Assembly (NCBI GenBank): GCA_001560915.1 | Contig: CP014214.1 | Span: forward strand, 1,302,001-1,366,000 | DNA: 64,000 nt | From: a methanogenic archaeon ISO4-H5 | GTDB taxonomy: Archaea > Thermoplasmatota > Thermoplasmata > Methanomassiliicoccales > Methanomethylophilaceae | Direction of reading: 5' to 3' | Part shown: in pieces, positions 1 to 64,000 of the stretch | Numbering within the stretch: the stretch's first letter is position 1 | How the letters are laid out: each line of letters opens with the position of its first letter | The notes under the pieces: generated by a model | The model's database searches: none | What the model was told of the DNA's origin: nothing | The model's input: the letters and a program-made list of their open reading frames with translations, nothing else | Program-made: the position numbers and the translations under genes

Positions 1-1
1 G

Positions 2-592
2 GCCGTCGACGGCACCTATGCGGGACACATCCTCATCGCCGACACCCTGAAGGACGACGCTGTTCAGGCGATCCGCGACCTGAAGGGATTCGGCATCAGG
101 ACCGTCATGCTCACCGGCGATTCAGAGGTCATAGCAAAGCACATGTCCGATGATCTGGGTCTTGATTCCTACGAGGCCGAGCTCCTGCCCGAGGACAAGC
201 TCGACAGGCTGGAATCGGTCATGGAAGGGACCGACGGTACCACCGTGTTCATAGGCGACGGAATCAACGACACACCAGCCCTCGCCAGGGCCGACGTGGG
301 TATCGCCATGGGCGGACTCGGTTCCGATTCCGCGGTGGAGGCCGCGGATATCGTGCTGGTCGACGACAAGCCCTCCAAGGTTGCGGAAACCATCCGTATT
401 TCGAAGAAGACCCAGAGCATCGTAATCCAGAACATCGTCATGGCTCTGGGCATCAAATTCGCGGTGCTCGCCCTGACCGCCTTCACCGACCTGGTGAACA
501 TGTGGGTGGCCATCTTCGGCGACGTCGGAGTGCTGATCATCGCCATCCTGAACTCCACCCGTGCCCTCGGCGGGCGCGGGCCGAGGGAGTGA
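2..592 (+). CDS. Metal-transporting P1B-type ATPase, C-terminal part (5' end outside window)
   Basis: This is the last 196 residues of a heavy-metal P-type ATPase, a membrane pump that exports or imports transition metals using ATP. The visible part holds the P-domain motifs MLTGD and [10 protein letters not shown], the hinge region that coordinates Mg, and two closing hydrophobic helices. The phosphorylation motif DKTGT and the CPx metal-binding helix lie upstream of the window, so the metal cannot be read. The frame is open from base 2. It ends in TGA and is followed by a short AT-rich promoter region for the Hsp70 operon. A second, complete pump of the same class lies at 50183-52006. Confidence 0.9.
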
Positions 593-619
593 AACCCCTT
601 CCCGCCGTACAGGCGTCGC

Positions 620-632
620 TATCTATTTTTAA
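620..632 (+). promoter_or_regulatory. TATA box region of the chaperone operon
   Basis: An AT-rich block (CTATTTTTAATA) sits in otherwise GC-rich sequence about 35-45 nt upstream of the ATG at 665. The expected archaeal transcription start, 22-27 nt downstream of the box, would fall near 648-652. That lies after the alternative ATG at 638, which favours 665 as the first codon. No comparable box precedes the next four genes, which fits one transcript for all five. Confidence 0.5.
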
Positions 633-664
633 TAAGAATGGATACACCCGCATGGGATGCACAA

Positions 665-2695
665 ATGAGGGTCGGTATCGACCTCGGTACGACGTACTCC
701 GCCGTTGCCAGGTATAACGCTAAAACTTCAAGGACAGACATCATCCGCAACAAATACGAGAAGGATCTCACGCCGTCCGTCATCTGCTTCATGGATGACG
801 GGTCTGTCCTCATCGGCGATGACGCCAAGGACATGCAGAGGGGCGGAGGCGGATGCATAGCCTCGGTTTTCAAGGTCAGCATGGGGACCCATGCGGCCTG
901 CGCCGAACTTAACGGCAGGTCGTACACCGCCGAGGAACTCTCCCGCCTGATGGTCAGGGAACTCATCAGACAGGCGGAGGCCAGTGCCGGCGAGAAGATC
1001 GAGAGCGCAGTTATCACCGTACCCGCTTACTTCGACGACCTGCAGAGGTCATCCACCAGGGCCGCGGCCGAGAGCGCCGGGGTCACTGTCACCAAAATTA
1101 TCAACGAACCGACCGCCGCTGCCATCTACTACGGCTACAAGCACTCCGAGGGCAAGAACATCCTCGTGTATGACCTCGGAGGAGGGACCTTCGACGTCAC
1201 CATCGTGAACGTCAACAACAGCACCATCGATGTCATCGCCACCTGCGGCAACCACAACCTGGGAGGCAAGGACTGGGACGAGACCCTCCTGAACACCATA
1301 TGCGACAGATTCTACGACGAGTTCGGAGAGGACCCCCGTACCGACATCAGGAAACGCTACGAACTCCTGGCGGACTGCGAGGATTACAAGAAATCCCTGG
1401 TCAACTACAGGAAAGCGACTGCCCACGTGGCCTTCGGGGACTATGTAGGCAGATACGAACTGTCCGTGGAGGATTTCGAATCCTCGACCGATTTCCTCAT
1501 CGACGCTATCAACGATGTGCTCGATGAAGTGTTCGAAGCATCCCGCATGAGGCCGGACCAGATCGACGAGGTACTGCTCTGCGGAGGATCCACCAGGCTC
1601 CCCCAGGTGCAGAGGCACCTCAAGAAGTACGGATTCAAGACCATCGTCACCCACCGCGACACCGACCTCGCCGTGGCCAAGGGTGCGGCCATCGTGGCCT
1701 CCCTGTACAGCAACGACGACAACAGGATCCGCGACCTCAGCATCTCCGACGTCAACGCACACTCGCTGGGCCTGCTCTCGATCGATCCCAACACCGGGAA
1801 GTACCGCAACGAGATCATGATCCCCTGCAATTCCAAGATCCCAATCTCGGTGACCAAACCCTTCCGTCTGGAAGAGGGCAACCTGACCGATCAGGTGGAG
1901 GTCTACATGCTCCAGGGCGAGAGCCCGGTCCCCTCCGACTGCACAGTCATCAAGCACGAGGTTATCACGGGATTCATCAACAACGGCAAAGGGGCCGTCA
2001 TAGACATCACCTACAGCTACAACGAGGACGGGGCAGTCACGGTCACCGCCGCCAGGAACGGAGAGGAACTCCCAGTGATAGAGGAGGCCATCCCGGAGGA
2101 CAGCTCCTGGATATCCGCCGACCCGTCCGCCAGATGCGGCAACAAACGCGTGTCCAAGAGCATCGCCATCTGCGTGGACCTATCCCGCAGCATGGAGAAG
2201 AACCTCCCCGAGGTGAAGAAGGCGATCAACGATTTCGTGATGAGCCTCTCCGGGGAGTTCACCAAATTCACGCTCATCGGTTTCGGGGACAAGGTGAAGG
2301 TCCTGTCGGAACTGTCCACCGACGAGGAGGACATCCTCGGGGCGGTGGAGGCCATGAAAATCAACAAACTCGGCAGGGGGACCGACGCCAACCCCCTCGA
2401 GATGGTAAGGGAGAAACTGGCATCCGAGAAGGGTGCCAAGATGGCCCTCATCCTCACCGACGGAATCTGGGGCAGGAGGAACGAAGCGGTGGAGGATGCC
2501 ACCGCCTGCAAACAGGAGATGATCAACATCGTCGCCATCGGATTCGGCGAGGCTGACAGGTCGTTCCTGAAACAGATAGCCACCATCGAGGAGGGTGCGA
2601 TGTACACCACCCTCAGCAACCTAGGAAAAACGATCAATACCATCGCCACGGCGATCATCGACAGCCCCACCGGCCTGGTCGAGCATTTCAGGTGA
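665..2695 (+). CDS. Hsp70 (DnaK-like) ATPase fused to a C-terminal von Willebrand factor A domain
   Basis: The 676-residue protein has an Hsp70 nucleotide-binding domain (phosphate-1 motif GIDLGTTYS at residues 4-12, phosphate-2 YDLGGGTFDVT near 169), a substrate-binding beta domain (about 370-490), and then, where the alpha-helical lid should be, a vWA domain from about 497. The vWA domain carries a complete metal-ion site: DLSRS (D505, S507, S509), the Thr in GRGTD (T573) and the Asp in LTDG (D599). The protein should therefore bind ATP and a divalent ion. An in-frame ATG at 638 would add nine residues but lies too close to the TATA block. The gene overlaps the next one by 4 nt (GTGA). The fusion is unusual; chaperone activity is inferred. 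Confidence 0.85.
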   Translation: MRVGIDLGTTYSAVARYNAKTSRTDIIRNKYEKDLTPSVICFMDDGSVLIGDDAKDMQRGGGGCIASVFKVSMGTHAACAELNGRSYTAEELSRLMVRELIRQAEASAGEKIESAVITVPAYFDDLQRSSTRAAAESAGVTVTKIINEPTAAAIYYGYKHSEGKNILVYDLGGGTFDVTIVNVNNSTIDVIATCGNHNLGGKDWDETLLNTICDRFYDEFGEDPRTDIRKRYELLADCEDYKKSLVNYRKATAHVAFGDYVGRYELSVEDFESSTDFLIDAINDVLDEVFEASRMRPDQIDEVLLCGGSTRLPQVQRHLKKYGFKTIVTHRDTDLAVAKGAAIVASLYSNDDNRIRDLSISDVNAHSLGLLSIDPNTGKYRNEIMIPCNSKIPISVTKPFRLEEGNLTDQVEVYMLQGESPVPSDCTVIKHEVITGFINNGKGAVIDITYSYNEDGAVTVTAARNGEELPVIEEAIPEDSSWISADPSARCGNKRVSKSIAICVDLSRSMEKNLPEVKKAINDFVMSLSGEFTKFTLIGFGDKVKVLSELSTDEEDILGAVEAMKINKLGRGTDANPLEMVREKLASEKGAKMALILTDGIWGRRNEAVEDATACKQEMINIVAIGFGEADRSFLKQIATIEEGAMYTTLSNLGKTINTIATAIIDSPTGLVEHFR

Positions 2696-5600
2696 GTAAA
2701 GTGTCGGAACAGAGAGAGAACTACTGCAAACTGCTGGGGCTCAATCCGTTTAAGGAGTCGGACGAGAGCGACCAGCACATCAGGGAACAGATCGAGAAGT
2801 CGGAGGCGGAGTGGAAGAAGGACCTGAACTCCCCTTCGCTCACGAAGAAACAGAGATACCTGTACGGGGAGTATCTGAAACTCATCCCGGACATCCGCAG
2901 CACCCTCGACAGCCCCATCCTCAGAAGGGAGGAGTTCGAGGCAGCCAGGGACATCCTCAGGAGGAAGGCGTCCAAGCTCATAGGCGAGGCCATCATCCTG
3001 CAGGGAGGGGAGATCGTCATACCGGTCAATATCTCCGAGAACCTGGCAGGCAAGCTGAACTGGAAGGGCATCGACGGCAAGACCCTGGTCCAGGCGTCCG
3101 GACTCAAGACCGTCCCTCCGCCCCGTCCCATCTCCAATGCGGTCAGCAACGCATTCCGCATGATGAACGACCTGAATGTGTTCTCCCCCTACGATCTCCT
3201 GAACAGGCTCATCGACATCCCCGATATGGACCTCAGCATCAGCAAGGTCGAGCCCGGATGTCCCCCCGACACACTCCGTACCGCCTACGACTCGGTCAAC
3301 AAGAGGATCAACAACCTGAAGAACGGAAGGATCCCCAACCACGACACCTACCTCATGACGGTGAGAGCTGTCAAGAGCGTGATCTCCACCGACGAGGGCC
3401 TGGAGGATCTCATCTCCTACGGACGCTGCATGGAGGTCCTGGAGCCCGCCTTCGAACAGATGGACGAGGACAGCGGACGCCAGTTCTCCCGCGCCTATAT
3501 CGACAATCTGCTCACGGTCTATGTCAGCGGCACCGACGCCGACCCCGAACTGTGCCTGCGCCTGCTGGAGGACTACTGCATCAGGAGGACGTTCCCCGCC
3601 AACTTCTCGCAGGCCGAGAGCAAACTGGACACCTGTCCCCGCTGCAAGGCGATGATCTACACCGGCGACAACTGCTTCTACTGTCCCTGCTGCGGTTCCG
3701 CCCTCAATTCCATCTGTCCCTGCTGCGGCAGGGCCCAGACCTCCGCCAACGCCCATTGCGTATCCTGCGGCATCGACATCTCCATGGCCCTGAAGAGCGC
3801 CGTGGATTCCGAGAGCAGGGTCAGGAACCTGCTGACCGGCGGACACACCGAGCAGGCCACCGCCGAACTCAGGGAACTCGAGGACAAGTATCCCTCCTTC
3901 GACCCCCTCCCGCAGATCAAGGTCACCGTCCACGAGAACATCGGCAGGATCAACACCCTGCTGAACACCGTCATGGACGACTTCATGACCCACAGCTACT
4001 TCCACCTCAAGAACACCGTGGCCGACGGCATGGTGGACTTCCCCAACCTCCTGGAGAGGGAGGACATCAGGATCAGGTACGAGGAGGCCGTGGCCAAATA
4101 CAACGAAGCAGACCGCATCTGCGTGAAAGCGGCGGAAGCACCCGAAGCGGAGGCACGCGAACTGTATATCCAAGCCTCCTGTCTCTGCCCCGACCATCCC
4201 GACGCCCTGGCCAAACTGAGCACCTATCCTCCCGAGGGACCCGCCGACGCCGAGATCCAGTCGGACCCCGACGGGATACAGATCAGGTATGCGGTACCCG
4301 AGGACCGCCGCGGCATGACGTTCTGCATCTACCGCAACAGCGGATCCGCTCCCGAAGTGGACCCCAGCACCGTCCCCCTGGCGGAGATAGAGGGCTGGAA
4401 CTACGCCGACCAGACCGCCGAGCCCGGTGTGGAGTATTACTACAAGATATACTCCAAACGCTGGGGCATCCTCTCGCAAGAATACGCCGAGTGCGGACCC
4501 GGACTCATCATGAGGGAGGTCACCAACGTCACCATCACCCCGTCCGACGACGGCCTGAAACTCACCTATGTGGCACCTGCCGGGGCCTCCCGCGTGCGCA
4601 TCTGGAGGAAGGAGTCCGGCTCTGCGGCGGGCGAGGGTGAGGAAGCGGAGATCATCCACAACGACTCCGGCACCGTCATCGACGACGGTCTGGAGGAGGG
4701 CACCACCTACTACTACCTCTTCGTCGCCGAATACGATATCGACGGACGCCAGGAGAGATCGTACGGTTCCATCTACTCCGGCATGACCGCCGTCCTGCCC
4801 AGCCCCATCAACGACCTGGCCGTCACCTGGGACCGCGACAGAGCCTGCTATGTGGCGGACTGGACCGGCCCCCGCGATGCGGTTCTCTATTTCGCCAACT
4901 CCAAGGACAGCGTGCCCGGGGAGCATGTCTCCGTCAAGGACCTGTCCACCCGCATGAACCGCATCGAACCCCTGGATTCCGATGACGGGGTGTACAGGTT
5001 CACTCTCCCGGAGGCGACCGTCACCTACATCTGCCCTACCGTGACCGTGGGCAACACCACCGTCCGCGGAAGGGAGTGCGTGGTCGCCAACCTGAAACCC
5101 TTCAGGAACCTCACCAAGTCGGTGGACGACCGCGTCTGCAGACTGACCATGGACTGGCCGGCCGATGCCGACAATGCCTATGTGCTGATCAAAGGCAGGG
5201 ACCAGGAAGGAGACCTCCGCGAGTGGGAGCAGAGGACGGACTGGGACGAGTACAAGGCCAAGGGATGCCTGGAGGTCCCCCTGAAGGGATCGGTCCGTAC
5301 GTCTGTCACCGTATGCGCGGAATACCTGATCGACGGCAAGGAACTGAAGTCGATCGGCGTCACCACCGACGTATACTCCGGGACCTGGAACAAGGTCAGC
5401 TACACCCTCGACACCGAATCCGTCAAGGGAGACAGGAAGAAGACCAGGGTCATGGTCAGGATGTCCTGCCCCGGCGAGACCATCATACCACGCTGCGTAA
5501 TGGTTTCCTGCGACGGTCACATCCCTCTGAGGAAGACCGACGGCACGGTCATCTGGGAATCTGATGACCCCATCGTCCTGGTCGACGGCTCCACCCTGAT

Positions 5601-5715
5601 GAGCTTCGTCACCCCCAAGGACGGGGTCGACCTGAGCAGCATGAGGCTGTTCTTCGCCGACCGCGCAGACTACGACCGTTTCGGTCTGGTACATCCCATC
5701 TACAGGAGGAAGTGA
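2692..5715 (+). CDS. Large scaffold-like protein with J-like N terminus, double zinc ribbon and Fn3-like repeats
   Basis: The 1007-residue protein is soluble and has no signal peptide. Residues 1-100 are helical and resemble a degenerate J domain in pattern, but the HPD motif needed to stimulate Hsp70 is absent. Around residues 315-360 there is a cysteine cluster (CPRC, CPCC, CPCC, CVSC) consistent with two zinc ribbons. A helical stretch follows (about 360-500), and about 510-1000 is beta-rich with Fn3-like repeats. It starts with GTG overlapping the TGA of the Hsp70-vWA gene, so translation is coupled. The next gene starts one base after its stop. Position between two Hsp70 genes and a GrpE-like gene suggests an adaptor or co-chaperone; this is inference. 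Confidence 0.75.
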   Translation: MSKVSEQRENYCKLLGLNPFKESDESDQHIREQIEKSEAEWKKDLNSPSLTKKQRYLYGEYLKLIPDIRSTLDSPILRREEFEAARDILRRKASKLIGEAIILQGGEIVIPVNISENLAGKLNWKGIDGKTLVQASGLKTVPPPRPISNAVSNAFRMMNDLNVFSPYDLLNRLIDIPDMDLSISKVEPGCPPDTLRTAYDSVNKRINNLKNGRIPNHDTYLMTVRAVKSVISTDEGLEDLISYGRCMEVLEPAFEQMDEDSGRQFSRAYIDNLLTVYVSGTDADPELCLRLLEDYCIRRTFPANFSQAESKLDTCPRCKAMIYTGDNCFYCPCCGSALNSICPCCGRAQTSANAHCVSCGIDISMALKSAVDSESRVRNLLTGGHTEQATAELRELEDKYPSFDPLPQIKVTVHENIGRINTLLNTVMDDFMTHSYFHLKNTVADGMVDFPNLLEREDIRIRYEEAVAKYNEADRICVKAAEAPEAEARELYIQASCLCPDHPDALAKLSTYPPEGPADAEIQSDPDGIQIRYAVPEDRRGMTFCIYRNSGSAPEVDPSTVPLAEIEGWNYADQTAEPGVEYYYKIYSKRWGILSQEYAECGPGLIMREVTNVTITPSDDGLKLTYVAPAGASRVRIWRKESGSAAGEGEEAEIIHNDSGTVIDDGLEEGTTYYYLFVAEYDIDGRQERSYGSIYSGMTAVLPSPINDLAVTWDRDRACYVADWTGPRDAVLYFANSKDSVPGEHVSVKDLSTRMNRIEPLDSDDGVYRFTLPEATVTYICPTVTVGNTTVRGRECVVANLKPFRNLTKSVDDRVCRLTMDWPADADNAYVLIKGRDQEGDLREWEQRTDWDEYKAKGCLEVPLKGSVRTSVTVCAEYLIDGKELKSIGVTTDVYSGTWNKVSYTLDTESVKGDRKKTRVMVRMSCPGETIIPRCVMVSCDGHIPLRKTDGTVIWESDDPIVLVDGSTLMSFVTPKDGVDLSSMRLFFADRADYDRFGLVHPIYRRK

Positions 5716-5716
5716 A

Positions 5717-6952
5717 ATGTCCAAGAAGAGATCGCAGAGATACATCTGTCCGTTCTGTTACGGAAGCATCGACATGTCCCAGGTGCATTACGCCTGCAAC
5801 GACCCCCTGTGCACCAGGACCTTCCTCGGCACCTGCTCCGAGGCCGAGAAGAGGCGCTACGGCTCCGTCTACAGGCCGGAGGAGGAGATCGATGTCGAAC
5901 GCTCCGAGTTCCTCGGACTCGACCCCTACGGACCCGCCGCCATCACCACCAAGAGCCACATCATCCGCGGCTCGGTGGACGGGAAATGCGAGATATGCAG
6001 CAACAGGAACACCGACAAGCTGTGCCCCCGCTGCCACCAGATAATCACCAAGGCCGCGGAGAGATGGGGAACCTCCATCTACGTGCTCATCGGATCCGAA
6101 TCCGCGGGCAAGAGCCACTACCTGGCATCTTTAATCGAGACCCTGAAGAGCGGCTACGCCCAGGAGTTCGACACCAAGGTCACCCCGACCACCGCAAACA
6201 CCGCCGACAAGTTCGACAGGGAATACCGCAACACGGTGTTCGACGGAGGCAGATGCCTGCCGCCGACCCCCACCTACGAGGACGTCCTCACCCGCGACCC
6301 CCTGCTGTTCGACATGGACAAAGGCGACGGGGACGGGGCCCGTACGGTGGCCTTCGTGGACACCTCCGGCAGGGACCTCGACAGCTCTGACAAATTGGCA
6401 TCGCTCAACATCAGCACTTACATATCGGGCGCGGCCGGCATCATGTTCTTCATCGATGCCCTCCGGCTGCCCTCCGTCCGCAGCAAGCTGGGACTTCCCG
6501 CAGAGGACTGTCCCGACGCAGCCGCGGCACTCAACTATGTGGCGGAGATAATCCGCGACAAGAACCGCCTGAAACCCAAGAATCCGGTGGAGATCCCCCT
6601 GGCGGTGATCGTCACCAAGAGCGACCTCCTGATGAGGCCGGCCGCGGCGGAAGAGGACGAGGACGCCCTCTTCGGCCAAGAGTCGTCCCTGCACATCCCG
6701 AGGGAGCAGGGTTCGGCGGATATGGACAATATCGCCCTGGTGGGCACCGAGGTGGAGGAATACCTCCGCCGCAACGCAGGACAGGACCTCCTTGACGCCG
6801 TGGACCAGTTCGAGAACCACCAGTACTTCGCGGTCTCCGCATTGGGCGGAGCGCCCGCCGACGGCGTTCTGAAGAACGGTGTCGCACCGTTCAGGGTGGA
6901 GGACCCCATGATATGGTTTCTCAACACCACCGAGAAGAGGAGATGGCTATGA
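5717..6952 (+). CDS. Zinc-finger P-loop GTPase-like protein (TRAFAC / DO-GTPase-like)
   Basis: The 411-residue protein starts with two cysteine pairs (CPFC, then CEIC and CPRC further on) that probably bind zinc. A P-loop GSESAGKS lies near residues 125-132, a Walker-B-like FVDTSGRDL near 212, and TKSDL near 300, the last matching the NKxD base-recognition motif of GTPases. The arrangement resembles the TRAFAC-type DO-GTPases described in predicted NTP-dependent conflict systems; the exact family is unsure. The start ATG follows the previous stop by one base with a GGAGG-type Shine-Dalgarno site at its 5' side. Its TGA overlaps the ATG of the next gene (ATGA). Confidence 0.72.
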   Translation: MSKKRSQRYICPFCYGSIDMSQVHYACNDPLCTRTFLGTCSEAEKRRYGSVYRPEEEIDVERSEFLGLDPYGPAAITTKSHIIRGSVDGKCEICSNRNTDKLCPRCHQIITKAAERWGTSIYVLIGSESAGKSHYLASLIETLKSGYAQEFDTKVTPTTANTADKFDREYRNTVFDGGRCLPPTPTYEDVLTRDPLLFDMDKGDGDGARTVAFVDTSGRDLDSSDKLASLNISTYISGAAGIMFFIDALRLPSVRSKLGLPAEDCPDAAAALNYVAEIIRDKNRLKPKNPVEIPLAVIVTKSDLLMRPAAAEEDEDALFGQESSLHIPREQGSADMDNIALVGTEVEEYLRRNAGQDLLDAVDQFENHQYFAVSALGGAPADGVLKNGVAPFRVEDPMIWFLNTTEKRRWL

Positions 6953-7806
6953 CCGCACAGACTACACTTGTAGAGGATAAAGCCGAAATGGCAGAATCTG
7001 CAGAGAACTCTTTAGAACCGACCAAGAAAAAGTCCGGCAAAAAGATAGCACCGAATAAGACCAAGCCCAAGAACGAAGAAATCAAAGTGATGATGGACAA
7101 GGTCATGGAGACTGCCGACGATCTCAAGGTCGTCCAGGGTCGGCTCACCGCTGACATCATCGGCCTCAGCGACAAAATCGACGGCTTCCAGGATGCCATG
7201 GGTGTCATAAGCAACAAGATTGACGAGATTCAGTTCAGCGCGGTATCAGAAACACCTGCCCCCGAGCCTAGGGAGTATCTGTCAGGCGCCGCACCGGCCC
7301 CCGAGGCACAGCCCAGCGGGGATCTGGGACAATACGTCACCACCCGCGAGATGTTCGATAAGTACGCCCGGCAGATGGACCGCAGGGATGGGGAGCTGGC
7401 CAACAAGAAGTTCATGCACCTCATGGAGAAGCTCAGCCTGATGAGGGAGGATTACGCCAAGCTCTGCAGGAACCTCTCGGAGAACGCCGCCTCATACTCA
7501 GGAAAGGAAGTATTATCCTCCTTCGAGGCATACCTCGTGGACATCGAGAACATGCTCACCGACGCGGGGGTCACCATCGGCCACCACGGGAACATCGGAG
7601 ACCCGGTAGACGTGCAGCATCAGAGAATCATGGGTGTGGTCGCCACCGACGACCCCTCCAAGAACGGCACCGTGGCGCAGAAACTGTCGGAAGAATACGC
7701 ATACGACGGACGCGCCATCGTGAAAGAAAAAGTAAATGTTTATAAGACAGCCGCGCAAGCACCCGCTGTAACCGAGACGGGTTTCAGGCTGTCGCCATCA
7801 GAGTGA
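6949..7806 (+). CDS. GrpE-like nucleotide-exchange factor
   Basis: The 285-residue protein has a Lys/Glu-rich N terminus, a long coiled coil (about 45-90), a Pro/Ala linker, a helical segment (about 125-200) and a C-terminal beta-rich domain. That domain (HQRIMGVVATDD followed by VAQKLSEEYAYDGR) has the order of motifs seen in the GrpE beta domain, which opens the Hsp70 nucleotide cleft. It is longer than ordinary GrpE (about 180-200 residues) because of the N-terminal extension. The ATG at 6949 overlaps the previous stop and has a GAGGAG site six bases upstream, so I prefer it to in-frame ATGs at 6943 or GTG/ATG further up. It most likely serves one or both Hsp70s of the operon. Confidence 0.7.
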   Translation: MTAQTTLVEDKAEMAESAENSLEPTKKKSGKKIAPNKTKPKNEEIKVMMDKVMETADDLKVVQGRLTADIIGLSDKIDGFQDAMGVISNKIDEIQFSAVSETPAPEPREYLSGAAPAPEAQPSGDLGQYVTTREMFDKYARQMDRRDGELANKKFMHLMEKLSLMREDYAKLCRNLSENAASYSGKEVLSSFEAYLVDIENMLTDAGVTIGHHGNIGDPVDVQHQRIMGVVATDDPSKNGTVAQKLSEEYAYDGRAIVKEKVNVYKTAAQAPAVTETGFRLSPSE

Positions 7807-7819
7807 AAAAGGGAGAACA

Positions 7820-9457
7820 ATGAGCGAAGAATTCAGCATAGGCATCGACTTAGGAACCACATACTCATGCCTCGCATACATCGACGATAACAACGATCCT
7901 GTCGTTGAGAGGAACTACGAACACGAGGACACCACCCCCTCCGTCATCCTGTTCAACGACGTGGGCGAGAAACTGGTGGGTTCGTCCGCCAAGGACATGT
8001 TCCTCATGTATTCCAGCGACAGATTCGTCCTGGACATCAAAAGGAAGATGGGTACCGACTACTCCGTCGACATCGACGGCATCAGGTACACGCCTCCCAC
8101 CCTGTCCGGACTCATCCTCCGCAAGCTCCTGAAGGACTTCGAGGAGAACCACGGCCTGGACGAGGGCTCTGTCAAGAGTGCTGTCATCACCGTCCCCGCC
8201 TATTTCGGCCTGGAGGAGAGGGAAGCTACCGTCAACGCAGGAAAGATCGCGGGACTGGAGGAGGTCACCCTCCTCAACGAGCCCACCGCCGCAGCCATCT
8301 GCTTCGGATTCGGCAACAACCAGGACGGACCCAAGAAGGTCCTGGTCTACGACCTGGGAGGAGGAACCTTCGATGTCACCATCCTCCAGATCGACGGCAA
8401 GAGCTTCACCGCCATCGCCACCGACGGACAGAGGCTGATGGGAGGTAAGGACTGGGATGCTGCTCTGAAGTCCATCATCATCTCCAAGATTGCCGAGATG
8501 AGCGGACTCAGCGAAGGCGAGATCGAAGCCGACAGCGACATCATGGACGCGCTGGTGCTGGATTCCGAAGACCTCAAGAAGAGGCTCTCCACCTCCGAGT
8601 CCACCAGGGGTACCATGACCATCGGCGGAAGGAAAGTTACCTACACCGTCACCAGAGAGGAGTTCGAGGACGCCACCAAGCACCTTATCGATTCCACCGC
8701 CGACACCGTGGCGGAAGTTCTTGATTCCAAGAACCTCACCGTGGGCGACATCGACGCCTTCCTCCTGGTAGGAGGATCCTCCAGGATGCCCCAGGTCAAG
8801 GCCACCATCGCCAACAGGTTCCCCGGAGCCAACATAAAGATCTATGACCCAGACCAGTCCATCGCCAAAGGAGCCGCTGTCTACTGCAAATCCAGGGACG
8901 TCCTCTCCGATGTCAAAGCCGACATCAAACAGCAGATGGATGCGGGCCAGCCCGGACCCGTCAACGAGACCGAGATGGCCAGCCGTGTGGACGAGGTCGC
9001 CATGGCCACCGACGACGCCATCGTCGTGCACAACGTCCTCAGCAAATCGCTCGGTGTCAAGGCCAGCGACGGTAACGGCAACGAGTACATCTCCAACATC
9101 GTCTTCAGGGACGTCACCCTGCCTATCGTAGAGAACAGGACCTACTACCCCTATGTGGACGGTCAGCTCTCCGTCGATGTCGAGATCTTCGAGAACGGCG
9201 CCCGCAACAACGAGGACGGCATGAGGGTCGAGATGGCCGATGCCACCCTGGTGGGTTCCTTCCCCATGAAACTCCCCGAGGATGTCACCAAGAACACCCC
9301 CATCAACATCCGCTTCACCGTCAACGACGACGGTATGGTCTTCGCCTACGTAGAGTGCAAGGACCAGCATGCCGAATACAACCTGAAGACCAAGACCTCC
9401 ATGACCGATGAGGAGATCAGGAAGTTCAGGGGACTCGTCGAGCACGGACTGATCTGA
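7820..9457 (+). CDS. Second Hsp70 (DnaK-like), lacking the C-terminal lid
   Basis: The 545-residue protein has the Hsp70 ATPase motifs GIDLGTTYS (residues 8-16) and YDLGGGTFDVT (about 176) and an adenosine motif LVGGSSRMPQ. A substrate-binding beta region follows. It stops soon after, about 60-90 residues short of DnaK, and lacks most of the helical lid. A GGGAG ribosome site precedes the ATG by a few bases. It closes the operon, 13 nt after the GrpE-like gene, and is followed by a strong hairpin. It is about equally diverged from canonical DnaK and from the Hsp70-vWA protein, so it looks like a specialised partner rather than the housekeeping DnaK. Confidence 0.88.
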   Translation: MSEEFSIGIDLGTTYSCLAYIDDNNDPVVERNYEHEDTTPSVILFNDVGEKLVGSSAKDMFLMYSSDRFVLDIKRKMGTDYSVDIDGIRYTPPTLSGLILRKLLKDFEENHGLDEGSVKSAVITVPAYFGLEEREATVNAGKIAGLEEVTLLNEPTAAAICFGFGNNQDGPKKVLVYDLGGGTFDVTILQIDGKSFTAIATDGQRLMGGKDWDAALKSIIISKIAEMSGLSEGEIEADSDIMDALVLDSEDLKKRLSTSESTRGTMTIGGRKVTYTVTREEFEDATKHLIDSTADTVAEVLDSKNLTVGDIDAFLLVGGSSRMPQVKATIANRFPGANIKIYDPDQSIAKGAAVYCKSRDVLSDVKADIKQQMDAGQPGPVNETEMASRVDEVAMATDDAIVVHNVLSKSLGVKASDGNGNEYISNIVFRDVTLPIVENRTYYPYVDGQLSVDVEIFENGARNNEDGMRVEMADATLVGSFPMKLPEDVTKNTPINIRFTVNDDGMVFAYVECKDQHAEYNLKTKTSMTDEEIRKFRGLVEHGLI

Positions 9458-9470
9458 AACCATTATTCAC

Positions 9471-9494
9471 GGGCCGGACCGCTTGGTCCGGCCC
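9471..9494. terminator. Perfect 10-bp hairpin between convergent genes
   Basis: The two arms GGGCCGGACC and GGTCCGGCCC are perfectly complementary around a GCTT loop. It lies 13 nt after the stop of the second Hsp70 and 57 nt beyond the 3' end of the opposing pseudouridine synthase gene, so it could end transcription from both sides. A short T-run follows on the plus strand (TTATCTTT). Confidence 0.7.
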
Positions 9495-9551
9495 CGTTAT
9501 CTTTAATCTCGGAAAACGGCAGCCTGACGGCATGACCCAGACATCATAAAA

Positions 9552-10289
9552 TCAGTTGTCCTTGTCCTGCAGGACGGCATGCTCGAGGATGGCGGTGAGC
9601 TCCTCGCGTTCCTTCTTCGTGATGTCACGATAGCGCCCGGCCTTGAGGTTTCCCAACTCGATGTTCATCACGCGGATCCTGACCAGTTTGACCACATTGT
9701 AACCGAAGTATTCGCACATCCTGCGGATCTGCCTGTTAAGCCCCTGTTTGAGGATAATGCGGAAGGTATAGGGATCAATCTCGGTAACCTTGCATCTGCG
9801 GGTGACCACGTTCTCGTCGATCGGGACCCCTCCAGACATGCCGCGGATGAAATCCCTGATGATCTCCCTGTCAACAGTGACGATGTACTCCTTCTCGTGA
9901 CCGTAACGGGAACGCATTATCTTGTTGGCGAGATCCCCGTCATTGGTCAGCAGAAGGAGTCCCTCGGAATCCTTGTCCAGCCTCCCCACCGTGAATATCC
10001 TGCGCGGATAGTTTATGAAATCGATGACGTTGTCCCGGTCCCCGGGGTCGGCGGTACAGGTCAGACCACGAGGTTTGTTGAAGGCAAGAATGACAGTGCC
10101 AGCATCATCTTTTCTGATCGGTTTGCCGTTGACGCAGACCTTATCTTCGTCGGTAACGCGGTCCCCCAGCACGGCTGCCCTTCCGTTTATGGTGACCCTC
10201 CCCTCCTCGATGAGGCGGTCGGCCGCCCTGCGCGATGCCACGCCGGCTTCCGCGATGAACTTGTTGAGACGCACTCCGTCCTCGGCCAT
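9552..10289 (-). CDS. RsuA/RluB/RluF-family rRNA pseudouridine synthase
   Basis: This 245-residue enzyme should isomerise uridine to pseudouridine in rRNA. It has an N-terminal S4 RNA-binding domain (about 1-60) and the family motif GRLDKDSEGLLLLT, with catalytic Asp105, followed by LKQGLNRQIRRM near 175. Length and domain order match the bacterial RluB/RluF type. This class is typical of bacteria and scattered in archaea, so lateral acquisition is likely. The exact target uridine cannot be read. Its 3' end faces the chaperone operon and its 5' end is divergent from the pirin gene across a 71-nt promoter region. Confidence 0.9.
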   Translation of the reverse strand: MAEDGVRLNKFIAEAGVASRRAADRLIEEGRVTINGRAAVLGDRVTDEDKVCVNGKPIRKDDAGTVILAFNKPRGLTCTADPGDRDNVIDFINYPRRIFTVGRLDKDSEGLLLLTNDGDLANKIMRSRYGHEKEYIVTVDREIIRDFIRGMSGGVPIDENVVTRRCKVTEIDPYTFRIILKQGLNRQIRRMCEYFGYNVVKLVRIRVMNIELGNLKAGRYRDITKKEREELTAILEHAVLQDKDN

Positions 10290-10360
10290 AGGGCCGACTA
10301 AGCGGTCAGCATATAAATCGGAAACGGTGGCATTATTAGGTTCCAGGGGGATGACGGGAC

Positions 10361-11401
10361 ATGGGCTTATTCGGCAGGAGTAACAACAGCGGACCCGTGA
10401 TCAAGGAGCAGGCCGCCGCACTGCACTGGGACACCGACGACCCGTTCCTATTCGCATCCCACCACCTCGACAACTACCCCAAGGGCAACGAAAGGCAGGC
10501 ACCGCCCTACGAGGAGGTCAAGAGGAAGGACCAGGGGAACGACTACCACAAGCTGTTCGGATACCGCATGTATACCGGCAGGGTGACCCCCGGATTCCAG
10601 CTCCACGCCCACTGGGGCTACGAGACCGTCACCCTCGTATCCAAGGGTTACGTCGATCACTTCGACAGCCTCGGGAACCAGGGCCGCTACGGATACGGCG
10701 ACATGCAGTGGATAACCGCCGGGAGCAGATACCATCACTGCGAGATGTACCCGCTGGTGTTCCAGGACCGTCCCAATCCGCAGCTTGTCACCCAGATCAT
10801 GATCAACCTGCCGCTGAAGGACAAGAACACCCCCGTAGAGATCACCACCGTCTGGAAAGAGGATATCGCCACCGTAAACGGTGACGGGTGGAAGGCCACG
10901 CTGCTGGCCGGAAGCCTTGACGGAGTAACCGCCAAGGTTCCGCACAGCACCTCCTGGGCGGCAGATCCCGCCCACCACGTGAGGATCATGAAGCTCGACA
11001 TGGAGCCCGGTGCGGTGTTCACTCTTGCCCCGTCGGAGGCGGGTACCAGGAACCTCTACATCACCGAGACCAGCGCGAAGGTCGCCGGGAAGGAGTATCC
11101 CGCGGGCACGAGGCTCAAACTGAAGCCCGACGCCGAAGTCCCGATAGAGATGCTCTCCGAACCGTCGGAGGTATGGATCCTCGAAGGAGATCCCATAGGG
11201 GAGAAACAGTGCCAGTGGGGCCCTGTGGTGCTCGCCAACAACGCAGAGGTCAGGAAGGCCAACAACGAGGTCCGCGAGAAAGAGCTCGAGAACTGGAACT
11301 GGGAGTACGTGAACCAGAAGCAGCCTCTCGGAACGGGCAGGTTCTACAGGGCCGCGGACGGCACTGAGTCACGTCCGAAGGAACCGGAAACCGGGGAGTG
11401 A
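10361..11401 (+). CDS. Pirin family protein
   Basis: The 346-residue bicupin has the pirin signature: HAHWGYETVT (metal ligands His82 and His84), the DSLGNQG...GDMQWITAG segment, and HHCEM, which supplies His126 and Glu128. All four pirin iron ligands are thus present. Family members bind Fe and some act as quercetin dioxygenases or redox-responsive regulators; the role here is unknown. It is longer than typical pirins (about 230-290) through N- and C-terminal extensions. A TATA-like ATATAAAT near 10311 precedes the gene, and a GC-rich hairpin follows the stop. Confidence 0.9.
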   Translation: MGLFGRSNNSGPVIKEQAAALHWDTDDPFLFASHHLDNYPKGNERQAPPYEEVKRKDQGNDYHKLFGYRMYTGRVTPGFQLHAHWGYETVTLVSKGYVDHFDSLGNQGRYGYGDMQWITAGSRYHHCEMYPLVFQDRPNPQLVTQIMINLPLKDKNTPVEITTVWKEDIATVNGDGWKATLLAGSLDGVTAKVPHSTSWAADPAHHVRIMKLDMEPGAVFTLAPSEAGTRNLYITETSAKVAGKEYPAGTRLKLKPDAEVPIEMLSEPSEVWILEGDPIGEKQCQWGPVVLANNAEVRKANNEVREKELENWNWEYVNQKQPLGTGRFYRAADGTESRPKEPETGE

Positions 11402-11447
11402 GTCTCCCCGGGGAAAACCCCTCCCGCTTCGCAATCGCCTTACTAAT

Positions 11448-11461
11448 CGTGCGCGCGCACG
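11448..11461. other. Alternating purine-pyrimidine palindrome
   Basis: CGTGCGCGCGCACG is a perfect 14-bp palindrome of alternating purine and pyrimidine, a form that can adopt Z-DNA. It lies just upstream of the TATA block (TATTTTTATACTTTTT, near 11465) of the PpiC gene, so it could be a regulator site. I see no second copy. Confidence 0.4.
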
Positions 11462-11497
11462 TCCGTATTTTTATACTTTTTAAACGATACCCGTCTC

Positions 11498-11779
11498 ATG
11501 GTAAATCAGGTACGTGCGGCCCATATCCTCGTTCCGGATGAGAAGAAGGCCAAAGACCTCAAAGCGAAGATCGATGCGGGCGAGGATTTCGCCGAGCTCG
11601 CCAAGAAATGGTCCCACTGCCCCTCCAAGAAGAAAGGCGGGGACCTGGGCTGGTTCAAGAAGGGTGACATGGTCCCGGAGTTCGAGACCGCGGCCTTCAC
11701 GGCCAAGACCGGCGATGTGGTCGGCCCCGTGAAGACACAGTTCGGCTGGCACATCATCAAGATCCTGGGCACCAAGTGA
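11498..11779 (+). CDS. Parvulin-type peptidyl-prolyl cis-trans isomerase (PpiC)
   Basis: This 93-residue protein is a single parvulin domain with no signal peptide. It should catalyse proline isomerisation in cytosolic proteins. Family motifs are present: RAAHILV at the start, the [17 protein letters not shown] core, and [15 protein letters not shown] at the end, including the two His and the Cys-site region. Length matches E. coli PpiC (93). A TATA-like block is about 30 nt upstream. The next gene follows after four bases, so the two are probably cotranscribed. Confidence 0.93.
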
Positions 11780-11783
11780 TCCT

Positions 11784-12359
11784 ATGGGACTCTTCAGCAG
11801 GAAGAAAAAGTCCGAGGAGGAAGAGGAGGTCAGGAAACCTGTCGACAGATTCGACAGGAGTGTTTACGTTCAGACCAGCACCCAGAAGACTGCTGGTAAG
11901 AAAACCGATTCCAAGAAAACCAAAGGGGAGAAAACAATGGCAGAGAAAAAGACCGCCGAGAAGAAACCTGCTGCGAAACCCGCAGCAAAGAAAGAGACCG
12001 CAGCCAAGAAGACGGAGACCAAGAAGGCCGCCGCCAAGCCCGCTGCAGAGAAGAAGACTGCAGCTAAACCCGCAGCTAAGACCGCGGCAAAACCGGCAGC
12101 GAAAGAGACCGCTGCCAAGAAGGAACCCGCCAAGAAACCTGCCGCCAAAGCTGCCGCACCCAAAGAGAAGAAGGTCTGGCACATCACCAAGCGCGATGAC
12201 GAGAACAAATGGCAGGTAAAGTGCGAGGGCAACAGCAAGGCCACCAAACTCTTCAACACCAAGAAGGAAGCCGAGGAGTACGTGAAGAGCCTCACCGCCA
12301 ACAACGAGGGCTCCAGGGTCGTCGCTCACAAGAAGGACGGCAAATTCCAGAAGAAGTGA
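11784..12359 (+). CDS. Lys/Ala-rich histone-H1-like protein with C-terminal DUF2188 domain
   Basis: The 191-residue protein has a charged N terminus (RKKKSEEEEE), a long low-complexity middle (about 50-130) of repeated AAKK/AAKPA units, and a C-terminal DUF2188-like domain (about 130-190; WHITK, WQVKCEGNSKATK, VVAHKKDG). The basic repeats resemble bacterial and eukaryotic H1 tails and would bind DNA or RNA non-specifically. DUF2188 is a small beta-alpha domain of unknown function. It lies four bases after the parvulin gene. An internal ATG at 11937 with an AGGGGAG site could start a shorter form with most of the basic tail. Confidence 0.82.
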   Translation: MGLFSRKKKSEEEEEVRKPVDRFDRSVYVQTSTQKTAGKKTDSKKTKGEKTMAEKKTAEKKPAAKPAAKKETAAKKTETKKAAAKPAAEKKTAAKPAAKTAAKPAAKETAAKKEPAKKPAAKAAAPKEKKVWHITKRDDENKWQVKCEGNSKATKLFNTKKEAEEYVKSLTANNEGSRVVAHKKDGKFQKK

Positions 12360-12416
12360 ACGGGATCGGGGTACTTCCCCAATCCCTAAATACACAATGG
12401 GGTATGGTGAAAACAT

Positions 12417-12794
12417 ATGAAAGGCACTCCCAGGACCGATTGTGCTGTCGACGCCGCCATGTCGGTGATCGAAGGCAGATGGAAGACCGTAATCATCTGC
12501 ATCCTCGCCAGGAACGGCGAGCCCATGAGGTTCAATCAGCTGATTAACAAGATCGAAGGCATCTCGCCCAGGATCTTCACCCTGCAGCTCAGGGAACTGG
12601 AGAGCGACGGCATCATCACCAGGAACGTCGTATCCACCTCGCCCAAATATGTCGAGTACTCGCTCTCCGAGAAGGGACTGAGTCTCATCCCCATCCTCCA
12701 GATGCTCGCCGACTGGGGACTCAAGCACATGTTCTCCAACATGGTCTCCTTCCCCGGCGACGTCGTTTCCGAGCCTGACAAGGCCGACGTCTGA
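12417..12794 (+). CDS. HxlR-family winged-helix transcriptional regulator
   Basis: The 125-residue protein has the HxlR pattern: a Cys near the start (DCAVDAAMSVIEGRWKT), the recognition helix region (ISPRIFTLQLRELESDGII) and the wing ending in VEYSLSEKG. HxlR proteins bind DNA as dimers and often sense redox or electrophile signals through the N-terminal Cys. An AT-rich element (CCTAAATACACAAT) lies about 25 nt upstream, giving a short or absent leader. It ends just before the 5S rRNA promoter. Its target is not evident; it is likely transcribed alone. Confidence 0.9.
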   Translation: MKGTPRTDCAVDAAMSVIEGRWKTVIICILARNGEPMRFNQLINKIEGISPRIFTLQLRELESDGIITRNVVSTSPKYVEYSLSEKGLSLIPILQMLADWGLKHMFSNMVSFPGDVVSEPDKADV

Positions 12795-12797
12795 AGG

Positions 12798-12805
12798 TTT
12801 ATATA
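12798..12805 (+). promoter_or_regulatory. TATA box of 5S rRNA
   Basis: TTTATATA lies 24-31 nt upstream of the 5S rRNA 5' end, the usual archaeal spacing. It begins immediately after the HxlR stop codon, showing that the 5S gene has its own promoter. Confidence 0.75.
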
Positions 12806-12828
12806 CTGGGTGGGTATCTCAAGTTTTG

Positions 12829-12949
12829 GTCTGACGGCCATAGCGGAGGGGTTCACCCGGTCCCATTTCGAACCCGGCAGTTAAGCCCTCCCGCGTAGAT
12901 GTCGCGTACTGTGTTGCGCAAGTGCACGGGAAAGCATCCACGCTGTCAA
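12829..12949 (+). rRNA. 5S ribosomal RNA
   Basis: The about 121-nt stretch has the conserved 5S features: terminal helix TGACGG with CTGTCA, the loop B/C segment TCCCATTTCGAACCCGG, AAGCCCTCCCGCG, and the GTACTGTG helix IV-V region. No 16S or 23S gene is next to it; the neighbours are an HxlR regulator and MntP. Detached 5S genes occur in Thermoplasmata and relatives. Ends are accurate to a few bases. Confidence 0.95.
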
Positions 12950-12994
12950 CCACTTCTTCACTTCTCTTCGATGGCTCTGCCATAGCCTGAATTT

Positions 12995-13558
12995 TCACAG
13001 GAATCCGGTATGCTCGAGGACAATCTTGATTCCGATGAGGATCAGTATGATTCCTCCGAGGAGTTCCGCCCTGCTTCCGAGCCTGTCTCCGAACACGCTC
13101 CCTGCCTTCACACCGAACACGGATATGGCAAAGGTGATGATACCGATGATCGCCGCCGGGAGCAATATCTCGGACCCGTCCATGGCCATGCTGATTCCTA
13201 CCGCCAGGGCATCGATGCTGGTGGCAATCGCAAGCACGAACATCACCATGATGCCGATATCGGCGCCTTTCGATTCGTCCTCTTCATCGGAGAACGACTC
13301 CCGGATCATATTGCATCCGATAAGTGCCAGCAGTACAAAAGCAACCCAATGGTCGTAATCGGAAATCAGCGAATGGAATGACTGACCGAGATAGAAACCG
13401 ATCAGGGGCATCAGGAACTGGAAGAAACCGAACCATAACCCTATGATTGCTCCAGCCCTGACGGTGAACCTGCCCATGGCCATCCCTTTGCATACGGAGA
13501 CGGCGAAAGCGTCCATCGCCAGTCCGATACCCAGGAGGACCACGGTCAGATAATCCAT
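12995..13558 (-). CDS. mntP: Manganese efflux pump MntP family
   Basis: The 187-residue membrane protein has six predicted helices arranged as a two-fold repeat. The conserved acidic helices GLAMDAFAVSVCKG and ATSIDALAVGIS carry the Asp residues needed for Mn export in bacteria. Length matches E. coli MntP (188). It should protect against excess manganese. No yybP-ykoY-type riboswitch is visible in the about 50 nt upstream before the hairpin and insertion sequence. The insertion sequence 60 nt upstream may have altered its promoter. Confidence 0.92.
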   Translation of the reverse strand: MDYLTVVLLGIGLAMDAFAVSVCKGMAMGRFTVRAGAIIGLWFGFFQFLMPLIGFYLGQSFHSLISDYDHWVAFVLLALIGCNMIRESFSDEEDESKGADIGIMVMFVLAIATSIDALAVGISMAMDGSEILLPAAIIGIITFAISVFGVKAGSVFGDRLGSRAELLGGIILILIGIKIVLEHTGFL

Positions 13559-13590
13559 ATCCCAGGAAAATGGCTGGGAGATAAAAGGAT

Positions 13591-13610
13591 GGCGGGGGTT
13601 AAGCCCCGCC
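13591..13610 (-). terminator. Hairpin of the surface-protein gene, now cut off by the insertion sequence
   Basis: GGCGGGG and CCCCGCC form a 7-bp stem around a six-base loop. On the minus strand it is followed by a T-rich run (ATCCTTTTAT). If the insertion sequence and one target copy are removed, this hairpin lies about 12 nt after the stop codon of the surface-protein gene ending at 15123, so it was probably that gene's terminator. Confidence 0.55.
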
Positions 13611-13618
13611 TAAAATGT
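13611..13618. repeat. Left target-site duplication of the ISL3-like element
   Basis: TAAAATGT is repeated exactly at 15112-15119, directly outside the two inverted ends. The flanking CC also matches, but on the right it can belong to the element. Eight bases is the usual duplication size for ISL3 elements. Confidence 0.85.
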
Positions 13619-13689
13619 GCCTCTTTCTGAAAAACAGTGGGTAATCGGTTGGACAAAAGTACAAACGTCTGATTCCACATTCCGTTTCC

Positions 13690-14922
13690 ATGAATCCTCT
13701 CAACAGTTTCATGGAGAAGGCAATCGGAATCGTCCCGCCTTGGTTCGTGAAGTCTGTGGAATATGACGGGGTGGAGACCGTCAATGTCGAATTGGGATTC
13801 GACAGGAAGCACAGGCCGGCTGCTCCGGCCTGTCCCCGCTGCGGCGGGGAATGCAGCTATTACGATATGGTGGAGAAGACCTGGAGACACACGGATGTCT
13901 GCGACTGGATGTGTATCGTTCACGGTGTAATCCCCAGAGTGAAATGCGGATCATGCGGCAGCGTGACCAGAATCAACGCCCCCTGGGCATCGGATTCCAT
14001 CAGCAAGTTCACGCAGAAATTCGAGGAGAAGGTCATCGGTCTGACGAAGAAGATGCCCGTCTCCGACGTATGCAAAGAGATGCGGCTTGACGACAGCACG
14101 GTCTGGACCATCATCGAAAGACACGTGGACCGCTGCATGGATCATCAGGATCTGGCTTATGTGGACACTTATTACGTGGACGAGAAATGCATCAGGAAAG
14201 GCCGCCGTTATCTCAGTACCTTCCTGGACCAGAACCACAGGGTAATCTATGTGGGAGAGGACAACACCTCCGAGACGGTGAGAGGATTCAGGGAACATCT
14301 GGAATCCCGCAACGGATGTGCCGGTAACATCCGGCACATCAGCATGGACATGGGCGCCGGTTTCAAGAAAGGTGCCGAAGAGTACTTTCCCGACGCCGAA
14401 CCGACGTTCGACAGATTCCATGTCACCGAACACATGACCGAAGCAGTCAACGATACCAAGAAACGCGAATACTGCGACCTGGTGAACTACACTCCCGACG
14501 AACGGGGGATGATGAAAGGGCAGAAGTACCTGTTCCTGAAGAACTACGACAACCTGGATGACGGGAAGAAAGGGAAACTGCACGATCTGCTGTCGATATT
14601 CCACGATCTGGGAATAGTGTACAGGTTCAAAGAGACCTTACGGAAACTCTGGGACATGTCCTGCAAGTTTGATGCGTGGAAATTCCTGATGGATTGGATC
14701 GAGTCTGCCAGGAGAACAGGGATTCCGGAATTGATCAAGGTGACGAACCTGCTGGAGAATCATTCGAAAGGTATTCTCAATTGGTATGATTCGCATATCA
14801 GCAACGGTGTGATGGAAGGGTTCAACAGCGTTCTTCATGCATTCAAAGGCCGTGCAAGGGGATACCGCAGTTTCGAGAGATACCGGACGATGATCTACCT
14901 CCGCTGTTCCGGATTGTGCTGA
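13690..14922 (+). CDS. ISL3-family DDE transposase
   Basis: The 410-residue protein has an N-terminal zinc finger (CPRCGGEC, then CGSCGS about 60 residues on), a helix-turn-helix region (about 110-140), and the DDE catalytic core. Likely catalytic residues are the first Asp in VDTYYVDEKC, the second in SMDMGAGFKKGA, and the Glu in NGVMEGFNSVLHAFKGRARGY. The order and length fit the ISL3 family (about 400 residues). It begins about 70 nt inside the left inverted repeat and shows no frameshift or stop, so the element may be active. Confidence 0.93.
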   Translation: MNPLNSFMEKAIGIVPPWFVKSVEYDGVETVNVELGFDRKHRPAAPACPRCGGECSYYDMVEKTWRHTDVCDWMCIVHGVIPRVKCGSCGSVTRINAPWASDSISKFTQKFEEKVIGLTKKMPVSDVCKEMRLDDSTVWTIIERHVDRCMDHQDLAYVDTYYVDEKCIRKGRRYLSTFLDQNHRVIYVGEDNTSETVRGFREHLESRNGCAGNIRHISMDMGAGFKKGAEEYFPDAEPTFDRFHVTEHMTEAVNDTKKREYCDLVNYTPDERGMMKGQKYLFLKNYDNLDDGKKGKLHDLLSIFHDLGIVYRFKETLRKLWDMSCKFDAWKFLMDWIESARRTGIPELIKVTNLLENHSKGILNWYDSHISNGVMEGFNSVLHAFKGRARGYRSFERYRTMIYLRCSGLC

Positions 14923-15050
14923 CTCTTGTAGGTAGACAGGTAGGGGGCAGTCCCTATGTTCAACGGACGTATGACGAGGGGGAGCCCGTCCTCCCCCGAG
15001 GAATACGTACGCTTCTCGGTGTTTTCCTGATTGTGACAGATTTTGTTAAC

Positions 15051-15074
15051 GTGCAATCGCGGGTGCGATTGCAC
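15051..15074 (+). terminator. Hairpin in the 3' region of the insertion sequence
   Basis: GTGCAATCGC and GCGATTGCAC form a perfect 10-bp stem with a GGGT loop about 130 nt after the transposase stop and 37 nt from the right end. It is followed by a short T-containing run. It may end transposase transcription or protect against read-in from the neighbouring minus-strand gene. Confidence 0.6.
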
Positions 15075-15111
15075 TTATTTCGTTCTGGCCCACTGAAAAT
15101 CAGAAAGAACC

Positions 15112-15119
15112 TAAAATGT
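15112..15119. repeat. Right target-site duplication of the ISL3-like element
   Basis: Second exact copy of TAAAATGT, three bases from the stop codon of the surface-protein gene on the minus strand. Confidence 0.85.
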
Positions 15120-15122
15120 TTA

Positions 15123-16970
15123 TCAGAACTTCTTGAAGTGGAGCACTGCTGCGACCATCAGGACGACGATGGCTGCTGCCAGGGCTGCTGCGAAGAAGAC
15201 GACACCGCTGACTCCGCTGGAGGCGGAATCGCTGTACAGCACCGAGAACACCGAGAAGTGGGTGGTGGTGAAGGTAACGGTTCCGTCGGCAGAGTTGTAG
15301 GTGGTCGGGAGCTTCTCGACGCTTCCGTCGGCTGCGATGCATGCAACCTGGACACCGGAGGCCTTCTCGCCGTCCTTCAGGGTGTAGGGGACGGTGACGG
15401 TAACCTTTCCGCTGCCGAAGTTGGTGTTGTCTCCGAAGGTAATGCTGTAGACAGGCCTGTCTCCGATGGCGGACTTCTGCGCCTCGGTGAGGGCAGACTG
15501 ATCAGCGGTTGTGTCCTTGACCTCGAGGGTTGCCGCGCCGGACAGGGACTGGATTGCAGCCTGGTTCATAACAACGGTGTACTTCTCGTCGATCTTGAAG
15601 GAGACCTCCATGGTGGGGTCCTGAGTGGACATGGTCTTGATGTTGTTGATGATATCATCGGTCACCTCGACCTTTCCGTCGGTTCCGTCGTATTCGATCG
15701 CCCTCTTGTCACTAAGCTTGCCGTCGGCACACACAATGCTGTAGGACTGGACGGAGGTACCGTTGCCGAAGGACTTCACGGCGAACTCCCAATCATAGTA
15801 GTCATTGGTGCACTTGAAGACCATATCCTCGGAACCGGTTCCTTTGATAACCAGATTGTCCATCGGGGTCTCCGATTCGCTGGAAGTAACAGTCATGTCC
15901 CCATTCAGACCGGCGGTGAAACCATCCTCGGTCACAGTCAGTTTGGTGGCGGGAATCTCAAAGGTGAAATCCTCCTGCGAGAACACCATAGTGTTGGGGG
16001 TCGCATCACCGAAGATTATGCTGCTGTCCGATTCGTTCATTATGAGCTTGAAGGAATCGGACCACTCGTAGGTTCCGGGTGCGAAGAACACAGTACAATC
16101 GGTAAGGGTTACTGTGATGCCTGCTGCAGGCTTGAAACCAGGCTTGACCAGAATCTGTTTTGAAAAGTAGTCGGTATCTTCGCCGACCGCTCCGTCAACG
16201 ACTACCGCGCTCTCACCGGGCTGCATACCGGCCCTCTTGGGGTTGAGGATTCCAGCCACCATAATCTGGGTGTTGGTACCGCTGAGGTACTTGCAGGTGT
16301 ATCCGGTCTTGTTCATCGACAGGGCGGCCAGGGTGGCCACGGGGGTCGTCTCGGAGGCCTTCTGGATGCCCAGTAGAGGTATGAACAGGTCCCAGTTGCC
16401 GTTGGAGTAGTTGAACTGGATAGGATCTTTGTTAGCAGCTACCACCAGGATATTGTCCCAGATTCCGAACGCCATCATTCCGTTCGCCGAGACACTGCCC
16501 TCGGTAACCTGTATGTCAAACGCAGACATGACAGATACATCTGCGGGGAGGTCGACAGTGAAACCGTTGGTCTTGTCTTTCAAGTAGCCGAATACGACCT
16601 GACAGTCTTGGGAGATCATGATGGACGTCGCCGACGAAGTACGGATGTCTCCGCCAGCCTCGACGTAAATCTTACAGTTGGAGAACTGTATGAAGTCCAG
16701 GGTACCCACGTTGAGGGTCGTTCCGGACTCGATGATAATCGTCATATTCTCATAAGAATCTTCCAAATCCACGGTGCCACTCCATGTATCGTAAACTGCT
16801 CCGGGAGCGTCGGCAGCGTGGGGATTGAACATATCCTCGAACGCTTTGGCATCGTTATAGGCCGCCGCCTCGGAATTGTCCGCAAAGACAACGAACGCTG
16901 TGCATACCATGAAAAGGGCAGCAAGGATCGCCGCAGTCTTGCGGTTGATTGTTTTGCTTGCGTACGTCAA
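15123..16970 (-). CDS. Secreted, membrane-anchored surface protein of unknown function
   Basis: With the start placed at TTG 16970 the protein has 615 residues. It has a signal peptide (basic NRK, then AAILAALFMVC, cleavage near DNSEA), a long Thr/Asp/Gly-rich extracellular part with beta-rich repeats, and one C-terminal helix ending in HFKKF, which would anchor it in the membrane with a short cytosolic tail. I prefer TTG because an AGAGG site lies six bases upstream and the TATA block (ATAAATAC, near 17005-17012) overlaps the GTG at 17003. No catalytic motif is visible. It is probably an adhesin-like cell-surface protein. An ISL3 element lies just after its stop. Confidence 0.75.
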   Translation of the reverse strand: MTYASKTINRKTAAILAALFMVCTAFVVFADNSEAAAYNDAKAFEDMFNPHAADAPGAVYDTWSGTVDLEDSYENMTIIIESGTTLNVGTLDFIQFSNCKIYVEAGGDIRTSSATSIMISQDCQVVFGYLKDKTNGFTVDLPADVSVMSAFDIQVTEGSVSANGMMAFGIWDNILVVAANKDPIQFNYSNGNWDLFIPLLGIQKASETTPVATLAALSMNKTGYTCKYLSGTNTQIMVAGILNPKRAGMQPGESAVVVDGAVGEDTDYFSKQILVKPGFKPAAGITVTLTDCTVFFAPGTYEWSDSFKLIMNESDSSIIFGDATPNTMVFSQEDFTFEIPATKLTVTEDGFTAGLNGDMTVTSSESETPMDNLVIKGTGSEDMVFKCTNDYYDWEFAVKSFGNGTSVQSYSIVCADGKLSDKRAIEYDGTDGKVEVTDDIINNIKTMSTQDPTMEVSFKIDEKYTVVMNQAAIQSLSGAATLEVKDTTADQSALTEAQKSAIGDRPVYSITFGDNTNFGSGKVTVTVPYTLKDGEKASGVQVACIAADGSVEKLPTTYNSADGTVTFTTTHFSVFSVLYSDSASSGVSGVVFFAAALAAAIVVLMVAAVLHFKKF

Positions 16971-17056
16971 AGTAAAACCTCTTTGGAAAGGTAACGGTTT
17001 CACAGTATTTATCCTTAGACTGGAACATGTGTTAATTGGATTGGAAAAAGAGGAAT

Positions 17057-17344
17057 TTATCTCCTGGCTCTTCTGCCTGGAATATTACGGCCGCGGGACC
17101 TCAGAGCACCCTCCGAGATGTCCAGGAACATACCGTCGTCGACCGTCTCCGAACACCAGTATCCGCCCGGAACATCCTCCATCGAGGAGATGTACCTGTC
17201 ATTGAGAATCAGTTCCGCTTCCTTCGCCGAATCCACCCTGACACCGATCACGTCGGAAGCCACTGAGACGTCCGAGGAGGTGATCGAAAGGAGATGTGCC
17301 AGCAGGGCTTCGGCATCCTTCACCCCGCGGAAGACGAGATACAT
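17057..17344 (-). CDS. Small hypothetical protein
   Basis: The 95-residue reading frame (mixed acidic, with GGYWCSETVDDG near the middle and a basic end GRRARR) has codon use like its neighbours. A T-rich element (CTTTTTATC) about 25 nt upstream would allow a leaderless start. I recognise no domain. It sits between the surface-protein promoter and the APC transporter's end hairpin. It may be a chance frame. Confidence 0.4.
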   Translation of the reverse strand: MYLVFRGVKDAEALLAHLLSITSSDVSVASDVIGVRVDSAKEAELILNDRYISSMEDVPGGYWCSETVDDGMFLDISEGALRSRGRNIPGRRARR

Positions 17345-17453
17345 GTACCCGGATATTGAAAACAGAGATAAAAAGAGGCAGGGACGGCGGGTCGGGGGTT
17401 GCGCCGTCCCGGAGCCGGCCCTGACGGGACGGCCGAGAAGCGGAAAACAAACA

Positions 17454-17487
17454 CCCCGTGCGGCGGTAGTTCAATGACCGCACGGGG
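17454..17487 (-). terminator. Hairpin after the APC transporter gene
   Basis: CCCCGTGCGG and CCGCACGGGG form a perfect 10-bp stem around 14 bases, 10 nt beyond the stop of the transporter gene. A second, weaker GC-rich inverted pair (GGACGGC / GCCGTCC) lies at about 17380-17410. Confidence 0.6.
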
Positions 17488-17496
17488 CCGGAAAGA

Positions 17497-19293
17497 TCAT
17501 TCTGTCTTTTCGTCGTCCTTGTACTTAGGAGCTGCCGTAAGCAGTCTGGCACCACTCACCTCCCTCTTGATTCCGGATTCCCTCTCTTCGGGGTTGCTTG
17601 AGAAACCGAACGTAAGCTCGTAACAGATGGGGCACAGAGGCACATAGGTGTTGCCCACGAGCAGCATGGGCAGACTCTCCATCTCAGGCATCAGGTCCTC
17701 CTTCTCGGCCAGGTCCCTGTTCTGGTCCTTGGCGATGAAGGCGTTGTAGTCCTCCACGGTCCTCTTGCAGACGAAACAGCTCTCCTCGGACTTGCCCTGG
17801 AAGAACTGAAGAATGAACCACACGGGGATGTAGATCAGCAGGATGACGGCTCCGATGATGACGGAGAACATTCCGTTGTCGATACCTCCGTTGATACACC
17901 AGTATGCGAGACAGGGGATGAGCACGAAGAACTGGTAGCACATCAGGAAGCATGCCACGTAGAACCAGCCCTTAGGCGCCTTGTAGGGGCGCTCGATGTT
18001 CTTGAACCTGGGGTTCCTCTTGGATACCACATAGGCCATCATTCCCATTCCCAGCGCGAACGAGAATCCGAAGGACGATGCCGCCAGGATCATACCGACC
18101 GATCCGAAGTGGATGATGACGATGAACACCACTCCCATGATGGCCTGGTAGAGCATGGCAAAGATGGGCGCTCCGTTCTTGTTGGTGTAGGTGAAGACCT
18201 TGGGCATGTTGCCCTCGTGACCCATGAAGTACAGGGTCCTGGAGGATCCCAGGAACGCGGTCTGGATCAGCATGACCATTCCCGCCACCAGCAGGATCAG
18301 TGCGATGATGAGTCCGATGGAACCGAAGTCGAACTGTGCGATGGGGTACAGGGTGGATACTCCCCACTCATCGATGTCGGCCGGAGACATCATACCGTAC
18401 ACCACGAAAGGCACGATGAAGTACATGGCAAGACAGACCAGTCCCGCGGAGATCAGTGCCTTGGGAATGTCCCTTCCGGGCTCCTTGTACTCGGCACCGT
18501 AGGTCGCGGCGGACTCCCAGGCGCATGCGCACCACTGGGCGTAGGCGAACATTCCGAAGACCATCATGAAGTCGTTGACACCCCAGTCCCAGCCGGGCGG
18601 TGTTAGATTGTTCTTGATGTGGTCAAGAGAGAATGCGGAGATGCCTCCCTCTCCCGCGGTGATGCCTGTGAGAGGCACAACGATGACGACGAGAAGCGGA
18701 AGGATAGCGACCAGTGCCAGGATGAGTCCCAGCTTGGCTCCGCCGGAGAGTCCCTTGGATCCTACAAAGATAATAGCAGCGAACACCGCGAGACCGAAGC
18801 ATATCTGGAACGCCAGGGTGGCGGTGGAGCTGAGGGGGTCCATGTTGAGACCGTACTCCAGGTACTTAGTGATGTAATCGACGGAGGTACATGTGAAGAT
18901 CGGGATGACAGGCGTCCACGTGAACCAATACGACCACGCCGTGAACGCACCTATGAACTTACCTAATCCGTACCTCCCCCCGTTGGGTTTGGTGAAAACC
19001 TTCTGGGCACACCCTCCGATACCGGGAGTCTCCAGAGCCGCGGCCATCTCTCCGATGGCCAGGTTCTGGGCGAATCCCTGCAGAACGGAGACCGTCCAGA
19101 TCATGATAGAGAGACCCCATGCGGTCCCTGCGATATCATAGATACCGGGAAGGATCAGGATGGGGACACCCATCGCGATGATCATTCCCTGCTTCCAGTT
19201 GATTGATTTGACAAGACCCGAGTCGGAGTTCACAGCCCCGCCGAACGCGTGACTGTTTCCTTCGGCCAGAATCCTGACGCCATGTCTTGCCAT
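17497..19293 (-). CDS. APC-superfamily amino acid/polyamine permease with a CxxC-containing cytosolic tail
   Basis: The 598-residue membrane protein has about 12 hydrophobic helices and the APC N-terminal pattern (GMIIAMGVPILILPGIYD). The segment GAEYKEPGRDIPKA before helix 7 is typical of APC transporters. The substrate is not readable. After the last helix come about 100 residues with two CxxC pairs (CFVC and CPIC, about 50 residues apart), likely a zinc-binding cytosolic domain, which is unusual for APC proteins. A GGAGGA site precedes the ATG. TTATATAC near 19337-19344 on the minus strand fits its promoter. The 3' hairpin suggests it is transcribed alone. Confidence 0.88.
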   Translation of the reverse strand: MARHGVRILAEGNSHAFGGAVNSDSGLVKSINWKQGMIIAMGVPILILPGIYDIAGTAWGLSIMIWTVSVLQGFAQNLAIGEMAAALETPGIGGCAQKVFTKPNGGRYGLGKFIGAFTAWSYWFTWTPVIPIFTCTSVDYITKYLEYGLNMDPLSSTATLAFQICFGLAVFAAIIFVGSKGLSGGAKLGLILALVAILPLLVVIVVPLTGITAGEGGISAFSLDHIKNNLTPPGWDWGVNDFMMVFGMFAYAQWCACAWESAATYGAEYKEPGRDIPKALISAGLVCLAMYFIVPFVVYGMMSPADIDEWGVSTLYPIAQFDFGSIGLIIALILLVAGMVMLIQTAFLGSSRTLYFMGHEGNMPKVFTYTNKNGAPIFAMLYQAIMGVVFIVIIHFGSVGMILAASSFGFSFALGMGMMAYVVSKRNPRFKNIERPYKAPKGWFYVACFLMCYQFFVLIPCLAYWCINGGIDNGMFSVIIGAVILLIYIPVWFILQFFQGKSEESCFVCKRTVEDYNAFIAKDQNRDLAEKEDLMPEMESLPMLLVGNTYVPLCPICYELTFGFSSNPEERESGIKREVSGARLLTAAPKYKDDEKTE

Positions 19294-19601
19294 TAATAAT
19301 GTCCTCCATTACTTATGAAAAATTCTGATTCGTCCGTATATAAGTTTTTTTACAAATCGGCGTTTTATTGTAGTTTTCATCATTTTTGAGGACTCTGTCG
19401 CATTAAATTAGTATATAAACGTTTTCCATAAAACAGTGTAATTTAAATAAATCCTATACAAAAATGGTTTTTCATCCAATCATTTTAAATAGGATTGTAA
19501 AAAAATGCATGATTTACACACTTAAAATCCTAAATCCAGCATATTCCTGACCTGGGGAAATGTGAAAGTGATTTATCTTTCCATCAGATAACGAAGAAAA
19601 C
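19294..19601. promoter_or_regulatory. 308-nt AT-rich divergent intergenic region
   Basis: No coding frame is evident. It contains the minus-strand TATA block for the permease gene (near 19340) and AT-rich runs up to the MazG-like gene start at 19602. Several near-repeats of TTTTAAAT/ATTTAAAT occur at 19440-19500. The AT content contrasts with the GC-rich genes, as expected for archaeal promoter DNA. Confidence 0.5.
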
Positions 19602-19967
19602 ATGGAGGACGACACCCGTACCATCGCCGAGGCCAAGGAGATCGTGAGGAGATTCTGCGAGGAGCGCGACTGGGACCAGTTCCACAACCCCAAGGACCTC
19701 TCCGTGGGGATGGTCACCGAGGCGTCCGAACTATTGGAGCTCTTCCGTTTCAAGACACCCGAGGAATGTAAGGAACTCCTGTCGGATCCGAAGAAGCTCG
19801 AAGATGTGAAGGACGAACTCTCCGATGTTTTCTACTTCGTCCTGCGCTTCGCCCAGATGAACGGCATCGACCTGTTCTCTTCTTTGGAGAATAAGATAGA
19901 GAAGAACGATGCCAAGTACCCCGCCGACAAGGTAAGGGGATGCAACCGCAAGTACGACGAGTACTGA
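19602..19967 (+). CDS. MazG-like nucleotide pyrophosphohydrolase
   Basis: The 121-residue alpha-helical protein shows the MazG-type metal site: EASELLELF (ExxE-type pair), then KDELSDVFYFVLRFA (ExxD pair) about 35 residues later. Such enzymes hydrolyse NTPs or dNTPs to NMP and pyrophosphate, often as house-cleaning or dCTPase activity. Length fits the short single-domain class. It ends 43 nt before the GNAT gene, which has its own AT-rich promoter element. Confidence 0.9.
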   Translation: MEDDTRTIAEAKEIVRRFCEERDWDQFHNPKDLSVGMVTEASELLELFRFKTPEECKELLSDPKKLEDVKDELSDVFYFVLRFAQMNGIDLFSSLENKIEKNDAKYPADKVRGCNRKYDEY

Positions 19968-20010
19968 ATCAACCTATCAAATAAATAGGTAAATATGATA
20001 CGGTACGTCT

Positions 20011-20493
20011 ATGGAAGACCGTGCTGACATGCGCCTGGAATTCATCGGACCCGACAAGGCGGAGGAGATCTCGGAGATTGCCTTCCCGCTCTTCAGGGAG
20101 GTCTACAGCAACGTTCCGCCGGATGTGGTGGAAGGGTTCCTGCAGGAGACCCAGACGCCGGAAGCGATACGCAGGCACATGGAGACGGGGCTAGAATACG
20201 CTTATATTGTCTCAGGCGGGGAGAAGGCCGGGTATGTGGCATTCGGAATCGATGACGCGGGAATGTACCTCTCCAAGTTCTATTTCTTCAAAGAGTACCG
20301 CAGGATGGGACTCGGATCCGAGGTGCTGGCATATGTGGAATCCAGAGCGAGGGAAGCAGGGGTAAAAACGATACACCTCGACGTGAACAGGGACAACACC
20401 CCCGCGATATCGTTCTATCGGAAGCACGGCTTCGTGAAGGGGGAGGACATCACCTTCAGACGCGTCGTGATGAGGAAGACCCTATCGGACTGA
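20011..20493 (+). CDS. GNAT-family N-acetyltransferase
   Basis: The 160-residue protein fits the GNAT fold. The acetyl-CoA loop is KEYRRMGLGSEVL (Q/RxxGxG/A motif), and the C-terminal LDVNRDNTPAISFYRKHGFVKG matches the beta6/beta7 motif of RimI-like enzymes. It should transfer acetyl groups to an amine; the substrate is unknown. AATAAATAG lies about 30 nt upstream. An ATG at 20029 is an alternative start. Confidence 0.92.
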   Translation: MEDRADMRLEFIGPDKAEEISEIAFPLFREVYSNVPPDVVEGFLQETQTPEAIRRHMETGLEYAYIVSGGEKAGYVAFGIDDAGMYLSKFYFFKEYRRMGLGSEVLAYVESRAREAGVKTIHLDVNRDNTPAISFYRKHGFVKGEDITFRRVVMRKTLSD

Positions 20494-20524
20494 CTTTACA
20501 TACCCGTTTTGCTATGCGTCAGGC

Positions 20525-21097
20525 ATGTCACACGGAGAAGCCGTACCGGCGGCCGAAGCCTTCCGCAGACTTACGGAAGGGAATGCCAGATTCCTGAAGG
20601 GAGATTATCACGGGGATGCCTCCGCATCCCGCAGGAAGGATACGGCGGAGAACGGTCAGCACCCCTATGCGGTAATCGTCACCTGCGCCGATTCGAGGGT
20701 GGTCCCGGAGTTCATCTTCTCGGCCGGGATCGGGGAACTGTTTGTGATAAGGACCGCCGGCAACACCGTGAGCGACTGCTCCCTGGGGAGCATCGAGTAC
20801 GCTATAGCGCATTTGGGTGTAAGGCTGGTCGTGGTTATGGGGCATTCCTGCTGCGGCGCGGTCACGGCTGCTGTGGAGGGAAACAGGGAGAGGCACATCT
20901 CGAACATCACCGACGCCATCCAGGAGGCGGTGAAGGGGGAGACCGACATCTGCGAGGCATGCATGCTCAACATCCACCATTCCCTGAAGAGGATAGAAGA
21001 CGACCTCCCTGACAGGCACGACGTGAGGTATGTCGGAGCTGTGTACGATATCGAATCGGGAGAGGTGGAGTTCTTCGACGATTTGATGGAAGAGTGA
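20525..21097 (+). CDS. Beta-class carbonic anhydrase
   Basis: The 190-residue enzyme should interconvert CO2 and bicarbonate. Zinc ligands are Cys54 (in TCADSR, with the Asp56-Arg58 dyad), His107 and Cys110 (in MGHSCCGAV). Length and motif spacing match beta carbonic anhydrases of the plant/bacterial type. It stands apart from the GNAT gene by 31 nt, in the same direction, and converges on the MATE gene. In a methanogen it may supply bicarbonate for biosynthesis. Confidence 0.95.
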   Translation: MSHGEAVPAAEAFRRLTEGNARFLKGDYHGDASASRRKDTAENGQHPYAVIVTCADSRVVPEFIFSAGIGELFVIRTAGNTVSDCSLGSIEYAIAHLGVRLVVVMGHSCCGAVTAAVEGNRERHISNITDAIQEAVKGETDICEACMLNIHHSLKRIEDDLPDRHDVRYVGAVYDIESGEVEFFDDLMEE

Positions 21098-21152
21098 ACA
21101 GGAATCGGAAAAACCCGGGATCGGAATCCCGGTAAGAGATTTCGTTCGTAGT

Positions 21153-22466
21153 TCATTCCACTGAGTCATTTGTTTTGGGCAGGAAACGCTTGGAGTACAG
21201 ATAGAACCCGACGTCCAGGAACAGGCTCACGACCATCCCGAACCCGAACAGCAGAATCACGAAGTCCATGGTGGCCTCGAAGAATCCCGCCAGGAACAGC
21301 CCGTACAGTATCCCGTAGTAGACGATGTTCACGACGGCCGCTTCCGCGAGAATAAGCTCCGTCCTCCCCACGGCGGTCATGACCCCCTGGAAGACTACGC
21401 ACAGGGCGTATGCGACGTAGAACGGCACCAGCTTGTACAGGATGCGGAGGATCATGTCCGCATCCTCGGCGCCGATCACGTCCCTGAACATGACCCCCCA
21501 CAGAGGGATCGAGACCAACCACACCAGGAGCACCAGACCCGTAAGTGCCAGATAGTTCCAGATGCGGTTGTATCCGTTGTAGTATTCCCTCTTCACCATC
21601 TCCCCGATTGCGTACATGGGCACGAGCAGCCATCCCCAGATGAAGTTGTTCGCCAACCAATAATTACCAACCTGAGAGACGTCGTTGATCATCTTCATCA
21701 CAATCATCACGTAGATGAGGTTGGCCAGGAACACCTGCCCGCCGGAGAACAGTCCGGTGCGGGCCCAGTCGTACATGATGTCCTTCCTGAACCCGCTCCA
21801 TCTCCTGACGAGTCCCTCCCTGTACAGGAGCAGGACCGACACTACGGATATTATTGCGTTCACGCCGATGTTGGTCAGTGCGATGCCTGTAGCGCCGTTC
21901 CCCGGGATCAGTGCCAGATTGCCGATGCTGAGCATGGCGACCTTCGCAATAAGGAGCATCACGATGTAGTCGTACCTCCCGCGGACGACGAACACCACAT
22001 ACATGTAGGAACTCACGAAGCCGATGATGAAACCGACGGTCTCAAGCCTCAGGTAGGATGTGCTCTCGGCGGGGGCGCTCATATATGCCGTGAGGGAGCT
22101 GGCGTAGACGTAGATAGCCAGCGATACAATCAGATACGATACGAACCCCAGGACGAAGGTCTGGTTTATCCTCGTGCCGAGCTCGTCCCGGTCGTTCCGC
22201 GCCTTGTTGAAGACGAAGTACATGGGGACGGTAAGGAAGGCCAGCAGGGTCTCGTTGAACAGGTCGAACCATTCGATCTGCCCGGCGATGTTCAGGACGT
22301 CGGATCCGAGCCCTGACACCAGGCGGTCCACGATGAGCTGGTTGATGCTCGGTACGAAGTTGTAGACCGTCAGGGCCAGGAGGAGAAGTATCTCCGCCCT
22401 GGCGAGACGGTTGTCTCTGAGCTGTTTCTTGATGCCTACCGCCGATGGTAAGTGTATCCCTTCCAT
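21153..22466 (-). CDS. MATE-family multidrug/flippase-type transporter
   Basis: The 437-residue protein has about 12 hydrophobic helices in two similar halves and resembles MATE exporters, which extrude cationic compounds with Na+ or H+ exchange. The start at 22466 is chosen because a GAGGTGA site lies five bases upstream; upstream in-frame codons extend into another small gene. It lies directly after the 48-aa ORF and the radical SAM gene in the same direction, so it could be the last gene of that long operon. No substrate can be inferred. Confidence 0.82.
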   Translation of the reverse strand: MEGIHLPSAVGIKKQLRDNRLARAEILLLLALTVYNFVPSINQLIVDRLVSGLGSDVLNIAGQIEWFDLFNETLLAFLTVPMYFVFNKARNDRDELGTRINQTFVLGFVSYLIVSLAIYVYASSLTAYMSAPAESTSYLRLETVGFIIGFVSSYMYVVFVVRGRYDYIVMLLIAKVAMLSIGNLALIPGNGATGIALTNIGVNAIISVVSVLLLYREGLVRRWSGFRKDIMYDWARTGLFSGGQVFLANLIYVMIVMKMINDVSQVGNYWLANNFIWGWLLVPMYAIGEMVKREYYNGYNRIWNYLALTGLVLLVWLVSIPLWGVMFRDVIGAEDADMILRILYKLVPFYVAYALCVVFQGVMTAVGRTELILAEAAVVNIVYYGILYGLFLAGFFEATMDFVILLFGFGMVVSLFLDVGFYLYSKRFLPKTNDSVE

Positions 22467-22471
22467 CTCTG

Positions 22472-22618
22472 TCACCTCGCGATGTGCTCCCTGAGGTTCT
22501 GCAGGTCCTCCTCGGTGTAATGACCTACACTTGGTATCACTGGCCTCTTCCCATAATTCCTGGGAACACAATAGGCCGCGAATTCAATAGGAACTCCCGG
22601 AGGAAACGACTGTCTCAC
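22472..22618 (-). CDS. 48-residue ORF between the radical SAM and MATE genes
   Basis: A GTG-initiated frame of 48 residues starts inside the last codons of the radical SAM gene (35-nt overlap) and ends with TGA five bases before the MATE ATG, overlapping its ribosome site. The product has a YCVPRNYG segment and a helical end (YTEEDLQNLREHIAR) that looks like real protein, unlike the same DNA in the MATE frame. It has no recognisable domain. The tight overlap on both sides suggests coupled translation, but no strong ribosome site precedes the GTG. Confidence 0.45.
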   Translation of the reverse strand: MRQSFPPGVPIEFAAYCVPRNYGKRPVIPSVGHYTEEDLQNLREHIAR

Positions 22619-23141
22619 CGTCTAAATCGATTTCAACAAAATCAGGACGAAGCTCAGTGAACCAATCATCGTCCGCATAACGGTTCGTGATGTTGATTAT
22701 CCTCTGATTGTTAGATCCCACCAGATTCCTGACAGTATCCCTGTTATCGATCTCGAATCTTCCATCGATGACTGTGTCAAGATGCCTGGTAAGGCTTTCG
22801 TCCAGTTCGGAGAAGAGCCGCCCTGTGAACATTATAACACCAAGACCCAGACTCTGCAATCCCTCTGCCAAAGCAGGGATCGAGGCCTGAAGAGTGGGCT
22901 CCCCGCCGATGAGGGTCACACCCTCGATGCCGTTCTCCTCTTTCGCGACTGACGCTATACGCAGAATCTCCGAGAGGCGGACGAGATGCCTGGGCTCAAG
23001 GGGCTGCAGTTCGGGATTGCAGCACCCTTTGCAGTTGAAATCGCATCCCTGGAACCATATCGCCATGCGTCTCCCGGGGCCCAAGGCCTCGGTGCGTGTC
23101 TTCACCGAGGCCACGTTGAAGAGGGGATCAGTCGTCGACAT
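22584..23141 (-). CDS. NrdG-like radical SAM activating protein
   Basis: The 185-residue protein has the cluster motif CDFNCKGC (Cys33, Cys37, Cys40) and the GGEPTLQ SAM-binding segment near 79-85. It is short and has the QGC...GC...NPE pattern of activases such as NrdG, which make glycyl radicals on partner enzymes. No glycyl-radical enzyme is in the window. It overlaps the end of the AAA+ gene by 14 nt, so it belongs to that operon. Being inside a helicase/HEPN/AAA+ operon makes a role other than ribonucleotide reductase activation likely. It is not viperin; that is at 42376-43206. Confidence 0.82.
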   Translation of the reverse strand: MSTTDPLFNVASVKTRTEALGPGRRMAIWFQGCDFNCKGCCNPELQPLEPRHLVRLSEILRIASVAKEENGIEGVTLIGGEPTLQASIPALAEGLQSLGLGVIMFTGRLFSELDESLTRHLDTVIDGRFEIDNRDTVRNLVGSNNQRIINITNRYADDDWFTELRPDFVEIDLDGETVVSSGSSY

Positions 23142-24945
23142 CGAACTCGAGCTTTCCTTCGTTCACATGGGCATAGACGGTGCATCCCCTGAATCTTGAG
23201 AGGTCCTCGTAGTTGGTGAACAGGTACAGTGCCAGATCGGTCAGGAGGCGGGAATTCAAAGCGTTCAGGACATCCCTTCCGCCTTTGGCTATGTCAGCAC
23301 CTTCCAGGATGTACTCATAGAAAGTCTGCTCATTGCGGATCTTGAGGGTGATGCCGTACTTCTCCTCCACGGCCTTCTGCACAGGCCTGAGCTTGGACTT
23401 CAGGATGTTCGTGGCGAAGGATGGATCGTCGATGAAGTTGAACGGGATGATGTTCTCGTATCCGATCCTTCCAAGGATCTCGGGCCTCTTCAGCTCGTTG
23501 TCGAAATAGTCCTTCACGATTCTGACGAACTCGGATGCCACGTGCTCCCTGTCGCCGTTGTTGACCACATCGGCTGCGCCGAGATTGGATGTGAAGATGA
23601 TGATGGTATCGGAGAAGTACGTGGTCACGCCGCGGTTGTCGGTCAGCCTTCCGTCCTCCAGGATCTGCAGGAAGATGTCCAGGATGCGGGGGTTGGGCTT
23701 GGCGGCCTTCTCGATCTCGTCGAACAGCACCACGCTGAACGGCTTCTCCCTGATGGCATTGGTAAGCTGACCGCCCTCCTCGAATCCCACGTATCCCGGA
23801 GGAGCACCGATGAGCTTCTGGTCGCTGTTCTGCTGGGAGTACTCGCTCATGTCGAACCTGATGCAGGCGTTCTCGTCACCGAACAGGAATGATGCGATGG
23901 CCTTGGATAGTTCGGTCTTTCCCACTCCGGTAGGTCCGACGAAGAAAAAGACCCCTTTGGGCATGGATCTTGACGAGGTCTTGTGGATGCCGGTGATCCC
24001 CATGAAAGCCTTCACGATGGTCTCATAGACATGGTCGATGGCCTGGTCCTGGCCGATTACCTTCTCCTTCAGCTCCTTCTTCATCCTGCGTACCTTGTCG
24101 GGGCTGAGCTTCTCCCAGGGATTGTCCTTCTCGCCGTACTTGAACAGGGCGAACAGCTTCTCGAAGGTTATCCTCTCCTTCTGCTGGCGGGACATGTTGG
24201 CCATCTGGATGATCTCGCGCCCCGTGAAATCGTTCAGCATATCCACGTAATCCTCGAACTTGGGGCTGTCTATGATGTCGTCCACGTCCTTGAGGAAGAA
24301 TCCGGGGGAGACCTTCCTCAGTATATCTCTCCTCTCCTCCATGTCCGGTTTGGTGATGGTCACGGTGTTGACCTCGGGGTTCCCCGAATACAGGGACAGG
24401 GGGAGCATTGAAGCCTTGGTCGAGATAAGGATTATTGCGCTTCCTCTCTCGTCACTGCGGTATCTGGGGAGGCTCTCCTTGAGGGTCTTTCCGAGCATGG
24501 TCAGCTGTTCGCGGTCCTGGGGATCCAGCTGCCCGTCCTTGTTGAAGAGGTACTCGGACCAATCGAGGATGAATGCTGTGTTGTCATTCTTCTCAGATAG
24601 GGTGCGGTGGATGACGGCCAGCATCTGACCGGGCTCGCGGGCCTGCCCGATGACAACAGTATCCGGGATCTCCACGTCACCCAGATCATAACTGTCGCCC
24701 TCCTCTGGCACATCCTTCTTGTCGGTCAGTTTCAGAGTACGGGTGTCCCCCTGGATACCTGAAATACGGTCCCAGGTGACGATGTTAGTGTACCCTATCT
24801 CCTCCAGGCACTGGCGGAGGCAATCCTTCAGCCCCAGCAGTTTCTTATCGACCAGATAGACATCGGAGACGTTGCCTTCGACGATGAGGCATTTCTTGAT
24901 CCCTGCCTCGCGCTTTATCCTGTTCAATGCGTTGATTATTGCCAA
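23128..24945 (-). CDS. ClpB-like AAA+ ATPase with a degenerate first ATPase domain
   Basis: The 605-residue protein has a first module (about 1-270) that looks like an AAA domain without a usable Walker A, then a complete HslU/Clp-type domain. This second domain has GPTGVGKT (about 337-344), pore loop GAPPGYVG, Walker B VVLFDEIEK (about 405), sensor 1 IIIFTSNLG and sensor 2 GGRDVLN. It lacks the Clp N domain and ClpB middle domain, so it is not a housekeeping disaggregase. It begins one base after the coiled-coil gene's stop. It likely remodels or unfolds a partner in this operon. Confidence 0.88.
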   Translation of the reverse strand: MAIINALNRIKREAGIKKCLIVEGNVSDVYLVDKKLLGLKDCLRQCLEEIGYTNIVTWDRISGIQGDTRTLKLTDKKDVPEEGDSYDLGDVEIPDTVVIGQAREPGQMLAVIHRTLSEKNDNTAFILDWSEYLFNKDGQLDPQDREQLTMLGKTLKESLPRYRSDERGSAIILISTKASMLPLSLYSGNPEVNTVTITKPDMEERRDILRKVSPGFFLKDVDDIIDSPKFEDYVDMLNDFTGREIIQMANMSRQQKERITFEKLFALFKYGEKDNPWEKLSPDKVRRMKKELKEKVIGQDQAIDHVYETIVKAFMGITGIHKTSSRSMPKGVFFFVGPTGVGKTELSKAIASFLFGDENACIRFDMSEYSQQNSDQKLIGAPPGYVGFEEGGQLTNAIREKPFSVVLFDEIEKAAKPNPRILDIFLQILEDGRLTDNRGVTTYFSDTIIIFTSNLGAADVVNNGDREHVASEFVRIVKDYFDNELKRPEILGRIGYENIIPFNFIDDPSFATNILKSKLRPVQKAVEEKYGITLKIRNEQTFYEYILEGADIAKGGRDVLNALNSRLLTDLALYLFTNYEDLSRFRGCTVYAHVNEGKLEFDVDD

Positions 24946-24946
24946 A

Positions 24947-25966
24947 TCAGTGACCTCCCTGTGTCCTCATTTCCTGATGATGCTTGTTCTGGAGACGGTC
25001 CGGGTTCTCCCAGAGGGTCTTCCTTGCTGTTAGTTTGATTCCGTAGACCTCCTCCAGGTCTCTTTCGAGCGGGGAGATGTCCTTCTCGCAGGCCTTTCCC
25101 TCATAACCTTGGAAATGGTACACGAACTTACCGTCAAGATCGATGCGGAACTCCGCCACCTGCCCAGCGGGTTTCCTTGCGGTTATCTTCACGGTATCTC
25201 CTTCTTCATTCTTCAAATGGCGTATGTCCGACCTCTCCACGATGAAGCCCCTGGCGGTGATGCTCTTGACGATGGCCTGTACGGCGGATCTCCTCAGTCT
25301 CTCGTCGAGAATCTCCGAGGTAGCACGGTCCTTCAGCTCCAGGGGACTTACGGCCTTGCCGTCGCCCATCGCATCGCGGATGACCTCGGGAGAGATTTTC
25401 TCCGATTTCATCTCGGATTCGATGGATGAGACCGTATCTTTGATGAGTTTGCGCCTGACCTTCTTGGAGGGGTCGATAATGGACTCGGCCAGCTCTTTCA
25501 GCTCTTCGTTGGACAGAGCGTCGTGCGCCTTGTTCCTCGATATTAGCTCCACCACACTGCGCAGCTGGGGGTCCCCAATGCTGGAGAGATATTCTTCGAA
25601 CCCTTCGCGGAGACCGCGTTCCGACATCTTTGCATCGAATGCGGCTCTGACTGCCGAGTTAAGGGCTTCGGATTGCAGGACGACCCTGTTGACCTGCGTG
25701 AGGAACTGGCGTGTCCTGTCAATCTCCTCCCGGTAGGCGGTTGTTCCGATGCTGCCGCGACGTTCCGCAATGGATGCGGATGTGGAGGCACAGCTTTTCA
25801 TGAGGTCGGATATCCTCTCGCGAAGAGCTGCATCGAGGATGCGGGAGGAGTTCCTCTGGACTGCCTCGGTGTCAGCGATGATGTCCGCCAGACGCCTGTC
25901 GGCCTCGTCAAGCATCTGGTTGCACGCCTGGGCATACTCCAGCGTGGCCTGTTCCATATGGCTCAT
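24947..25966 (-). CDS. Coiled-coil protein of unknown function in the helicase/AAA+ operon
   Basis: The 339-residue protein is mostly helical with heptad-like charged stretches (about 1-230). A small alpha/beta C-terminal region (about 235-330; ITARGFIVERSDIRH, FRIDLDGKFVYHFQGYEG) follows. No known motif or membrane segment is visible. The ATG overlaps the stop of the HEPN gene (ATGA) and has GGAGG seven bases upstream. It lies between the HEPN protein and the AAA+ ATPase, so it may connect the two; this is inference. Confidence 0.75.
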   Translation of the reverse strand: MSHMEQATLEYAQACNQMLDEADRRLADIIADTEAVQRNSSRILDAALRERISDLMKSCASTSASIAERRGSIGTTAYREEIDRTRQFLTQVNRVVLQSEALNSAVRAAFDAKMSERGLREGFEEYLSSIGDPQLRSVVELISRNKAHDALSNEELKELAESIIDPSKKVRRKLIKDTVSSIESEMKSEKISPEVIRDAMGDGKAVSPLELKDRATSEILDERLRRSAVQAIVKSITARGFIVERSDIRHLKNEEGDTVKITARKPAGQVAEFRIDLDGKFVYHFQGYEGKACEKDISPLERDLEEVYGIKLTARKTLWENPDRLQNKHHQEMRTQGGH

Positions 25967-28044
25967 CTGGAGCCCTCCTTGGAAGGTGCGGGCTTTAGAT
26001 TATCCACGGTAGCCATCCACATCTTGCGGGTCTTTCTGTTCACCGAGGGGATTACTGGGTCATGTGCGCATTTGTTCCTGAAGTGTCTTATCTCCTCCAG
26101 CGTCTTGTAATCCTGGTCGGAAATCAGGCCACGCTCGTGGCTATTGGTGATCATATCCACCAGGTCCTGCGCCTCCACCAGGGTCTTGAGAGCCTCTTCG
26201 AGGGTTATGCCGAGGGTTATGCCGAATATCCTGTCGGGGGCGTTCTCTTGAACCTTGACCTGGACCATACTCTTCAGAACGGAAGCAATATCGGCGGAGA
26301 TATCAACGTAGAACTCCACTTCGCGGAACCTGTCTGCACCACGGATGAATGGTGCCGCAGCCTCCAGATCCCTGCGCATTGCCGGCCCGCGGCTCATGAC
26401 AATCTCCCTGTCCTCTTCGGATATTCCGTCGATATCCATCTCCATCGAGGAGGGGGATTTGATTCTCAGAATAGCCTTCATCGTCTGGATGTTCTGCGAG
26501 AGGTTGGACGCTGCCGCGAAGGGTTTGGATACAAAACTTCCGCAGGTGCCATCGAGGATGTCGTTCGTGAGCTGATCCTTGATATCAAGTGCCTTCACCA
26601 TCGGAGCAGGGTTCCTCACGTTGGGGTACAGTGCCTCGGCCACCAGGAGGTTACTGCGGGCATCCCCGGTCTTCATGCTCTCCGTCAGGATGTTTCCTGT
26701 TACGACGGTCTTGGTCTCGGCAAGGATGGATGCAGCCTCCTTAGGCCCCAGTCTTCTGCCTGCGATGACCTCCTCGATGACGTCCGGTAGCTCCGCGTAC
26801 CATCTCATCTTGCGGTATTCCTGAAGTGCCAGTATGTCAGCGCGTATGTCGGAGGAAGCGGTCAGATACCTCTTCACCAATTCGAGAATGTCTTCGGAAT
26901 CGTCCGTTATAGACATGATTCCCAGAGCCTTCTTGAATCCCGAATAAGTCGTGATGTCCACCTCTCCCACTGCCTGTTTGACGATCTCCTTTATACGGCC
27001 CTCATCGATGCTTCTGCGTACCATCAGGTTGCAGTTGCCCGTACCCTCGAACCCGCTGACCGGCACATCTCTGTTGACCAGACAGTACTCATACCCGAGT
27101 TTTGAGGTCTCTATTGCCAGGATATCGCATCCCTGGTCCCCTCTGAGAGTGTCGTACTTCTGGGAGGTGATGAATTCTCCCCCGACCATGACCAGCCTGG
27201 ACTTCTGGACATTCACCTCCGATGGGAGATGGGCTGAATAGCGGTCCCATTCCGGCATATCCGCGCGGACGTCTTGGAAGGTTAGCCCGGAGTCGGCCGA
27301 TCTGTATGCTCCACCATCTATGAGGTCCACGAGGTCCTCGGATGTGAACCTGCCCTTGAGGAAACTCTCGTCGAGGTCGCCGGGATTCAGAGAGAACGTT
27401 CCTGTCACCTGGTCGAAGTTGAGGGATATGTCCTTCGAATAGCAGCTCATCTGCATGTCCGCATCGATGTTGACGTCGAAGATGTCGGCATCCTTAGGTA
27501 CAGCGAAGTCACCCTTGTCCATGATTAGTGCATTCTCTATCCTCTGATCATCGGGTTGGATGTCCCTGAAAAGGTCTGCATGGAATCCATCGGGACTGCA
27601 GCGAGTTATCCTCTCATCTTTTAGATATTTCTTATTCGCCTGTGCTGGCACATATGCCATGATGCCGCGGATCTCCTCGATTTTGTCCGCGATTACACCC
27701 TTATCGAATGCCTGTCTGCCTGCAGTGGTGAACTCAGCATCCGAAACAGGATTATCGATATCGGGATCCTGGCGGAGCGTTATCATCTGGGAATCCGCGC
27801 CGCCTGGGCCCCAGCACATATTCTCGAGGGCGGGCCGATATACCTGGTTGAAGACTATCTCCGGGATTCCGTAGATGTCCATCACCTCCCTCCAGGTCTT
27901 GTCCCTGAGCGATTTCATGCCGATGGTGGTGAGGAGCATGTACTCGACACCGGTAGGCTTCCTTACCACGCTGTACTTTGCGCTGAACCCTTTCGAAACT
28001 ACGGGCAATTTGAGTTTGATTGTCAGTCTGGCCGTTTCACTCAC
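25963..28044 (-). CDS. Large protein with C-terminal HEPN-like domain
   Basis: The 693-residue protein has an N-terminal part of unknown fold (about 1-350), a helical middle and a C-terminal helical domain with RNKCAH (about 656-661), the Rx4H motif of HEPN ribonucleases in its usual IRHFRNKCAHD setting. A 12-bp tandem duplication (GAGGGTTATGCC twice, 26198-26221) gives GITLGITL in this domain. The start is a GTG overlapping the helicase stop by 8 nt. HEPN domains often cut RNA in defence and stress systems; cleavage by this protein is inferred from one motif. Confidence 0.75.
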   Translation of the reverse strand: MSETARLTIKLKLPVVSKGFSAKYSVVRKPTGVEYMLLTTIGMKSLRDKTWREVMDIYGIPEIVFNQVYRPALENMCWGPGGADSQMITLRQDPDIDNPVSDAEFTTAGRQAFDKGVIADKIEEIRGIMAYVPAQANKKYLKDERITRCSPDGFHADLFRDIQPDDQRIENALIMDKGDFAVPKDADIFDVNIDADMQMSCYSKDISLNFDQVTGTFSLNPGDLDESFLKGRFTSEDLVDLIDGGAYRSADSGLTFQDVRADMPEWDRYSAHLPSEVNVQKSRLVMVGGEFITSQKYDTLRGDQGCDILAIETSKLGYEYCLVNRDVPVSGFEGTGNCNLMVRRSIDEGRIKEIVKQAVGEVDITTYSGFKKALGIMSITDDSEDILELVKRYLTASSDIRADILALQEYRKMRWYAELPDVIEEVIAGRRLGPKEAASILAETKTVVTGNILTESMKTGDARSNLLVAEALYPNVRNPAPMVKALDIKDQLTNDILDGTCGSFVSKPFAAASNLSQNIQTMKAILRIKSPSSMEMDIDGISEEDREIVMSRGPAMRRDLEAAAPFIRGADRFREVEFYVDISADIASVLKSMVQVKVQENAPDRIFGITLGITLEEALKTLVEAQDLVDMITNSHERGLISDQDYKTLEEIRHFRNKCAHDPVIPSVNRKTRKMWMATVDNLKPAPSKEGSR

Positions 28045-31000
28045 CTCCTGTGATTGTGTCCTCGGTCAGGATTCCGTTCTTCCGCTCTATGGTGCTTATC
28101 ATGTTCCTGTAGATTGGTAGCTTCCTGCCAGCTCCCTTCTCTGCACCTATATCGTCATCCATAGGCACCAGCATTGGCTCTAGGGCACTCCTGTTACCGA
28201 CGATGATCAGAAGACGCCTGGCCCTGCTGATGGCCACATTGATACGGTGGTAGTTCATGAGGAACCGGGCCTTGGAAGTCGTCCTCACCATCGACAGGAT
28301 GATGATGTCACGCTCGTCCCCCTGGAAATCATCCACCGTCTTGACCATGAACTTCTCATCGCCGCTGTCGTTGAAGGAACGATACTTCTGGACCTTCTTG
28401 CCGCGGATGCGCTTCGCCTGATCTGCGTAGGGGCAGATGACTCCCACGCTGAGCCTCGTATCGTGGCGCCTGTCTACATCCCCGGTCAGGGGTTTTCCGT
28501 TGCGGTCGCATCTGCACCCCCTGTTGATCAGTTCGAGGAGTTTCCTGACCACTTCTATCTCGTTCTCATTGTAGAACGAGGTACTACCGGACTCCTGCAC
28601 CTCTTTGCCTTTGCAGTCCACGAATACGACGTGGGTGTCTTCGCCGATTATCTTCCTGCCGTAAGCACCCGTTATGTTGAGATAGTGCTCGCGGGCCTTG
28701 GCATTGATTCCTGCCTTCAGTTGATTGTCATAGAATACGTTGTCCACGTCCATGATGTCCGGATGCATGCGGTATTGCACATCTAGCATGATCTTGTTGC
28801 GGGGTGAGGTCTCATGGAACAGCTTGGCGAAGAAGCTGGTCTCATACTCCTTCTTATAGCGCTTCTCATCCCCAGGATTGATCCATTGGGGATCGTATTT
28901 GCCCTTCTCCATCTCATCCTCGGATATCCTCTCGGTGAACATGGGCGGGAGCTGCTTATGGTCCCCCACTAGGATTACGGTCTTACCGTAGAGGATGGGG
29001 TGGAGCAACTCCACGAACGGGATCTTGCTCACCTCATCAATGATGACCACATCGATGTTGAGTTCGTTCAGACGAATCTTCTCCTCATCGCTTTCGAAAC
29101 GGTCATTCGTAGTGCAGGTCATGCCGAATACGTTCACCGTCCGCAGGAGTTCGCTCTTATATTGGTCGCGGTCGTTGTCGATGACCTGCTCGTCCCGCAG
29201 ATACTTAATGATCCTCTTGTAGGCATCCACCCTGTCGTCCAATCCTTCGCGGTTGTTCCTGTACTCCCTCTCCAGGTTGTCGCGGACATTCATGAGCTTG
29301 TCGATGACCTCCGCGGGACTGCTATAGGTTATGGTGAGGTTCAGCCTGGCCAGGACATCCTTCACCAGGGTCTCGAATTCCGACTGGGCTTTCTCCAGGG
29401 AACGGTAGGCTCCGTCTGTGCGCGCGTCCTCGATTTCGTTCTTGATCCTTGTGATCTGCGACTGTATAATTTCCAGTTTGGTGGGATCGATTTTGCGTTC
29501 CAGATCGTCCACGAATTTCCTGTAGCGCCTCTCCTCCTCGTCGAGTATCGAATCGATGAGTCCTTTGGCCTCCAGGACCTTGTCCTGCGGAGGGACAGGG
29601 TTCAACTTCCTGAGGATGCGGAACGTCTCCTCCTCATCCAGGTCGTTATAGGAGAGGTACTTCTCGATTTCGGAGTTGATGCTTGCAATCTCCGATGCAG
29701 ATGCAATCTCCTTCCTGGCCCGGAGATCGAACAGTTTCTGATGGAACTCCATCTCGATGAACTCGTTCTCCAGTTCCGCCGAATCGGTCGAGCGGAGGAG
29801 CCTTATCATCTTGATTGGCTCCATTCCGTATGATGAGGCATCGAAACCTATACCTTGGAGCTCATCGAGTATCCTTCCGATGATCTTTTCATCGTCGATG
29901 TCGAGTATCCTCGACAATTCCTCCTCCTTCTCCATTATCTTATTGCGGTAGGTGTCGTTGTTGGTCTCCAGCTTATCCTTCTTGTTATATTCAGAATCCA
30001 GATTGCGCTGAAGATCCAGGATTCTCTCCTTCACGGCCTCGGTCTCCACTGAATACCTGTCGATTCTATGTGCCAGATCCTCGAGCTTCTCTATGCTCTC
30101 CGAGAGGTCGGACATATACTGCTGATGGTCCGTGTACTTACGAAGCTCCTTCTCTAGACTCATGGTGATGTTGTTGTAGAAGTTATCGAGCAGCCTTGCC
30201 ATGGAGTAGGGATTCTCCTTAGCTCTCGAGTCCTCGGTAAGGATGCGCATAGGGCGTATGGTAGGCATCTTGGGCAATCTGCTGAATGCGTTGTCGACAG
30301 CCTTGTGATTCTCGCTGGCGATCAGGACCTTCCTCCCAGATACTGCTAGCTGGGCGGTGATTTCCGCGATAACCTGCGTCTTCCCGGTACCTGGCGGCCC
30401 CTGGAGGAGGAACACACCATTGGCGGACAGCGCCTTTACAACCGCTTCTTTCTGTTTGTTGTTCAGGTTTTCGGTGAAGTACTTCATCGAATCGATGTCT
30501 AAGGCTGTGTCCTTCACTTTCCCGTCCGGGCTGAGCAGTGCTGTGGCCAGGAAGGGATTCATGACATATCCTTCCAACAGGGAATTCAGTGCCCTGCTCT
30601 GTCTGTCGATGAGCACCCAATCCCCGGTGAAATCCTTGCGGAGCAGCAATTCGGGTTTCATCCGGGGTGCAAGCCGCTTTATGATTTGCTCTGGGCTGTC
30701 TGTGTCTGGAATATCGAGTTCATAGTACACATGGAGCCTCAGCTCTGTATGATCTCTCCTTGCCGTTTCCACGCGTGCATCGAAGTCCCGGTCGATTTCG
30801 TTGATAGCGTTTACCCTCTTCTCGGCGTAAGGCCCTCCCAGTTCCGATTCAATATCCTCGCGCTTTGATAACGTCATGCGGGATATGAACTCCTCTCTGA
30901 TCCTACCCAGTTCTCTCTCGATATCTTTGCCGGGATCGAATCTTGCCTCGGCCGACTGATACTCCGTGCGGAGTTTATCGATGGTCTCGGAACGATTCTC

Positions 31001-32500
31001 AGAGTCGGCGACCAGTTTGGAGAGCCTGCTCTTCAGATCATTCTCCTTTTCGCGACAGGAACGCAACTTAGCCTGTGCCGCAGATATGTCCTTCTTCGGT
31101 ACCTCCCCCTCAGAATCTTTCAGTCTTTCGAGCACGGCCTCCGCTTGAGAACTCTCTTTTGCTGCGAGGTCCGATTCGTTCCTGCGTGCGGCTATCAGCC
31201 CCTCGGCAGACTTGATCTCCTCTTCGAGAGCTTTTATCGCATTCGATATCCTGGCCCGCTCTTCTTCGATTCTCTTCTTGGCCTGGAGCTCATTCCTCCT
31301 GGTAACAGGGCTCCTCTGTGCCTCTACTTCCGCCTCGGCGAGCCCGGGGAGCTCTGTCGCGACGAAACTGTCGAGCCTGAGCTTTACTTCCTTACGCCTG
31401 GCCTCCTCGATATCCCTCTCGGCCTTCGCCTTGGTCCTGTTACGGGCATCCTCCAGCGCCCTGAGTTCCTCCTCGGGGGGAACGTCCTCTGCTTTGGATG
31501 GCGCGATGCGGCCGTCACGAATCTGCACGAGCTGATTCTTCCTCCGATCCTTATCGACGGGGATGGCAGGATCTACCAGAACATTGGGGGCCTTGGTGAA
31601 GGAGTCGAATTTCTTCTTGACATCGATCTTCGTAGACTCCTTGAGCTCTTCTGCCTCTTTCTTGTTGAATGAGATGTAGAGGTGCAGGAGGACGGATTCC
31701 CTCGCAGTAGGATATCTTGAAATGTCGGGTTTATCCATGACCCAGATAACCCCATTGCGACCGGTATCGAGATACTGTACCGGTTTCATTTCTTCCTGAT
31801 TGATTGTCCCCTCGACGCAGTATGCCCTGATGACATCGGGTACGCAATCTCTCAGGTCATAGCCCTTCGTCGACTCCGTATCGATGAGATACTTCCTCGA
31901 CTCCAGGTACTTCTCCCAGATTTCGAATGTCTTTTCCGCAGCCTCGGGATCCTTCACGACGTAGGATCCATTGAGATCGAGCATGAAGTCATCGGTCAGC
32001 GTGCTGTAGCGTTTCTGCTCGTCCGTGGGCCAGTCGGTGAACGACCCGTTGCATTGCCACCGGCCGCGGGGTTCGATCTGAAGGACGGGGGTGCAGTCGG
32101 TGACCTCAATCTCCACCGAATCGGGAATGGTTTTGGGATCCACGGTCAGGATTGCCTTGACCTTGAACTGCCGGTGGGAATCCCTGTCCCTCTCGAAGAT
32201 GTCCCCCATCAGGACTATGTCGGTCTTGCCGTACTTCTGAGGGAACCTTACTGCCACATTGCGGTAATACTGCCCCCTGGCCTTCTCCACCGTCTGTTTC
32301 TCTCTGACAAAATTCGGATAGGAGAAATACACGGTCTGCTCAGTTACCGCGAAATGGATGAGGAGGAAGTCCTCGAAAGACTGGTTCTTGAAATTCGCCG
32401 AGAGGATGGAGAACTGGTCCTCCAGACCTGTGGAGAAGACCGTGTTCCTCACCCCCTCGTACCGATTCGAGCCGAAATCCAGGCATAGATAGTTAGTCAT
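28037..32500 (-). CDS. Upf1-like superfamily 1 helicase with long coiled-coil insertions
   Basis: The 1487-residue protein has a novel N-terminal region (about 1-300), a coiled coil (about 310-560), then the SF1 core: GPPGTGKT near 700, a second long coiled coil inserted between motifs I and II (about 750-1090), DEVSK near 1155, GDHKQLPP, YRMHP, TVDDFQGDERDIIILS and INVAISRARR. This is the AAA_11/AAA_12 (Upf1/Dna2-type) set. Start at 32500 is chosen for a GGAG site nine bases upstream; upstream codons extend into the spacer after the MazF-like gene. It probably unwinds or translocates on RNA or DNA as the motor of this operon. Confidence 0.88.
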   Translation of the reverse strand: MTNYLCLDFGSNRYEGVRNTVFSTGLEDQFSILSANFKNQSFEDFLLIHFAVTEQTVYFSYPNFVREKQTVEKARGQYYRNVAVRFPQKYGKTDIVLMGDIFERDRDSHRQFKVKAILTVDPKTIPDSVEIEVTDCTPVLQIEPRGRWQCNGSFTDWPTDEQKRYSTLTDDFMLDLNGSYVVKDPEAAEKTFEIWEKYLESRKYLIDTESTKGYDLRDCVPDVIRAYCVEGTINQEEMKPVQYLDTGRNGVIWVMDKPDISRYPTARESVLLHLYISFNKKEAEELKESTKIDVKKKFDSFTKAPNVLVDPAIPVDKDRRKNQLVQIRDGRIAPSKAEDVPPEEELRALEDARNRTKAKAERDIEEARRKEVKLRLDSFVATELPGLAEAEVEAQRSPVTRRNELQAKKRIEEERARISNAIKALEEEIKSAEGLIAARRNESDLAAKESSQAEAVLERLKDSEGEVPKKDISAAQAKLRSCREKENDLKSRLSKLVADSENRSETIDKLRTEYQSAEARFDPGKDIERELGRIREEFISRMTLSKREDIESELGGPYAEKRVNAINEIDRDFDARVETARRDHTELRLHVYYELDIPDTDSPEQIIKRLAPRMKPELLLRKDFTGDWVLIDRQSRALNSLLEGYVMNPFLATALLSPDGKVKDTALDIDSMKYFTENLNNKQKEAVVKALSANGVFLLQGPPGTGKTQVIAEITAQLAVSGRKVLIASENHKAVDNAFSRLPKMPTIRPMRILTEDSRAKENPYSMARLLDNFYNNITMSLEKELRKYTDHQQYMSDLSESIEKLEDLAHRIDRYSVETEAVKERILDLQRNLDSEYNKKDKLETNNDTYRNKIMEKEEELSRILDIDDEKIIGRILDELQGIGFDASSYGMEPIKMIRLLRSTDSAELENEFIEMEFHQKLFDLRARKEIASASEIASINSEIEKYLSYNDLDEEETFRILRKLNPVPPQDKVLEAKGLIDSILDEEERRYRKFVDDLERKIDPTKLEIIQSQITRIKNEIEDARTDGAYRSLEKAQSEFETLVKDVLARLNLTITYSSPAEVIDKLMNVRDNLEREYRNNREGLDDRVDAYKRIIKYLRDEQVIDNDRDQYKSELLRTVNVFGMTCTTNDRFESDEEKIRLNELNIDVVIIDEVSKIPFVELLHPILYGKTVILVGDHKQLPPMFTERISEDEMEKGKYDPQWINPGDEKRYKKEYETSFFAKLFHETSPRNKIMLDVQYRMHPDIMDVDNVFYDNQLKAGINAKAREHYLNITGAYGRKIIGEDTHVVFVDCKGKEVQESGSTSFYNENEIEVVRKLLELINRGCRCDRNGKPLTGDVDRRHDTRLSVGVICPYADQAKRIRGKKVQKYRSFNDSGDEKFMVKTVDDFQGDERDIIILSMVRTTSKARFLMNYHRINVAISRARRLLIIVGNRSALEPMLVPMDDDIGAEKGAGRKLPIYRNMISTIERKNGILTEDTITGGE

Positions 32501-32540
32501 TGTAATTGCTCCGTTTGTTACTGTGAATTTTACGGCCTGT

Positions 32541-32876
32541 TCATGAGCAGACCCAGTCCTCATCCTCCGGGCTCAGATGGCCCAGGCACCTCTTGATCCG
32601 CCCGAGGGGAATCGTATGCTCCTCCATGTCCACGAAGGTCCTCTTCATGAGACCTGCTCCGAACGGGTCTGCAATCGCCCTCCTGTCCCGGACGGTCGAT
32701 TTCTGCGAGGTGCAGCTGCGGTATCTGACGAGTCCGTCTGAGTATCCCGTGACGACCACCGGCCTACTCTTGCAACCCGTGGCCCCGTCGAACGGGAGGT
32801 TCTCGGCCCAGCAGACATCGCCCCGCCTTACGGAAGAGACACGGCGATTGTACTTCCTCGTGTCCAGGTGGGTCAT
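32541..32876 (-). CDS. MazF/PemK-like (type II toxin fold) protein
   Basis: The 111-residue protein has the MazF/PemK core: RRGDVCWAENLPF, then GCKSRPVVVTGY, as in the RGD(I/V)W...RPV(L/V)V pattern of mRNA-interferase toxins. The C-terminal half (PFGAGLMKRTFVDM, IPLGRI) fits the remaining strands. Its ATG overlaps the TGA of a 71-residue gene upstream (ATGA), where an antitoxin would sit. The helicase gene follows after 40 nt. PemK-fold proteins also occur as nucleic-acid-binding parts of defence systems, so toxicity is not certain. Confidence 0.75.
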   Translation of the reverse strand: MTHLDTRKYNRRVSSVRRGDVCWAENLPFDGATGCKSRPVVVTGYSDGLVRYRSCTSQKSTVRDRRAIADPFGAGLMKRTFVDMEEHTIPLGRIKRCLGHLSPEDEDWVCS

Positions 32877-33088
32877 GAGACCACAATCCCGCTGACCGGG
32901 ATGAGAATCCCGTGATTTTCATGATGAACCGCTGTGTGACCCGTTGCGTAACGGTACTCCCGCCTGCCTTCGTGTCCGCCTTCGAATGTTCTACATCCGG
33001 GGATGAGTTCCACCGGATGTCCCGCCCCCGCCAAAACCGGGGACACAATCCTATGAGCCCTGCGGCCCATTACACAAATGTTCACCAT
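32873..33088 (-). CDS. 71-residue protein, first gene of the helicase operon (possible antitoxin position)
   Basis: The small protein is rich in His, Arg and Gly (GRRAHRIVSP, GHTAVHHENHG). I recognise no domain. It is supported by position: its stop overlaps the MazF-like start (ATGA), and its ATG lies about 48 nt downstream of the predicted transcription start. A longer frame to 33169 exists but begins upstream of that transcription start. It could be an antitoxin, but antitoxins usually have an acidic or DNA-binding N terminus, which is not seen. Confidence 0.55.
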   Translation of the reverse strand: MVNICVMGRRAHRIVSPVLAGAGHPVELIPGCRTFEGGHEGRREYRYATGHTAVHHENHGILIPVSGIVVS

Positions 33089-33333
33089 GTAATCACGTCC
33101 TGTTCCCCGCCCATCTGAGGCAGGGTGTCTTTCGACGGTTACATATCGTTTAACCTGATATATAAACATTCATTTGGTTGTAATTATTCACCATTTTCAT
33201 CACTTTTCTATTTTTTAACAAAAATAATTTTTTTATAATACAATATATTTTTTTGTAATTAAACAAAATACTTTTCAAATAAAATAATTTCTTTTAGAGT
33301 AAAAATAAATATTTAGAATTAAGATACTCACGC
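33089..33333. promoter_or_regulatory. Divergent AT-rich promoter region between helicase operon and CARF regulator
   Basis: On the minus strand TTTATATA (33159-33166) is the likely TATA box of the MazF-like/helicase operon. On the plus strand AATAAATATTTAGAATT near 33304-33320 fits the CARF gene, which would have a very short leader. Between them, 33180-33300 is almost pure A/T runs, far more AT-rich than other spacers in the window. The CARF-wHTH protein may bind here. Confidence 0.6.
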
Positions 33334-34014
33334 ATGGTACAGCATGTTCACATCTGCCCTGTCGGATTCTATCCTGAACCGATACTCGCAGCAGTCGGGG
33401 CCCTGCCCGCAGACAAATACTATTTCCTATACAATGAGCACGAGGAGAGCCTCAAATGCTTGGAAGCGGTGAAGACGGCCCTGGCGGCAATCGGGCAGAA
33501 CAACAACATGGAGATGGATATCGACCCGTTCGATTACAGCGCGGTCGTCGGAACCCTCATGAAGATTCACCATGAGGAGAGACATCAGGACCCCGATACC
33601 CATTTCTACATCAATTTCACCAACGGCACCAACATCGTCGCGGGAGCGTGCTGCAGCGTATCGTACTTCATCGGTGCCACGCTGTACTATGTGATGCGTG
33701 ACGAGCCTGGATCGAATCTTTCAAAGACAGAACGTGTGAGGATTATTAAGACGCCGCGCATCCCGGACATAGAGAAGATGAAACCATTCGCAAAGGACAT
33801 CCTATCCAAGATTTGCGAATCGAAACTGGGGATAGAGATGCAGGCGTTATCCCTGTACATGCAATCTTCGCCGCAAAAACTCAACCACCACATCAACTCA
33901 TTCATCAGCAGCGGGCTGGTGGAGAAAACCAAGGACGGACGCAAGGTCGTTCTCGTGGCCACGGAGCAGGGAAAACTCCTATACTCGTGGATTGCAGAGG
34001 ATGCGGGATTCTGA
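33334..34014 (+). CDS. CARF-domain winged-helix regulator (Csa3 / DUF6293-like), copy 1
   Basis: The 226-residue protein has a Rossmann-like N-terminal domain (HVHICPVGFYPEPIL start, and NFTNGTN near 93, the CARF ligand-loop signature) and a C-terminal winged helix (about 145-226). CARF domains bind cyclic oligonucleotides or related signals in type III CRISPR and other defence loci. No CRISPR array or Cas gene is in the window. It is divergent from the MazF-like/helicase operon and may control it. A paralogue lies at 39591-40292. Confidence 0.82.
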   Translation: MVQHVHICPVGFYPEPILAAVGALPADKYYFLYNEHEESLKCLEAVKTALAAIGQNNNMEMDIDPFDYSAVVGTLMKIHHEERHQDPDTHFYINFTNGTNIVAGACCSVSYFIGATLYYVMRDEPGSNLSKTERVRIIKTPRIPDIEKMKPFAKDILSKICESKLGIEMQALSLYMQSSPQKLNHHINSFISSGLVEKTKDGRKVVLVATEQGKLLYSWIAEDAGF

Positions 34015-34064
34015 ATACTACCCGATTCGGGCAGAAGATAAACTTCAGGATACGCTCTGAGAGC

Positions 34065-34256
34065 TCACGGAGTGAAGTTCTCGTCCATCGAGTCCAGACG
34101 ACTTTTCTCCATGTTGCACACCCTGTCCTTGTACCTCACCTGCCAGAAATTCTCATTGAGTTCGGTCAGGTAGGGACGGATCAGTACCACGACGGGGTAA
34201 CGGAAGGTCATCCTGCGGATGTGCTTCTTCTTTTTCCACTGATACCAGTTCTCCAT
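34065..34256 (-). pseudogene. Gene remnant (C-terminal fragment) ending in ENFTP
   Basis: A 63-residue frame on the minus strand has protein-like content (NENFWQVRYKDRV) and ends ENFTP. The end of a similar but broken frame lies at about 45113-45260 on the minus strand (NENLW, and ENFTP before the stop). The two share GGAGTGAAGTTCTC over the stop and, beyond it, a CCC-GGG palindrome with the same spacing. I read both as decayed copies of one gene of unknown function. The remainder of 34015-34309 holds nothing I can assign. Confidence 0.35.
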
Positions 34257-34309
34257 GTACTTGCGTATTTTGAAGACAGACGTCCCCGGAGACGCCGGAA
34301 CGCTATCCT

Positions 34310-35092
34310 GTGCAGACCGCTACGGCAGTGCCGTCGCAGGCACCTGTCCAGAGAGGCCCGCCCCAGATCAAGAGGACTGAGCCCGTTACCCAGAAGTTCG
34401 AGGTAGAGAGGACCGGTCCCGACACCATCCGCAGCCCCTCATTCACCGACAACCGCTACTTCGTCCACATCAGCCCCGGCTACAAACTGCTGGTGATCAG
34501 GCCTAACGAGGACGGCAAAGTGAAAATCTCCAACTCACTAGCGCCTATAAACGAATTCATGAAAACCGTTTTTCCAGAATACGATTTTTCTGAAGAAATA
34601 AAACCATATTCTTTCAAGAAACCATGTAATTTCGATGAAAACTACTACGTAATGTTAGTTGACCGCGATCAAAAGTCATTCGGAAAAAAGAATGTCGAAG
34701 AGGTCCGCTCGGATTGTTCCAAACTCGGATACAAACTCATCCTTACATCCCCCTATTTTGAACTCTGGCTCACACTTCACTTTGAAAAATATGAGAAGGA
34801 AAAACTGCTGGAGTTTGTAAAGGAAGAAGTCCAGTTGATATACGAACAAGGGATTCCGAGATCCAATATAGGGAGGTCCCTAGGACCAAAAAGATATATG
34901 GAGCTGCTCAAACCGGGATACACGAAGAACGGAACCTTCGAGTGGGTCAAGCGTTCCGACATAAATCGTGCACTCGCAAATTCCGAAGATCTTTGCACAA
35001 ACCTAGATATGCTTGTACAAGAACTCCATTCCAATGACCTGTCATCAGTCGGTACGAACATAAAGGAACTGTTCGACTTACTGAAGGAATAA
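34310..35092 (+). CDS. RloB-like domain fused to a duplicated accessory segment
   Basis: The 260-residue protein starts with a Pro-rich linker and a 58-residue segment (residues 14-71) nearly the same as residues in the protein at 35347-36333. From about residue 72 it is RloB-like, with VMLVDRDQKSFG and TSPYFELWLTLHF (RloB consensus SNPCFELWLLLHF). RloB occurs in restriction/abortive-infection loci and is probably a nuclease or nucleotide-acting enzyme. Base composition changes at about 34525, from GC-rich to AT-rich. The start is a GTG without a clear ribosome site, and a stop lies 13 codons upstream, so the coiled-coil part of the donor gene is missing. It may be a working fusion or a recombination product. 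Confidence 0.65.
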   Translation: MQTATAVPSQAPVQRGPPQIKRTEPVTQKFEVERTGPDTIRSPSFTDNRYFVHISPGYKLLVIRPNEDGKVKISNSLAPINEFMKTVFPEYDFSEEIKPYSFKKPCNFDENYYVMLVDRDQKSFGKKNVEEVRSDCSKLGYKLILTSPYFELWLTLHFEKYEKEKLLEFVKEEVQLIYEQGIPRSNIGRSLGPKRYMELLKPGYTKNGTFEWVKRSDINRALANSEDLCTNLDMLVQELHSNDLSSVGTNIKELFDLLKE

Positions 35093-35346
35093 TGTGGCGG
35101 CACAAACCAATTATTGGGGCTAAACATAGATCAATATGAGCAATCAAAGATCGGTTTGGGATGTCTGATTGTTCATTACTTCCATATTCCGATGGCCCTA
35201 TTGGATAAGGGACAATGAGGATCGTGAAGAACAAGGATAAGACTGTATCGTGGGAGCTGGACGATTACTGAAGGCTCCGTAAACCATTTACAAACAACTT
35301 AAAACAATAATCGTAGAGAATTCTCTCGAATATTGTGGTTGATGAC
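35093..35346. other. Non-coding stretch with possible gene-end fragment
   Basis: No gene is supported. An 18-codon frame (35215-35271, plus strand) with real-looking composition (SWELDDY at the end) may be the tail of a lost gene. TAGAGAATTCTCT at about 35310 is a short palindrome. Confidence 0.3.
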
Positions 35347-36333
35347 TCATAACCTTACGAGCATTCCCTCATACAATTCGCTGTACTCCGCGACGAGGAA
35401 CTTGGGGGTGTTGGTGAATCCCGAAACCAGTCCGAGATCTTTCAGACGGATAATCTTGTTGATGCAGTACACATTGCCGTCCTCGTTGGGACGGATGACC
35501 AGCAGTTTGTAATCAGGACTGATGTGCACGAAATAGCGGTTATCCGTGAACGAGGGGCTGCGGAGGGAATCCTCTCCAATACGCTCCACCTCGAACTTCT
35601 GAGTAACCGGTTCTGCCCTCTTGATCTGAGGCGGTCCCCTCTGGGGATAGGGTGCGGGTTGGATTCCGGAGGAGATCTGAGGAGGCTGCATTTCAGTATC
35701 CGACGAGGAATGGGTTACGTATTCGTTCCCCGCAGGAGCTGCGACGGTCCCAGCGGGACTGTCGTCGGACCTCAGCGTTATGTAATCATCCGCGGCAACG
35801 GCCACCGGGTTGCGCTGGGTCTCCAGCTGAAACCTGGTCTGGCGGAGTTCGTTCTCCAGCTCATCCTTCTCCTTGTTTATGCGTTCCAGACTGTCCTGGT
35901 AATCCGCCTTGAGCTCCTCTGCGATCTTGTTCTGGAGTTCGGCCTTTATCCTGTTCTCGTAGTACGCCTTGATGTCGTTGCCGTGCTTCCTCCAGATGGT
36001 ACCCAGCACGTTCTCCCTAAGCTGTTCGTTGAAATTGAGTATGTCATTGAGGGTTATCTTGAAGAGGGGGGTGGCATAGGAGCAGTTGTAACCAGGGGCC
36101 AGCGTACAGATCCAGGTATCGCCGATAGCCACTTCGTATTGGAAGTCACGATCCACGAATACAATGCAGCCGTTGTTCGTCTGGGAGACAATGGTCGTCC
36201 CCTTGTTGTCGAGTCTGAACGTCAGGATGTGGAGTTTCTTCGAATATCCTTCCACCATATCTTCCGCCTCATCCTCTCCATCGAACCTCTGGCTGGCCTG
36301 CCAGTCGATGAGATCCATCTTCTGGTCACTCAT
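35347..36333 (-). CDS. Coiled-coil protein with shared C-terminal beta domain
   Basis: The 328-residue protein has a beta-rich N-terminal part (about 1-100), a coiled coil (about 105-175), a Pro/Ser-rich linker and a C-terminal domain of about 80 residues (FTDNRYFVHISP, YKLLVIRPNEDG). The C-terminal segment also forms the N terminus of the RloB fusion and is similar in pattern to the end of the protein at 36971-37936. No known family is recognised. The ATG lies within the stop region of the NYN RNase gene (8-nt overlap) with GGAGG 11 bases upstream. It is cotranscribed with that RNase. Confidence 0.7.
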   Translation of the reverse strand: MSDQKMDLIDWQASQRFDGEDEAEDMVEGYSKKLHILTFRLDNKGTTIVSQTNNGCIVFVDRDFQYEVAIGDTWICTLAPGYNCSYATPLFKITLNDILNFNEQLRENVLGTIWRKHGNDIKAYYENRIKAELQNKIAEELKADYQDSLERINKEKDELENELRQTRFQLETQRNPVAVAADDYITLRSDDSPAGTVAAPAGNEYVTHSSSDTEMQPPQISSGIQPAPYPQRGPPQIKRAEPVTQKFEVERIGEDSLRSPSFTDNRYFVHISPDYKLLVIRPNEDGNVYCINKIIRLKDLGLVSGFTNTPKFLVAEYSELYEGMLVRL

Positions 36334-36889
36334 GGTACGGCACACCTCCGTCGAGAGGGGGGCTGGACATCGCGATGAACGGGATCTCCTTGAGTTTGTG
36401 GTAGACGTCGGCGGTCATCGTGAGTTCCCTATCGTTGGATAAAAATTCCTCATAGGATGCAACTTCCACCCTCTTTCCTGCGGCCTGGACCTTCTGGATC
36501 ACAGGGATATAATCTCTGTCACCGCTGACCACAATCGCCACATCGTAATGGTTCATGAGAGCATGTTCCATCATCTCCACAGCCAGGGAGACGTCGACCT
36601 CCTTCTGCTCGTAATGGTCCTTTCTCCAAACCATGGCTTCCCGGGTGATCAGACGGAATCCGATGGAACGGAGCTTGTTGAGTGCGTTCTGCTCCTCTTG
36701 CTTCCTGTCCTCGCCGGCAATCTTACCATCGAAGATATACGCACCTACGAGATCCCTGTTCCCCACGAGTATCTGGGTCAGTCTGAAGATGTCGGCTACC
36801 ATCGCTCCGTCGTTGTATTTCGACATTAGGTTGCGATAATCGATGAAGACCATCACGCGACTGTAGCTGCGGTCTACGAACAGGGACAT
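36326..36889 (-). CDS. NYN-domain (LabA/DUF88-like) ribonuclease
   Basis: The 187-residue protein is a NYN domain, a PIN-like nuclease. Acidic site residues are visible: Asp17 in FIDYRN, Asp99 in KEVDVSLAVEMM, and Asp124/Asp126 in VVSGDRDYIPV. It should bind Mg and cut RNA. TATTATAC on the minus strand near 36910 gives a leaderless or nearly leaderless start. It is divergent from the coiled-coil gene at 36971 and overlaps the coiled-coil gene downstream. A HEPN, RloB and CARF-rich setting suggests RNA degradation in defence. Confidence 0.88.
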   Translation of the reverse strand: MSLFVDRSYSRVMVFIDYRNLMSKYNDGAMVADIFRLTQILVGNRDLVGAYIFDGKIAGEDRKQEEQNALNKLRSIGFRLITREAMVWRKDHYEQKEVDVSLAVEMMEHALMNHYDVAIVVSGDRDYIPVIQKVQAAGKRVEVASYEEFLSNDRELTMTADVYHKLKEIPFIAMSSPPLDGGVPYHE

Positions 36890-36970
36890 GGTAGGTATTA
36901 ACGTATAATACCGATTAATAGTTGACTAGCAACTATATACATCGCAAAGGGTATCCCCTGGTGATAATCC

Positions 36971-37936
36971 ATGACCAAAGGTCACGCTCCTTCACTGACT
37001 AAACAAATGAGGAAGAATGCCAAGGATATCTCCATCCCGGAGGGCCTGACCCCGGAGGAAAGGGAACAGTACCTCAGAATGAACGGTATGGCTTCGGATG
37101 ACAAGCCCAAGACCGATGATCAGACAGACCAGACCGTTTCCAAAGTGAAATACGATGAGGACATCGCCGAGCTAAAGGAGAAGCTCGACAAGAAGACGGA
37201 CAAGGTCAACGAACTGAACAAAGACCGCGAAAACCTCCGTAAGGAAAGGGACTCCAACAAGGAACACTGGGACAGTGCCAGATCCGATTTAGAGGAGGAA
37301 CAGAAAAAGACCGCCAATCTGAGGGAAGAACTCCGCAAGATGACCGACGAGAGGGACTCGCTCAGGAATGAGGTCAAACGTCTCAACTCACAGACCGTCA
37401 ACGTCACCGTTCCGGAGAACGAGAGCGAGACCAAGACCAAACTGAAGAAGAGCGAGAAAGCGTTCAGGGAGCTTTCAGAAAAATACGATGCCCTTCAATC
37501 AGACTACTCCAGGGCAAAACTTGAGAAAGAATCCCTTGATGCAACTATAACCCGTCTCAACGAGACCATCAAGGGATTCGATGACGAGAGGGCAAGATTC
37601 GAAGACACGCTCGCACTCAAGGACAGTGAGATTGAGAACCTGAAGAACAGGCCCGAACTCACGCAGGAACAGACCTCCGGGCTGCAGACAGGGTTACTCG
37701 TCCGCAAATCTATCAATCAGTTGTACTCCGATATGCTGGATGACGGCAGATACGACATCAAACTCGCAAGGGACGGCACGAACATGCTGATCATACCCAA
37801 CGTGGAGGGGGGAGCGGTCTGCGTGAATCATTCCATCATCCTCCCCAGATTGGGGGACCTTATTCCGTTCGCCGGTGAAGTCTCGTACGAATTGGTTCCC
37901 GCCGGCAACAATGTGCTGAGGGCTGATCTGAAGTAA
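36971..37936 (+). CDS. Long coiled-coil protein with shared C-terminal domain
   Basis: The 321-residue protein has a basic N terminus, a coiled coil from about 55 to 235 with dense Lys/Glu heptads, and a C-terminal beta domain (about 240-321; DGRYDIKLARDG, LIIPNVEGGAVCVN). The last part matches by pattern the C-terminal domain of the protein at 35347-36333 (DNRYFVHISP, LVIRPNEDGNVYCIN). ACTATATAC near 36930 is its TATA box. The HEPN gene follows after 22 nt, so the two may form an operon. Function unknown; it looks like a structural or scaffold protein. Confidence 0.7.
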   Translation: MTKGHAPSLTKQMRKNAKDISIPEGLTPEEREQYLRMNGMASDDKPKTDDQTDQTVSKVKYDEDIAELKEKLDKKTDKVNELNKDRENLRKERDSNKEHWDSARSDLEEEQKKTANLREELRKMTDERDSLRNEVKRLNSQTVNVTVPENESETKTKLKKSEKAFRELSEKYDALQSDYSRAKLEKESLDATITRLNETIKGFDDERARFEDTLALKDSEIENLKNRPELTQEQTSGLQTGLLVRKSINQLYSDMLDDGRYDIKLARDGTNMLIIPNVEGGAVCVNHSIILPRLGDLIPFAGEVSYELVPAGNNVLRADLK

Positions 37937-37958
37937 TATAGTCGGGAGTTTGGAGAGC

Positions 37959-39554
37959 ATGGTCATCGATCCCGAAGTCTACCGCTTGATCAACAAACGC
38001 AAGGATGACCCCATCTTCATGGATTTTCTCCTGAACCATTATTCTCAAATCGTAGATTCCAAAGAAGGTATGGATAAGATCTGCTATGCCCAGGAAATCG
38101 CACGTGTCCTAGCCAGATTTGCAATCCAAGAACGGGTCCTTGCAGAACATAGTGACCATCCCATAGACGAAGAAAAATACAATCGTTATTACAGGACAGC
38201 GTTATACATTATCAGAAAAGGCATTGATATCGGCATGAAGATGGATTACGAGGCTAACGTGATTGGGGGAAAACCACTGAATGTCTCATATAACTATCAT
38301 ATGGGCTGGGCCTATGTACAGTACTCTATGATTCTTGCCGAAAACTATCGTTATTTCGCTGCTATGGGTGCGATTGTAACTGCAGAGAACTATCTAGTCA
38401 ACGATATATATAAAATAAAAGCTGGAAACCGGTTGCAAGGGGCCATAGATCTAATAAAAAGTCTGCCGGATTACGATGCGAGCACTCACGGTCCGTTGAC
38501 AGACTTGACGCCTGAACAGGCTGATCGGAGGATACTTCATCTATTTGATAGCCTAGGTGAGGCGGTCAATGAAAAGAAACTTCGCATTTTGGATGAGGTC
38601 TACAAGAAAGTCCCCGATAAATACCGCTTCATGTATGCGGTTTGTATAGATGGCCTCTTGGATTATTTCAAAAAAAGAAACGAAAAAGATTTCTTGAAAA
38701 ATTATGGTAAAGTTGTTTTAGATATTCAGGAGGAATTCCCAGAAATACCAAAGAAATTCCTCGATCTGCCTGATCTTTCTCAAAAGAATCTCGCACACGA
38801 TGAAACCCAAGAAGAAAAAAATTATGCCCTGTGGATTGATGGTTGCCACCTATTCTTAAGCTACCTGGATTTCGTTCCTGACATAGAAAAACGTCTCCGA
38901 TATGAGTGTGATGACCTGGTATTCGATTTCCAAATTCCGGATCTCAACAACATAATGGAGGATGTGGTAGAAACCTACTCCCATTGCAGGTTCCAGTTTT
39001 ACATGGCAACGCAATTCAATAGTCCGATTGAAAAACTGGCATACAGCTTCAGTCCATTTAACAAACGCATTTACAATCAAGAATTGCTTCTGGACACCTA
39101 TCCCCGCCTGTACTCGATTTTGGATAAAATATCCCATATAGTGATGAAAATCTGTGACATTACGATAATGCCCAACGACGACGGATATACTCCTCAACCC
39201 TCGTATAATCTAATTGTGCAGGAAATTCGTAAAAATTCAAACGGAAACCCATATCTCCTTACTCTCTGTGAGATATTCGACGAGATCAATCCTCGCTACA
39301 TTTACAGGACACAGAAGGACGTGCCATTCTATACGATGCTCCCTGGAGCTGAGCATATGGATAGGATTAGACATCATATAATCCACTCGGGGATCATGCT
39401 TGACGCTGATAGAAAGGTCAAAAAATCAAACAAGATTGTCTGCCATATCTCCGGAACAGATTTCGCAATGAGATGCTTAAATCTCATCACCCTTGTCAAG
39501 GAAGCTATCATGAACACCTGCATGGCAATAGAATACAGAAATCGCCAGGAATGA
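37959..39554 (+). CDS. HEPN protein of the LA2681 type
   Basis: The 531-residue protein is largely helical and AT-rich in coding, unlike the housekeeping genes. Near residues 471-476 it has RHHIIH, an Rx4H motif in a DRIRHHIIHSGIM setting typical of HEPN domains of the LA2681 class. The N-terminal two-thirds may form helical repeats. HEPN domains usually cleave RNA. I prefer the ATG at 37959 over TTG at 37950 because GGGAG lies ten bases upstream of the ATG. It likely shares a transcript with the coiled-coil gene before it. Confidence 0.68.
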   Translation: MVIDPEVYRLINKRKDDPIFMDFLLNHYSQIVDSKEGMDKICYAQEIARVLARFAIQERVLAEHSDHPIDEEKYNRYYRTALYIIRKGIDIGMKMDYEANVIGGKPLNVSYNYHMGWAYVQYSMILAENYRYFAAMGAIVTAENYLVNDIYKIKAGNRLQGAIDLIKSLPDYDASTHGPLTDLTPEQADRRILHLFDSLGEAVNEKKLRILDEVYKKVPDKYRFMYAVCIDGLLDYFKKRNEKDFLKNYGKVVLDIQEEFPEIPKKFLDLPDLSQKNLAHDETQEEKNYALWIDGCHLFLSYLDFVPDIEKRLRYECDDLVFDFQIPDLNNIMEDVVETYSHCRFQFYMATQFNSPIEKLAYSFSPFNKRIYNQELLLDTYPRLYSILDKISHIVMKICDITIMPNDDGYTPQPSYNLIVQEIRKNSNGNPYLLTLCEIFDEINPRYIYRTQKDVPFYTMLPGAEHMDRIRHHIIHSGIMLDADRKVKKSNKIVCHISGTDFAMRCLNLITLVKEAIMNTCMAIEYRNRQE

Positions 39555-39590
39555 AAACACATTTGTTATATCATAAAGTGATTCTGTTTT

Positions 39591-40292
39591 ATGATGCATG
39601 TCCATATCGCCTACGCGGGAAAAGTTCCGGACCCCACTCTGAATACAATCAAAGCAGTACCGGATGCCATCGACAGGGTAGTTCTGCTTTACAGCGTAAC
39701 GGACGATGGTGTTTTCGAACGTACCGCAGAGGAACTATCGGGCAAATTGGGAAATATGGGATACCTCTGTGAATCCAGAATCATCAACTCCTTCGATTTC
39801 CTGAATATCGTGGACACGATCTATGATGTTTTCGAGGAATACAAGAAACAGGATCGTAATGTAAAATTTTCCGTGGACATAACCAACGGAACTAATCTCA
39901 CTGCAGCGGCTGCATGTAATACGGCATTCTTCATGAATTCCGACGTTTATTACATGGGAGATAAACGCAGATTCCCCGAGAAATCATTAAGTGAACTCCT
40001 GATCGCCATCCCCTCTCCGAAAATCCCGGATGTGAAACGTCTGGGCGATTTATCTCTAGATATGCTGAGGTTCATCGCCGAGGAACAGGATCTCGGTCAC
40101 GAGGTATGCAACGTGGATGTCGCCAGGAAATTCGATATGTCCCCTCAGGCGATTATGTATCACATAAACAGACTCAGGGACGCAGGGGTCATCGATTTGG
40201 AAGATGCCTATACTCCCAAAGGAAAGATCGATAAACGCAGGAAAGCGATAAAGATCAGGCGTGAGGGAAGATTCGTCCTCAGATGGACTTGA
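39591..40292 (+). CDS. CARF-domain winged-helix regulator (Csa3 / DUF6293-like), copy 2
   Basis: The 233-residue protein matches copy 1 (33334-34014) in layout: N-terminal Rossmann-like CARF domain (MHVHIAYAG start, DITNGTN near 98) and C-terminal wHTH with SPQAIMYHINRLRDAG, ending in a basic segment. GTTATATCAT about 25 nt upstream gives a nearly leaderless start. It precedes the kinase and viperin genes and may regulate them. Two such sensors in 7 kb without CRISPR suggest a nucleotide signal from another source; this is inference. Confidence 0.82.
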   Translation: MMHVHIAYAGKVPDPTLNTIKAVPDAIDRVVLLYSVTDDGVFERTAEELSGKLGNMGYLCESRIINSFDFLNIVDTIYDVFEEYKKQDRNVKFSVDITNGTNLTAAAACNTAFFMNSDVYYMGDKRRFPEKSLSELLIAIPSPKIPDVKRLGDLSLDMLRFIAEEQDLGHEVCNVDVARKFDMSPQAIMYHINRLRDAGVIDLEDAYTPKGKIDKRRKAIKIRREGRFVLRWT

Positions 40293-40383
40293 TTTAATTT
40301 CCGTAATTATCAACTTCATCCATACTACTGTGCCAGATGACTGTTATCGTGTTTATTGTGAAACACAAATACTAAAAGTTATA

Positions 40384-40479
40384 TTTTTATTATAAATGAT
40401 TTTTACTTTATAATTCCAAAACGAACTTACCCTCATGAACACAGAAACCGCCCTGGTCAAAAAGTGCAGGTCTGCTAAC
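40384..40479 (+). repeat. Promoter plus 15-codon leader shared with the viperin gene (copy A)
   Basis: This 96-bp block (51 nt of promoter and the first 15 codons of the kinase gene) aligns without gaps to 42325-42420. I count about 71 of 96 positions equal. Both copies have a TTTATAAT box 28 nt before the ATG (40407-40414 here) and both proteins start MNTET..V.K.RSAN. The shared block suggests the two genes are turned on together. Confidence 0.8.
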
Positions 40480-41133
40480 AGGAAATACACCATCGGCGTA
40501 TTCGGAATCTCAAGGAGCGGAAAGGATTCGGCCATTGACGTCTTCGTCGACATAGCCCGGGAGAACGGTTACGAATTCACCCATATGTCCCCCATTGGGA
40601 TGATCCGTGAGAGACTGACGGGCAGAAGACTCAAGACGATGCCGGAATCGGAGAAGAGGCAACTGGTGGAAGAGGTGCGGGCTGAGATCAGAAAGGTCTC
40701 GGAGACCAATAACATCATCGTTGACGAACACTACTGCTTCCCCCACGATTTCGGAGGAGTTGTGTTGGAGGACGGATATTATGATGAGAAACTGCCCTAT
40801 GACATCATGAGCATTCCTAACTCTCCCACGAACTACGAAGTCGTGCTCCCTAGATTCGGCACGCAGTTCTATGATCTCGTGGCTGTGATGAAGATAGACC
40901 CAGACGCCATAATCGAACGTATGAGGAGATCTGAAGGATGCAAGAGGAACACAGTCGCAACCAGAGAGGATATCATACATTGGCAGCGGGCAGAGATGAT
41001 AGGGGTATACCATGATGCCCTGGGTCGCGGCATATTCCAATCTGAGGACTATATGAAAAATGCCGAGGCCATTTGGGGAGCTTTCGAGGAACTTGTCAAC
41101 GAAGACCGTTCACCCCAGCCCAATCACTTGTAA
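40435..41133 (+). CDS. P-loop nucleotide kinase-like protein
   Basis: The 232-residue protein has a 15-residue leader, then GVFGISRSGKDS (P-loop, about 21-32) and a DEHYCF segment near 104 that fits a Walker B/acceptor region. It resembles adenylate/cytidylate kinase-type folds but no exact family is recognised. It is a paralogue of the amber-interrupted kinase at 43532-44176. Nucleotide kinases are often found beside prokaryotic viperins, where they may phosphorylate the product or precursor. Its 3' end overlaps the ApeA-like gene's end by 10 nt (convergent). Confidence 0.75.
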   Translation: MNTETALVKKCRSANRKYTIGVFGISRSGKDSAIDVFVDIARENGYEFTHMSPIGMIRERLTGRRLKTMPESEKRQLVEEVRAEIRKVSETNNIIVDEHYCFPHDFGGVVLEDGYYDEKLPYDIMSIPNSPTNYEVVLPRFGTQFYDLVAVMKIDPDAIIERMRRSEGCKRNTVATREDIIHWQRAEMIGVYHDALGRGIFQSEDYMKNAEAIWGAFEELVNEDRSPQPNHL

Positions 41134-42269
41134 ACATAGGGCTTGTCTGCCTGGAAGTTATGTGGTCTGAAAATTCTCTCCATCAAACCATCACTCACAG
41201 GATTCCATCTGACGGTGTCAACCTTGTATGCGGCCTTATCCTCATCGCAGTATTCCAGTTTGTTGACGATATCCTCTATTTCCCTGTCCTTCACATAGAA
41301 CAGCTTCAGAATCAGGCATCTAGTAAGGTCGAATGCCATCGGTATGCATTCCTTGTCAAATACTTCATCCTTGCTTTTGTGGACGAGTAAACTGCGCTGG
41401 TAGTAAAGATATCCCACTTTCTTGTAGAGATTGGCCTGCTTTTTCCCTTTTACTACTCCGCCGTTACGTATCATACGAGAAACACTCTGCTTAATCCTCT
41501 CAGTTACACGGTTCCTGTTCTTTGACCATATCTCCGGGAATTGCTGAGCGAACAATTCCCATATCCCCGATATTGCTATGAATGCGGTTTCCACATCGTT
41601 GCATCTGTACGCATTCCTGTATAGATCGAGCATCCTTTTCGTTAGCATATCCTTGCTGCTCGGTTCCGGCCCGTAATTCAGCGGATAGAACTGGGTGTAC
41701 CACTCACGGAACTCCGAATAGAACTTTTGAAAATCCTTCTTCTCGGATTCACTCAGCGTGAACACGGGCAGAAATCTCCATAACGCATAGTTCGTCTCGC
41801 ATTGGTACATATCGTTTACGGCCACACCTCCTTCCGGAAGTACTCCGATTCCGAATCCTGCCCGGTTCGTTTTGAAGAGTCTGATGGCATCGATGAGACA
41901 CCTCTCCTCGTCCTCCCAGCTTTTATCGGTGTCCATTCTGAAGTATCTGAACTGCTGATACTCCGAACAGCATGTCCCATCGTCCTTCTTCTTCACGACG
42001 AATTCGCAGTAGATCGTACGGGCCATGGAGAGTGGAGCGAAAAGATGGTGGAAGAAATCATAGAGCGTGTCCACCAAAATCTCATCCCTGCGTTCGTTGA
42101 CTATCTTACCGTCAGGACCGCTGGCTCTGTTGTAGATGTAGGACATTCCGGTTTCCATGATCGGCTTCATGTCATACGGCGAAACGGTACCGTATTCGAA
42201 CGGCGGCAGATCCACGTCTAGAAGAGAATCGTCCATTCCGCTGCACAGTACGATGGCCGTGGTCTGCAT
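41124..42269 (-). CDS. ApeA-like HEPN protein
   Basis: The 381-residue protein has an N-terminal part of unknown fold and a C-terminal HEPN domain with RSLLVH (about 292-297), in the YYQRSLLVHKS setting typical of ApeA-type HEPN proteins (Rx4H). Such proteins act in anti-phage defence by degrading tRNA or other RNA. GTGATATAACC on the minus strand about 25 nt upstream fits a leaderless start at 42269. It lies between the kinase and viperin genes in the opposite direction, with the viperin promoter on its 5' side. Confidence 0.75.
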   Translation of the reverse strand: MQTTAIVLCSGMDDSLLDVDLPPFEYGTVSPYDMKPIMETGMSYIYNRASGPDGKIVNERRDEILVDTLYDFFHHLFAPLSMARTIYCEFVVKKKDDGTCCSEYQQFRYFRMDTDKSWEDEERCLIDAIRLFKTNRAGFGIGVLPEGGVAVNDMYQCETNYALWRFLPVFTLSESEKKDFQKFYSEFREWYTQFYPLNYGPEPSSKDMLTKRMLDLYRNAYRCNDVETAFIAISGIWELFAQQFPEIWSKNRNRVTERIKQSVSRMIRNGGVVKGKKQANLYKKVGYLYYQRSLLVHKSKDEVFDKECIPMAFDLTRCLILKLFYVKDREIEDIVNKLEYCDEDKAAYKVDTVRWNPVSDGLMERIFRPHNFQADKPYVYK

Positions 42270-42324
42270 AGGGGCAGTATGGCGTTATGGTTATATCACG
42301 GTTGGTAAAATAGCCAAAATTATC

Positions 42325-42420
42325 TTTTTATTATCAAAGAATTTTGCTTTATAATCTGAACACCAAATACCTATCATGAACACAGAAACTACCTCAGTCA
42401 GGAAATTCAGGTCCGCAAAC
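42325..42420 (+). repeat. Promoter plus 15-codon leader shared with the kinase gene (copy B)
   Basis: Second copy of the block at 40384-40479, ending in codon 15 of the viperin gene. TTTATAAT at 42348-42355 is the TATA box, 28 nt before the ATG, as in copy A. Confidence 0.8.
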
Positions 42421-43206
42421 ATCCACATCTACGGAAAATGCAACTACCGCTGCGAGCACTGTTTCGACAGGTGCCTCACCAAGAACTACATGAGGCCGTC
42501 CGACTGGGTTGACACCCTGACCTTCCTGAAGGAATACGGGGTGGAGAAGATCAACCTGGCCGGCGGGGAACCCACCCTCTATCCCTTCCTGGACCAGATG
42601 TGCTACCTGGTCAAGGGCATGGGCTTCAAGCTCTCCATCGTCAGCAACGGCTCCCTCATCACCGAGGACTGGATGGCTAGGATGGAGGGAGTCGTCGACT
42701 GGATCGGTCTCTCCATCGACTCCATCGATGAGGCGGACGAGATCCAGATCGGAAGGGGCAGGGGAGGCCACCTGGAGAACATCGTACAGGTCGCCGATAT
42801 GGCCCACCGGCACGGCATCAAGGTAAAGCTCAACATCACCGTGGTTAGGAGGAGTTGGATGAAGGACTTCAGACCCTTCATCGAGAAGGTTAGGCCAGAA
42901 CGCGTCAAGTGCTTCAGGGCCCTCACCCTGAAGAACGCAAACGACGACGTCCCCGACACCTGGTCCATCACAGACAAACAGTTCGAAGACTTCAGGCGCA
43001 GGCACGAGGACATCGGCTGCATCGTCTTCGAGGACAACGAGGACATGGTCTCCTCCTACGTGATGTTCGACCCCATGGGCAGATGGATGGTCGACAGCGG
43101 GTACGAGAAGAGGTTCATCTCCTTCGAGGTCCTCAGGAGGGAAGGGCTCGACCGGGAAGTGGATGTCGAGAAGTACTTCGGCCGCAACGCCGTCTACGAA
43201 TGGTGA
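42376..43206 (+). CDS. Prokaryotic viperin (pVip), radical SAM antiviral enzyme
   Basis: The 276-residue protein has the viperin pattern: CNYRCEHCF (Cys22, Cys26, Cys29 for the 4Fe-4S cluster), LAGGEPTLYP, LSIVSNGSLI, a NITVV segment, and the viperin C-terminal part (CFRALTLKNAN, RRHEDIGCIVFEDNEDM, SSYVMFDPMGRW) that separates viperins from MoaA-type proteins. Viperins convert CTP, GTP or UTP to 3'-deoxy-3',4'-didehydro nucleotides that stop viral RNA polymerases. The base used here cannot be read. Two P-loop kinase genes flank it, a common pVip setting. The first 15 residues match the leader of the upstream kinase. Confidence 0.9.
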   Translation: MNTETTSVRKFRSANIHIYGKCNYRCEHCFDRCLTKNYMRPSDWVDTLTFLKEYGVEKINLAGGEPTLYPFLDQMCYLVKGMGFKLSIVSNGSLITEDWMARMEGVVDWIGLSIDSIDEADEIQIGRGRGGHLENIVQVADMAHRHGIKVKLNITVVRRSWMKDFRPFIEKVRPERVKCFRALTLKNANDDVPDTWSITDKQFEDFRRRHEDIGCIVFEDNEDMVSSYVMFDPMGRWMVDSGYEKRFISFEVLRREGLDREVDVEKYFGRNAVYEW

Positions 43207-43526
43207 TTGGCTTGAAGTACAAACCGTACAAACCTGCCGAGGAGAACCTCGCCGTCGGTGACGTGAGAAAGTGCACGTTCAACGGAGTAGGGGTCGTCGA
43301 GACGTTCTATGTTGTTGTGATGGCGGTTTACCCCGGCCACATCGCAGTCAGGAAACTCCACAAGGACAACTGGGGAGCTACCCGGTATCTGATAAGGGAC
43401 GTGGCCCCGACCGGTCTCGAATACGCCATGTTCGTGGATACCAAGGATACAGAAATGCAGGAACAGATGGTCGGCCGCAAAACGGGAAGGATCTCGAAGA
43501 CAGACGTGAGGAACATAAGGAAGTGA
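43200..43526 (+). CDS. Small protein coupled to viperin
   Basis: The 108-residue protein begins with an ATG that overlaps the viperin stop region (ATGGTGA), so it is probably translated by coupling. The sequence (VGDVRKCTFNGVGVVETFYVVVMAVYPGH, ending in basic residues) suggests a small beta-rich domain. I do not recognise a family. It is followed by the amber-interrupted kinase after five bases, with an AAGTGA-type site. Its place between viperin and kinase suggests it belongs to the same antiviral unit. Confidence 0.65.
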   Translation: MVIGLKYKPYKPAEENLAVGDVRKCTFNGVGVVETFYVVVMAVYPGHIAVRKLHKDNWGATRYLIRDVAPTGLEYAMFVDTKDTEMQEQMVGRKTGRISKTDVRNIRK

Positions 43527-43531
43527 TTGAA

Positions 43532-44176
43532 ATGACAGGTCAGAACATTAGTACGCATTACAGGATAGGATTATTCGGAGTGTCGAGGAGCGGCAAGAAC
43601 TACACCATCGACGACTTCATCGGACTGGCGAAAGACAACGGGATAGAATTCGTCCACATGTCCCCCATGGACATGATCCGTGCTCGTCTCGGCAGCCGCA
43701 GACTGCGTGATATGCCAGACGATGAAAAACGTGCACTCGTGACAGAGGTCAGGGAAGAGATCGACCGCATCGCCAAGGACCACAACATCATCGTGGACGA
43801 ACACTTCTGCTACCCCTCCACATTCGGCGGGAAGAAGCTGGAAAACGGATACTACGACGAGAAGCTCCCGCACGACATCCTCCATGATATGAGGTACAAA
43901 GTGGATTACGAGGTGGTCTTCCCCCGTTACGAATCCTAGAAATACGATCTGCTCGCAGTGATGAGTCTGGACCCGGAAATCATCGTGGAAAGGTCCAGAA
44001 CCTCCGAGGGGGCGAAATACAATCCCTACGTCACCGCTGAGGAGATTGCAGAGTGGCAGAAGGCTGAGATAAGCGGGATCGCCAGGGAAAGCCAGGTCCC
44101 CGTCTTCCTGATAACCGACCCGCGTAAATCGGGTATGTTGCTGTGGAAGGCGGCCAGGACCGCCTTGTTCCACTGA
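43532..44176 (+). CDS. P-loop kinase paralogue with in-frame amber codon (possible pyrrolysine) at 43937
   Basis: Read through one TAG, the frame encodes 214 residues. P-loop GLFGVSRSGKN (about 13-23) and VDEHFCYP match the kinase at 40435-41133. The TAG is codon 136 and aligns with a Gln in the paralogue (PRFGTQFYDL against PRYES-TAG-KYDL). Similarity continues after it (LLAVMSLDPEIIVERSRTSEG region), with no frameshift. CAG to TAG is a single transition. In an organism with pyrrolysine decoding the protein may be full length with Pyl at 136; otherwise it is a nonsense pseudogene. A GGAAGTGA site precedes the ATG. Confidence 0.8.
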
Positions 44177-44341
44177 TGGAAAAACAGTTTGGCAGCAATA
44201 CAGCAGCATGGTGAAGAGCAATCCGCCGACGAAGGACTCGGCGATGCCAGGTCCCTTCTCGCCTTTCTTCTTCTTTGCCATGGGAAACCGAATGTAACGG
44301 AGGTAAGGACTTCCGCAGAAACAAGAAACAAAGGAGAAGAA

Positions 44342-44498
44342 ATGAGTGAGCCCAATGAGATTAACATTCGCGAGGTACTTGAGATCTGCACGGAGGATGT
44401 TGTTTCCCGGGGATTATCTTGAGGCTCTCGAGTTCGTTTTTCATTCAGTGCTAGGGATACTCGAAGAAGGCACGTCCGAAATTACTGGTCATCGATGA
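44342..44498 (+). pseudogene. Short frameshifted gene remnant
   Basis: An AAGGAG site five bases before an ATG starts a helical-looking sequence (NEINIREVLEICTED). It stops after 26 codons, but moving one base at about 44399-44403 gives FPGDYLEALEFVFHSVL up to a TGA at 44496-44498. I read this as a small gene with a one-base frameshift. Family unknown. Confidence 0.35.
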
Positions 44499-44985
44499 AG
44501 ATGATCTTTATCTTGGGAGGTACCTCGAAATCGACAATGCTATCATTTACAGCTATTTCGAATTCCGGTATGGTCTCGAACACGACCTCCTCGAGGTTGG
44601 AACAATCGCCGATGGCCTGGTGGCTGACTAACTCCAGGGTATGGGGCATGTTAATCTTGACCAGACTGTCGCAACGGATGAAGGCTCCGGTACCTATCGC
44701 CGTCACACCCTCTGGCACAGTGTATTCGGTCTCTGTTCTCCCTGCAGGATAGGCTACTAGTTCCGTATCGCCCTTGCTGAAAAGGACCCCGTCACTCGAG
44801 AAAAACCATTCGTTGGTGTCCTTCACCTGGATATTCTTCACGTTCATGTATCCTATGTTCTCGATACTGTCCGGGAGCACCACTGTATCCACCCCTGAAC
44901 TGAACGCTGAGTCGGAGATTTCCTTCACACCCTCCGGGACCTCATACACCTGTCCCTGGTGCGGAGGAGACATGGTAATCCGCAA
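44482..44985 (-). pseudogene. Leucine-rich-repeat (BspA-type) gene fragment
   Basis: From about 44950 down to 44482 the minus strand encodes LRR_5/BspA-like repeats (VPEGVKEISDSAF, VPEGVTAIGTGAF, LVKINMP). The 5' end runs into DNA that on the plus strand encodes a topoisomerase-type zinc ribbon, so the first residues are not real protein. No signal peptide or promoter is visible. It is the 3' part of a larger surface-type protein gene that was cut by recombination. Confidence 0.6.
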
Positions 44986-45082
44986 GGGTCCCCACGGAAG
45001 ATTCTACGGCTGTTCCAATTTCCCGAAGACCGGTTGCAAGTATACCGTTCAGGACAAACTCCCAGATCTGGGCAAAAGATGA
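44936..45082 (+). pseudogene. Topoisomerase-type zinc-ribbon gene fragment
   Basis: The plus strand encodes CPWCGG, then GRFYGCSNFPKTGCKYT, the C4 zinc ribbon found at the end of DNA topoisomerase I and some nucleases, followed by a short tail and TGA. There is no start upstream; the DNA before it belongs to the opposing LRR fragment. It is the 3' end of a lost gene. Confidence 0.6.
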
Positions 45083-45286
45083 ACCTCAATAAATACCGGG
45101 ACTAATCATGGAGTGAAGTTCTCACCTATCAACCAGAAGATAATGTCCGCTTACGGGCCTTTGGGAGGTTCTTGTTGCCAACGCAATAGAAGTGAATTTC
45201 AATGATGGTCCTCCAGCCACAGGTTCTCGTTCGTGTGGTAATTATTCCGGTGCCCTTATAGGATCGATCTGCGATTATCCTCTGGA
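45083..45286. other. Spacer with decayed copy of the ENFTP gene end
   Basis: On the minus strand the DNA reads as a broken frame (NENLW, two stops, then ENFTP-stop near 45113) similar to the remnant at 34065-34256. No promoter for the helicase gene stands out. Confidence 0.3.
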
Positions 45287-48109
45287 ATGACCTCTATCCC
45301 TCCGGCCGCCTTCCCGCTGAACGACATCTCCGCGGGCAGGATGGACCTGATTTATAACGATACGGAATCCAACAGGAAGGTTCTCACCACCCTCCAGAAG
45401 GAGATCTCCGACTGCGACAGATTCGATTTCTCCGTCGCGTTCATCACCAGGAGCGGCATGGCCTGCATCAATCAGCTGCTGGACAACACCAGGGATAAGG
45501 TCAAAGGCAGGATCATCACCACCGACTACCTCAACTTCAGCGAACCTGCCGCTCTCAGACAGCTCCTGAGGTTCTCAAACATTGAGGTTAGGATCTACTC
45601 CCGCCAGAACTTCCACACCAAAGGATACATCTTCCACAAGGGGAAGGAGACCAGTCTGATGGTGGGCAGTTCTAACATTACCCAGGATGCCCTGAACGTC
45701 AACAAGGAATGGAACATCTGGTATTCCACCACCGACTCCGATAACCTCTTCCTGGGGACCACAGTCAGCGAGTTCGAATCCATGTGGAAGCAGTCCGTCC
45801 CCCTCACCGAGGAATGGATCCAGGAGTACGAGCCGAGGCATCTCCGTTCCAAGATCGAAAGGCAGACCGAGCTGCAGGCCCGCAGGAACGACCCCGTGGT
45901 GATCACCCCCAACGAGATGCAGAAGGATGCTCTGGAGAACCTCTGCAAACTCAGGAACTCCGGTGCCGACAAGGCTTTGCTCATCTCAGCCACCGGAACC
46001 GGAAAAACCTATCTGTCAGCGTTCGATGTGAAGGAATCACAATCCAAGAAGGTGCTCTTTCTGGTTCACCGTGAACAGATTCTCGACGATGCCCGTGAGA
46101 GTTACAAGGATATCCTCGGTAACGGAATCAGGACCGGAAAGATCACCGGAATCTCCAAGGATTTCGATGCGGACTACATCTTCTCCACCATCCAAACGAT
46201 GTCCAAACCTGACATCCTGGCACATTTCAAACCAGACCATTTCGACTACATCATATGCGACGAGGCACACCACGCAGTTGCCAAACAATACAACAGCATC
46301 GTCGACTACTTCAGACCCAAGTTCATGCTCGGCATGACCGCCACTCCCGAGAGAATGGATTCCGGCGACGTTTTCAAGAGGTTCAACCACAACATCGCCT
46401 ACGAAATCCGTCTCCAGGACGCCCTCGAAAAGAACATGCTCTGTCCCTTCCACTATTACGGCATTACCGACATCAGCGTGGACGGGAGGCCCATCGAGGA
46501 CGATGAGGACTTCAACTCCCTGGTCTCCGAGGAGAGGATCAAACACATCATCGAGAAGATGGAGTTCTACGGTCACTCCGGCGACAGGGTAAAGGGCCTG
46601 ATCTTCTGCAGATCCATCGAGGAAGGCAGGGAATTATCCGTAAAACTCAACGAACACGGTCTCAGGACCCAATTCGTCTGCGGAAAGGATGATGCGGCTA
46701 CCAGGGAAAAGGCGGTTAACCTTCTCGAACAGGAGGACAAATCCACTGGATTGGATTACATAATTACCGTGGATATCTTCAACGAGGGTGTGGACATCAA
46801 ATCCGTCAACCAGATCGTGATGCTGAGGCCCACCCAGTCTTCCATCATTTTCATACAGCAGCTCGGACGCGGACTCAGGAAGAGGGCCCTGAACGGAGAG
46901 CTCAAGGAATACCTCGTGGTCATCGACTTCATCGGGAACTACAAGAACAACTTCATGATCCCCATCGCTCTCTCCGGCGAGCGTTCCGCCAACAAGGAGC
47001 ATCTCCGCAGGTATCTCATGAAGCAGACCATTCCCGGCTGCAGCACGGTGGACTTCGATCTCATCTCCAAGAAAAGGATCTACGATTCCATCAACCGCTC
47101 CACCGTGACCGACCTCATCAAGGGACAGTACTCCTCCCTGGTAAAGATGCTCGGCTACGAACCGACCATGACCCAGCTTGTCAAATCCTCGAGCATGGAC
47201 CCGATGGACATCATAAATCACTACGACAACTTCAACAACTTCAAGAGGGTCCTGAAACTGACCCATCACAACCTCGGGAAGGGGGAGGAACTCACCCTCG
47301 ATTACCTCTCATCCACCATACTGAACGGCAAAAGGCCCCACGAATTGGAGATTCTGAAGAACGTCATCTCCCACGGTTGCGTCGATTTTTCTGTAGTTAA
47401 AAATGAACTCGCGGACAAATACGGTATCGACTGTGACGAAGATTCGCTTCAATGTGCTATCGATGTTCTCGACAGCGATTACTCCAAGAGACTGAAATCA
47501 CCTCTCATCGAAATCAAAGAGGGTAAGGCTTACTGCACCCAGTATTTGAAGGATCTCCTCAGCAGAGATTACACGAAAGAATACGTCCTCGACATCGTCG
47601 ACTGCGGCCTCGAGATCTTCGACAGGAGATACAAAGAAGGATTCGACGGTTCCCTAAAACTCTACGAAAGGTACTCCAGGAAAGACGTCTGCCGTCTGCT
47701 GAACCTCGGAACCGAAGGAATCTCGAGCACAATCTACGGTTACGGAACCTACCGCGGCAAGTGTCCTATCTTCGTCACCTACAACAAGGACGCGAACATC
47801 AGCAAGAGCATCCAGTACAAAGAGGAGTTCACCGACAGACAGCACTTCAGCTGGATGACCCGCAGTAATAGGAACATCCGGAGCAACGATGTCGCCTGTG
47901 TTCTCGATTCCAACATAGAGAAATACTTCTTCGTACAGAAAGGAGACGATGACAGTTCCGATTTCTACTATCTAGGAAAGGTCACACCCCAAGATCCCAG
48001 GGAGACCACCATCGAGGGCAACAAGGGCGAGGCACTCCCTATCGTGAACATCAAATTGGTCCTCGAACAGCCAGTTGACGAGGGCATATACGAGTATCTC
48101 ACCAACTGA
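45287..48109 (+). CDS. PLD-like domain fused to SF2 DEAD/DEAH helicase (DUF3427 type)
   Basis: The 940-residue protein has an N-terminal phospholipase-D-type nuclease domain (FHTKGYIF near 108 and VGSSN near 127), an SF2 helicase core (SATGTGKT about 233-240, CDEAHHA about 325, MTATPERMD, QQLGRGLRK), and a C-terminal DUF3427-like region (about 640-940). This layout is known in bacterial and archaeal genomes and is linked to DNA processing or phage defence, though its role is unsettled. The remnant-rich spacer upstream (45083-45286) has no clear promoter. Later codons are more AT-rich (about 47380-47700). Confidence 0.88.
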   Translation: MTSIPPAAFPLNDISAGRMDLIYNDTESNRKVLTTLQKEISDCDRFDFSVAFITRSGMACINQLLDNTRDKVKGRIITTDYLNFSEPAALRQLLRFSNIEVRIYSRQNFHTKGYIFHKGKETSLMVGSSNITQDALNVNKEWNIWYSTTDSDNLFLGTTVSEFESMWKQSVPLTEEWIQEYEPRHLRSKIERQTELQARRNDPVVITPNEMQKDALENLCKLRNSGADKALLISATGTGKTYLSAFDVKESQSKKVLFLVHREQILDDARESYKDILGNGIRTGKITGISKDFDADYIFSTIQTMSKPDILAHFKPDHFDYIICDEAHHAVAKQYNSIVDYFRPKFMLGMTATPERMDSGDVFKRFNHNIAYEIRLQDALEKNMLCPFHYYGITDISVDGRPIEDDEDFNSLVSEERIKHIIEKMEFYGHSGDRVKGLIFCRSIEEGRELSVKLNEHGLRTQFVCGKDDAATREKAVNLLEQEDKSTGLDYIITVDIFNEGVDIKSVNQIVMLRPTQSSIIFIQQLGRGLRKRALNGELKEYLVVIDFIGNYKNNFMIPIALSGERSANKEHLRRYLMKQTIPGCSTVDFDLISKKRIYDSINRSTVTDLIKGQYSSLVKMLGYEPTMTQLVKSSSMDPMDIINHYDNFNNFKRVLKLTHHNLGKGEELTLDYLSSTILNGKRPHELEILKNVISHGCVDFSVVKNELADKYGIDCDEDSLQCAIDVLDSDYSKRLKSPLIEIKEGKAYCTQYLKDLLSRDYTKEYVLDIVDCGLEIFDRRYKEGFDGSLKLYERYSRKDVCRLLNLGTEGISSTIYGYGTYRGKCPIFVTYNKDANISKSIQYKEEFTDRQHFSWMTRSNRNIRSNDVACVLDSNIEKYFFVQKGDDDSSDFYYLGKVTPQDPRETTIEGNKGEALPIVNIKLVLEQPVDEGIYEYLTN

Positions 48110-48170
48110 TTAACGTATCAATCGTTAACTCTTGGCAACGCTTATAGCCGTTAACGGACATTCCCGCGTT

Positions 48171-48524
48171 ATGTTCATAGCTTCCACCTACCAGGACGGA
48201 CAGATTTTCCAGCACTTCGGCCACACCCAGCAGTTCAAGGTCTACGAGATCGAGGACGGAAAGATCGTGTCCTCCAAGGTAGTCGACAACGGCGGCAACG
48301 GACACGAGGCACTCACCGTTTACCTGAAGAACATGGGCGTTACCAAGCTCATCTGCGGAGGCGTCGGCGGAGGAGCGATCAACGCCCTCGGAATGATGGG
48401 CATCGAGGTCTACCCCGGACTCGCCGGCAACCCCGACGATTACGTACAGGACATCGTCGACGGAAAGCTCAGTCCCAGCACCGTTTCCAACTGCTCCCAC
48501 CACGGCGAACATACCTGCCACTGA
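48171..48524 (+). CDS. NifX/NifB-type dinitrogenase iron-molybdenum cofactor domain protein
   Basis: The 117-residue protein is a single domain of the NifX/NafY/VnfX type (HFGHTQQFKVYEIEDGK start, CGGVGGGAINALGMMGIEVYPG core). Members bind FeMo-co precursors or other metal clusters. The end is Cys/His-rich (CSHHGEHTCH), a likely metal site. No nif genes are near, so a role in nitrogenase is not implied. TTATAG near 48148 would give a leaderless start at 48171; the upstream frame lacks support. Confidence 0.85.
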   Translation: MFIASTYQDGQIFQHFGHTQQFKVYEIEDGKIVSSKVVDNGGNGHEALTVYLKNMGVTKLICGGVGGGAINALGMMGIEVYPGLAGNPDDYVQDIVDGKLSPSTVSNCSHHGEHTCH

Positions 48525-48566
48525 TTCGGCGATATCTAGTTAACGGCGTTTGCCATATCGATAGAT

Positions 48567-48911
48567 ATGTTCTGTCCAAAATGCGGCGCCCGTGTCGGCG
48601 ACACCGATAAGTTCTGCCCCAGCTGCGGAACGAATCTGTTCGAATCGTCAAACAGCACCGCCACCTACAAGACCGGAAGACAGCGCGGAACCAGACCCGT
48701 CTCCGACGTACGCCTTCCCTCGTTCCTGCTGGGACTCATCCTGGGTCTCATCGGATTGGTGATCGCGCTCGTCATCTACTCCAACGGAAACGAGTTCGAG
48801 GAGAGCCCCACCGGAACCGTGATCCTCTGGTGCATCTTCGGTATGTTCTTCTGGTTCATCGTCCTCGCCGTGATCACCGTCATGATCCTCGGCGTGTCAC
48901 TGACCATGTGA
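48567..48911 (+). CDS. Zinc-ribbon membrane protein
   Basis: The 114-residue protein has an N-terminal zinc ribbon (MFCPKCGARV, then FCPSCGTNL), a basic linker, and two hydrophobic helices (about 50-72 and 83-112). The zinc ribbon would be cytosolic. Such proteins are common in archaea with unknown role. It follows the NifX-like gene by 42 nt and may be cotranscribed, though a TATA-like CCATATCG precedes it. Confidence 0.8.
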   Translation: MFCPKCGARVGDTDKFCPSCGTNLFESSNSTATYKTGRQRGTRPVSDVRLPSFLLGLILGLIGLVIALVIYSNGNEFEESPTGTVILWCIFGMFFWFIVLAVITVMILGVSLTM

Positions 48912-49041
48912 AGACCGTTACAACATTTTCCCCGCGGGGGCCTTCCCCCGCAATGACTTTTGAAAGACCCAGAACGTCATGAATCGTATCAAGCGAAACG
49001 AAAACAATGGCTCCGCCCACCCAATAGAAATGAAAAATGAG

Positions 49042-49114
49042 TGCAACCGCCGGGATTCGAACCCGGGTGGCAAGCTTGGAAGGCTTGAATCCTAACCAGC
49101 TAGATTACAGTTGC
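49042..49114 (-). tRNA. tRNA-Gly (anticodon TCC)
   Basis: The minus strand folds as a 73-nt tRNA: acceptor GCAACTG with CGGTTGC, D arm ATCT/GGAT, anticodon stem CAAGC/GCTTG with loop CTTCCAA (anticodon TCC, reading GGA), four-base variable loop, and T arm CCGGG TTCGAAT CCCGG. Discriminator base A. CCA is not encoded. No intron. The 3' end faces the defence-rich region to the left; I saw no second copy of its 3' end there. Confidence 0.97.
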
Positions 49115-49249
49115 AACTTAATCCAGAGTATAATCGTGGTGTATATAACCCTTTTGAGAACCGCTCTCTCCGATGCTGGATACTGACTTACTAACTGCAG
49201 TACCGACCGTTATATCCCCGCACCGCGAAGAACGTCCGGAGCCCATAAA

Positions 49250-50182
49250 ATGGACCGTAAAGAAATAGAGATGCTGAAGCGTTCGTCCGACGAAGCGTTC
49301 AAAGAACTGATGCACGACAGAGACGTCCTTGCCTGGACCGCCCTTGCCGTAGTTGATGAATTCAGGAACATGAAGCCTGAACAGGTCAAGAGCATGATGT
49401 GCGATGATGGTGACAGGGCCATGGGACTCAGCGAGGAACCGAACATATCGGGTGCCGGACGCATTGTCATGGACAACGTCTTCGGATTCCGTTTCCCCAA
49501 CGGGAAACGGATAGGCCTGATTCTGAACGTTGAGGCACAGAACCGCCGTCGCCCAGGATATCCGCTGAACCTCCGCGCGATGTACTATGTGACGAGACTG
49601 TTCTCCATGCAGGGAAAAAAGGAAGGATATGGGTCACTGAGCCGCGTGTATTCTGTATGGATAATGCCCCGCTCCAGCGGGAACGGCAGGGAACGCATTA
49701 GATCGTACTCCCTGCGGGAGAATGGGAATCCCAGGCATCCGATGCTCAGATACGGAGACAGGATGAAACTGGTGATAGTGAACCTGCCTCACAAATATAC
49801 CGAACGCGAGGACCCGCGGTCATTCCTCACGCTGATGTTCTCGGACCGGGATCTCAGCGATGAGCAGGTAAGAACGGCACTTGCCCAAAAATATAATATC
49901 GCTGCAGAGGCATTGTTTACTTGGAGGGGCAAATTGATGAACAGTTTGGCTGACGATGTCGAGGATTATTACACCTGGATCGGCGAAGTCAAAGGCAGAG
50001 CTGAAGGCATATCCGAGGGCATATCTGAGGGCAAGATCGAAGTTGTCCGCGACTACATAGTTTCGCAATCCCCCGGAACCATAGAGGAGGTTATTCGGAT
50101 GATCGGTATGTTCAACCTTTCCGAAGATCTCCGGAACAAGGCATTGAAGGATATTCTTGCCGAACTCGGTCTCTCCTCCTGA
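49250..50182 (+). CDS. Rpn/PD-(D/E)XK nuclease family transposase-like protein
   Basis: The 310-residue protein has the N-terminal PD-(D/E)XK domain of Rpn-like recombination-promoting nucleases: a conserved acidic residue in MDNVFGFRF and the VEAQN (ExQ) motif near 99. The C-terminal part has short repeats (AEGISEGISEGK) typical of the family. Despite the transposase name these proteins mostly act as DNA endonucleases in RecA-independent exchange. Its stop directly abuts the end of the opposing P-type ATPase gene. No inverted ends surround it. Confidence 0.85.
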   Translation: MDRKEIEMLKRSSDEAFKELMHDRDVLAWTALAVVDEFRNMKPEQVKSMMCDDGDRAMGLSEEPNISGAGRIVMDNVFGFRFPNGKRIGLILNVEAQNRRRPGYPLNLRAMYYVTRLFSMQGKKEGYGSLSRVYSVWIMPRSSGNGRERIRSYSLRENGNPRHPMLRYGDRMKLVIVNLPHKYTEREDPRSFLTLMFSDRDLSDEQVRTALAQKYNIAAEALFTWRGKLMNSLADDVEDYYTWIGEVKGRAEGISEGISEGKIEVVRDYIVSQSPGTIEEVIRMIGMFNLSEDLRNKALKDILAELGLSS

Positions 50183-52006
50183 TTATTTCGTTCCGACAAA
50201 GAGCAGCAGGAACGAGCTTACCACGACTGCCACTGACCCAACGTTGTGAATGATGGCTCCCATGACGGCACCCACCGTGCCGGTCACTGCCAGGGCGACG
50301 GCCATGGCGTTCCAGCTCATACCGAATGCTATGTTGATCTTGATGCGTCCGAGCATCTTCTTCGTCAGGAACTGGAGATGTGGCACCTTCCCCACCTCGT
50401 CGCCGACGATCACCATGTCAGCCACACCTACTGTGATGCCGCTCCCGGTGCCGCCCATGGCTATACCTACATCTGCCGCCTTGAGGGACGGGGCATCGTT
50501 GATGCCGTCCCCGATCATGCAAACCACGTGACCATCTTCCTTCAGAGCCACAATGCGGGCGACCTTGTCCTCCGGCCTGCATTCCGCGGTGTACTCGGAG
50601 ATGCCTGCCTGCTCCGCCACCCTGGCGGCCGCTACGGGTGAGTCCCCTGTGAGCATGACGCATTCCGTACCGTTGGCGCGTATGTCGGAGATGGTTTCGG
50701 AGACACCGTCACGCATCCTGTCGGAAACGGAGATGAAACCAACGGGGACGGAATCGGCGGTGACGCAGATCACCGACTCCCCCGAGGAGAAGGGAATAGA
50801 AATACCAGTGAAGGCGGGGTTGCCGACCTTCACAAGCCTGCCGTCGACCGTGGCGGAGATCCCTCTGCCCACTGTAACCTCAACTCCCTCGGCTTCGCCG
50901 AGGGGCATGTCCCCGCACCTGGCGAGGATCGCTCCCGCATAGGGATGTTCGGAGGATTTCTCAACTGTGCCAGCATACCTAAGTAGCTGTTCCTTGGTGA
51001 AGCCCTCGGCAGGGTTCACTGAGGTTACGTACGGCTTGCCTTCGGTCAGGGTTCCGGTCTTGTCGAACACCAGCCTGTCGGTGTGAGCCATCTTCTCCAA
51101 GGCATCGCCATCCCTTACTAGGATGCCGTGCTTGGACAGGTTCCCGATGGCCGCCACCACCGCAGTGGGAGTGGCCAATATGAAGGCACAGGGACAGAAT
51201 ACAATCATGACAGTGAGCGCCCTGGAGACCTCCTGGGTCAACAGGTATGTGGCAGCGGCGATCACGAACACCAATGCCACTAGGTAGGTCGCCCATTTAT
51301 CCGCAACCTTCACCACCCTGGTACGCTCGGCGTCGGTGCTCTCCACCATGTCGACCAATCTCTGGAAGGATGAATCCTGCGCGGTGCAGGTGACCTCCAT
51401 GTCGAAGGTCCCCAGCTGGTTCACGGTACCGCTGAACACCTCAGAACCTTCCTCCTTGGCAACAGGCACCGACTCCCCGGTAAGGGAGGACTGGTCCACG
51501 TAGCTGTGTCCCGAGACCACATTACCGTCCAGGGGAACGGTGTCGCCGGGCAGGATGCGGATGATCTGCCCGACCCTGACCGATTCGGCATCTACCTCCG
51601 TCTCTTTTCCGTCTATAATCAGACGGGCCTTGGAGGGCACCATGCTTATCAGTTTCTCGATACCTGCCCTGGACCTGTCTGCCGAGATGTCCTCCAGCAG
51701 ACCTCCCAGCTCCATGATGAACGCGACCTCTCCGGCAGCGAACCACTCCTGCAGGATCAGAGAAGCCACGATAGCCACCGCCACCAGGACGTCCGCTTTG
51801 ATATCATGCCTTAGAATCAATCCTGTGACCGCTTCGTAAAGAATCGGGGTTCCGCACAGTATGATGGCTACCCAAGCGGGATCGACCGGGAGATCCTTCC
51901 CGAAGAAGAAGGATATCACCAGCGATATTCCCGCCAGTATGACGAAGAGTGCCGTCCTCTTTAGATCGTCTCGGAAGAATTCGACGATTGCGCTCTTTTT
52001 TTCCAT
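50183..52006 (-). CDS. Zn/Cd-type P1B ATPase without N-terminal HMA domain
   Basis: The 607-residue pump has the motifs TGES, CPC in MIVFCPCAFILATP, DKTGTLTEGKP (phosphorylated Asp about 315), MLTGDSP and GDGINDAPSL. The HP pair (SSEHP) is present. About eight membrane helices are predicted. It lacks the N-terminal metal-binding domain of most CadA/ZntA proteins, so length is about 100 residues shorter. Zn, Cd or Co export is likely from the CPC motif class. It converges directly on the Rpn gene. Upstream is 215 nt with a possible promoter for it and the aquaporin hairpin. Confidence 0.92.
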   Translation of the reverse strand: MEKKSAIVEFFRDDLKRTALFVILAGISLVISFFFGKDLPVDPAWVAIILCGTPILYEAVTGLILRHDIKADVLVAVAIVASLILQEWFAAGEVAFIMELGGLLEDISADRSRAGIEKLISMVPSKARLIIDGKETEVDAESVRVGQIIRILPGDTVPLDGNVVSGHSYVDQSSLTGESVPVAKEEGSEVFSGTVNQLGTFDMEVTCTAQDSSFQRLVDMVESTDAERTRVVKVADKWATYLVALVFVIAAATYLLTQEVSRALTVMIVFCPCAFILATPTAVVAAIGNLSKHGILVRDGDALEKMAHTDRLVFDKTGTLTEGKPYVTSVNPAEGFTKEQLLRYAGTVEKSSEHPYAGAILARCGDMPLGEAEGVEVTVGRGISATVDGRLVKVGNPAFTGISIPFSSGESVICVTADSVPVGFISVSDRMRDGVSETISDIRANGTECVMLTGDSPVAAARVAEQAGISEYTAECRPEDKVARIVALKEDGHVVCMIGDGINDAPSLKAADVGIAMGGTGSGITVGVADMVIVGDEVGKVPHLQFLTKKMLGRIKINIAFGMSWNAMAVALAVTGTVGAVMGAIIHNVGSVAVVVSSFLLLFVGTK

Positions 52007-52189
52007 GAAACCATTTCGAATTACAGGGTTTTAGTATTATCCCGCCGTTTTCCGGTGGATAGCAACTTCCTGAGAATCGTATATTCCCAGTGTGAAAAAA
52101 TCGAAAAACGTAATATCCGCGGAATAAGAATCGGAAAAAGGTATGCCGGCGTCCCGGAGGGATGTTCGGCAATCAACGTAGAAGTATTA

Positions 52190-52209
52190 GCGGGGGCGCG
52201 AGCCCCCGC
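52190..52209 (-). terminator. Hairpin after the aquaporin gene
   Basis: GCGGGGGC and GCCCCCGC form a perfect 8-bp stem with a GCGA loop, 12 nt beyond the aquaporin stop. On the minus strand it is followed by TAATACTTC. Confidence 0.65.
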
Positions 52210-52221
52210 GGTTGAAGGGTT

Positions 52222-52920
52222 TCAGGCGGACTCAGCGTTGTCCCTGAGGACGAAGCTGTAGACGAGCCAGGCGAGGACTCCTCCGATGAGAGGAGCGACG
52301 ATGAAGATCCAGACGTCTCCGAGGTAGTCTGCGGAGAAGATGGCCATACCGATGGACCTGGCGGGGTTGACGGAGGTTCCGGTGATGCCGATTCCGACGA
52401 GGTGGACCATTGCGAGTGCAAGACCGATGAAGAATCCTGCGAACTCGGAGAAGACTCCCTGGTGGGACTTGTCGGTTGCTCCGAAGACGACGAGGACGAA
52501 GATGAAGGTCAGGATAACCTCAGCGAGGATTCCTACCCAGGCCTTTCCAGCGCCCTGGACGAAGTTGGCTCCGAGGTTCATGTTCCTGACTGCCTCGAAG
52601 GTCATGTCAGCGTAGCCCATGGAAAGACAGACGATGAGTGCACCTGCGATGACTGCACCGATGATCTGGAAGATGACGTAGAGAACGAATTTCTTAGCGT
52701 CGATCTGTTTGTCGAGGAACATTGCGAGGGAGATTGCGGTGTTGAGGTGGCATCCGGAGACCTTGCCGACGGTCACGGACATGACCATAACGGTAAGACC
52801 GAATGCGAAGGCGGTGGCAACGAGGTCGCCGCCGGTGAACACAGCAGTTCCCACTCCGAAGAAGACCAGTACGAAGGTACCGATCAGCTCTGCGATAGCT
52901 GCTTTGATAGTTGCATCCAT
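52222..52920 (-). CDS. Aquaporin / MIP-family channel (AqpM-like)
   Basis: The 232-residue protein has six membrane helices and two half-helices. The second channel motif is canonical (SVNPARSIG) but the first reads HLNTA instead of NPA. AqpM-type archaeal channels conduct water and small solutes such as glycerol, H2S or CO2. A purine-rich site (AGGAGGGATTAAT) precedes the ATG. The gene has its own hairpin end and an opposing TPR gene upstream. Confidence 0.93.
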   Translation of the reverse strand: MDATIKAAIAELIGTFVLVFFGVGTAVFTGGDLVATAFAFGLTVMVMSVTVGKVSGCHLNTAISLAMFLDKQIDAKKFVLYVIFQIIGAVIAGALIVCLSMGYADMTFEAVRNMNLGANFVQGAGKAWVGILAEVILTFIFVLVVFGATDKSHQGVFSEFAGFFIGLALAMVHLVGIGITGTSVNPARSIGMAIFSADYLGDVWIFIVAPLIGGVLAWLVYSFVLRDNAESA

Positions 52921-53057
52921 AGTATTAATCCCTCCTAGGGGGATGAAGTTGCAGTCTTATTCCTATTAATAAACTTTTGCAGATTTTTACAGGTCTGGGA
53001 TATCTGCATCCAACCTTTCTTTATAACTTAATATACGGGAACTGCATTGCATCAAAT

Positions 53058-56000
53058 ATGTCAGATGGGGCGGTTTTCGGGAGCATGGAGCAGGCGCAAT
53101 TGTGGAACGATCTTCTCAGCGCGGATTCCAACAAGAACAACGACAAGAGGATCGGCGGGATCAAGAAGGTCCTGGACAAGGTGATCCTCTCCGACGAGAA
53201 GTACGACTCCCCCATCCTTTGCAAATTGATCGAAATCGTGGCCAGGGAGGAGGCCAACGGCTGGCAGGATGATGTCAGAGATCTTGTTTCCAGAGCCCGC
53301 AGCCGCGACTGCCACCCCGCCCTCACCGCCGCCCTGGTCTTCGCCCGCAAGGGCCTCATCACCGACGCCGAGACTTGCATCGACCAGCTCGGAGAAGCCC
53401 CCGACAAATGCATGTTCCATATCGTCAAAGCGCAGATCGAATTGGCCCGCGAGAACGACCGCGAGGCCATCGGCCATCTCAATCTGGCACTCTGCAGCGA
53501 CAAGACCATCCACGACATCTACGTGATGCTCTCCCGCATCGACAACCGCATCAACTGGGAAGCGGTTGAGGCCTGCGAACTCATGGCCGCCGGCATGACC
53601 TTCAAAGAACCCGCCGACGACGGCTCCCCCGAGCTTTCCCTTTACAGGATTTACCGCGAGTGGTACAGGGGAAGCCATGAGAACGCCACCCGCATGCTCA
53701 TGGGCTCCAGCCAGTTCGACGAGAAGGTCCCCGCCTACTGCGTGCTCTCCGCCAGGATGTCGCGCGACGAGGGCGACTGGCACTCAGCACAGATGATGCT
53801 GGAGGAGGCCAGCCGTTCGGTCGAGAACGACGTCTCCCTCCTCTGCGAGCTCGGAGAGGCATATCTGGGAGGAGGCAACTACGACCTCGCCCTGGCCCGC
53901 TTCAGGAATGCCGAGGCATTCGATATCGGCAACCCCAAGGTCGTCCGCGGCATGATCAGGGCCAACATGGCCCTCGGAAAGAACAACGAGGCCCTCCAGG
54001 GCATCAGCGAGTTCCTGGATTCCGAGATGTCCACCTATGACGACTACGAGGAGCTCACCAGGTACCTTCTGGAGATGGGATTCTTCACCGAGGCCGCCGA
54101 AGCCGCCATGAAGATCATCTACACCCATCCCGGCGACGCCACCGCCTGCATCGTACTTTCCAAAGTGGCAATCAACGAAGGCAACTACCGCGAGGCGGAG
54201 AAATACGCCAAGGACGGCGTTGCAAGCAACAAGAACAACGCCGAGGCGCTGGCCCAGCTGGCCCGTGTCTACATGGCGCTCAGGCGCACCTCCAAGGCCG
54301 CCTCCACCGCCAAGAAGGCGGTATCCGCAGACCGCAGATCCATCGTCGCCCTCATGACCCAGGTCGACATTTACAGAGAGACCGGAGACCTCGACCACGC
54401 GGTCGAGGCATGCCGTGCGGTTCTCGAAGTGGACCCCGCCAACACCCAGGCGGCGGAGATTCTCGCCAACCTCGAGATGAAGGGTGTCTTCTCCGACACC
54501 GCGGCATCCGACGAGATGCCCAAGGTGGTCGGTGCCGAGGACTTCGTGAGACTCATCAGCACCCTGATGACCGAAGGCAAGTACACCGAAGTAGAGAAGC
54601 TCTGCAAGGACAACGACCACAAATACGGCGGCGACAAGGACGTCCGCCGCATCAGGGGAAACGCGGAGTTCGCTCTAGGGGAATACCTGAAAGCATCCGC
54701 TTCCTTCGCCTCGGCAGCCGCCCTCATGAAGGATGATGCCGAGATTTGGCACTCCAAGGGTCTGGCCGACGAGAAGTTCGGCGACTTCGACTCTGCCGAA
54801 GAGGCCTACGGCAAGGCTATCCTACTGAACATGTACAACCCCGCCTACTGGATCTCCAACGGATGCATCAAGGAGAAGAAAGGGGACTACGTCGCCGCGG
54901 TGAAATCATTCAACCGTGCCATCGAACTGGACCCCGCTTCCTCATACGCACTGGTACGCAAGGCGGCCATCTTCGCCAGCAACGGAATGTACTCCGAAGC
55001 GCTGAACTTCCTGGAGCTGGCAGAGGCCACCGATTCCAAGAACACCAACATACAGATCGTGAAGATGAAGATCTGCCTGAAGGCCGCCAGGTACACCGAT
55101 GCGGTCTACATAGGCAAGAAACTCATGAAGAAGGACCCCGACGCCAGCACCGTGGCGACCTACGCCCGCGCCAATCTGGGTCTTAAGGATTACGGACTCG
55201 CCAAGAAGGTCCTGGAGAAGGCCCTCGCCAATGACCCGGATTCCTACGAGCTGCTCACAGCATACAAGGATTTAGCTATCCAAACAGCGGACACCGAGAC
55301 CACCGTGAAGGTCTGCAACCAGATCCTCAAGATCGAACCCCTCGACCGCGCTGCAAAGAAAGCCCTGGCAGACGCCCTCATGAGACTCGGCAGGAGTGAC
55401 GAGGCCAACCTCATCTACGCCTCCATCAAGACCGATGCCGAAGCGGGCACCGAGAATAAGGAAGAGGATGACCCAGCGGCCATGTTCAACATCGCCAAGT
55501 CCATGATGGAGGCGGGAGACCTCGTCTCCGCGGCCAGGCTCACCGACCGCGCCATGAAGTCCGACCCCGACAACATCGACTATGCTCTGCTCAGGGCCAC
55601 TATCTACCGCAAGGCCGGCGACAAGAGGGTCGCCGATATGTTCCTCTCTCAATACCTCGAGAGGAATCCCACCAACGGTTCTGTACATGAAGCGATCGGA
55701 GACATCAGGGTCGCCGACGGCGACCTCAAGGGAGCCGCCCTCGCTTACGGCAAGGCCATCCAGAACGGAATCAGGAAGCCTGCCATCTATGTCAAGCTCG
55801 GTAACATCCAAGAGAAGATGGGGGCTTATTCCAACGCAGTTACCAACTATACCTCAGCGGTGATGCTGGACCCGCACGACGCCGACGCCAACAGGTGTCT
55901 CGCCTACGTCCAGTTCAAGACCAAGGACTACGACAGCGCCATGCGCTCCATCCAGGCCTCCATCACCTCGGAGCCCTCCGGAGAGGCGTATGCCATCCTG

Positions 56001-56678
56001 GCCATGATCTACCAGGCCAAGAAGGACCGTGCCGGTGTCCGCGACGCCTACCAGGGATTCCTCAGGTTCGACAACAACTCGGAGGAATGGGTGCAGGCTG
56101 TGATCACCGCCCTCAACAGCGTAGGACTCAGAACCGAGGCCAACCTGCTCAAGGGCAGGCTTGCCGGCGGTTCCGACGAGGAAGGAACAGTCGAGGTCAG
56201 CGCCGACATCAAGAGGTATGCGGAGCGCATCCTCCGCAGGGCATACAGGATGGGTGTGGAGTTCAACGACCCCGACCTCCTGGATGAGATGGGCTCCGAC
56301 CAGGGCATGTCCCAGAATGCCGTCTCATACCTCTCGGACATCCCCGATTACGGAGAGGTCCTATACGGTACCAACGAGTACGAGCATCTGGAGGAGCTGT
56401 CCTATCACACCATCCTCAGAGCCAAGAACAAGGATATCGAGGCAGTCACCCTCGACACGGCCTACGTGGCAGGCAGCGCCAAGGATGTTGATGAGGCCAA
56501 GCTCCTGCTTGCTTACATCCGTGCCGCGACGACCTCCAAACTCCCCCGCGAGATCCCCGAGGAATTCGTGAAGATGGGTTCATCCACCAAGAAGACGGAT
56601 TCACTGGAACAGGTCATGCTCGACAACAAGATCGGAGTGTTCTCCGCCCGTATGGTAATGTCCTGCGTGCACGAGTGA
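53058..56678 (+). CDS. Large tetratricopeptide-repeat (TPR) protein
   Basis: The 1206-residue protein is made almost wholly of TPR units (repeats such as ALAQLARVYMALRR, SYALVRKAAIFASNGMYSEALNFL, GEAYAILAMIYQAKKDRAGV). TPRs bind other proteins. The last about 200 residues diverge and may form a separate domain. No enzyme or membrane segment is visible. The ATG at 53058 follows a strong TATA block (CTTTATAACTTAATATAC, 53018-53035) at the right distance; the longer frame to 52977 would start upstream of the promoter. Partner unknown. Confidence 0.9.
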   Translation: MSDGAVFGSMEQAQLWNDLLSADSNKNNDKRIGGIKKVLDKVILSDEKYDSPILCKLIEIVAREEANGWQDDVRDLVSRARSRDCHPALTAALVFARKGLITDAETCIDQLGEAPDKCMFHIVKAQIELARENDREAIGHLNLALCSDKTIHDIYVMLSRIDNRINWEAVEACELMAAGMTFKEPADDGSPELSLYRIYREWYRGSHENATRMLMGSSQFDEKVPAYCVLSARMSRDEGDWHSAQMMLEEASRSVENDVSLLCELGEAYLGGGNYDLALARFRNAEAFDIGNPKVVRGMIRANMALGKNNEALQGISEFLDSEMSTYDDYEELTRYLLEMGFFTEAAEAAMKIIYTHPGDATACIVLSKVAINEGNYREAEKYAKDGVASNKNNAEALAQLARVYMALRRTSKAASTAKKAVSADRRSIVALMTQVDIYRETGDLDHAVEACRAVLEVDPANTQAAEILANLEMKGVFSDTAASDEMPKVVGAEDFVRLISTLMTEGKYTEVEKLCKDNDHKYGGDKDVRRIRGNAEFALGEYLKASASFASAAALMKDDAEIWHSKGLADEKFGDFDSAEEAYGKAILLNMYNPAYWISNGCIKEKKGDYVAAVKSFNRAIELDPASSYALVRKAAIFASNGMYSEALNFLELAEATDSKNTNIQIVKMKICLKAARYTDAVYIGKKLMKKDPDASTVATYARANLGLKDYGLAKKVLEKALANDPDSYELLTAYKDLAIQTADTETTVKVCNQILKIEPLDRAAKKALADALMRLGRSDEANLIYASIKTDAEAGTENKEEDDPAAMFNIAKSMMEAGDLVSAARLTDRAMKSDPDNIDYALLRATIYRKAGDKRVADMFLSQYLERNPTNGSVHEAIGDIRVADGDLKGAALAYGKAIQNGIRKPAIYVKLGNIQEKMGAYSNAVTNYTSAVMLDPHDADANRCLAYVQFKTKDYDSAMRSIQASITSEPSGEAYAILAMIYQAKKDRAGVRDAYQGFLRFDNNSEEWVQAVITALNSVGLRTEANLLKGRLAGGSDEEGTVEVSADIKRYAERILRRAYRMGVEFNDPDLLDEMGSDQGMSQNAVSYLSDIPDYGEVLYGTNEYEHLEELSYHTILRAKNKDIEAVTLDTAYVAGSAKDVDEAKLLLAYIRAATTSKLPREIPEEFVKMGSSTKKTDSLEQVMLDNKIGVFSARMVMSCVHE

Positions 56679-56679
56679 G

Positions 56680-57990
56680 TCAGTAGTCGGTCATCTCCGA
56701 CTTCATGAACTCCCTCATCAGACAGGTCGCATAGTTACCCTTGGGAAGACTGAAGGACACCTTGTAAGAACCGTCCTCCAGTTCGTAGCCGAGGTTCTTC
56801 ACGGGGCACATTACCTCCCTGTGGCTTCCCTCGGAACTGCAGTGCGATAATCCTGGCACTATGAAATCCTGAGCGGTGATCCTCTCTTTCTCGAGGATCT
56901 TCCTCTCGATGTCGCCCATCTCTCCGTCGGGGATGACGGTCAGGGAACCGTACAGCGGGAGGGAGACGAACGCCCTCTTGAGTTTCACCTGCCTCTCCAC
57001 CAGATCGAGATTCTTCTCCGTCGCGACGACGGGATTCTCGTGGTGGGGGATGCCGTCGGCATCCAATGGAATTACAGTATCGCCGACGATGGGTCTGTTC
57101 AGGGGGATGTCCCTGGCGATCCTCTCGCTCAGCATGAGGTTGAAAAGATAGGACTGGTAAGCGTGGACGAACATCATCTGCAGGTTCGTCGGAAGCTGTG
57201 CGATGGCCCCTGCCCAATGACCGGGATTGTCGTTGAGGAAGGCAACGATGCTCTTCTCGAAGCTCATGGAATCGGGGATGTACTTCTGCATCCCGGCCCA
57301 GTCCTTCGTCTCGGCGAATAGCTTCCTTGCTTTGGCAGCCTCCTCGTCGAGACTGACGGGTCCTGCGGGGTCGGTGACGTAGCACCTGACCGCTCCCTCG
57401 AGGTCTCCCCTGACGATCAGTTCGCCCACCTTGTGGGTGATGGGCCTCATGACGCCGAATCTCTGCACACCGAAGTAGTTGGGGAATCCACCCCTTTTCT
57501 TTATCTCGGAGGTCACGGACTCGCATATCTCCTTGACCTCGTCCATGGGTTTGGCGACGCCGGAGGCCCTGATGACGAACTCGTTTCCGATCAGGTCCCC
57601 GATCTGCACCTTCCTGCGTGCGGTGTATGCATCGCTGATGGTCAGGTCCTGCAGGCTGACGTTATCCAAAATGGAGGGGGGAGCATCCACGGACATCAGC
57701 TGTGTGGTGACTGCCCTCTTATCCTTGGTGCCGGCGAAGCCTATCCTCTCCCTGGAGATACCCATCTCCCTCGAGAGGAGACGCACCATGCGGTTGGTCT
57801 CCCAATTCCTGGCGGTGACCTTGAAAATCGTGTATTTGCCGTTCTCGGCAGGCTCCGGCAGGGAGGAGATCTCGTTAACGACGAAATCCTCCGCGCAGGC
57901 CTTGAGACGTCCGCCGGTACCCTCGGTATCGCTGATGTAATACAGCATGCCGAGGTCTGCTTCGGCGGTGGTGCATTTCCTGAACGACAT
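56680..57990 (-). CDS. truD: tRNA pseudouridine(13) synthase TruD
   Basis: The 436-residue enzyme should make pseudouridine at position 13 of tRNA. It has the TruD catalytic motif IGFAGTKDKRAVTTQ (Asp90), NYFGVQRFG, and the GSHR/VP segments. The insertion between the catalytic halves is of archaeal size. Its start lies 6 nt after the rpoL stop, so the two genes are cotranscribed. Convergent with the TPR gene with a one-base gap. Confidence 0.95.
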   Translation of the reverse strand: MSFRKCTTAEADLGMLYYISDTEGTGGRLKACAEDFVVNEISSLPEPAENGKYTIFKVTARNWETNRMVRLLSREMGISRERIGFAGTKDKRAVTTQLMSVDAPPSILDNVSLQDLTISDAYTARRKVQIGDLIGNEFVIRASGVAKPMDEVKEICESVTSEIKKRGGFPNYFGVQRFGVMRPITHKVGELIVRGDLEGAVRCYVTDPAGPVSLDEEAAKARKLFAETKDWAGMQKYIPDSMSFEKSIVAFLNDNPGHWAGAIAQLPTNLQMMFVHAYQSYLFNLMLSERIARDIPLNRPIVGDTVIPLDADGIPHHENPVVATEKNLDLVERQVKLKRAFVSLPLYGSLTVIPDGEMGDIERKILEKERITAQDFIVPGLSHCSSEGSHREVMCPVKNLGYELEDGSYKVSFSLPKGNYATCLMREFMKSEMTDY

Positions 57991-57996
57991 GAAAAA

Positions 57997-58254
57997 TCAG
58001 GCGGTCTGGACGGACTTGAAATACTCTTCGAACGCCTTGCTGGCCTTCAGGAGGGCATCCTTGTAGGAGCCTTTGGCCATCTTGATCTCCAGCATGGGGT
58101 CGGTGAGGTCGGGGTGGTCCACGATGTACCTGGCGTAAACGACGTTGGCATCCTTGTTGAGACCGTCGATGATGGCCTCGATGACGGTGGTGTTGACGTC
58201 CTTGAGGGAAAGCCTGACGGTGTCTTCGTTCTCGTTTACAACGGTGATCTGCAT
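57997..58254 (-). CDS. rpoL: DNA-directed RNA polymerase subunit L (Rpo11)
   Basis: The 85-residue protein fits archaeal Rpo11/RpoL, the alpha-like partner of subunit D. Motifs include the NEDTVRLSLKDV start and VVYARYIVDHPDLTDPMLEI. Length is slightly short of the usual 90-100. ATATTATATAGC on the minus strand near 58272-58283 is the promoter, giving a short leader; in-frame ATG at 58269 is less likely. It pairs with truD in one operon. Confidence 0.85.
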   Translation of the reverse strand: MQITVVNENEDTVRLSLKDVNTTVIEAIIDGLNKDANVVYARYIVDHPDLTDPMLEIKMAKGSYKDALLKASKAFEEYFKSVQTA

Positions 58255-58391
58255 AACTTGTGCGAACACACGCTATATAATATAGCTTTGCACGCGGGAA
58301 CCTACCGCACGGAAGCCTGCTGCGGGCGGCCATGGCTTTATCGATCTTCCTGAGAAGGCCACCGCCTCTTCCGATAGCATTACCATGTAAC

Positions 58392-58616
58392 TCACAGAAA
58401 TCCGAGTTCCTTGCCGGCTTCCTCGAAGGTGTACATCTTGGAGCCGTTCTTGGCAACACGATCCATGGCAGCTTCGAGAATCGAAACATCCAGCGAATCC
58501 TCTATCATCTCCATGGTGGCCTTACGGATCACCTCGGACTGACTGATGTTGTACAGGTTCGCATACTCCTTGATGAGCTTCAGTTCAGAGTCGTTGAACC
58601 TAACAGAAACTGCCAT
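58392..58616 (-). CDS. Ribbon-helix-helix protein (DUF6290, antitoxin-like)
   Basis: The 74-residue protein starts with an RHH strand and helices (MAVSVRFNDSELKLIKEYA, ISQSEVIRKATMEMI) and ends in the DUF6290 pattern (TFEEAGKELGF). RHH proteins bind DNA as dimers and DUF6290 members are often RelB-like antitoxins. No RelE-like toxin gene is next to it: the neighbours are rpoL and DNA ligase. An inverted repeat just before the start codon is a likely self-binding site. Confidence 0.85.
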   Translation of the reverse strand: MAVSVRFNDSELKLIKEYANLYNISQSEVIRKATMEMIEDSLDVSILEAAMDRVAKNGSKMYTFEEAGKELGFL

Positions 58617-58620
58617 GATA

Positions 58621-58640
58621 TGTAATACGTTTGTACTACA
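58621..58640 (-). promoter_or_regulatory. Inverted repeat, likely operator of the RHH gene
   Basis: TGTAATAC and GTACTACA form an inverted repeat with one mismatch and a four-base spacer, four bases upstream of the RHH start codon and just downstream of the ATATATG promoter element. Binding by the RHH protein would block its own transcription. Confidence 0.6.
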
Positions 58641-58672
58641 TATATCACTATCCGTCTGGAAACACCGGGAAC

Positions 58673-60472
58673 TCAGGATTCGGAAGGCTCCGATTCGTCG
58701 GAATCCCTCTCCTCCTGCATCTGATAGAACTCGACGATCTCCGCGGACGTGGTGCACTGCTCCGGGGTCTTGTCGTCCCTCACACGGCCGGTGAATCTAG
58801 GGAACCTGAGTCCGAGACCGGCATCCTCCTTGATCGAGCCGAAGGCGATGGTGTGAATGGGGCTGATGCTGATATCGGCGGCGGTGACCTCCAGGACCAC
58901 GCCGGGGACGAACCACACATCGGGGACCATCTCCACTTCCAGCGAAGAGGGCTTCTTCTCGCTCCTGTACTTCTCGAGCATGTTGGGGAGTTCCGCCAGG
59001 AAGGCATCGTCGAAACCGGTACCGAGCTTGCAGGCGGTACCGAACTTACCTGTGTCTGGGTCATATGCAGCCATCAATAATGCGCCATACACTCCTGCCC
59101 TCTTTCCCATACCGTAGAACGCTCCCACGACAGCGAGGTCGAAGGTGTCCACCAGTGCCTGCGTGTAATCCTTCTTGTACTTGATCCACAGGAATCCTCT
59201 GGACCCGGCACGGTAGATTGACACATCTTCCAAAGACTTGGCCATGATTCCCTCGCACTTGGAGGCGATGGCCCTGTCGAAGAACTCCTGGGCCTGGTCC
59301 TCGTCGGTGATGACCGCCTGCGTCGTATAATCCACGATGTCGATTCCGTCCTCGCGGGGGGCGAAGGAATCCTTCAGTTTGGCCCTCCTCTCGGCATAGG
59401 GTTTCACGGTGTAATCGACACCGTCGATGTACAGCAGGTCGAACATGAAGATCTTGACCGGGATCTCCTCCACGGCCTTGTCCATGCCGTGCTTCTTCCT
59501 CCTGTGGGTGACGTTCTGGAACGGTAATAGGGAACCGTTCGACGGATCGTATGCTACGCACTCCCCCTCGATGATCGCCTCAGTACCCTTCAGCTGTCTG
59601 CTCAGGGCCTCCGCCACATCGGGGAAGTTATGGGTAAGGTCCTCCAGCCTCCTGGAGTAGAGCTTCACGAAACCGTCCTCGCCCTTCCTGATGTGGGCCT
59701 GCACGCGCATTCCGTCGTACTTGTACTCGAACGCACATTTCCCGCCCATCCTGTCCATTATGTCGGGGAGCGAACGGAGACGCTCCGCCAGCATCACCTT
59801 GACGGGGCTTCCCACGGCGACACCGATCTTCCCGACGGCCTCCATGCCGCCGGCGGCCAGGGTCTCGGCCACGAGACCCATGTCGCAGGTGATGTTGAAC
59901 GCTCTCTCGATGTAGGGGCGCTCCTCCTTAGTGGCGAACGCCGCGGCGAGAGCATCCATGACGGTCATTGCCCCGGCACCCACCCTCATCCTTCCGGTGA
60001 CGATCCTGCAGATGTATCTCGCTTCCACCGGATTGGAGTCGTGGAGCATACGTGCCAGATGCTTCATCTTGCGGTCCTGCGAATCCTTACCTGTAGCCGT
60101 CTCTATGAGAGTCAGACCCTCCACCACGGACTTGAAAGTGAGCGGTTCGGAGAACAGGGTCATCTGCTTCTTCTTGGCGACCATCTGCTCGGCCACCTCT
60201 CCTGGATCGCCGAGTTTGATCCACAGGTCGTCGACCTCCTTCTGGGTCCTTCCCGACACGGAAGCTATCGCTTTGAGCACCAGCTTATCCGCCATACCCA
60301 GCTCCTGAGGGTAGAACTCGGGATGGAGTCTTCCTACGGAGAGGTAGATCATCTGCCTGAGCTCGGACGGTTCCACCTTCCTGAAGAAATCCGATAATAT
60401 GTCGGTCATCTCGAGACGGCTGCTGGTGGATTCCAGGCGGTCGAAGACCTCCGCGAGCTGGCAGAATTGCAT
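58673..60472 (-). CDS. lig: ATP-dependent DNA ligase (archaeal type)
   Basis: The 599-residue enzyme joins DNA nicks. It has the N-terminal DNA-binding domain, active-site motif EYKYDG (Lys251), EGECVAYD, motif IV CEGIMAKS, WIKYKKDY (motif V) and the OB-fold end (RFPRFTGRVRDDK). Length and order fit archaeal replicative ligases. TTTATAC at about 60494-60500 gives a leaderless start at 60472, so I omit five codons of a longer frame. RHH and rpoL genes follow in the same direction, each with its own promoter. Confidence 0.95.
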   Translation of the reverse strand: MQFCQLAEVFDRLESTSSRLEMTDILSDFFRKVEPSELRQMIYLSVGRLHPEFYPQELGMADKLVLKAIASVSGRTQKEVDDLWIKLGDPGEVAEQMVAKKKQMTLFSEPLTFKSVVEGLTLIETATGKDSQDRKMKHLARMLHDSNPVEARYICRIVTGRMRVGAGAMTVMDALAAAFATKEERPYIERAFNITCDMGLVAETLAAGGMEAVGKIGVAVGSPVKVMLAERLRSLPDIMDRMGGKCAFEYKYDGMRVQAHIRKGEDGFVKLYSRRLEDLTHNFPDVAEALSRQLKGTEAIIEGECVAYDPSNGSLLPFQNVTHRRKKHGMDKAVEEIPVKIFMFDLLYIDGVDYTVKPYAERRAKLKDSFAPREDGIDIVDYTTQAVITDEDQAQEFFDRAIASKCEGIMAKSLEDVSIYRAGSRGFLWIKYKKDYTQALVDTFDLAVVGAFYGMGKRAGVYGALLMAAYDPDTGKFGTACKLGTGFDDAFLAELPNMLEKYRSEKKPSSLEVEMVPDVWFVPGVVLEVTAADISISPIHTIAFGSIKEDAGLGLRFPRFTGRVRDDKTPEQCTTSAEIVEFYQMQEERDSDESEPSES

Positions 60473-60501
60473 AGCAGAGGGTAACATTTTGCTGTATAAA
60501 A

Positions 60502-62049
60502 TCAGAACCCGTCGAGGGCCCTCTGGGAAGTGGCGGGACCCCTGCGGGACTTCAGTCCCCTGCCGAGATTCTCCAGACGTTCCTTCATCTGTTCCTCCTT
60601 CCTCCTGGCGGCATTCTCCATGGCCTCGTCCATGGTCCCGGAGGCCACCAGCACGAAGACCTCGCCGTCGTTCTTCCTGCCGGTCCTTCCGCGCCTCTGG
60701 ATGGTGCGGATCTCCGAGGGAACCGGCTCGTAGAAGATCACCGCGTTGGTACTGGTGATGTCCAGTCCCTCCTCGCCGACGGAAGTGGATACTACAACGT
60801 TGAACTCCCCCGCGCGGAACCTGTCCAGGAGATCAATCTGCTCCTTCTGCTTCAGGCCTCCGTTGGACTGCCCGATGAGCTTGCACACGCGTGCCGCGGA
60901 CACCACGGAGATCTTCTCCGCCAGGACTTCGCAGGACTCCCTGTACTGCGTGAAGACGATGATCTTGCTGGAAGGATCGGCATCCAGCATCTGGCTGATG
61001 AGGCTGAGGATACGGGAGATCTTGGGGTGCTCCACCCGGGACTTCGCAGAGATCTCCAGCACCTTCTGGTAATCCGGATTCCTGACCAGCTCCCTGGCCG
61101 CCCTGGAACCGTTCTCTGATTCCGCCTCCTCGTTCTGCGAACGCAGATACGAACGTAACACAGACATGCCCTGCGTCTCCGCCAGAGTGATGGCGTGCAG
61201 AACTTTGATGCAAATCGATTGCACTGTGAGTCCCCTGAACACGGTGTTGTTCTTCTCCCCGTCCGCGAGACGGGCCTGCAGGGTCCTCCCGATCGACAGC
61301 ATATGCTTGGTGGACGGGGGCCAGTTGGGATTCGTCAGGTGGAGGTCGGTGAGTTCCCCGAAGTAATGGTTGAGGACCATCTTCAGATGGTTCGAGATGT
61401 CCACCAGGTCCTGCGGCATGTTCACGACAATGCGGTTGAGATAGGTGTCATGCACATAAGGCGACACGTCTGGGTCATATTCGGTCCTGACCTCGATGGA
61501 GGTCAGGTCGAGATTGAAACATACCTCCTCGATCCTCTTGGGATCGGAACCCGGAGAAGCGGTCATGCCCATGGAACGGGTCTTGGGAGGAACATAACCT
61601 GCAACGGTGACATAGGCGTAGTTGCCGGTCCCCCTGTGCGCCTCGTCGTAGATGACAAGACCGAAACCGTCCAGGGAGTACACCGCGTTGTCGAGGTCGT
61701 TGGCTACCGTCTGGGGAGTTGAGACAATGAAATCGCAGGATGCCATAACCTCCGCCCTCTTGGCGGGGGACATGAGTCCGTTCATCTCCCCTACCCTGCC
61801 GACGGACAGCATCCCTTCGAAGAAAGAGCGGTGCTGGTCGACCAGGGGCTTGGTGGGGGCCATCATGAGCACCTTCCTCCCTTTCGAGAGGACGTCGGCG
61901 GCCACCAGGAGGGCCACCGCGGTCTTACCCAGTCCGGTGGGCAGGATCACCAGGGTGTTGTCCCTGAGGCAGGACCTGGCGATGTTGGCCTGATACCTGC
62001 GGTTCTCGATCCTGTCCGGAACGATGCCCGGCTGGGAAATAAACTCCAT
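60502..62049 (-). CDS. Hef/FANCM-like SF2 helicase without nuclease domain
   Basis: The 515-residue protein has the helicase motifs ILPTGLGKTA, YDEAHRGTG, GMTASPG, and QRRGRTGRK, and the Hef-specific insert between the two RecA domains. Archaeal Hef often has a C-terminal XPF nuclease; this one ends after the helicase with a basic tail (GLKSRRGPATSQ). It should act on stalled forks. TTATATAT near 62070-62077 precedes the ATG at 62049. It is upstream of the ligase gene. Confidence 0.9.
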   Translation of the reverse strand: MEFISQPGIVPDRIENRRYQANIARSCLRDNTLVILPTGLGKTAVALLVAADVLSKGRKVLMMAPTKPLVDQHRSFFEGMLSVGRVGEMNGLMSPAKRAEVMASCDFIVSTPQTVANDLDNAVYSLDGFGLVIYDEAHRGTGNYAYVTVAGYVPPKTRSMGMTASPGSDPKRIEEVCFNLDLTSIEVRTEYDPDVSPYVHDTYLNRIVVNMPQDLVDISNHLKMVLNHYFGELTDLHLTNPNWPPSTKHMLSIGRTLQARLADGEKNNTVFRGLTVQSICIKVLHAITLAETQGMSVLRSYLRSQNEEAESENGSRAARELVRNPDYQKVLEISAKSRVEHPKISRILSLISQMLDADPSSKIIVFTQYRESCEVLAEKISVVSAARVCKLIGQSNGGLKQKEQIDLLDRFRAGEFNVVVSTSVGEEGLDITSTNAVIFYEPVPSEIRTIQRRGRTGRKNDGEVFVLVASGTMDEAMENAARRKEEQMKERLENLGRGLKSRRGPATSQRALDGF

Positions 62050-62124
62050 GAAGCATAGATGAATTGGCCGATATATAAGCAAAAGCGGGGGGTGCCCGAA
62101 AGTGAGAATCGTAAAAGAAAGGAT

Positions 62125-62146
62125 GGCCTGGGTATATACCCGGGCC
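62125..62146 (-). terminator. Near-perfect 22-nt palindrome after the IscA-like gene
   Basis: GGCCTGGGTAT and ATACCCGGGCC are complementary but for one position. It lies 9 nt beyond the stop of the IscA-like gene. It could end that transcript before the Hef promoter. Confidence 0.55.
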
Positions 62147-62154
62147 GTTTAGTT

Positions 62155-62487
62155 TCAGTTGCCTCCGCAACCGCCGCCGCAGGATGCGCAACCGTTGAAG
62201 TTGGGGTTGCGGATGGACAGACCGGTTCCGAAGTTGGGGTCGTCGACGAACTCGATGACGCACTGGTCGAGGGCCTTCTCGGTCTCCTCGTCGTAGTACA
62301 TCTCGAAGCTCTTGGCGCTGTTGTCGATCTTCTCTCCGTCCTTGGCGCCCTGCTGGAAGGACATTCCGAACTGAGGTCCGGAGCATGCGTATCCGGAGAG
62401 GTAGACCTTGATTCCCCATCCTACTTTCTGGTTCTTCTCGAGGAGCTCGTCGATGAACTTCTCTGCTTCTGCGGTTATGGTAACCAT
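62155..62487 (-). CDS. IscA/HesB-like iron-sulfur carrier protein
   Basis: The 110-residue protein has the A-type carrier pattern: a first Cys in SGYACSGP and a C-terminal Cys-rich end (NGCASCGGGCGG) in place of the usual CGCG. It should help insert Fe-S clusters. The start at 62487 is preceded by an AAATATGTAAGTAG-type AT-rich element that gives a short leader. Members in methanogens are often stand-alone, as here. Confidence 0.88.
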   Translation of the reverse strand: MVTITAEAEKFIDELLEKNQKVGWGIKVYLSGYACSGPQFGMSFQQGAKDGEKIDNSAKSFEMYYDEETEKALDQCVIEFVDDPNFGTGLSIRNPNFNGCASCGGGCGGN

Positions 62488-62534
62488 GTAAGAGGGAAAG
62501 CTACTTACATATTTATAGTGCACTTCCCGAAAGG

Positions 62535-62921
62535 TTACTCAGTGTATTCCTTCCCGAACACGTCGGCGAACACGCGGAAGGATATCGACTGCCCGCGGGT
62601 CATACCCATATAACATGCGATCTGGAGTGCTTCCAGGACCTCGTCCTCCGTGGCCCCGAACATCTTGGCGTTCTCCATCTGCGCCCTGATGCAGTACGGA
62701 CTGCCTCCGGCGACGGCCGCTCCGAGGGCGATGAGGTGCTTCACCTTGTGGGGCAGCACCTTCTCCCCCGCGAACATTGATTCGCTGACATCCAGATTCG
62801 GCAAAAGCATATCGGGCCTGTCGGAAAGTATCTGATGCACGACGGGGACATGGCCAACAATCTTCTCTTCCTCAGCAAGGCGCCTCTCCATCTCTTCCTG
62901 CTGTTCGGGATCCTTCTTCAT
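62535..62921 (-). CDS. Carboxymuconolactone decarboxylase / AhpD-like protein
   Basis: The 128-residue helical protein has the CMD/AhpD core KHLIALGAAVAGGSPYCIRAQMENA, with a single Cys where AhpD has CxxC. A redox role needs a second Cys, so it may bind a ligand instead. The longer frame to 63164 lacks support. TTGATATACTG near 62944 gives a leaderless start at 62921. The IscA-like gene follows in the same direction. Confidence 0.9.
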   Translation of the reverse strand: MKKDPEQQEEMERRLAEEEKIVGHVPVVHQILSDRPDMLLPNLDVSESMFAGEKVLPHKVKHLIALGAAVAGGSPYCIRAQMENAKMFGATEDEVLEALQIACYMGMTRGQSISFRVFADVFGKEYTE

Positions 62922-63051
62922 GCCGCCGGAATCACAATTACAGTATATCAAAATCGGCGAAAAATCCAATCGAAGCACTAATTGTAGTACATTCGTTAAA
63001 TTACCATCCATTCCGAAATACCATCTGCGGGAAAACCGCAGAGGAATCGAA

Positions 63052-63738
63052 ATGATCGATGAGATTGACAGCAACGAGAGGCTGAAGGCCATCTTCAGCA
63101 AGGTAGGAAAAGAGTTCAGGGTTGACACCGTGCAGGCCGAGTTCATGGCCTTCACCGATGTCAAGGTCCGCTGGCAGCGCGCCTACGGATGGATCGACTT
63201 CCAGGTATCGGACTACCTGATGGACGCTCCCGACAGGGCACTCGAGGGACTCGCACGCTCCCTCTTCAAGAGACTCAACGGGGAGAATGGGGAATATTCC
63301 ACCGAGCTCCTCGAGTGGATCACCGCCCCCGAGTTCAGCAGCAGCAAGAACCATGTGTACATGAGCAGGTGCCCCCAGTACCTGAACACCGTCGAGGGAA
63401 GGTCCAAGAACCTGCAGGAATCCTACGACCGTCTGGTGGGTGCGGGACTCGTTCCCTACGACCCCTCCATCGTCCTGACATGGGAGTACGAGGGGAGCAA
63501 GAAGATGGGGCACTGCTCCGTCCTGATGAGGGTGGTGGCCATCTCCGAGAGCCTCGACCGTGATGAAGTGCCAGACTACGTTCTCGACTACTGCCTCTAC
63601 CATGAGCTCTGCCACATCGTGGTGGGATACAATCCCGACGGCAACATGCACGAGGACGAGTACTACGGCTACGAGGACAGGTACCCTACCAAGAGCGAAG
63701 CCGTGGGATGGCTGAGGACGAGGTACGCCTACGCATGA
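63052..63738 (+). CDS. Zinc metallopeptidase-like protein (HExxH)
   Basis: The 228-residue protein has HELCH at residues 184-188 in CLYHELCHIVVG, followed by a His/Glu-rich stretch (GNMHEDEYYGYED) that may give the third zinc ligand. The layout resembles SprT/YgjP-type or M48-like metalloproteases, but no exact family is recognised. A GAGG site precedes the ATG at 63052. It is divergent from the AhpD-like gene by 130 nt. Confidence 0.75.
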   Translation: MIDEIDSNERLKAIFSKVGKEFRVDTVQAEFMAFTDVKVRWQRAYGWIDFQVSDYLMDAPDRALEGLARSLFKRLNGENGEYSTELLEWITAPEFSSSKNHVYMSRCPQYLNTVEGRSKNLQESYDRLVGAGLVPYDPSIVLTWEYEGSKKMGHCSVLMRVVAISESLDRDEVPDYVLDYCLYHELCHIVVGYNPDGNMHEDEYYGYEDRYPTKSEAVGWLRTRYAYA

Positions 63739-63744
63739 GAAGCA

Positions 63745-64000
63745 AGGGGGATGGTCGCCGAGAGGCGGGGAGAACTGTCCCCCTAGCGCTAACACACCTT
63801 ATCATCGTCCCGCGGTGACGCGGGCCTCGGGGCACTGACTTACGCCGGGGGTATGTGTCGGATCCTGCGTTGGCTCCCGGTCATCGCCGGCGGCGTCACG
63901 CCGCTGCTACCGCGAGTGCCCCAAAAGAATTGGGATCAGGACCGCTGTAGGCCGCTCCGTACATATGGCGTTCATGTATCGCGCCCCTCTGTCAGAACGG
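63745..64000. ncRNA. GC-rich structured region, possible RNA gene running off the window
   Basis: No coding frame is evident. Several strong hairpins occur: CCCGC/GCGGG (about 63809-63824), GGGGCACT with AGTGCCCC (about 63829-63922) enclosing CCGGGGG/CTCCCGG and GCGGCG/CGCCGC, then CCAA/TTGG and TACAT/ATGTA. Such nested pairing suggests a stable RNA such as RNase P RNA or SRP RNA, but I could not match the conserved cores of either on either strand. It may continue beyond base 64000. Confidence 0.35.

Follow-up and report, generated by a model that had tools for sequence, protein, structure and literature searches.

A methanogenic archaeon, ISO4-H5, carries on the minus strand of its genome five adjacent genes in the order helicase, effector, coiled-coil protein, AAA+ protein, and radical SAM enzyme, and their reading frames are confirmed (Table 1). 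They lie in the window, which is the whole 64,000-nucleotide stretch of DNA that was analyzed (contig CP014214.1, positions 1,302,001 to 1,366,000). Counted from the radical SAM side, the junctions among the five measure 14, -1, 4, and 8 nt. For the helicase, the ATG at 32500 is a likelier start than the one called and would give a protein of 1487 aa. Upstream, a small leading ORF (start 33088) overlaps a MazF-like ORF by 4 nt, and further upstream lies a TATA-like box, in keeping with the TATA box that the earlier note had placed before the operon. That note described a one-strand operon of seven genes. The operon is real, and the order, junctions, and upstream overlap stand, but its core is five genes, not seven, because neither the MazF-like ORF nor the leading ORF has a homologue in any of the 52 other loci found. 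The same count (0/52) rules out the MazF-like ORF as a component of the system. Its reading as a toxin-fold member is not confirmed either, since no PemK/MazF or other match is found in Pfam, NCBIfam, PADLOC, or PDB.

Table 1. Features of the operon and its upstream region (positions in the window).
Feature	Position	Strand	Description
Radical SAM enzyme	22584-23141	-	185 aa, small, NrdG-like; CX3CX2C at residues 33-40; Fer4_12 5e-25
AAA+ protein	23128-24945	-	605 aa; no Walker A in the N-terminal part; ATPase of ClpB-D2 type at the C-terminus, GYVG pore loop
Coiled-coil protein	24947-25966	-	339 aa; DUF2997-like alpha-beta4-alpha domain at its end
DUF2997-like C-terminal domain	24998-25345	-	Residues 208-323; invariant Cys293 is codon 25088-25090
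Effector/adaptor protein	25963-28044	-	693 aa; conserved N-terminus, variable C-terminal RNase module (HEPN here)
HEPN catalytic motif RNKCAH	26062-26079	-	Residues 656-661
SF1 (UPF1/SMUBP2-like) helicase	28037-32563	-	1508 aa as called; large N-terminal region, long coiled-coil inserts
MazF-like (by eye only) accessory ORF	32541-32876	-	Outside the conserved system
Leading small ORF	32873-33088	-	71 aa; not conserved
TATA-like box TTTATATAT	33158-33166	-	Sequence inspection; candidate operon promoter, in AT-rich spacer
CARF-wHTH protein	33334-34014	+	Divergent to the operon; PADLOC CARF3 135 bits, HFX_2341_N

The helicase, whose orthologues also stand first in the remaining complete loci, is indeed the very large, Upf1-like SF1 enzyme that it was taken for. 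It matches Pfam AAA_12 (7e-45) and AAA_11 (9e-33), and its best PDB matches are SMUBP-2, SEN1, and UPF1. The effector is the fastest-evolving gene, with a mean identity of 24% compared to 54% for the AAA+ protein, and a tblastn search with it against plasmids and phages gave no match, the sequence being too divergent. Its N-terminus is conserved (alignment A4) and is modeled as a beta hairpin with a winged-helix-like fold (for a large part of residues 11-240, pLDDT is about 80-93); a Foldseek search with the effector model returned no match at E<=0.001.

In nearly all bacteria, the effector ends in an SMG6-like PIN nuclease. In three loci, PIN_4 matches at 28-79 bits (cut-off 21.9), the active-site acids are kept in the alignment, and the PIN profile finds SMG6/EST1A, the closest solved relative, at E 4e-14. 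In both archaea, the same position is occupied by a putative HEPN module, with an Rx4-6H motif that reads RNKCAH in the window and RNHFTH in the second locus. The motif of the HEPN Rx4H protein proposed earlier is thus present in the window, but every HEPN family model scores under its cut-off (DUF4145, 19.8 versus 23.1 bits; HepT-like, 15.3 versus 23.5), and this part is poorly modeled. Two complete bacterial loci have neither PIN nor HEPN and no recognizable nuclease domain, so the RNase may be optional. Sequence comparison thus indicates a nuclease module that is exchanged (PIN, HEPN, or none) between loci. The swap between PIN in bacteria and HEPN in archaea had gone unmentioned in the earlier note.

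In the coiled-coil protein, the residues that are invariant among 28-32 sequences include Y288, C293, D296, W319, N321, and P322. The model has a pLDDT of about 86-96 across residues 221-300 and no Foldseek match at E<=0.001. Pfam DUF2997 falls here at E=0.004 (17.4 bits, under the cut-off of 24.1), its best place in the genome, and the profile of the domain reaches a true DUF2997 protein of Brachyspira at 20.8 bits with the cysteine aligned. The Brachyspira DUF2997 gene likewise adjoins a radical SAM gene. These scores suggest a statistically modest kinship of the C-terminal domain with DUF2997. This ending of the protein, too, had previously been overlooked.

The AAA+ protein (Pfam AAA_2, 7e-49) had been described as ClpB-like with a dead first ATPase domain. 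The ClpB-type D2 is present, with the ClpB model covering only residues 283-578 (249 bits) and with C-terminal Walker A/B motifs and sensors 1 and 2 in 44 of 44 homologues. Within the N-terminal ~270 residues, which may have an AAA fold, a Walker A is absent from all 44. The radical SAM enzyme was correctly recognized; besides the Fer4_12 match, a Radical_SAM match makes it a member of the superfamily, and CX3CX2C and GGEP are found in all 44 homologues. The NrdG model gives 74.8 bits against a cut-off of 126.1, so the enzyme falls outside the NrdG equivalog.

All five genes recur, always in this order and on a common strand, in 44 complete loci of bacteria (5 of them plasmid-borne) and again in a second archaeon, bringing the complete loci to 46 with the window included; 8 further loci are interrupted at contig ends. 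Since the gene order repeats in 46 complete loci, chance is excluded, and the existence of a five-gene system is well supported. The earlier note had staked its proposal on co-occurrence in other genomes, and this held. The complete loci span at least seven bacterial phyla, and more when partial loci are added. Across the 44 loci, the five genes have diverged congruently (pairwise distances, r=0.89-0.98, versus at most 0.38 in 500 permutations), and catalytic motifs are kept in the helicase, AAA D2, and radical SAM enzyme. The genes have also been transferred between phyla. For example, the AAA+ protein of a Lentisphaerae MAG copy is 96% identical to that of a Pseudomonas copy. Some of the plasmid carriers are conjugative, integrases and transposases occur among the genes flanking the loci, and tblastn with the coiled-coil protein in plasmids leads only to loci of the five-gene system. 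The bacterial operons include one of Polaromonas naphthalenivorans (pPNAP02, record positions 174395-184306) and one of Pseudoalteromonas.

The search pattern for loci was the AAA+ linker segment (alignment A3), and because the patterns derive from bacterial members, the system may be more widely spread than these counts show, with further archaeal members among those missed. In viral contigs, the single-protein scan with the helicase and the specific AAA+ alignment A3 found no relatives, and the laxer alignment A2 found distant AAA+ relatives. In E. coli, the AAA+/radical SAM query gave generic ClpB matches only. On a Geminocystis plasmid, and in other places too, radical SAM and AAA+ proteins of these families are found with each other but without such helicase-effector genes.

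The proposed check for a defense island gave a positive answer in the window, where the operon is surrounded by genes for a viperin-like protein, a restriction-like PLD-helicase-DUF3427 protein, two CARF-wHTH proteins, HEPN_LA2681, and NYN. Beside the bacterial loci, known PADLOC defense genes are present but not dense, a point against a defense role. The divergent CARF-wHTH protein is a possible regulator of the operon, and it has no homologues beside the bacterial loci. The idea that this neighbor reads a type III CRISPR signal is weakened, as the genome has no Cas10 palm match and no CARF-like genes stand at the bacterial loci. In the second archaeon, a STAND-like NTPase (recognized by eye) comes after the operon, and the upstream protein looks CARF-like by eye but was left uncounted because PADLOC and Pfam give no match.

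A defense role for the system is probable, and we infer that its function is antiviral. On a slim balance of probability, the five genes make up a conflict system that spreads horizontally, is antiviral or directed against mobile elements, and works as follows. The UPF1-like helicase, held by the effector's conserved N-terminus, would load onto nucleic acid that is foreign or aberrant (RNA in the likeliest case) and then translocate. This movement would position or activate the C-terminal endoribonuclease of the effector (PIN in bacteria, HEPN in archaea), and the RNA would be cut. The coiled-coil protein may be the scaffold, its DUF2997-like domain with the invariant cysteine being what the radical SAM enzyme binds or modifies. 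Through its pore loop, the motor of ClpB-D2 type would pull on a component so that the complex is assembled, released, or reset, and the RNase would be armed under the right condition only. RNA is the presumed target, and what the radical SAM enzyme and the motor do is likewise a presumption. More tentative, and rather doubtful, is the idea of a widespread, undescribed immune machine for RNA surveillance that is built from parts of the nonsense-mediated decay type and licensed by a radical SAM-modified DUF2997 scaffold and a ClpB-type motor.

One could also consider a host machine for RNA quality control or stress, in which stalled or damaged RNAs are cleared by the helicase and the RNase, the oxygen-sensitive radical SAM enzyme provides redox or anaerobic coupling, and the island location is incidental. 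Parts of the UPF1/SMG6 type do serve RNA surveillance in eukaryotes. Within this archaeal genus, several genomes have a two-gene form of helicase and effector, at times without a nuclease domain, and since this version exists, a housekeeping role fits too. However, the coiled-coil protein was not found in the sampled genomes of the same genus and the same family. Scattered distribution, plasmid carriage, inter-phylum transfer, and nuclease exchange would all be unusual in housekeeping, so this explanation is unlikely. In an empty-site comparison, the two flanks of the operon are not adjacent in same-genus genomes.

Defense could instead be aimed at DNA. The helicase would then engage DNA that is invading or being replicated, and the effector RNase would cut host RNAs such as tRNA, not the foreign RNA, leading to abortive infection. 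DNA is also a substrate of SMUBP-2-type SF1B helicases, and HEPN and PIN toxins often cleave tRNA or rRNA. Hachiman (HamAB) offers an established precedent in which a helicase sensor is combined with a nuclease effector (PMC12278908). A domain scan of the five proteins nevertheless found none with a DNA-binding or DNase domain, and there is little likelihood of DNA as the target. Quite improbable is a plasmid- or island-borne role in competition or maintenance (addiction or rival-plasmid exclusion) rather than antiviral immunity; copies on plasmids, some conjugative, and the integrases and transposases in the flanks would suit it, but there is no conserved toxin/antitoxin pair, and five genes with an ATP-driven motor would be costly for addiction.

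If the five genes do form a conflict system as proposed, they would represent a new architecture of immunity, a helicase and an exchangeable RNase controlled by an unfolding motor and a radical SAM enzyme, and DUF2997 and its radical SAM partner would gain a testable function. The earlier note knew of no described system with this set and would have given way to a match with a named one, but the whole five-gene system has no counterpart in PADLOC 2023, NCBIfam 2026, or the literature searched. Single parts do have relatives. Mokosh combines a helicase with a NERD or PLD nuclease domain and, in type I, a partner, MkoB (PMC10952713). The SF1 helicase core is shared, with MkoA models scoring 252-340 bits on the window and bacterial helicases, but four extra conserved genes are present here, and in the scanned window and bacterial proteins only the MkoA/MkoC helicase core matches, with no match for NERD, PLD, or MkoB. 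The PLuB helicase-like protein (NCBIfam NF040671) also resembles the core, at 147-186 bits for the window and bacterial members; the curated cut-off is 999, so the helicase is not a PLuB member. The logic of Hachiman is similar, but PADLOC HamA and HamB give no match, the nucleases are others, and three additional conserved genes are found here.

Kaur et al. (2020) described FtsH ternary conflict systems, which have an ATPase with a dead N-terminal and an active C-terminal domain and whose radical SAM enzyme is thought to modify a peptide partner (PMC7159879). The present system, too, has a radical SAM enzyme, and its AAA+ protein keeps the C-terminal motifs and lacks a Walker A in an N-terminal part that may correspond to their dead domain. 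Unlike them, it has an AAA+ protein of ClpB-D2 rather than FtsH type and a helicase and PIN/HEPN protein instead, and their vWA and MoxR components have no match in the five proteins. In the DUF2997/DUF1257 (Ycf35-type) cassettes, as in Brachyspira, DUF2997 with the aligned cysteine also stands beside an NrdG-like radical SAM gene, but there it is small and free, whereas here the DUF2997-like domain is the end of a long coiled-coil protein that is encoded alongside a helicase and an RNase. Eukaryotic nonsense-mediated decay likewise pairs a UPF1-family helicase with an SMG6/EST1A-like PIN endonuclease. The system here differs in that its pair belongs to an operon of prokaryotes that includes AAA+ and radical SAM genes and in showing no evidence of coupling to translation, and common descent of the helicase-PIN pair is no more than a possibility. 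Conflict systems have been proposed as the origin of nonsense-mediated decay (PMC5031192), and if the five genes do form an immune system, this proposal would become testable, since a single operon has a UPF1-type helicase together with an SMG6-like PIN.

The window comes from a complete archaeal genome of 1.94 Mb, in which it spans 1,302,001-1,366,000. This genome also encodes McrA and therefore belongs to a methanogen, probably a Methanomassiliicoccales-like one. The five genes at issue lie on the window's minus strand with junctions, from helicase to radical SAM gene, of 8, 4, -1 and 14 nt, in agreement with the tightly packed, one-strand run first described for them. Lying 5' of the helicase are a 71-aa open reading frame (ORF) starting at 33088 and a second ORF. 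The TATA box claimed for the operon is found again as the TATA-like TTTATATAT at 33158-33166, ahead of the 71-aa ORF. The MazF-like protein of the earlier note, in contrast, is not upheld, since the second ORF resembles MazF by eye only and has no family or PDB match.

Features of the operon, its surroundings and related loci
Feature	Location	Strand	Remark
Small radical SAM protein	22584-23141	minus	reading frame
AAA+ protein	23128-24945	minus	reading frame
Coiled-coil protein	24947-25966	minus	reading frame; 339 aa
Effector	25963-28044	minus	reading frame; 693 aa
Helicase	28037-32563	minus	reading frame
CARF-wHTH protein	33334-34014	plus	
AbiLii-like protein	34310-35092	plus	weak match, 29 bits
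CARF-wHTH protein	39591-40292	plus	related to the first
Viperin-like radical SAM gene	42376-43206	plus	PADLOC pVip, 234 bits
PLD + helicase + DUF3427 protein	45287-48109	plus	type IV restriction model, 705 bits
tRNA-Gly	49041-49114		follows PLD-helicase-DUF3427 gene
Helicase + effector paralogue	L003 9471-15916 = own genome 849471-855916		two genes
Brachyspira DUF2997 operon	L165 6905-8089		DUF2997, small DUF1257-like protein (by eye), NrdG-like radical SAM enzyme

The loci demonstrate a conserved gene set and gene order, congruence of the genes and module exchange. A total of 84,980 species genomes were scanned with a segment of the AAA+ linker and with local profiles. With plasmids included, this gave 44 loci that carry the complete five-gene set in the window's order and 8 that carry part of it, where the contig or sequence stretch ends. 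By record title, the complete loci fall in alpha-, beta- and gammaproteobacteria, Microbacterium, Treponema, Brachyspira, Fibrobacter, Lentisphaerae, Synergistales and Helicobacter, and the partial ones add Thermogutta, Cloacimonadota and Myxococcales. The exact order recurs on plasmids of Photobacterium, Moellerella, Polaromonas, Acinetobacter and Leisingera as helicase, PIN-domain protein, hypothetical coiled coil, AAA ATPase and 4Fe-4S single-cluster protein. Helicase and AAA+ queries recover the same plasmid records (tblastn), and the coiled-coil query matches only the system's loci among plasmids. Within the window's phylum, a profile search with the coiled-coil protein covered 390 genomes and yielded a single additional clear member, a full operon of identical order, so the conserved neighborhood that the earlier note proposed to look for exists in 44 complete bacterial or plasmid loci and a second archaeon. 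Across the 44, the distance matrices of the five genes correlate pairwise at 0.89-0.98 versus a permutation maximum of 0.38, which means that the genes travel together. The AAA+ protein of a Lentisphaerae metagenome-assembled copy is 96% identical to that of a Pseudomonas copy, which indicates transfer or else a binning error. Two of the 44 have broken reading frames, in the helicase and AAA+ genes of Helicobacter suis and in the helicase gene of Citreicella; their relatives carry intact copies.

The effector keeps a constant N-terminus and exchanges its C-terminus. P14, R28 and E34 are nearly invariant in the alignment, and a beta hairpin and winged-helix-like region are predicted by the structure model. 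The C-terminus is PIN_4 in most bacteria, with a profile matching the PIN domain of SMG6/EST1A (4e-14), and HEPN in both archaea. The HEPN assignment of the earlier note stands for the motif (RNKCAH in the window, RNHFTH in the second archaeon), while the window protein's matches to HEPN-like families are weak. Neither domain was recognized in the effectors of loci L100 and L105, nor any nuclease domain at the truncated locus L107.

The Upf1-like helicase identification is confirmed by AAA_11/AAA_12 domains and by SMUBP-2, SEN1 and UPF1 as the nearest solved structures. The ClpB-like assignment also holds, with a ClpB-D2-type ATPase confined to residues 283-578. The first ATPase domain had been called dead, which is borne out in part, as a Walker A is absent from the N-terminal part in all 44 complete loci. 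In these same 44, the helicase Walker A, the D2 Walker A/B and sensors, and the radical SAM CX3CX2C are all kept. The radical SAM protein (Fer4_12) is NrdG-like as proposed, at a score under the NrdG cut-off.

The last ~115 residues of the coiled-coil protein form a confidently predicted alpha-beta4-alpha domain in which Y, G, C, D and W.NP residues are invariant. This domain resembles DUF2997: no other place in the genome scores better for DUF2997 than its sub-threshold Pfam match, and the domain's profile hits a true DUF2997 of Brachyspira with the cysteine aligned. The radical SAM enzyme is the hub joining AAA+ and DUF2997, because it is encoded beside DUF2997 in Brachyspira, lies together with AAA+ near the DUF2997-like domain on a Geminocystis plasmid (both genes being of the system's type), and adjoins AAA+ genes of the system's families elsewhere, where the DUF2997-like domain is lacking. 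The DUF2997-like domain may be what the enzyme modifies. Upstream of the Brachyspira operon, several related lineage-specific proteins are encoded. On an Aristaeella lactis plasmid (L009), same-family AAA+ and radical SAM genes share another kind of operon with genes for a DUF4011 protein, kinases, an FHA protein and a phosphatase, possibly another conflict system employing this module. The five genes look like two modules, helicase with effector and coiled coil with AAA+ and radical SAM, since two-gene helicase-effector forms occur in the window's own genome, without the other three genes, and in same-genus genomes, where some effectors are 364-371 aa long and lack the nuclease.

The surroundings agree with the defense-island setting that was to be checked. 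The opposite strand and the stretch beyond it carry two CARF-wHTH genes, HEPN_LA2681, a viperin-like gene and a restriction-like PLD-helicase-DUF3427 gene, together with an NYN gene and tRNA-Gly. Viperins are an antiviral nucleotide-modifying family. The CARF-wHTH genes enclose the HEPN_LA2681, NYN and a coiled-coil gene; no Cas10 palm domain was detected in the own genome. A stretch of the AbiLii-like protein, PQIKRTEPVTQKFEVERTG...SPSFTDNRYFVHISP, recurs almost unchanged in the minus-strand ORF 35347-36345, which suggests a duplicated or inverted segment. Bacterial loci adjoin integrases, transposases and matches to DISARM DrmD, mad8, AbiD, Fic and mREase_IV. Further radical SAM genes are strikingly numerous beside them, 11 of 116 proteins as a raw count, and form at least three recurrent cassette types: with a JmjC_2-like gene, with PHP, and a third family (flanks, by group: L075, L076, L086, L093, L097, L098; L088, L091, L096, L102, L104, L119; L084, L094, L099).

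The best reading is a mobile conflict system, in which the UPF1-type helicase would direct an exchangeable endoribonuclease and the AAA+/radical SAM/DUF2997 module would control the pair. An antiviral role is quite likely, counting the rival in which DNA is targeted; RNA is a plausible target. Pairing a UPF1-type helicase with an SMG6-like PIN is relevant to the proposal that nonsense-mediated decay arose out of conflict systems (PMC5031192), with common descent being conjectural. The chemistry of the control module could, as a guess by analogy, be that of FtsH ternary systems, in which an inactive/active AAA pair accompanies a radical SAM enzyme whose proposed substrate is a peptide (PMC7159879).

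The defining parts of both FtsH ternary systems and Mokosh are absent from the five-gene system, and Mokosh MkoA and PLuB_AAA give generic helicase matches only, PLuB scoring far under its cut-off. Neither PADLOC 2023 nor NCBIfam 2026 contains a model that names the system, and RefSeq-derived records give all five proteins generic names. A published description was not found in the papers searched, which excluded subscription papers and most preprints, so a name may exist. The earlier view that no described system has this set is borne out to that extent, and for this reason the assembly, built from parts of known superfamilies, is rated categorically new.

Follow-up and report, generated by a model that had tools for sequence, protein, structure and literature searches.

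CARF domains have mostly been studied as receptors of the cyclic oligoadenylates of type III CRISPR systems. The regulator Csa3 requires Arg98 for cA4 binding (PMC8844856), and the palindrome of Csa3a, CAPPa, lies 12 bp upstream of the BRE/TATA element (PMC8699464). MM_0565 of Methanosarcina mazei, a dimeric protein joining a CARF domain to a winged helix-turn-helix (wHTH), recognises the promoter of its own gene, with a preference for AT-rich DNA (PMC7465815). The CARF domain of RtcR binds tRNA halves ending in a 2',3'-cyclic phosphate (PMC7790460), and a signal consisting of RNA-fragment ends has been proposed for the CARFs found beside UPF1-like helicases in CoCoNuTs (PMC11090510). Here we analysed a 64,000-bp stretch (the window; bases 1302001-1366000) from the single-contig, 1,937,883-bp genome of the rumen methanogen ISO4-H5 (PMC5011839), in which a CARF-wHTH gene, CARF1, faces a densely packed minus-strand operon (32876 to 22584) whose genes overlap or nearly touch at their ends. 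The locus comprises the following features:

33334-34014, plus strand: CARF1, CARF-wHTH regulator of 226 aa (CARF at residues ~1-141, wHTH at ~148-222)
33170-33333, no strand: AT-rich divergent intergenic region, 16.5% GC, holding most of the window's lowest-GC stretch
33213-33304, no strand: imperfect tandem array of ~20-bp period, 4.7 copies, with A-tract/T-tract units (TRF score 63)
32873-33169, minus strand: ORF of 98 aa with a 4-nt overlap at the PemK start; GC at successive codon positions 0.62/0.47/0.52
32541-32876, minus strand: PemK/MazF-like protein of 111 aa (through a homologue at locus L033), first clear operon gene
28037-32563, minus strand: UPF1/IGHMBP2-like SF1 helicase of 1508 aa (AAA_12 7e-45, AAA_11 9e-33, TIGR00376 1e-59)
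25963-28044, minus strand: 693-aa protein with a weak HEPN/DUF4145-like C-terminus (Pfam, alignment with relatives)
24947-25966, minus strand: 339-aa protein, no fold assigned
23128-24945, minus strand: ClpB/ClpA-like AAA+ ATPase of 605 aa (AAA_2 7e-49)
22584-23141, minus strand: NrdG-like radical SAM activase of 185 aa (profile matches)

A preliminary description of this DNA had placed a CARF-wHTH regulator at 33089-34014, and the gene at 33334-34014 (+) bears this out, with Pfam, PADLOC and AF2/Foldseek in agreement. The N-terminal CARF domain exceeds the curated cut-off of the Pfam family HFX_2341_N (PF19810; 2e-13, 51.2 bits, cut-off 30), and the protein matches the PADLOC model CARF3 PDLC01866 at 1e-39. 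For the AF2 model (mean pLDDT 92.9; 22-sequence alignment), the top full-length PDB match was Csa3 (Foldseek E 2.9e-8), whose fold extends over the whole length of CARF1 by both Foldseek and VIA-align (Z 15.9 over 204 residues in the latter); the CARF part also resembles Can2 and Csm6 (VIA-align Z 17.2 for Can2). Residues ~145-226 are MarR-like (Z ~13-13.5, rmsd 1.2-1.8), the C-terminal winged helix being present in the AF2 model, where sequence matches alone fall below cut-off. The recognition helix is atypical in reading NHH where the family usually has SYH, and the curated Csa3 model TIGR01884 gave no match in CARF1. Taken together, the Pfam and PADLOC matches, the predicted fold and the structural matches to Csa3 and MarR proteins establish the CARF-wHTH label as correct.

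Among described regulators, Csa3a of Saccharolobus is thereby a full-length fold match that likewise combines a CARF domain with a MarR-like wHTH, and its CAPPa element lies just upstream of BRE/TATA, as does the palindrome of CARF1 relatives (below). The two differ in that CARF1 stands among other defence operons, with no cas genes near it, in that the CARF1 family palindrome is a distinct one of 21 bp, and in that Asn replaces Arg98 in CARF1. MM_0565 differs in being CRISPR-linked, and no distinct binding motif was found there (PMC7465815). RtcR is a CARF-gated transcription activator (PMC7790460), as is proposed here for CARF1, but it is a bacterial sigma54/AAA+ enhancer protein, whereas the 226-aa CARF1 contains no AAA+ sigma54 domain between CARF and HTH and its operon contains no rtcBA.

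The preliminary description had also presented CARF1 as divergent from a helicase/HEPN operon across a shared AT-rich region. That region is indeed present (33170-33333, GC 16.5%), no 164-bp segment of the 64 kb being poorer in GC than the one that starts at 33159 (13.4%, against a window mean of 54.8%), and both the divergence and the helicase were recovered. The HEPN component is less secure: the 693-aa protein matches DUF4145 (E 8.5e-4) and HepT-like (0.017) profiles below cut-off in both cases, and its RNKCAH motif is replaced by GNTSAH in the nearest relative and missing from the rest. Given these sub-threshold matches and a catalytic Arg that is not conserved, the HEPN assignment, weak as judged from sequence, is treated as unproven. 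The immediate neighbour of CARF1 also requires correction, since it is the PemK-like gene, preceded by a possible ORF of 98 aa (32873-33169) whose coding status appears doubtful. The 111-aa protein (32541-32876) itself has no Pfam match and is called PemK-like because it is 50% identical to a protein at L033 10435-10836 (Pfam PemK_toxin 1.4e-7).

In its composition this operon recalls CoCoNuTs, where an RtcR-like CARF gene accompanies a UPF1-like helicase whose partner is a HEPN-type or PLD protein (PMC11090510). The UPF1-like helicase of that pair is present, and the nuclease candidate is the weak HEPN protein with its unconserved Arg. Unlike CoCoNuTs, the operon has no McrB/McrC-type genes (no McrB-type NxD GTPase or McrC homologue was assigned among its proteins, the AAA+ member being ClpB-like), and its CARF-wHTH has no AAA+ domain of the RtcR kind. 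The best defence match of the 1508-aa helicase is MkoA of Mokosh (MkoA/B; PADLOC 2e-95); no PLD match was found among the operon proteins scanned. Only three AAA_12 helicases occur in the genome.

We then considered what CARF1 might sense. Its best full-length structural match is the cA4-binding Csa3, and its Gly-Phe (G11-F12) resembles Csa3 motif 1, as would suit a conventional sensor of Cas10-made cyclic oligoadenylate that links type III CRISPR to the operon in the manner of Csa3. Against this reading, which we regard as very unlikely, neither a Cas10 palm nor mCpol was detected in the genome, and its CRISPR-Cas locus is of type I-E. Furthermore, the equivalent of Csa3 Arg98 (G96-x-R98), located by sequence register and not by residue-level superposition, is Asn100, leaving CARF1 without the cA4-binding Arg/Lys of motif 2; the position is Lys in L101 and Arg in L032. 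Asn100 recurs in 11 of 12 closer members of set A1, which used no search pattern, the exception being L032 with Arg. Its apparent invariance in set A3 was discounted, and only A1 is counted, because the A3 search pattern itself required Asn. The cyclic-oligonucleotide signal previously assumed for CARF1 is therefore less likely, with Asn100 at the Arg/Lys position needed for cA4. The accompanying statement that no CRISPR-Cas genes lie in the window holds; the genome, however, is not CRISPR-free, as it carries a type I-E locus about 146 kb away (L153 6504-15900; G000:C1 ~1146503-1155900). That locus has a 61-bp repeat period and a split cas3 frame, and the 165-aa product of its last gene ends as Cas2e but has an apparently Cas1-like N-terminus, with an internal deletion. 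Searches of the genome found neither Cas1 nor Csx1_HEPN, the Cas1 miss being due to this truncated Cas1-Cas2 remnant.

With no detectable Cas10 or mCpol in the genome, a signal from another source is likely, and from its sequence the CARF1 ligand is probably not Cas10-made cA4. By analogy with RtcR, we favour an RNA end carrying a 2',3'-cyclic phosphate as the putative ligand, since RNase partners produce such ends.

The association between CARF gene and operon was examined with the 693-aa protein in 121 relatives and subsequently in 400 genomes of the class Thermoplasmata; relatives identified by name include Methanomassiliicoccales MAGs. In the 121 relatives there was, besides weak matches, a single fragment of 98% identity, located on a short contig; a near-identical operon copy, interrupted by a contig end, occurs in G004. 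The class-wide search identified L101 (G348:C21) as the nearest full-length operon relative, in which a CARF gene (4677-5375, minus strand) diverges from the helicase gene (5517-9839, plus strand) across a gap of 141 bp. The L101 helicase is 34% identical over residues 28-1506, its 693-aa homologue is 26% identical, and PemK is absent. The expectation that a CARF gene would accompany copies of the operon is thus borne out at L101 and fails at L050, L052, L053, L054, L102 and L103, where distant helicase/693-aa pairs (about 20-23% identity in the 693-aa homologue) have no CARF, so that the association belongs to the close lineage only. These CARF-less pairs, like the missing canonical operator at the CARF1 promoter (below), are what would be expected if CARF1 were a mere resident of a defence island and not a regulator of the operon it faces. 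We find this rather improbable, as the divergent pairing recurs in the nearest operon relative and neighbours are consistent across the CARF family. One of the CARF-less pairs, L050 8472-14917 (G000:C1 ~849-856 kb), is a second helicase/693-aa pair in the ISO4-H5 genome itself, situated beside leucine-rich-repeat genes. The 693-aa protein was not found in viral contigs or plasmids, and no CARF family member was confirmed in viral contigs.

The ISO4-H5 genome contains a second CARF-wHTH protein of the same family, CARF2, 27% identical to CARF1, which scores 17.5 bits against TIGR01884, below the cut-off of 60.2. The library entries PDLC01866 and HFX_2341_N cover this same family and give neither partner genes nor an operator. 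The CARF2 part of the island includes:

37950-39554, plus strand: HEPN_LA2681 RNase with RHHIIH motif (Pfam 2.7e-44), directly upstream of CARF2
39591-40292, plus strand: CARF2, CARF-wHTH regulator (PDLC01866 1e-84)
40371-40391, plus strand: candidate CARF2 operator, ACTAAAAGTTATATTTTTATT, 44 bp before the ATG at 40435
40435-41133, plus strand: kinase-like protein (weak AAA_17), behind the operator at 40371
41124-42269, minus strand: 381-aa protein with a conserved RSxxxH motif, possibly HEPN-like, 70-72% identical in L037 and L039
42312-42332, no strand: candidate CARF2 operator, AGCCAAAATTATCTTTTTATT, in the gap separating two divergent genes, whose start codons are 44 and 43 bp away
42376-43206, plus strand: radical SAM protein, on the other side of the operator from the divergent gene 41124-42269

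HEPN_LA2681 followed by CARF2 (37950-40292) forms a conserved two-gene module in Methanomethylophilaceae, of which we found no description in the literature searched. Elsewhere in the island, an RloB-like gene (34310-35092) and an opposite-strand coiled-coil gene (35347-36345) share an 81%-identical segment, suggesting recombination, and a gene for an NYN-domain RNase-like protein lies at 36326-36889.

Across the 400 Thermoplasmata-class genomes, we defined the close CARF family by E < 1e-50 with profile A3, omitting as separate subfamilies the tandem CARFs of other Thermoplasmata (E~1e-20) and distant relatives such as L040-L045. All 13 close-family loci, which represent about five locus types and are not all independent, lie beside a UPF1-like helicase or HEPN_LA2681 (or its fragment). 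The helicase is the neighbour in six (CARF1, G348:C21, G016, G018, G030 and G215); those of G016, G018 and G030 carry an N-terminal Swt1-like HEPN domain (by Pfam in G016 and G018, by homology in G030), and G215 has a Mokosh-like triad downstream of a radical SAM gene. HEPN_LA2681 is the neighbour in the other seven (CARF2, G012, G048, G070, G319 and G398, with a gene fragment at G348:C84), the arrangement at G070 being divergent and accompanied by PemK. In the reverse direction, only 4 of 121 relatives have HEPN_LA2681, and every copy lies next to a family CARF. PemK was rejected as a conserved or core partner because only 2 of 20 PemK-like matches adjoin a CARF within flanks of ~1.5 kb.

Resemblance to Mokosh extends beyond the CARF1 operon helicase, as outside the class, in L071 and L072, the CARF gene precedes genes for an MkoA-like helicase and a PLD protein. 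Mokosh-like trios joined to a CARF-wHTH gene, comprising an MkoA-like helicase, a 372-417-aa protein and a PLD/DrmC-like protein, were observed at L071 4101-9336, L072 8679-13718 and L145 3377-8675. Also outside the class, haloarchaeal CARF genes end operons headed by an HsdR_N-methylase protein; L063 5078-8582 and similar haloarchaeal loci consist of the HsdR_N-methylase fusion, an uncharacterised protein of ~280 aa and the CARF-wHTH protein. Together with the palindrome described next, these neighbourhoods of RNA-cutting, helicase or restriction genes suggest a stand-alone family of local "infection switches", which may work without a CRISPR signal-making enzyme.

Relatives of CARF1 also carry a 21-bp inverted repeat, AGTMAAA-N7-TTTKACT. 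Its half-site, AGTA(A/C)AA, was first spotted by eye upstream of four CARF genes, and the formal pattern was fixed from L145 and L067, both of which have the 7-nt gap. With a variable gap, the operator outscored control promoters as a whole but not AT-rich ones (P 0.12), the signal emerging only with the gap fixed at 7. In a fixed-gap scan of 23 CARF loci (431 kb), all eight sites scoring at least 13/14 (L071, L145, L067, L059, L036, L073, L065 and L068) fell in promoters of CARF genes or operons, against 0.20 sites expected from dinucleotide shuffles (maximum 1 in 40); other loci totalling 337 kb, some of them with more distant CARFs, gave no site of at least 12. Six of the eight played no part in defining the pattern, although only sites outside both the by-eye regions and the training pair count as independent, given how the half-site was first noticed, and loci of the L065/L068 type and of the CARF2 type show partial homology among each other.

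The proximal edge of the operator lies 43-46 bp from the regulated start codon in L065, L068, L073, L145 and L067, and the weaker best sites of L061, L066 and L069 stand at the same 44 bp. Between operator and ATG, about 26 bp before the latter, is a TATA-like box; from sequence, the predicted arrangement is a leaderless promoter with the operator in an activator-like position. Towards the CARF gene, the repeat ends 2-6 bp from the start codon in L059, L071 and L145, which suggests autoregulation. Such a repressor-like position, seen in several loci, would also fit CARF1 as a toxin-antitoxin-like repressor that silences the PemK/RNase operon until a ligand releases it, a reading to which the PemK-like gene, which is nearest on the opposite side at this locus as in L033 and lacks an evident antitoxin, and the likely toxic HEPN_LA2681 RNases lend weight. 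We consider it unlikely, however, in view of effector-operon operators placed upstream of the TATA box and of L101, which has no PemK.

Both candidate operators at the CARF2 locus score 12/14. That at 42312-42332, which lies 44 bp before 42376 and 43 bp before the divergent start at 42269, is kept in L037 and L039, with comparable sites in L143 and L144. These sites constitute weaker evidence because duplication or orthology links part of the promoters, and conservation of promoters in general may play a role. The kinase-like (40435) and radical SAM (42376) genes have matching promoters and first ~15 codons (MNTETxxVxKxRSAN), a likeness indicating duplication of promoter and leader.

At the CARF1 promoter, in contrast to the family, the best match to the canonical operator in 33170-33333 is 11/14, within chance, and matches across the whole window are at or below chance. 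Matches to sigma-70-like promoters within this AT-rich DNA were disregarded as unsuitable for an archaeon. The region shows instead a significant ~20-bp periodicity (z 4.1 for the autocorrelation at lag 20; P 0.008 when all lags are considered), and the near edge of the array at 33213-33304 lies 44 bp from the ATG at 33169. This array may be a candidate CARF1 binding array, and the CARF1 lineage may have changed the operator at its own promoter; phased A-tracts that bend DNA are an alternative reading of the same units. The earlier proposal that CARF1 controls the operon thus gains from the L101 pairing and from the fixed spacing of the family operator, but finds no canonical operator in 33170-33333, where control of the facing operon is still inferred.

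The divergent CARF gene at L101, the recurrent family neighbours and the family operator together support regulation of the operon by CARF1. Such regulation is likely, although the evidence has an important gap at the promoter of CARF1 itself, and we judge it reasonably probable that CARF1 serves the facing defence operon as a dedicated transcription factor, Csa3-like and gated by a ligand. A CARF1 dimer would bind the AT-rich region 33170-33333, perhaps at the array of 20-bp period, and repress its own gene; once a nucleotide infection signal fills the CARF pocket, transcription of the PemK-helicase-693-339-Clp-radical SAM operon would rise. Binding to this region, activation as its effect and a nucleotide other than cA4 as the ligand are each proposed on this basis.

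More speculatively, and with appreciably less confidence, CARF-wHTH proteins of this kind may be widespread archaeal switches, largely independent of Cas10, that respond to a signal other than cyclic oligoadenylate, such as RNA-cleavage ends, and control exchangeable cassettes (HEPN_LA2681, PemK, UPF1-like helicases, Mokosh-like and methylase-led operons) through one 21-bp operator at fixed spacing, with the ~20-bp array serving CARF1. The family operator and the recurrent pairing of the CARF family with RNA-targeting cassettes are the most novel part of this analysis; we found no description of either in the open literature, the main CARF classification lying outside that coverage. A CARF-wHTH design placed beside non-CRISPR RNA-defence cassettes with a common operator opens three questions to direct test: which signal CARF domains read in the absence of Cas10, how defence operons of archaea are turned on, and whether many cassettes are linked by a single regulator family. 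With the predicted operator, binding and reporter assays in haloarchaea amenable to genetics can start from exact sequences.

Follow-up and report, generated by a model that had tools for sequence, protein, structure and literature searches.

In ISO4-H5, a member of the Methanomassiliicoccales, a rumen order of methanogens, the promoter, start codon and first codons of a viperin gene recur at the 5′ end of a gene for an NMP-kinase-like P-loop protein. This second gene (kinase 1, 40435-41133, + strand) is, with a probability that we put at about 0.8, a 5′-capture gene, in which the viperin promoter, the ATG and 15 codons have been fused to a kinase copy; we know of the capture in a single genome. 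In the mechanism envisaged here, these viperin sequences would have been joined in frame to a diverged, viperin-associated NMP-kinase-like gene, and kinase 1, transcribed as a unit of its own, would thereby have come under viperin's control. Coordinates refer to the window, that is, the whole 64-kb stretch analysed, which lies within a single-contig genome of 1,937,883 bases.

The shared 5′ block and its direction

The 5′ ends of the kinase 1 and viperin genes can be aligned gap-free over 96 positions (40384-40479 against 42325-42420), of which 71 are identical, within a wider region of similarity in which 84 of 114 positions (74%) are identical (40367-40480 against 42308-42421). The TATA box TTTATAAT begins at 40407 in kinase 1 (40407-40414, + strand) and at 42348 in viperin, 28 nt upstream of the ATG both times (40435 and 42376), and 11 of the first 15 residues are shared by the two proteins (MNTETALVKKCRSAN in kinase 1, MNTETTSVRKFRSAN in viperin). 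The gap-free match and the equal spacing given in the preliminary description are thus confirmed. Homology between kinase 1 and a second kinase gene, kinase 2, begins at 40486, and the junction therefore lies about 6 nt or less 3′ of the block.

That the block was copied, as had also been proposed, is equally well borne out. The best alternative offset on either strand of the window gives fewer than 52 matches in 97, the next-best match among 288 ORF starts compared is 39/97, and a genome-wide search recovers the second copy of the block with E = 6.2e-14 and no third copy, the one further hit being a 19-nt match with an E of 1.25. The block is AT-rich, which might have favored either a chance similarity between promoters or a promoter class common in the genome. 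Yet the 68 nt upstream of the ATG match at 49 positions, a value attained by none of 20,000 first-order Markov pairs (maximum 41), and the coding portion matches as well. Furthermore, the 29-nt element TTTTTATTATNAANGANTTTTNCNTTATA within the block occurs at only two sites in the genome at ≤3 mismatches, against none for the reversed control. Both are exact, one upstream of kinase 1 (40384-40412, + strand) and the other upstream of viperin (42325-42353, + strand). Together, the uniqueness of the two sites, the coding match and the Markov control refute an origin in chance or in a common promoter class, the likelihood of which we regard as negligible.

A family-wide search found viperin in 7 of 102 genomes, that of ISO4-H5 included. 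Four of the others encode close relatives (G011, 93% identity; G089, 92%; G069, 81%; G068, 79%), and all four have the exact promoter element and some form of the leader, their proteins starting with MNTETTSVRKFRSAN in G011, MKTETTSVRKFRSAN in G089, MNSESVPCRKFRSAN in G068 and MSTECDTTRRFRSAN in G069. The two distant viperins (G052, 48%; G028, 47%) both lack the element. Kinases are rarer: with kinase 1 as query they were found in 3 of the 102 family genomes, and a profile search of 147 genomes of the order listed seven, three of which, in G059, G135 and G137, are longer P-loop proteins that match weakly; a fourth, in G089, is a 29-residue remnant. In G137 (L055:332-3103) and G135 (L056:138-2876) these distant kinase proteins are encoded between radical-SAM-like and phosphoribosyltransferase-like genes, as named from their translations. 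Four kinases can be read to their start, and the leader is present in kinase 1 only; kinase 2 begins with MTGQNISTHYRIG, the G011 kinase with MKSDEGKTYNRVG and the G028 kinase with MISMAEITSLRVA. The G089 remnant, taking its GTG as the start, begins with MQSNIGNKFLRVG and is likewise leaderless. All three leaderless kinases and the remnant stand within viperin operons.

Because the close viperins carry the leader and the other kinases do not, the sequences compared indicate that the block originated with viperin and passed to the kinase. The reverse, a leader that originally belonged to the kinase and was then acquired by viperin, has nothing in its favor except the symmetry of the match; with the element and a form of the leader in 5/5 close viperins and the leader in 1/4 kinases, it is close to refuted, and we give it hardly any weight. 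Over the 114-nt block, kinase 1 matches the G011 viperin at 95 positions and its own neighbor at 84, while the two viperins share 101. The block is therefore nearer to the G011 viperin, and the present neighbor is not its exact source.

The G011 kinase as query had no match among phages and plasmids, and the kinase pattern matched 27 times in viral contigs with no relative among the matches; in genome contigs it matched 67 times, with one relative. Relatives of the viperin occupy 47 viral loci; the three best of them (32-34% identity), which were read, lack a leader of this kind, their match starting only with residue 13.

The leader peptide and the captured start

The preliminary description placed the leader outside either enzyme fold. 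For viperin this does not hold: Ser13, Ala14, Asn15 and His17 are invariant in all seven aligned viperins and align with SVNYH, where the matching PDB viperins begin (inspected for 3 of the 14 matches), and residues 13-17 form a predicted strand, the first of the protein, in which the SAN of the leader is included. Residues 1-8 are variable and predicted with low confidence. In the model of kinase 1, pLDDT stays below 50 over residues 1-13, and residues 19-23 make up the first strand.

It had further been suggested that the peptide is either a common regulatory leader or a tag, for localization or for a partner, that pairs the two enzymes. A functional leader of this kind, acting in localization, partner binding or cotranslationally to bring kinase 1 and viperin together physically, would be in keeping with the 11/15 identical residues and with the NG86 estimates for the leader against the ISO4-H5 viperin (pN 0.13, pS 0.65); the excess of synonymous over non-synonymous change would allow a degree of constraint on the peptide. 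Against it, the leader is absent from the operon kinases, and so the conservation at protein level that had been taken to mark a tag extends to no other kinase. Kinase 2 and the G011 kinase are paired with viperin in an operon all the same, which is the finding that the preliminary description had named as its refutation, and on this comparison with relatives the tag was rejected. No further gene with the leader exists in the genome beyond kinase 1 and viperin, the frame at a third MNTET site (C1:946867) reaching a stop after 9 codons. The variability and low confidence of viperin residues 1-8 argue in the same direction, as does the fact that SAN belongs to the first strand of viperin, since a separate copy carried by kinase 1 cannot serve the same role. 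The changes on the kinase branch include F11C, S7L and T6A; a count by hand gives about five non-synonymous and three to four synonymous changes in the 15 codons, short of significance (Fisher p = 0.09, from the hand counts and rounded site numbers). We therefore consider a functional leader improbable. The regulatory half of the suggestion stands, a shared regulatory region being the best reading of the block, and the 15-residue peptide on kinase 1 appears to be a passenger rather than a tag.

Why the codons should have traveled with the promoter can be understood from the start of kinase 1. Its open frame of 232 codons contains no stops, and between codon 1 and codon 51, which lies past the P-loop, there is no in-frame ATG, GTG or TTG. 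The captured ATG, within the 15 codons at 40435-40479 (+ strand), is therefore the only usable start of these three types, and since it lies inside the captured piece, the event is read as a capture of promoter plus start. No Shine-Dalgarno-like stretch was found before the ATG; with the TATA box 28 nt before it, this suggests an mRNA that has no 5′ leader or almost none. The usual archaeal TATA-to-start spacing fits a leaderless mRNA. Leaderless genes are, moreover, described as abundant in archaea (PMC3160421). In a leaderless mRNA the promoter is inseparable from the start codon, and the codons that follow are carried along; promoter, ATG and first codons would thus constitute one portable initiation unit, and wherever mRNAs are leaderless, the move of a promoter is expected to drag a foreign peptide with it.

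Locus, promoter element and candidate regulator

The viperin locus is in a defense-island setting. A gene for an LA2681-like HEPN protein (37950-39554, + strand; 2.7e-44) is followed by one for a CARF-wHTH protein (39591-40292, + strand), the end of which lies 92 nt upstream of the kinase-1 element. The captured viperin-type promoter (40367-40434, + strand), which matches the promoter of the neighboring viperin at 49/68 positions and that of the G011 viperin at 58/68, then leads into kinase 1, the end of which overlaps the tail of a 381-aa gene on the opposite strand (41124-42269, − strand). This gene is divergent from viperin and without a family match in Pfam, PADLOC or PHROG, and in both G011 and G089 a similar gene neighbors viperin. 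The viperin promoter, the source type (42308-42375, + strand), is present in the four other close viperins and precedes the viperin gene (42376-43206, + strand). A small ORF (43200-43526, + strand), with no Pfam match above cut-off and no PADLOC or PHROG match, occupies the interval between viperin and kinase 2 and has a counterpart in the corresponding position in each of G011 and G089. Kinase 2, the leaderless operon kinase, follows (43532-44176, + strand). Downstream of the viperin locus, PADLOC recognizes a type IV methyl-directed restriction enzyme (45287-48109; 2.2e-212). In G068, viperin is soon followed, close to the end of the contig, by a CRISPR-like array of 9 repeats spaced at 66-68 nt (L020:9280-9853).

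The element occurs exactly in 5 of the 102 family genomes, at six sites, namely the five viperins and kinase 1. Allowing ≤3 mismatches adds a seventh site, with 3 mismatches in G039, for a total of 6/102 genomes, against two sites for the reversed control. Between the viperin promoters of ISO4-H5 and G069, 31/31 positions agree in the element stretch and 16/35 outside it; the corresponding values are 28/31 and 18/35 for ISO4-H5 and G068, and 27/31 and 17/35 for kinase 1 and G069. As judged from these alignments, the element is constrained and its flanks are not. A dyad operator was considered and dropped, the symmetry of the element being reached by 285 of 2000 column shuffles and thus not significant.

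Less surely, the shared element may be bound by the adjacent CARF-wHTH protein, in which a CARF domain (CARF3 in PADLOC, 1.1e-83 over the full length) is followed by a wHTH (HTH_24, 24.7 bits against a cut-off of 21.9). A search of 147 genomes gave 11 with any match at 1e-20, that of ISO4-H5 included, and orthologues at 70-75% identity occur in exactly G011, G089, G068 and G069. Thus, the five genomes that have the element are also those in which a close CARF-wHTH gene adjoins viperin or its promoter copy (5/5). The CARF-wHTH and viperin genes are neighbors, however, and this co-occurrence is therefore not independent evidence. A second, distant CARF-like wHTH gene is also present in the window (33334-34014; HFX_2341_N, 2e-13; 29% identity to the first). 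The candidate resembles the regulators Csa3 and MM_0565 in being archaeal and combining CARF with wHTH, and differs from them in its link to viperin rather than to a cas operon. MM_0565 is described as a dimeric DNA binder, overexpression of which induces transcription of a cas1-solo gene (PMC7465815). Among the papers listed, no title links viperin with CARF.

The enzymes and the route of the capture

The protein encoded at 42376-43206 is a prokaryotic viperin, with ddhNTP synthesis and an antiviral role as its predicted functions: it matches Radical_SAM (7.7e-22) and, over residues 14-259 of 276, the PADLOC pVip model (4.9e-70), and the cysteines of its radical SAM CxxxCxxC motif, Cys22, Cys26 and Cys29, are invariant in 7/7 viperins. 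The assignment of kinase 1 draws on an AAA_17 match below cut-off and on its predicted fold, which is of the NMP-kinase (adenylate/thymidylate kinase) type. Foldseek matches it to adenylate kinases of archaea, with a best E of 1e-7 and a TMq of 0.55; the model used has a mean pLDDT of 76.5 and was built from 4 sequences. All four kinases have the P-loop GxSRSGK[DN], with Asp or Asn at the last place as against the Walker A consensus GxxxxGK[ST]; the GKD form occurs in phage dNMP kinases. Kinase 1 is predicted to phosphorylate nucleoside monophosphates and so to supply the NTP substrate of viperin. PADLOC models match neither kinase 1 nor residues 1-135 of kinase 2, kinase 1 does not match the PADLOC profile for pVip-kinase fusions (PDLC02905), and the PHROG comparison was uninformative for kinase 1 as well as for the kinases of G011 and G028. 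As in PADLOC-DB, where the pVips include kinase-associated and kinase-fused classes, the viperin here adjoins a nucleotide-kinase-like gene; the differences are that the present kinases have no PADLOC match and that kinase 1 has a captured viperin promoter and start, for which we saw no precedent among the papers listed.

The capture may bear on what becomes of the operon kinase. In kinase 2, an in-frame TAG (43937-43939) stands where the G011 kinase has Leu, and the G089 operon kinase is truncated after about 29 residues (L018:3414-3690), the stretch that follows reading like what we take to be an integrase C-terminus. ISO4-H5 is reported to use pyrrolysine, with 46 genes containing an in-frame amber codon (PMC5011839). 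The TAG may therefore be a nonsense mutation of recent date or, with read-through, a codon for pyrrolysine. The TAG and the G089 truncation fit kinase 1 taking over from the operon kinase.

As to the route, the capture could have come about either through an internal deletion affecting another viperin operon or through a graft by recombination. In the former, which is one way to a 5′ capture and not its contrary, a unit of CARF-wHTH gene, promoter, viperin, ORF and kinase would have been duplicated or acquired, and a single deletion that took out the small ORF along with the body of viperin would have fused viperin codon 15 to the kinase. The viperin promoter directly follows the CARF-wHTH gene in G069 and G068, the place that kinase 1 has here; in G011 and G089 the divergent gene, of 379-383 aa, lies between. 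The G089 kinase was likewise cut by rearrangement. Yet the distances after the CARF-wHTH gene differ, and the viperin similarity stops at the junction with no trace of the viperin body. Furthermore, kinase 1 and kinase 2 share only 104 of 214 residues (pS 0.71), as against 153 of 214 between kinase 2 and the G011 kinase, a divergence far in excess of that of the promoter block: outside the element, the kinase-1 and G011 viperin promoters still agree at 28/35 positions, and dS between the ISO4-H5 and G011 viperins is 0.48. The kinase bodies are much older than the block, and hence either the block was added after their split or kinases were exchanged between operons; a decayed operon would need such an exchange, or an origin in another lineage. 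We consider this route a real possibility, somewhat short of even odds.

By whichever route the viperin 5′ end was captured, the two enzymes would probably be turned on together, and co-expression would enable the kinase to provide the nucleotides for ddhNTP synthesis by viperin, or to remove them. A wider scheme, which we advance tentatively and rate as rather unlikely, has viperin as the core of a small regulon, in which a nucleotide-sensing CARF-wHTH protein would act at a 29-nt operator and a second kinase would have been recruited by capture of operator, TATA box and start, replacing a dying operon kinase. Kinase 1 itself points to an operator that can be put to the test and to a candidate for the sensor in the induction of viperin in archaea. 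In vertebrates, RSAD2 and CMPK2 are gene neighbors, and their co-regulation is interferon-driven, in place of the copied promoter seen here. This pair of viperin and NMP kinase, described as acting together in antiviral defense (PMC12889620), is among the closest known parallels to the present one. Viperin and a nucleotide kinase are thus paired in prokaryotes and vertebrates alike, and if the capture is true, their pairing in ISO4-H5 would have been renewed by regulatory capture and not by operon linkage.

What the first reader, a model, noticed from the sequence alone, without database searches (positions are those of the whole stretch)
42376..44176. Archaeal viperin locus with two kinase paralogues and a coupled small protein
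The gene at 42376 has viperin C-terminal motifs, not only the radical SAM core. Nucleotide kinases beside pVips can make triphosphate forms of the chain terminator. Having two paralogues plus a 108-residue coupled protein of unknown family is unusual and may define a specific subtype.
Basis: partly seen in the sequence, partly recalled or inferred. Interest (0 to 1): 0.7.

Follow-up and report, generated by a model that had tools for sequence, protein, structure and literature searches.

The report
Archaeal viperin module with CARF regulator
A gut archaeon carries a genuine copy of the antiviral enzyme viperin in a larger defence cluster with a CARF-type switch gene, two adenylate-kinase-like genes (one interrupted by a codon this organism probably reads as the rare amino acid pyrrolysine) and a decayed relative of a toxin family.

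Summary
The viperin is real. It passes NCBIfam's viperin equivalog cut-off (236.7 vs 180), and a tree groups it with all viperins against MoaA (100/100). (1) Kinase 2, and by homology kinase 1, has an archaeal adenylate-kinase fold (best Z 16.0); PADLOC's VakA does not match them. (2) Kinase 2 has an in-frame UAG at codon 136. The genome encodes PylS, B, C and D, UAG is almost unused as a stop in the stretch examined, and selection continues past it, so pyrrolysine is the likelier reading. (3) Two kinases occur only in this genome, 1 of 8 viperin-bearing genomes of the order. Kinase 1 carries a copy of the viperin promoter and first 15 codons; that promoter block occurs just twice genome-wide. 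(4) The 108-residue protein is a diverged PemK/MazF-like protein (hhalign 93.6%) lacking the family's KxRP and CTS motifs. (5) The constant partner is a CARF gene, mostly CARF-wHTH: 7 of 8 viperin loci in the order, plus one elsewhere in the phylum. Ligand, enzymology and antiviral activity are untested.

The parts
42376..43206 (+). viperin (prokaryotic viperin, radical SAM), 276 aa
   Evidence: NF038283 236.7 bits vs cut-off 180; PADLOC pVip 4.9e-70; profile of six relatives matches solved viperins at 3e-52 to 2e-58; tree 100/100 with viperins against MoaA
43200..43526 (+). 108-aa translation-coupled protein, diverged PemK/MazF-like, lacks KxRP and CTS motifs
   Evidence: no Pfam family alone; profile A2 finds PemK-like proteins; hhalign A2 vs A7 93.6%, E 2.1e-7; PemK-like HMM hits it at 2e-6
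43532..44176 (+). kinase 2, archaeal adenylate-kinase fold, interrupted by in-frame UAG at codon 136
   Evidence: read-through model pLDDT 73; best PDB match archaeal adenylate kinase Z 16.0, rmsd 3.2, 174 residues; purifying selection on both sides of the UAG
43937..43939 (+). in-frame TAG (UAG), probable pyrrolysine codon; CTA (Leu) in G034, CAG (Gln) in kinase 1
   Evidence: sequence, codon alignment; pylS/B/C/D over cut-off
40435..41133 (+). kinase 1, intact paralogue, 232 aa; first 15 codons resemble those of viperin
   Evidence: 49% identical to kinase 2; 5' end 84 of 114 bases identical to the viperin 5' end
40379..40415 (+). conserved promoter block upstream of kinase 1
   Evidence: 0 mismatches to the 37-base consensus, none in 100 shuffles; 32-base core found only twice in the genome
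42320..42356 (+). conserved promoter block upstream of viperin
   Evidence: 3 mismatches; conserved in five viperin promoters and kinase 1
39591..40292 (+). CARF-wHTH protein, 233 aa
   Evidence: PADLOC CARF3 PDLC01866 1.1e-83; Pfam HTH_24 over cut-off
37959..39554 (+). HEPN_LA2681 protein
   Evidence: PF18733 2.7e-44, 151 bits vs 27; next to CARF in all five rumen-clade viperin loci and in none of 25 other CARF loci
41124..42269 (-). 381-aa protein with a conserved R-x4-H (HEPN-like) motif; family unassigned
   Evidence: no Pfam, PADLOC or NCBIfam match; motif conserved in G000, G034 and G112; orthologues seen only in these three loci

Best explanation
This is a viperin-centred antiviral island of a rumen Methanomassiliicoccales archaeon, probably strain ISO4-H5. 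On infection a small ligand, probably a nucleotide signal, is sensed by the CARF-wHTH protein. That protein then changes transcription from a roughly 40-bp promoter block shared by the viperin operon and kinase 1. Viperin converts a ribonucleotide into a 3'-deoxy-3',4'-didehydro chain terminator. The adenylate-kinase-fold kinases keep its substrate or product phosphorylated. Kinase 2 is made full length by reading UAG as pyrrolysine. Kinase 1 is an older paralogue that acquired a copy of the viperin promoter and start, so it would be made together with viperin. The 108-aa protein is a PemK/MazF-fold derivative without the expected catalytic residues, made in step with viperin and most likely an RNA- or partner-binding adaptor. 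The HEPN_LA2681 protein is a likely RNase arm. Shown: gene identities, shared promoter, conserved neighbourhood, selection across the UAG, pyl genes. Inferred: ligand, direction of regulation, pyrrolysine insertion, every enzyme activity, antiviral effect.
For: Viperin identity. Archaeal adenylate kinases fill the 13 best rows of the fold comparison of kinase 2 (Z 14.1-16.0), then one designed nanoparticle at 13.2, then other kinases at 11.3 and below. Kinase 1 and viperin share 84 of 114 bases across promoter and start; the 32-base block occurs twice in 1.94 Mb, control 0, and is kept in five viperin promoters. A CARF gene lies within 2.1 kb of viperin in 7 of 8 order loci (the order's eight are window, L011, L046, L048, L049, L012, L045, L047) and in L198. 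The five best matches of the CARF family PDLC01866 over 147 genomes are exactly the five rumen-clade viperin loci. PylS, PylB, PylC and PylD over cut-offs, a sub-threshold PYLIS_1 match beside them, TAG ending 1 of 53 called window genes (kinase 2 itself) and 1 of 13 in the next 19 kb (a nitrogenase-like gene that also continues past its TAG). dN/dS 0.129 before and 0.109 after the UAG. ISO4-H5 paper: 46 genes with in-frame amber (PMC5011839, passages).
Against: No ligand or ligand synthase is known for this CARF, and no Csm1-type Cas10 is in the genome (Cmr2-type not tested). The CARF is not constant: absent near G075 and near most viperins outside the order. Kinase and small protein are absent or broken in 4-5 of the 8 order loci, so they are dispensable, and the UAG could equally be early decay. 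The UAG site is variable (Leu, Gln), giving no sign that pyrrolysine is needed there. The synonymous rate is near saturation, so dN/dS is rough. ARAGORN found no tRNA-Pyl. The AlphaFold model of the 108-aa protein is uninformative (pLDDT 42).
Confidence: 0.5

Rival explanations
1. Kinase 2 is a fresh pseudogene: UAG ends translation at residue 135, kinase 1 under the copied viperin promoter has replaced it, and the locus now works with one kinase.
For: Kinases are lost or broken repeatedly in the clade: fragment in G112, none in G091 and G092. The UAG stands at a variable position. Kinase 1 is intact and has the viperin promoter. A truncated product would lack strand E140-144 and everything after it in the model.
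Against: The organism encodes the pyl enzymes, TAG is nearly absent as a stop in the 83 kb examined, no frameshift or second stop exists in the 215 codons, and dN/dS does not rise after the UAG.
Confidence: 0.3
2. An ordinary viperin with a phosphorylating partner (viperin plus nucleotide kinase, as in known pVip-kinase loci), sitting by chance in a defence island; CARF, HEPN and PemK-like genes are unrelated neighbours.
For: Defence genes of other kinds lie on both sides (type IV restriction-like 45287-48109, NYN 36326-36889). Kinases beside viperins are known; PADLOC's VakA matches the kinases beside Nostoc and Pseudoalteromonas viperins.
Against: CARF-viperin adjacency in 7 of 8 order loci, in at least three separate lineages (rumen clade, G051, G017), and in L198 in another part of the phylum. 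Order-wide I count only 47 CARF rows at 40 bits or more in 147 genomes. HEPN_LA2681 accompanies CARF only in the five rumen-clade viperin loci (5 of 30 CARF loci).
Confidence: 0.2
3. The 108-aa protein is an active mRNA interferase (toxin) whose partner or brake is viperin or the kinase, giving an abortive arm.
For: Its positional counterpart in G051 passes PF02452 (34.3 vs 23.1) and keeps the KxRP motif. HicA and RelE toxins are reported beside viperins (PMC10865869, passages).
Against: All three proteins of the rumen clade lack the KxRP and CTS motifs conserved in the related PemK-like set; no antitoxin gene is seen.
Confidence: 0.15

Closest known systems
Prokaryotic viperin (pVip), Bernheim et al. 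2021 (recalled; not held)
   Same: Viperin core, C-terminal region, phylogeny, kinase neighbour in some loci
   Different: CARF-wHTH and HEPN_LA2681 partners, adenylate-kinase-fold kinases not matched by VakA, PemK-like coupled protein
VakA kinase beside viperins (PADLOC PDLC02911; 'viperin-associated kinase' is my reading of the name)
   Same: Nucleotide-kinase gene next to viperin (Nostoc 182 bits, Pseudoalteromonas 227 bits)
   Different: Window kinases give no VakA match at E up to 1 and fold closest to archaeal adenylate kinase
HicA/RelE-viperin operons (PMC10865869, passages)
   Same: A small protein of a toxin family coupled to viperin
   Different: PemK/MazF-like family, and apparently without the catalytic motifs in the window clade
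CARF-wHTH regulators Csa3 / CARF3 (PADLOC PDLC01866, PDLC02909)
   Same: CARF domain plus winged helix next to a defence operon
   Different: Coupled to viperin rather than cas genes. PDLC02909 'Csa3' is numbered between the pVip models and VakA, which hints that curators had already seen Csa3 near viperins; the library text does not say
Amber (pyrrolysine) genes of ISO4-H5 (PMC5011839, passages)
   Same: In-frame UAG in a genome with the pyl genes; a Cas3 and an adenylate kinase AR505_1784 are listed there
   Different: The viperin-linked kinase is not named in the passages I saw; by position it is a different gene from AR505_1784 (inferred)

Membership tests
Viperin | CX3CX2C radical SAM cluster motif and GGEP | tested here: met
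   CNYRCEHC and GGEP in the window protein; the cysteines and GGEP are invariant in the six aligned relatives
Viperin | Curated viperin model over its cut-off | tested here: met
   NF038283 236.7 vs 180; the other model, TIGR04278 viperin, is far below its own cut-off (133.9 vs 450), which I take to be tuned to eukaryotic viperins
Viperin | Branching with viperins, not MoaA | tested here: met
   100/100; an earlier tree with poor outgroups was uninformative
Viperin | ddh-nucleotide synthase activity | not testable with these tools
   needs enzyme assay
VakA (kinase beside viperin) | Match to PADLOC PDLC02911 | tested here: not met
   0 PADLOC families at E up to 1 for both kinases; positive controls 182 and 227 bits
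Archaeal adenylate kinase (AdkA) | Fold | tested here: met
   kinase 2 model: best matches Z 16.0, 15.9, 15.8; Foldseek 7.6e-9; kinase 1 not modelled, by homology only
Archaeal adenylate kinase (AdkA) | Curated sequence model over cut-off | tested here: not met
   NF003122 18.3 and 14.8 bits vs 155; so a distant relative by fold, not filed as AdkA
PemK/MazF | Profile relation to PemK-like proteins | tested here: met
   hhalign 93.6%, E 2.1e-7 over 69 columns; reciprocal HMM hits. Of the six A7-type or G051 proteins scanned, only L181 and L052 pass PF02452
PemK/MazF | KxRP and (C)TS motifs | tested here: not met
   absent in window, G034 and G112 proteins; that these are catalytic is recalled for MazF
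CARF-wHTH regulator | CARF domain plus winged helix | tested here: met
   PDLC01866 278 bits; HTH_24 24.7 vs 21.9; HFX_2341_N 29.5 vs 30, just below
Pyrrolysine-containing protein | Genome encodes Pyl synthesis and charging | tested here: met
   PylS, B, C, D over cut-offs; tRNA-Pyl not found by ARAGORN
Pyrrolysine-containing protein | Read-through of this UAG | not testable with these tools
   needs mass spectrometry

The most novel reading that the evidence does not exclude
A viperin subtype in which a CARF-wHTH sensor places viperin and a dedicated adenylate-kinase-fold kinase in one two-promoter regulon, tying nucleotide second-messenger sensing to chain-terminator synthesis, with a second kinase that contains pyrrolysine and a MazF-fold protein repurposed as a non-catalytic partner.
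Probability: 0.27. Interest if true: 0.78.

Novelty: new variant of a known kind. Interest (0 to 1): 0.56.

Why it matters
How prokaryotic viperins are switched on is, as far as I recall, open; linkage to a CARF sensor and a shared, unusually conserved promoter block makes that question directly testable. A viperin-linked kinase of an adenylate-kinase fold suggests that nucleotide kinases were recruited to viperin more than once. If the UAG is read, an immune gene would depend on pyrrolysine, whose known roles are mainly in methylamine methyltransferases (PMC3941956, passages).

Tried and rejected
Considered and dropped: (a) viperin being a MoaA-like or other radical SAM enzyme: rejected by score gap (NF038283 236.7 vs MoaA 69.3 bits) and tree. 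(b) Kinases of viral origin: no relative in viral contigs by two peptide patterns and none in phages by tblastn; both limited. (c) Small protein in viral contigs: none. (d) Fold of the small protein: AlphaFold pLDDT 42, not used. (e) PDB sequence search for the small protein: 0 hits; for kinase: adenylate kinase 6pjw at E 0.11, too weak alone. (f) First tree with badly chosen outgroups: uninformative, long branches. (g) The promoter block upstream of the second CARF gene (33334): alignment score 50, below the best of 500 shuffles of the kinase 1 sequence (59), so not claimed. (h) The G112 kinase fragment looked like a fusion to an integrase tail by eye; Pfam gave no match, so only 'fragment' is claimed. 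(i) PF02901 search was irrelevant to the question. (j) HEPN assignment of the 381-aa gene rests on one R-x4-H motif; PDB search gave no match below E 0.3.

Limits: gene calls in relatives come from my own hexamer script. Viperin neighbourhoods were read in detail for 8 order loci, 7 further loci of the phylum sample taken (of 8 there outside the order; G152, below the cut-off, was not fetched), and part of the 80 loci, most of which are not viperins. My CARF HMM was run on 29 loci, some of them doubtful viperins (L062-L068) and L059 close to L058; L060 is the same locus as L200 and was left out. G051's CARF gene is cut by the contig end, so only its C-terminal part is seen. Papers: Bernheim 2021 and Shomar 2024 are not held; statements on them are recalled. 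For a CARF-viperin link I searched: 17, 2 and 1 papers; I saw listings for all of these, and passages only of PMC12988326, where Csa3 occurs once, in a reference title. Absence from print is therefore not claimed.

Full report
Setting. The window is positions 1302001-1366000 of a single-contig genome of 1,937,883 bases. Size, pyl genes and content agree with the rumen archaeon ISO4-H5 (Methanomassiliicoccales), whose paper gives about 1.9 Mb and 54% G+C (PMC5011839, passages). The strain name is my inference.

Viperin. The 276-aa protein at 42376-43206 scores 236.7 bits on NCBIfam's viperin equivalog (cut-off 180), against 69.3 for MoaA, and 4.9e-70 on PADLOC pVip. A profile of six order members finds nine distinct viperin or viperin-like chains of solved structures at 3e-52 to 2e-58, with MoaA at about 3e-12 (four of the nine are deposited only as 'radical SAM core domain-containing protein'). 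A tree of 23 viperins (four annotated as such in public plasmids) and four annotated MoaA separates the two at 100/100. The window protein sits in a 100/98 clade that includes the annotated Methanomethylovorans hollandica viperin.

Kinases. Kinase 1 (40435-41133) and kinase 2 (43532-44176) are 49% identical. Neither reaches a Pfam or NCBIfam cut-off, and PADLOC gives no match. A read-through model of kinase 2 has pLDDT 73. Its 13 best rows by Z are all archaeal adenylate kinases (16.0 to 14.1), followed by one designed nanoparticle (13.2) and other kinases at 11.3 and below. Kinase 1 was not modelled. PADLOC's VakA matches the kinases next to Nostoc and Pseudoalteromonas viperins (182 and 227 bits) but not these. 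With a profile, only this genome (two), G034 (one) and partial matches in G082, G135 and G137 appear in 389 genomes of the phylum; G051, found, was evidently not in that sample. The family is very narrow.

The UAG. Codon 136 of kinase 2 is TAG. The reading frame continues to a TGA at the expected length. In G034 the codon is CTA, in kinase 1 CAG. PylS, PylB, PylC and PylD are over their cut-offs, and a sub-threshold PYLIS_1 match (42.1 vs 70 bits) lies next to pylS; ARAGORN found no tRNA-Pyl, a tRNA that is unusual in this order (imperfect anticodon stem, PMC3941956 abstract). Among genes of at least 90 aa called by my script, stops were TGA 45, TAA 7, TAG 1 in the window and TGA 11, TAA 1, TAG 1 in the next 19 kb; the two TAG cases are kinase 2 and a nitrogenase-like gene that also reads on past its TAG. 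The ISO4-H5 paper lists a nitrogenase gene among 46 amber genes; that it is the same gene is my inference. Kinase 2 against G034 gives dN/dS 0.129 over 135 codons before and 0.109 over 78 after the UAG; dS is near saturation. Truncation would remove the fold from strand E140-144 on. I put read-through at about 0.65 and decay at about 0.3. The site is variable, so pyrrolysine is probably tolerated rather than required.

Kinase 1 and the shared promoter. The region from about -70 to +45 of kinase 1 aligns to that of viperin with 84 of 114 bases identical. Its score, 108, compares with at most 50 for the other called window genes and 59 for the best of 500 local shuffles. It includes the first 15 codons (MNTETALVKKCRSAN vs MNTETTSVRKFRSAN). 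A block of about 40 bases is conserved upstream of viperin in G000, G034, G112, G091 and G092 and upstream of kinase 1. The 32-base core occurs exactly twice in the genome with up to 3 mismatches, control 0. Kinase 1 thus appears to have acquired the viperin promoter and start.

The 108-aa protein. Alone it matches no family over a cut-off. A profile of the G000, G034 and G112 proteins finds further small proteins in other genomes. Six of these, with one found in the window (32541-32876, -), align as a PemK-like set of seven with conserved KxRP and CTS motifs. hhalign relates the two sets at 93.6%, E 2.1e-7, and HMMs hit reciprocally. Of six proteins scanned, two (L181 and the G051 protein) pass PF02452, two are below it and two give no PemK match. 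The three rumen-clade proteins lack both motifs. At the same place in G051 stands a protein that passes PF02452 (34.3 vs 23.1) and is followed by a homologous kinase, so the order viperin, PemK-like, kinase is shared.

Neighbourhood. Over 147 genomes of the order, 8 have a viperin above the cut-off. G000: HEPN_LA2681, CARF-wHTH, kinase 1, 381-aa gene (-), viperin, small protein, kinase 2. G034: the same without kinase 1. G112: the same without kinase 1, HEPN cut by the contig start, kinase a fragment. G091 and G092: HEPN, CARF, viperin only, with nine CRISPR-like repeats about 130 bases after the G091 viperin. G051: partial CARF-wHTH divergent from viperin in the sense of lying upstream of it on the same strand, then PemK-like, kinase. 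G017: CARF-wHTH divergent, viperin, a CARF protein, a MkoA-like helicase. G075: no CARF. So 7 of 8 have a CARF gene within 2.1 kb. Of 7 further phylum loci that I fetched, one (L198) has a CARF-wHTH 149 bases from the viperin match and a second CARF protein. The loci that I read in other lineages (Thermococcus, Poseidoniales, Gagatemarchaeum, Myxococcota and others) show none within 5 kb above 14 bits (rows at 28.5 bits 5.9 kb away in L058, and 13.3 and 12.3 bits in L064 and L067). Across the order, matches of 40 bits or more to the same CARF family number 47 by my count of the table, and the best five are the five rumen-clade viperin loci. HEPN_LA2681 lies beside CARF in those five of 30 CARF loci and in none of the other 25 (flanks of about 1.5 kb).

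Mechanism and its limits. CARF domains bind small nucleotide signals in known systems (general knowledge). With a winged helix, the simplest reading is a ligand-controlled regulator of the viperin promoter block. What makes the ligand is unknown: no Csm1-type Cas10 is in the genome, and Cmr2-type was not tested. The kinases may supply the viperin substrate or phosphorylate its product; nothing here decides. The PemK-like protein has probably lost RNase activity and may bind RNA or partners.

Novelty. Viperin, viperin plus kinase, and viperin plus small toxin (HicA, RelE; PMC10865869, passages) are known kinds. The combination with CARF-wHTH, HEPN_LA2681, an adenylate-kinase-fold kinase, a copied promoter and a probable pyrrolysine codon is, in my reading, a new variant. 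PADLOC numbers a 'Csa3' model between its viperin models and VakA, and that model matches the G017 and G051 CARF proteins best, so a Csa3 link may already be known to curators.

Noticed in passing
window 28037-34014: A second module: MkoA-like helicase (28037-32563, -), PemK-like protein (32541-32876, -) and a second CARF-wHTH gene (33334-34014, +). CARF beside a PemK-like gene recurs without viperin in L139 and L180.
   Followed up: partly
L045 2119-7092 and L198 3593-7043: In two distant lineages a viperin is flanked by two CARF genes and a MkoA-like helicase, resembling the viperin-free MkoA/CARF module of the window.
   Followed up: partly
L049 10480-11053: Nine CRISPR-like repeats (constant part about 32 bases, spacing 66-68) begin about 130 bases after the viperin of G091, in place of the small protein and kinase.
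   Followed up: no
L014 8160-9608 (-): Nitrogenase-like gene with an in-frame TAG and continuing frame, useful as a second pyrrolysine candidate in the same region.
   Followed up: partly
window 45287-48109: Large helicase/PLD-like protein matching PADLOC type IV methyl-directed restriction at 2.2e-212.
   Followed up: no
L204 260-3743: Pseudoalteromonas viperin between a VakA-type kinase and a DUF4145/SEC-C protein; DUF4145 as a HEPN-type domain is recalled, so HEPN-like partners of viperin may be wider.
   Followed up: no
L013 9665-10729: G082 ORF with a P-loop kinase-like N-terminal part sharing an 'EGHFSFP...GG' motif with the viperin kinases and a long C-terminal part that looks HAD-like by eye; possible source family of the kinases.
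   Followed up: no
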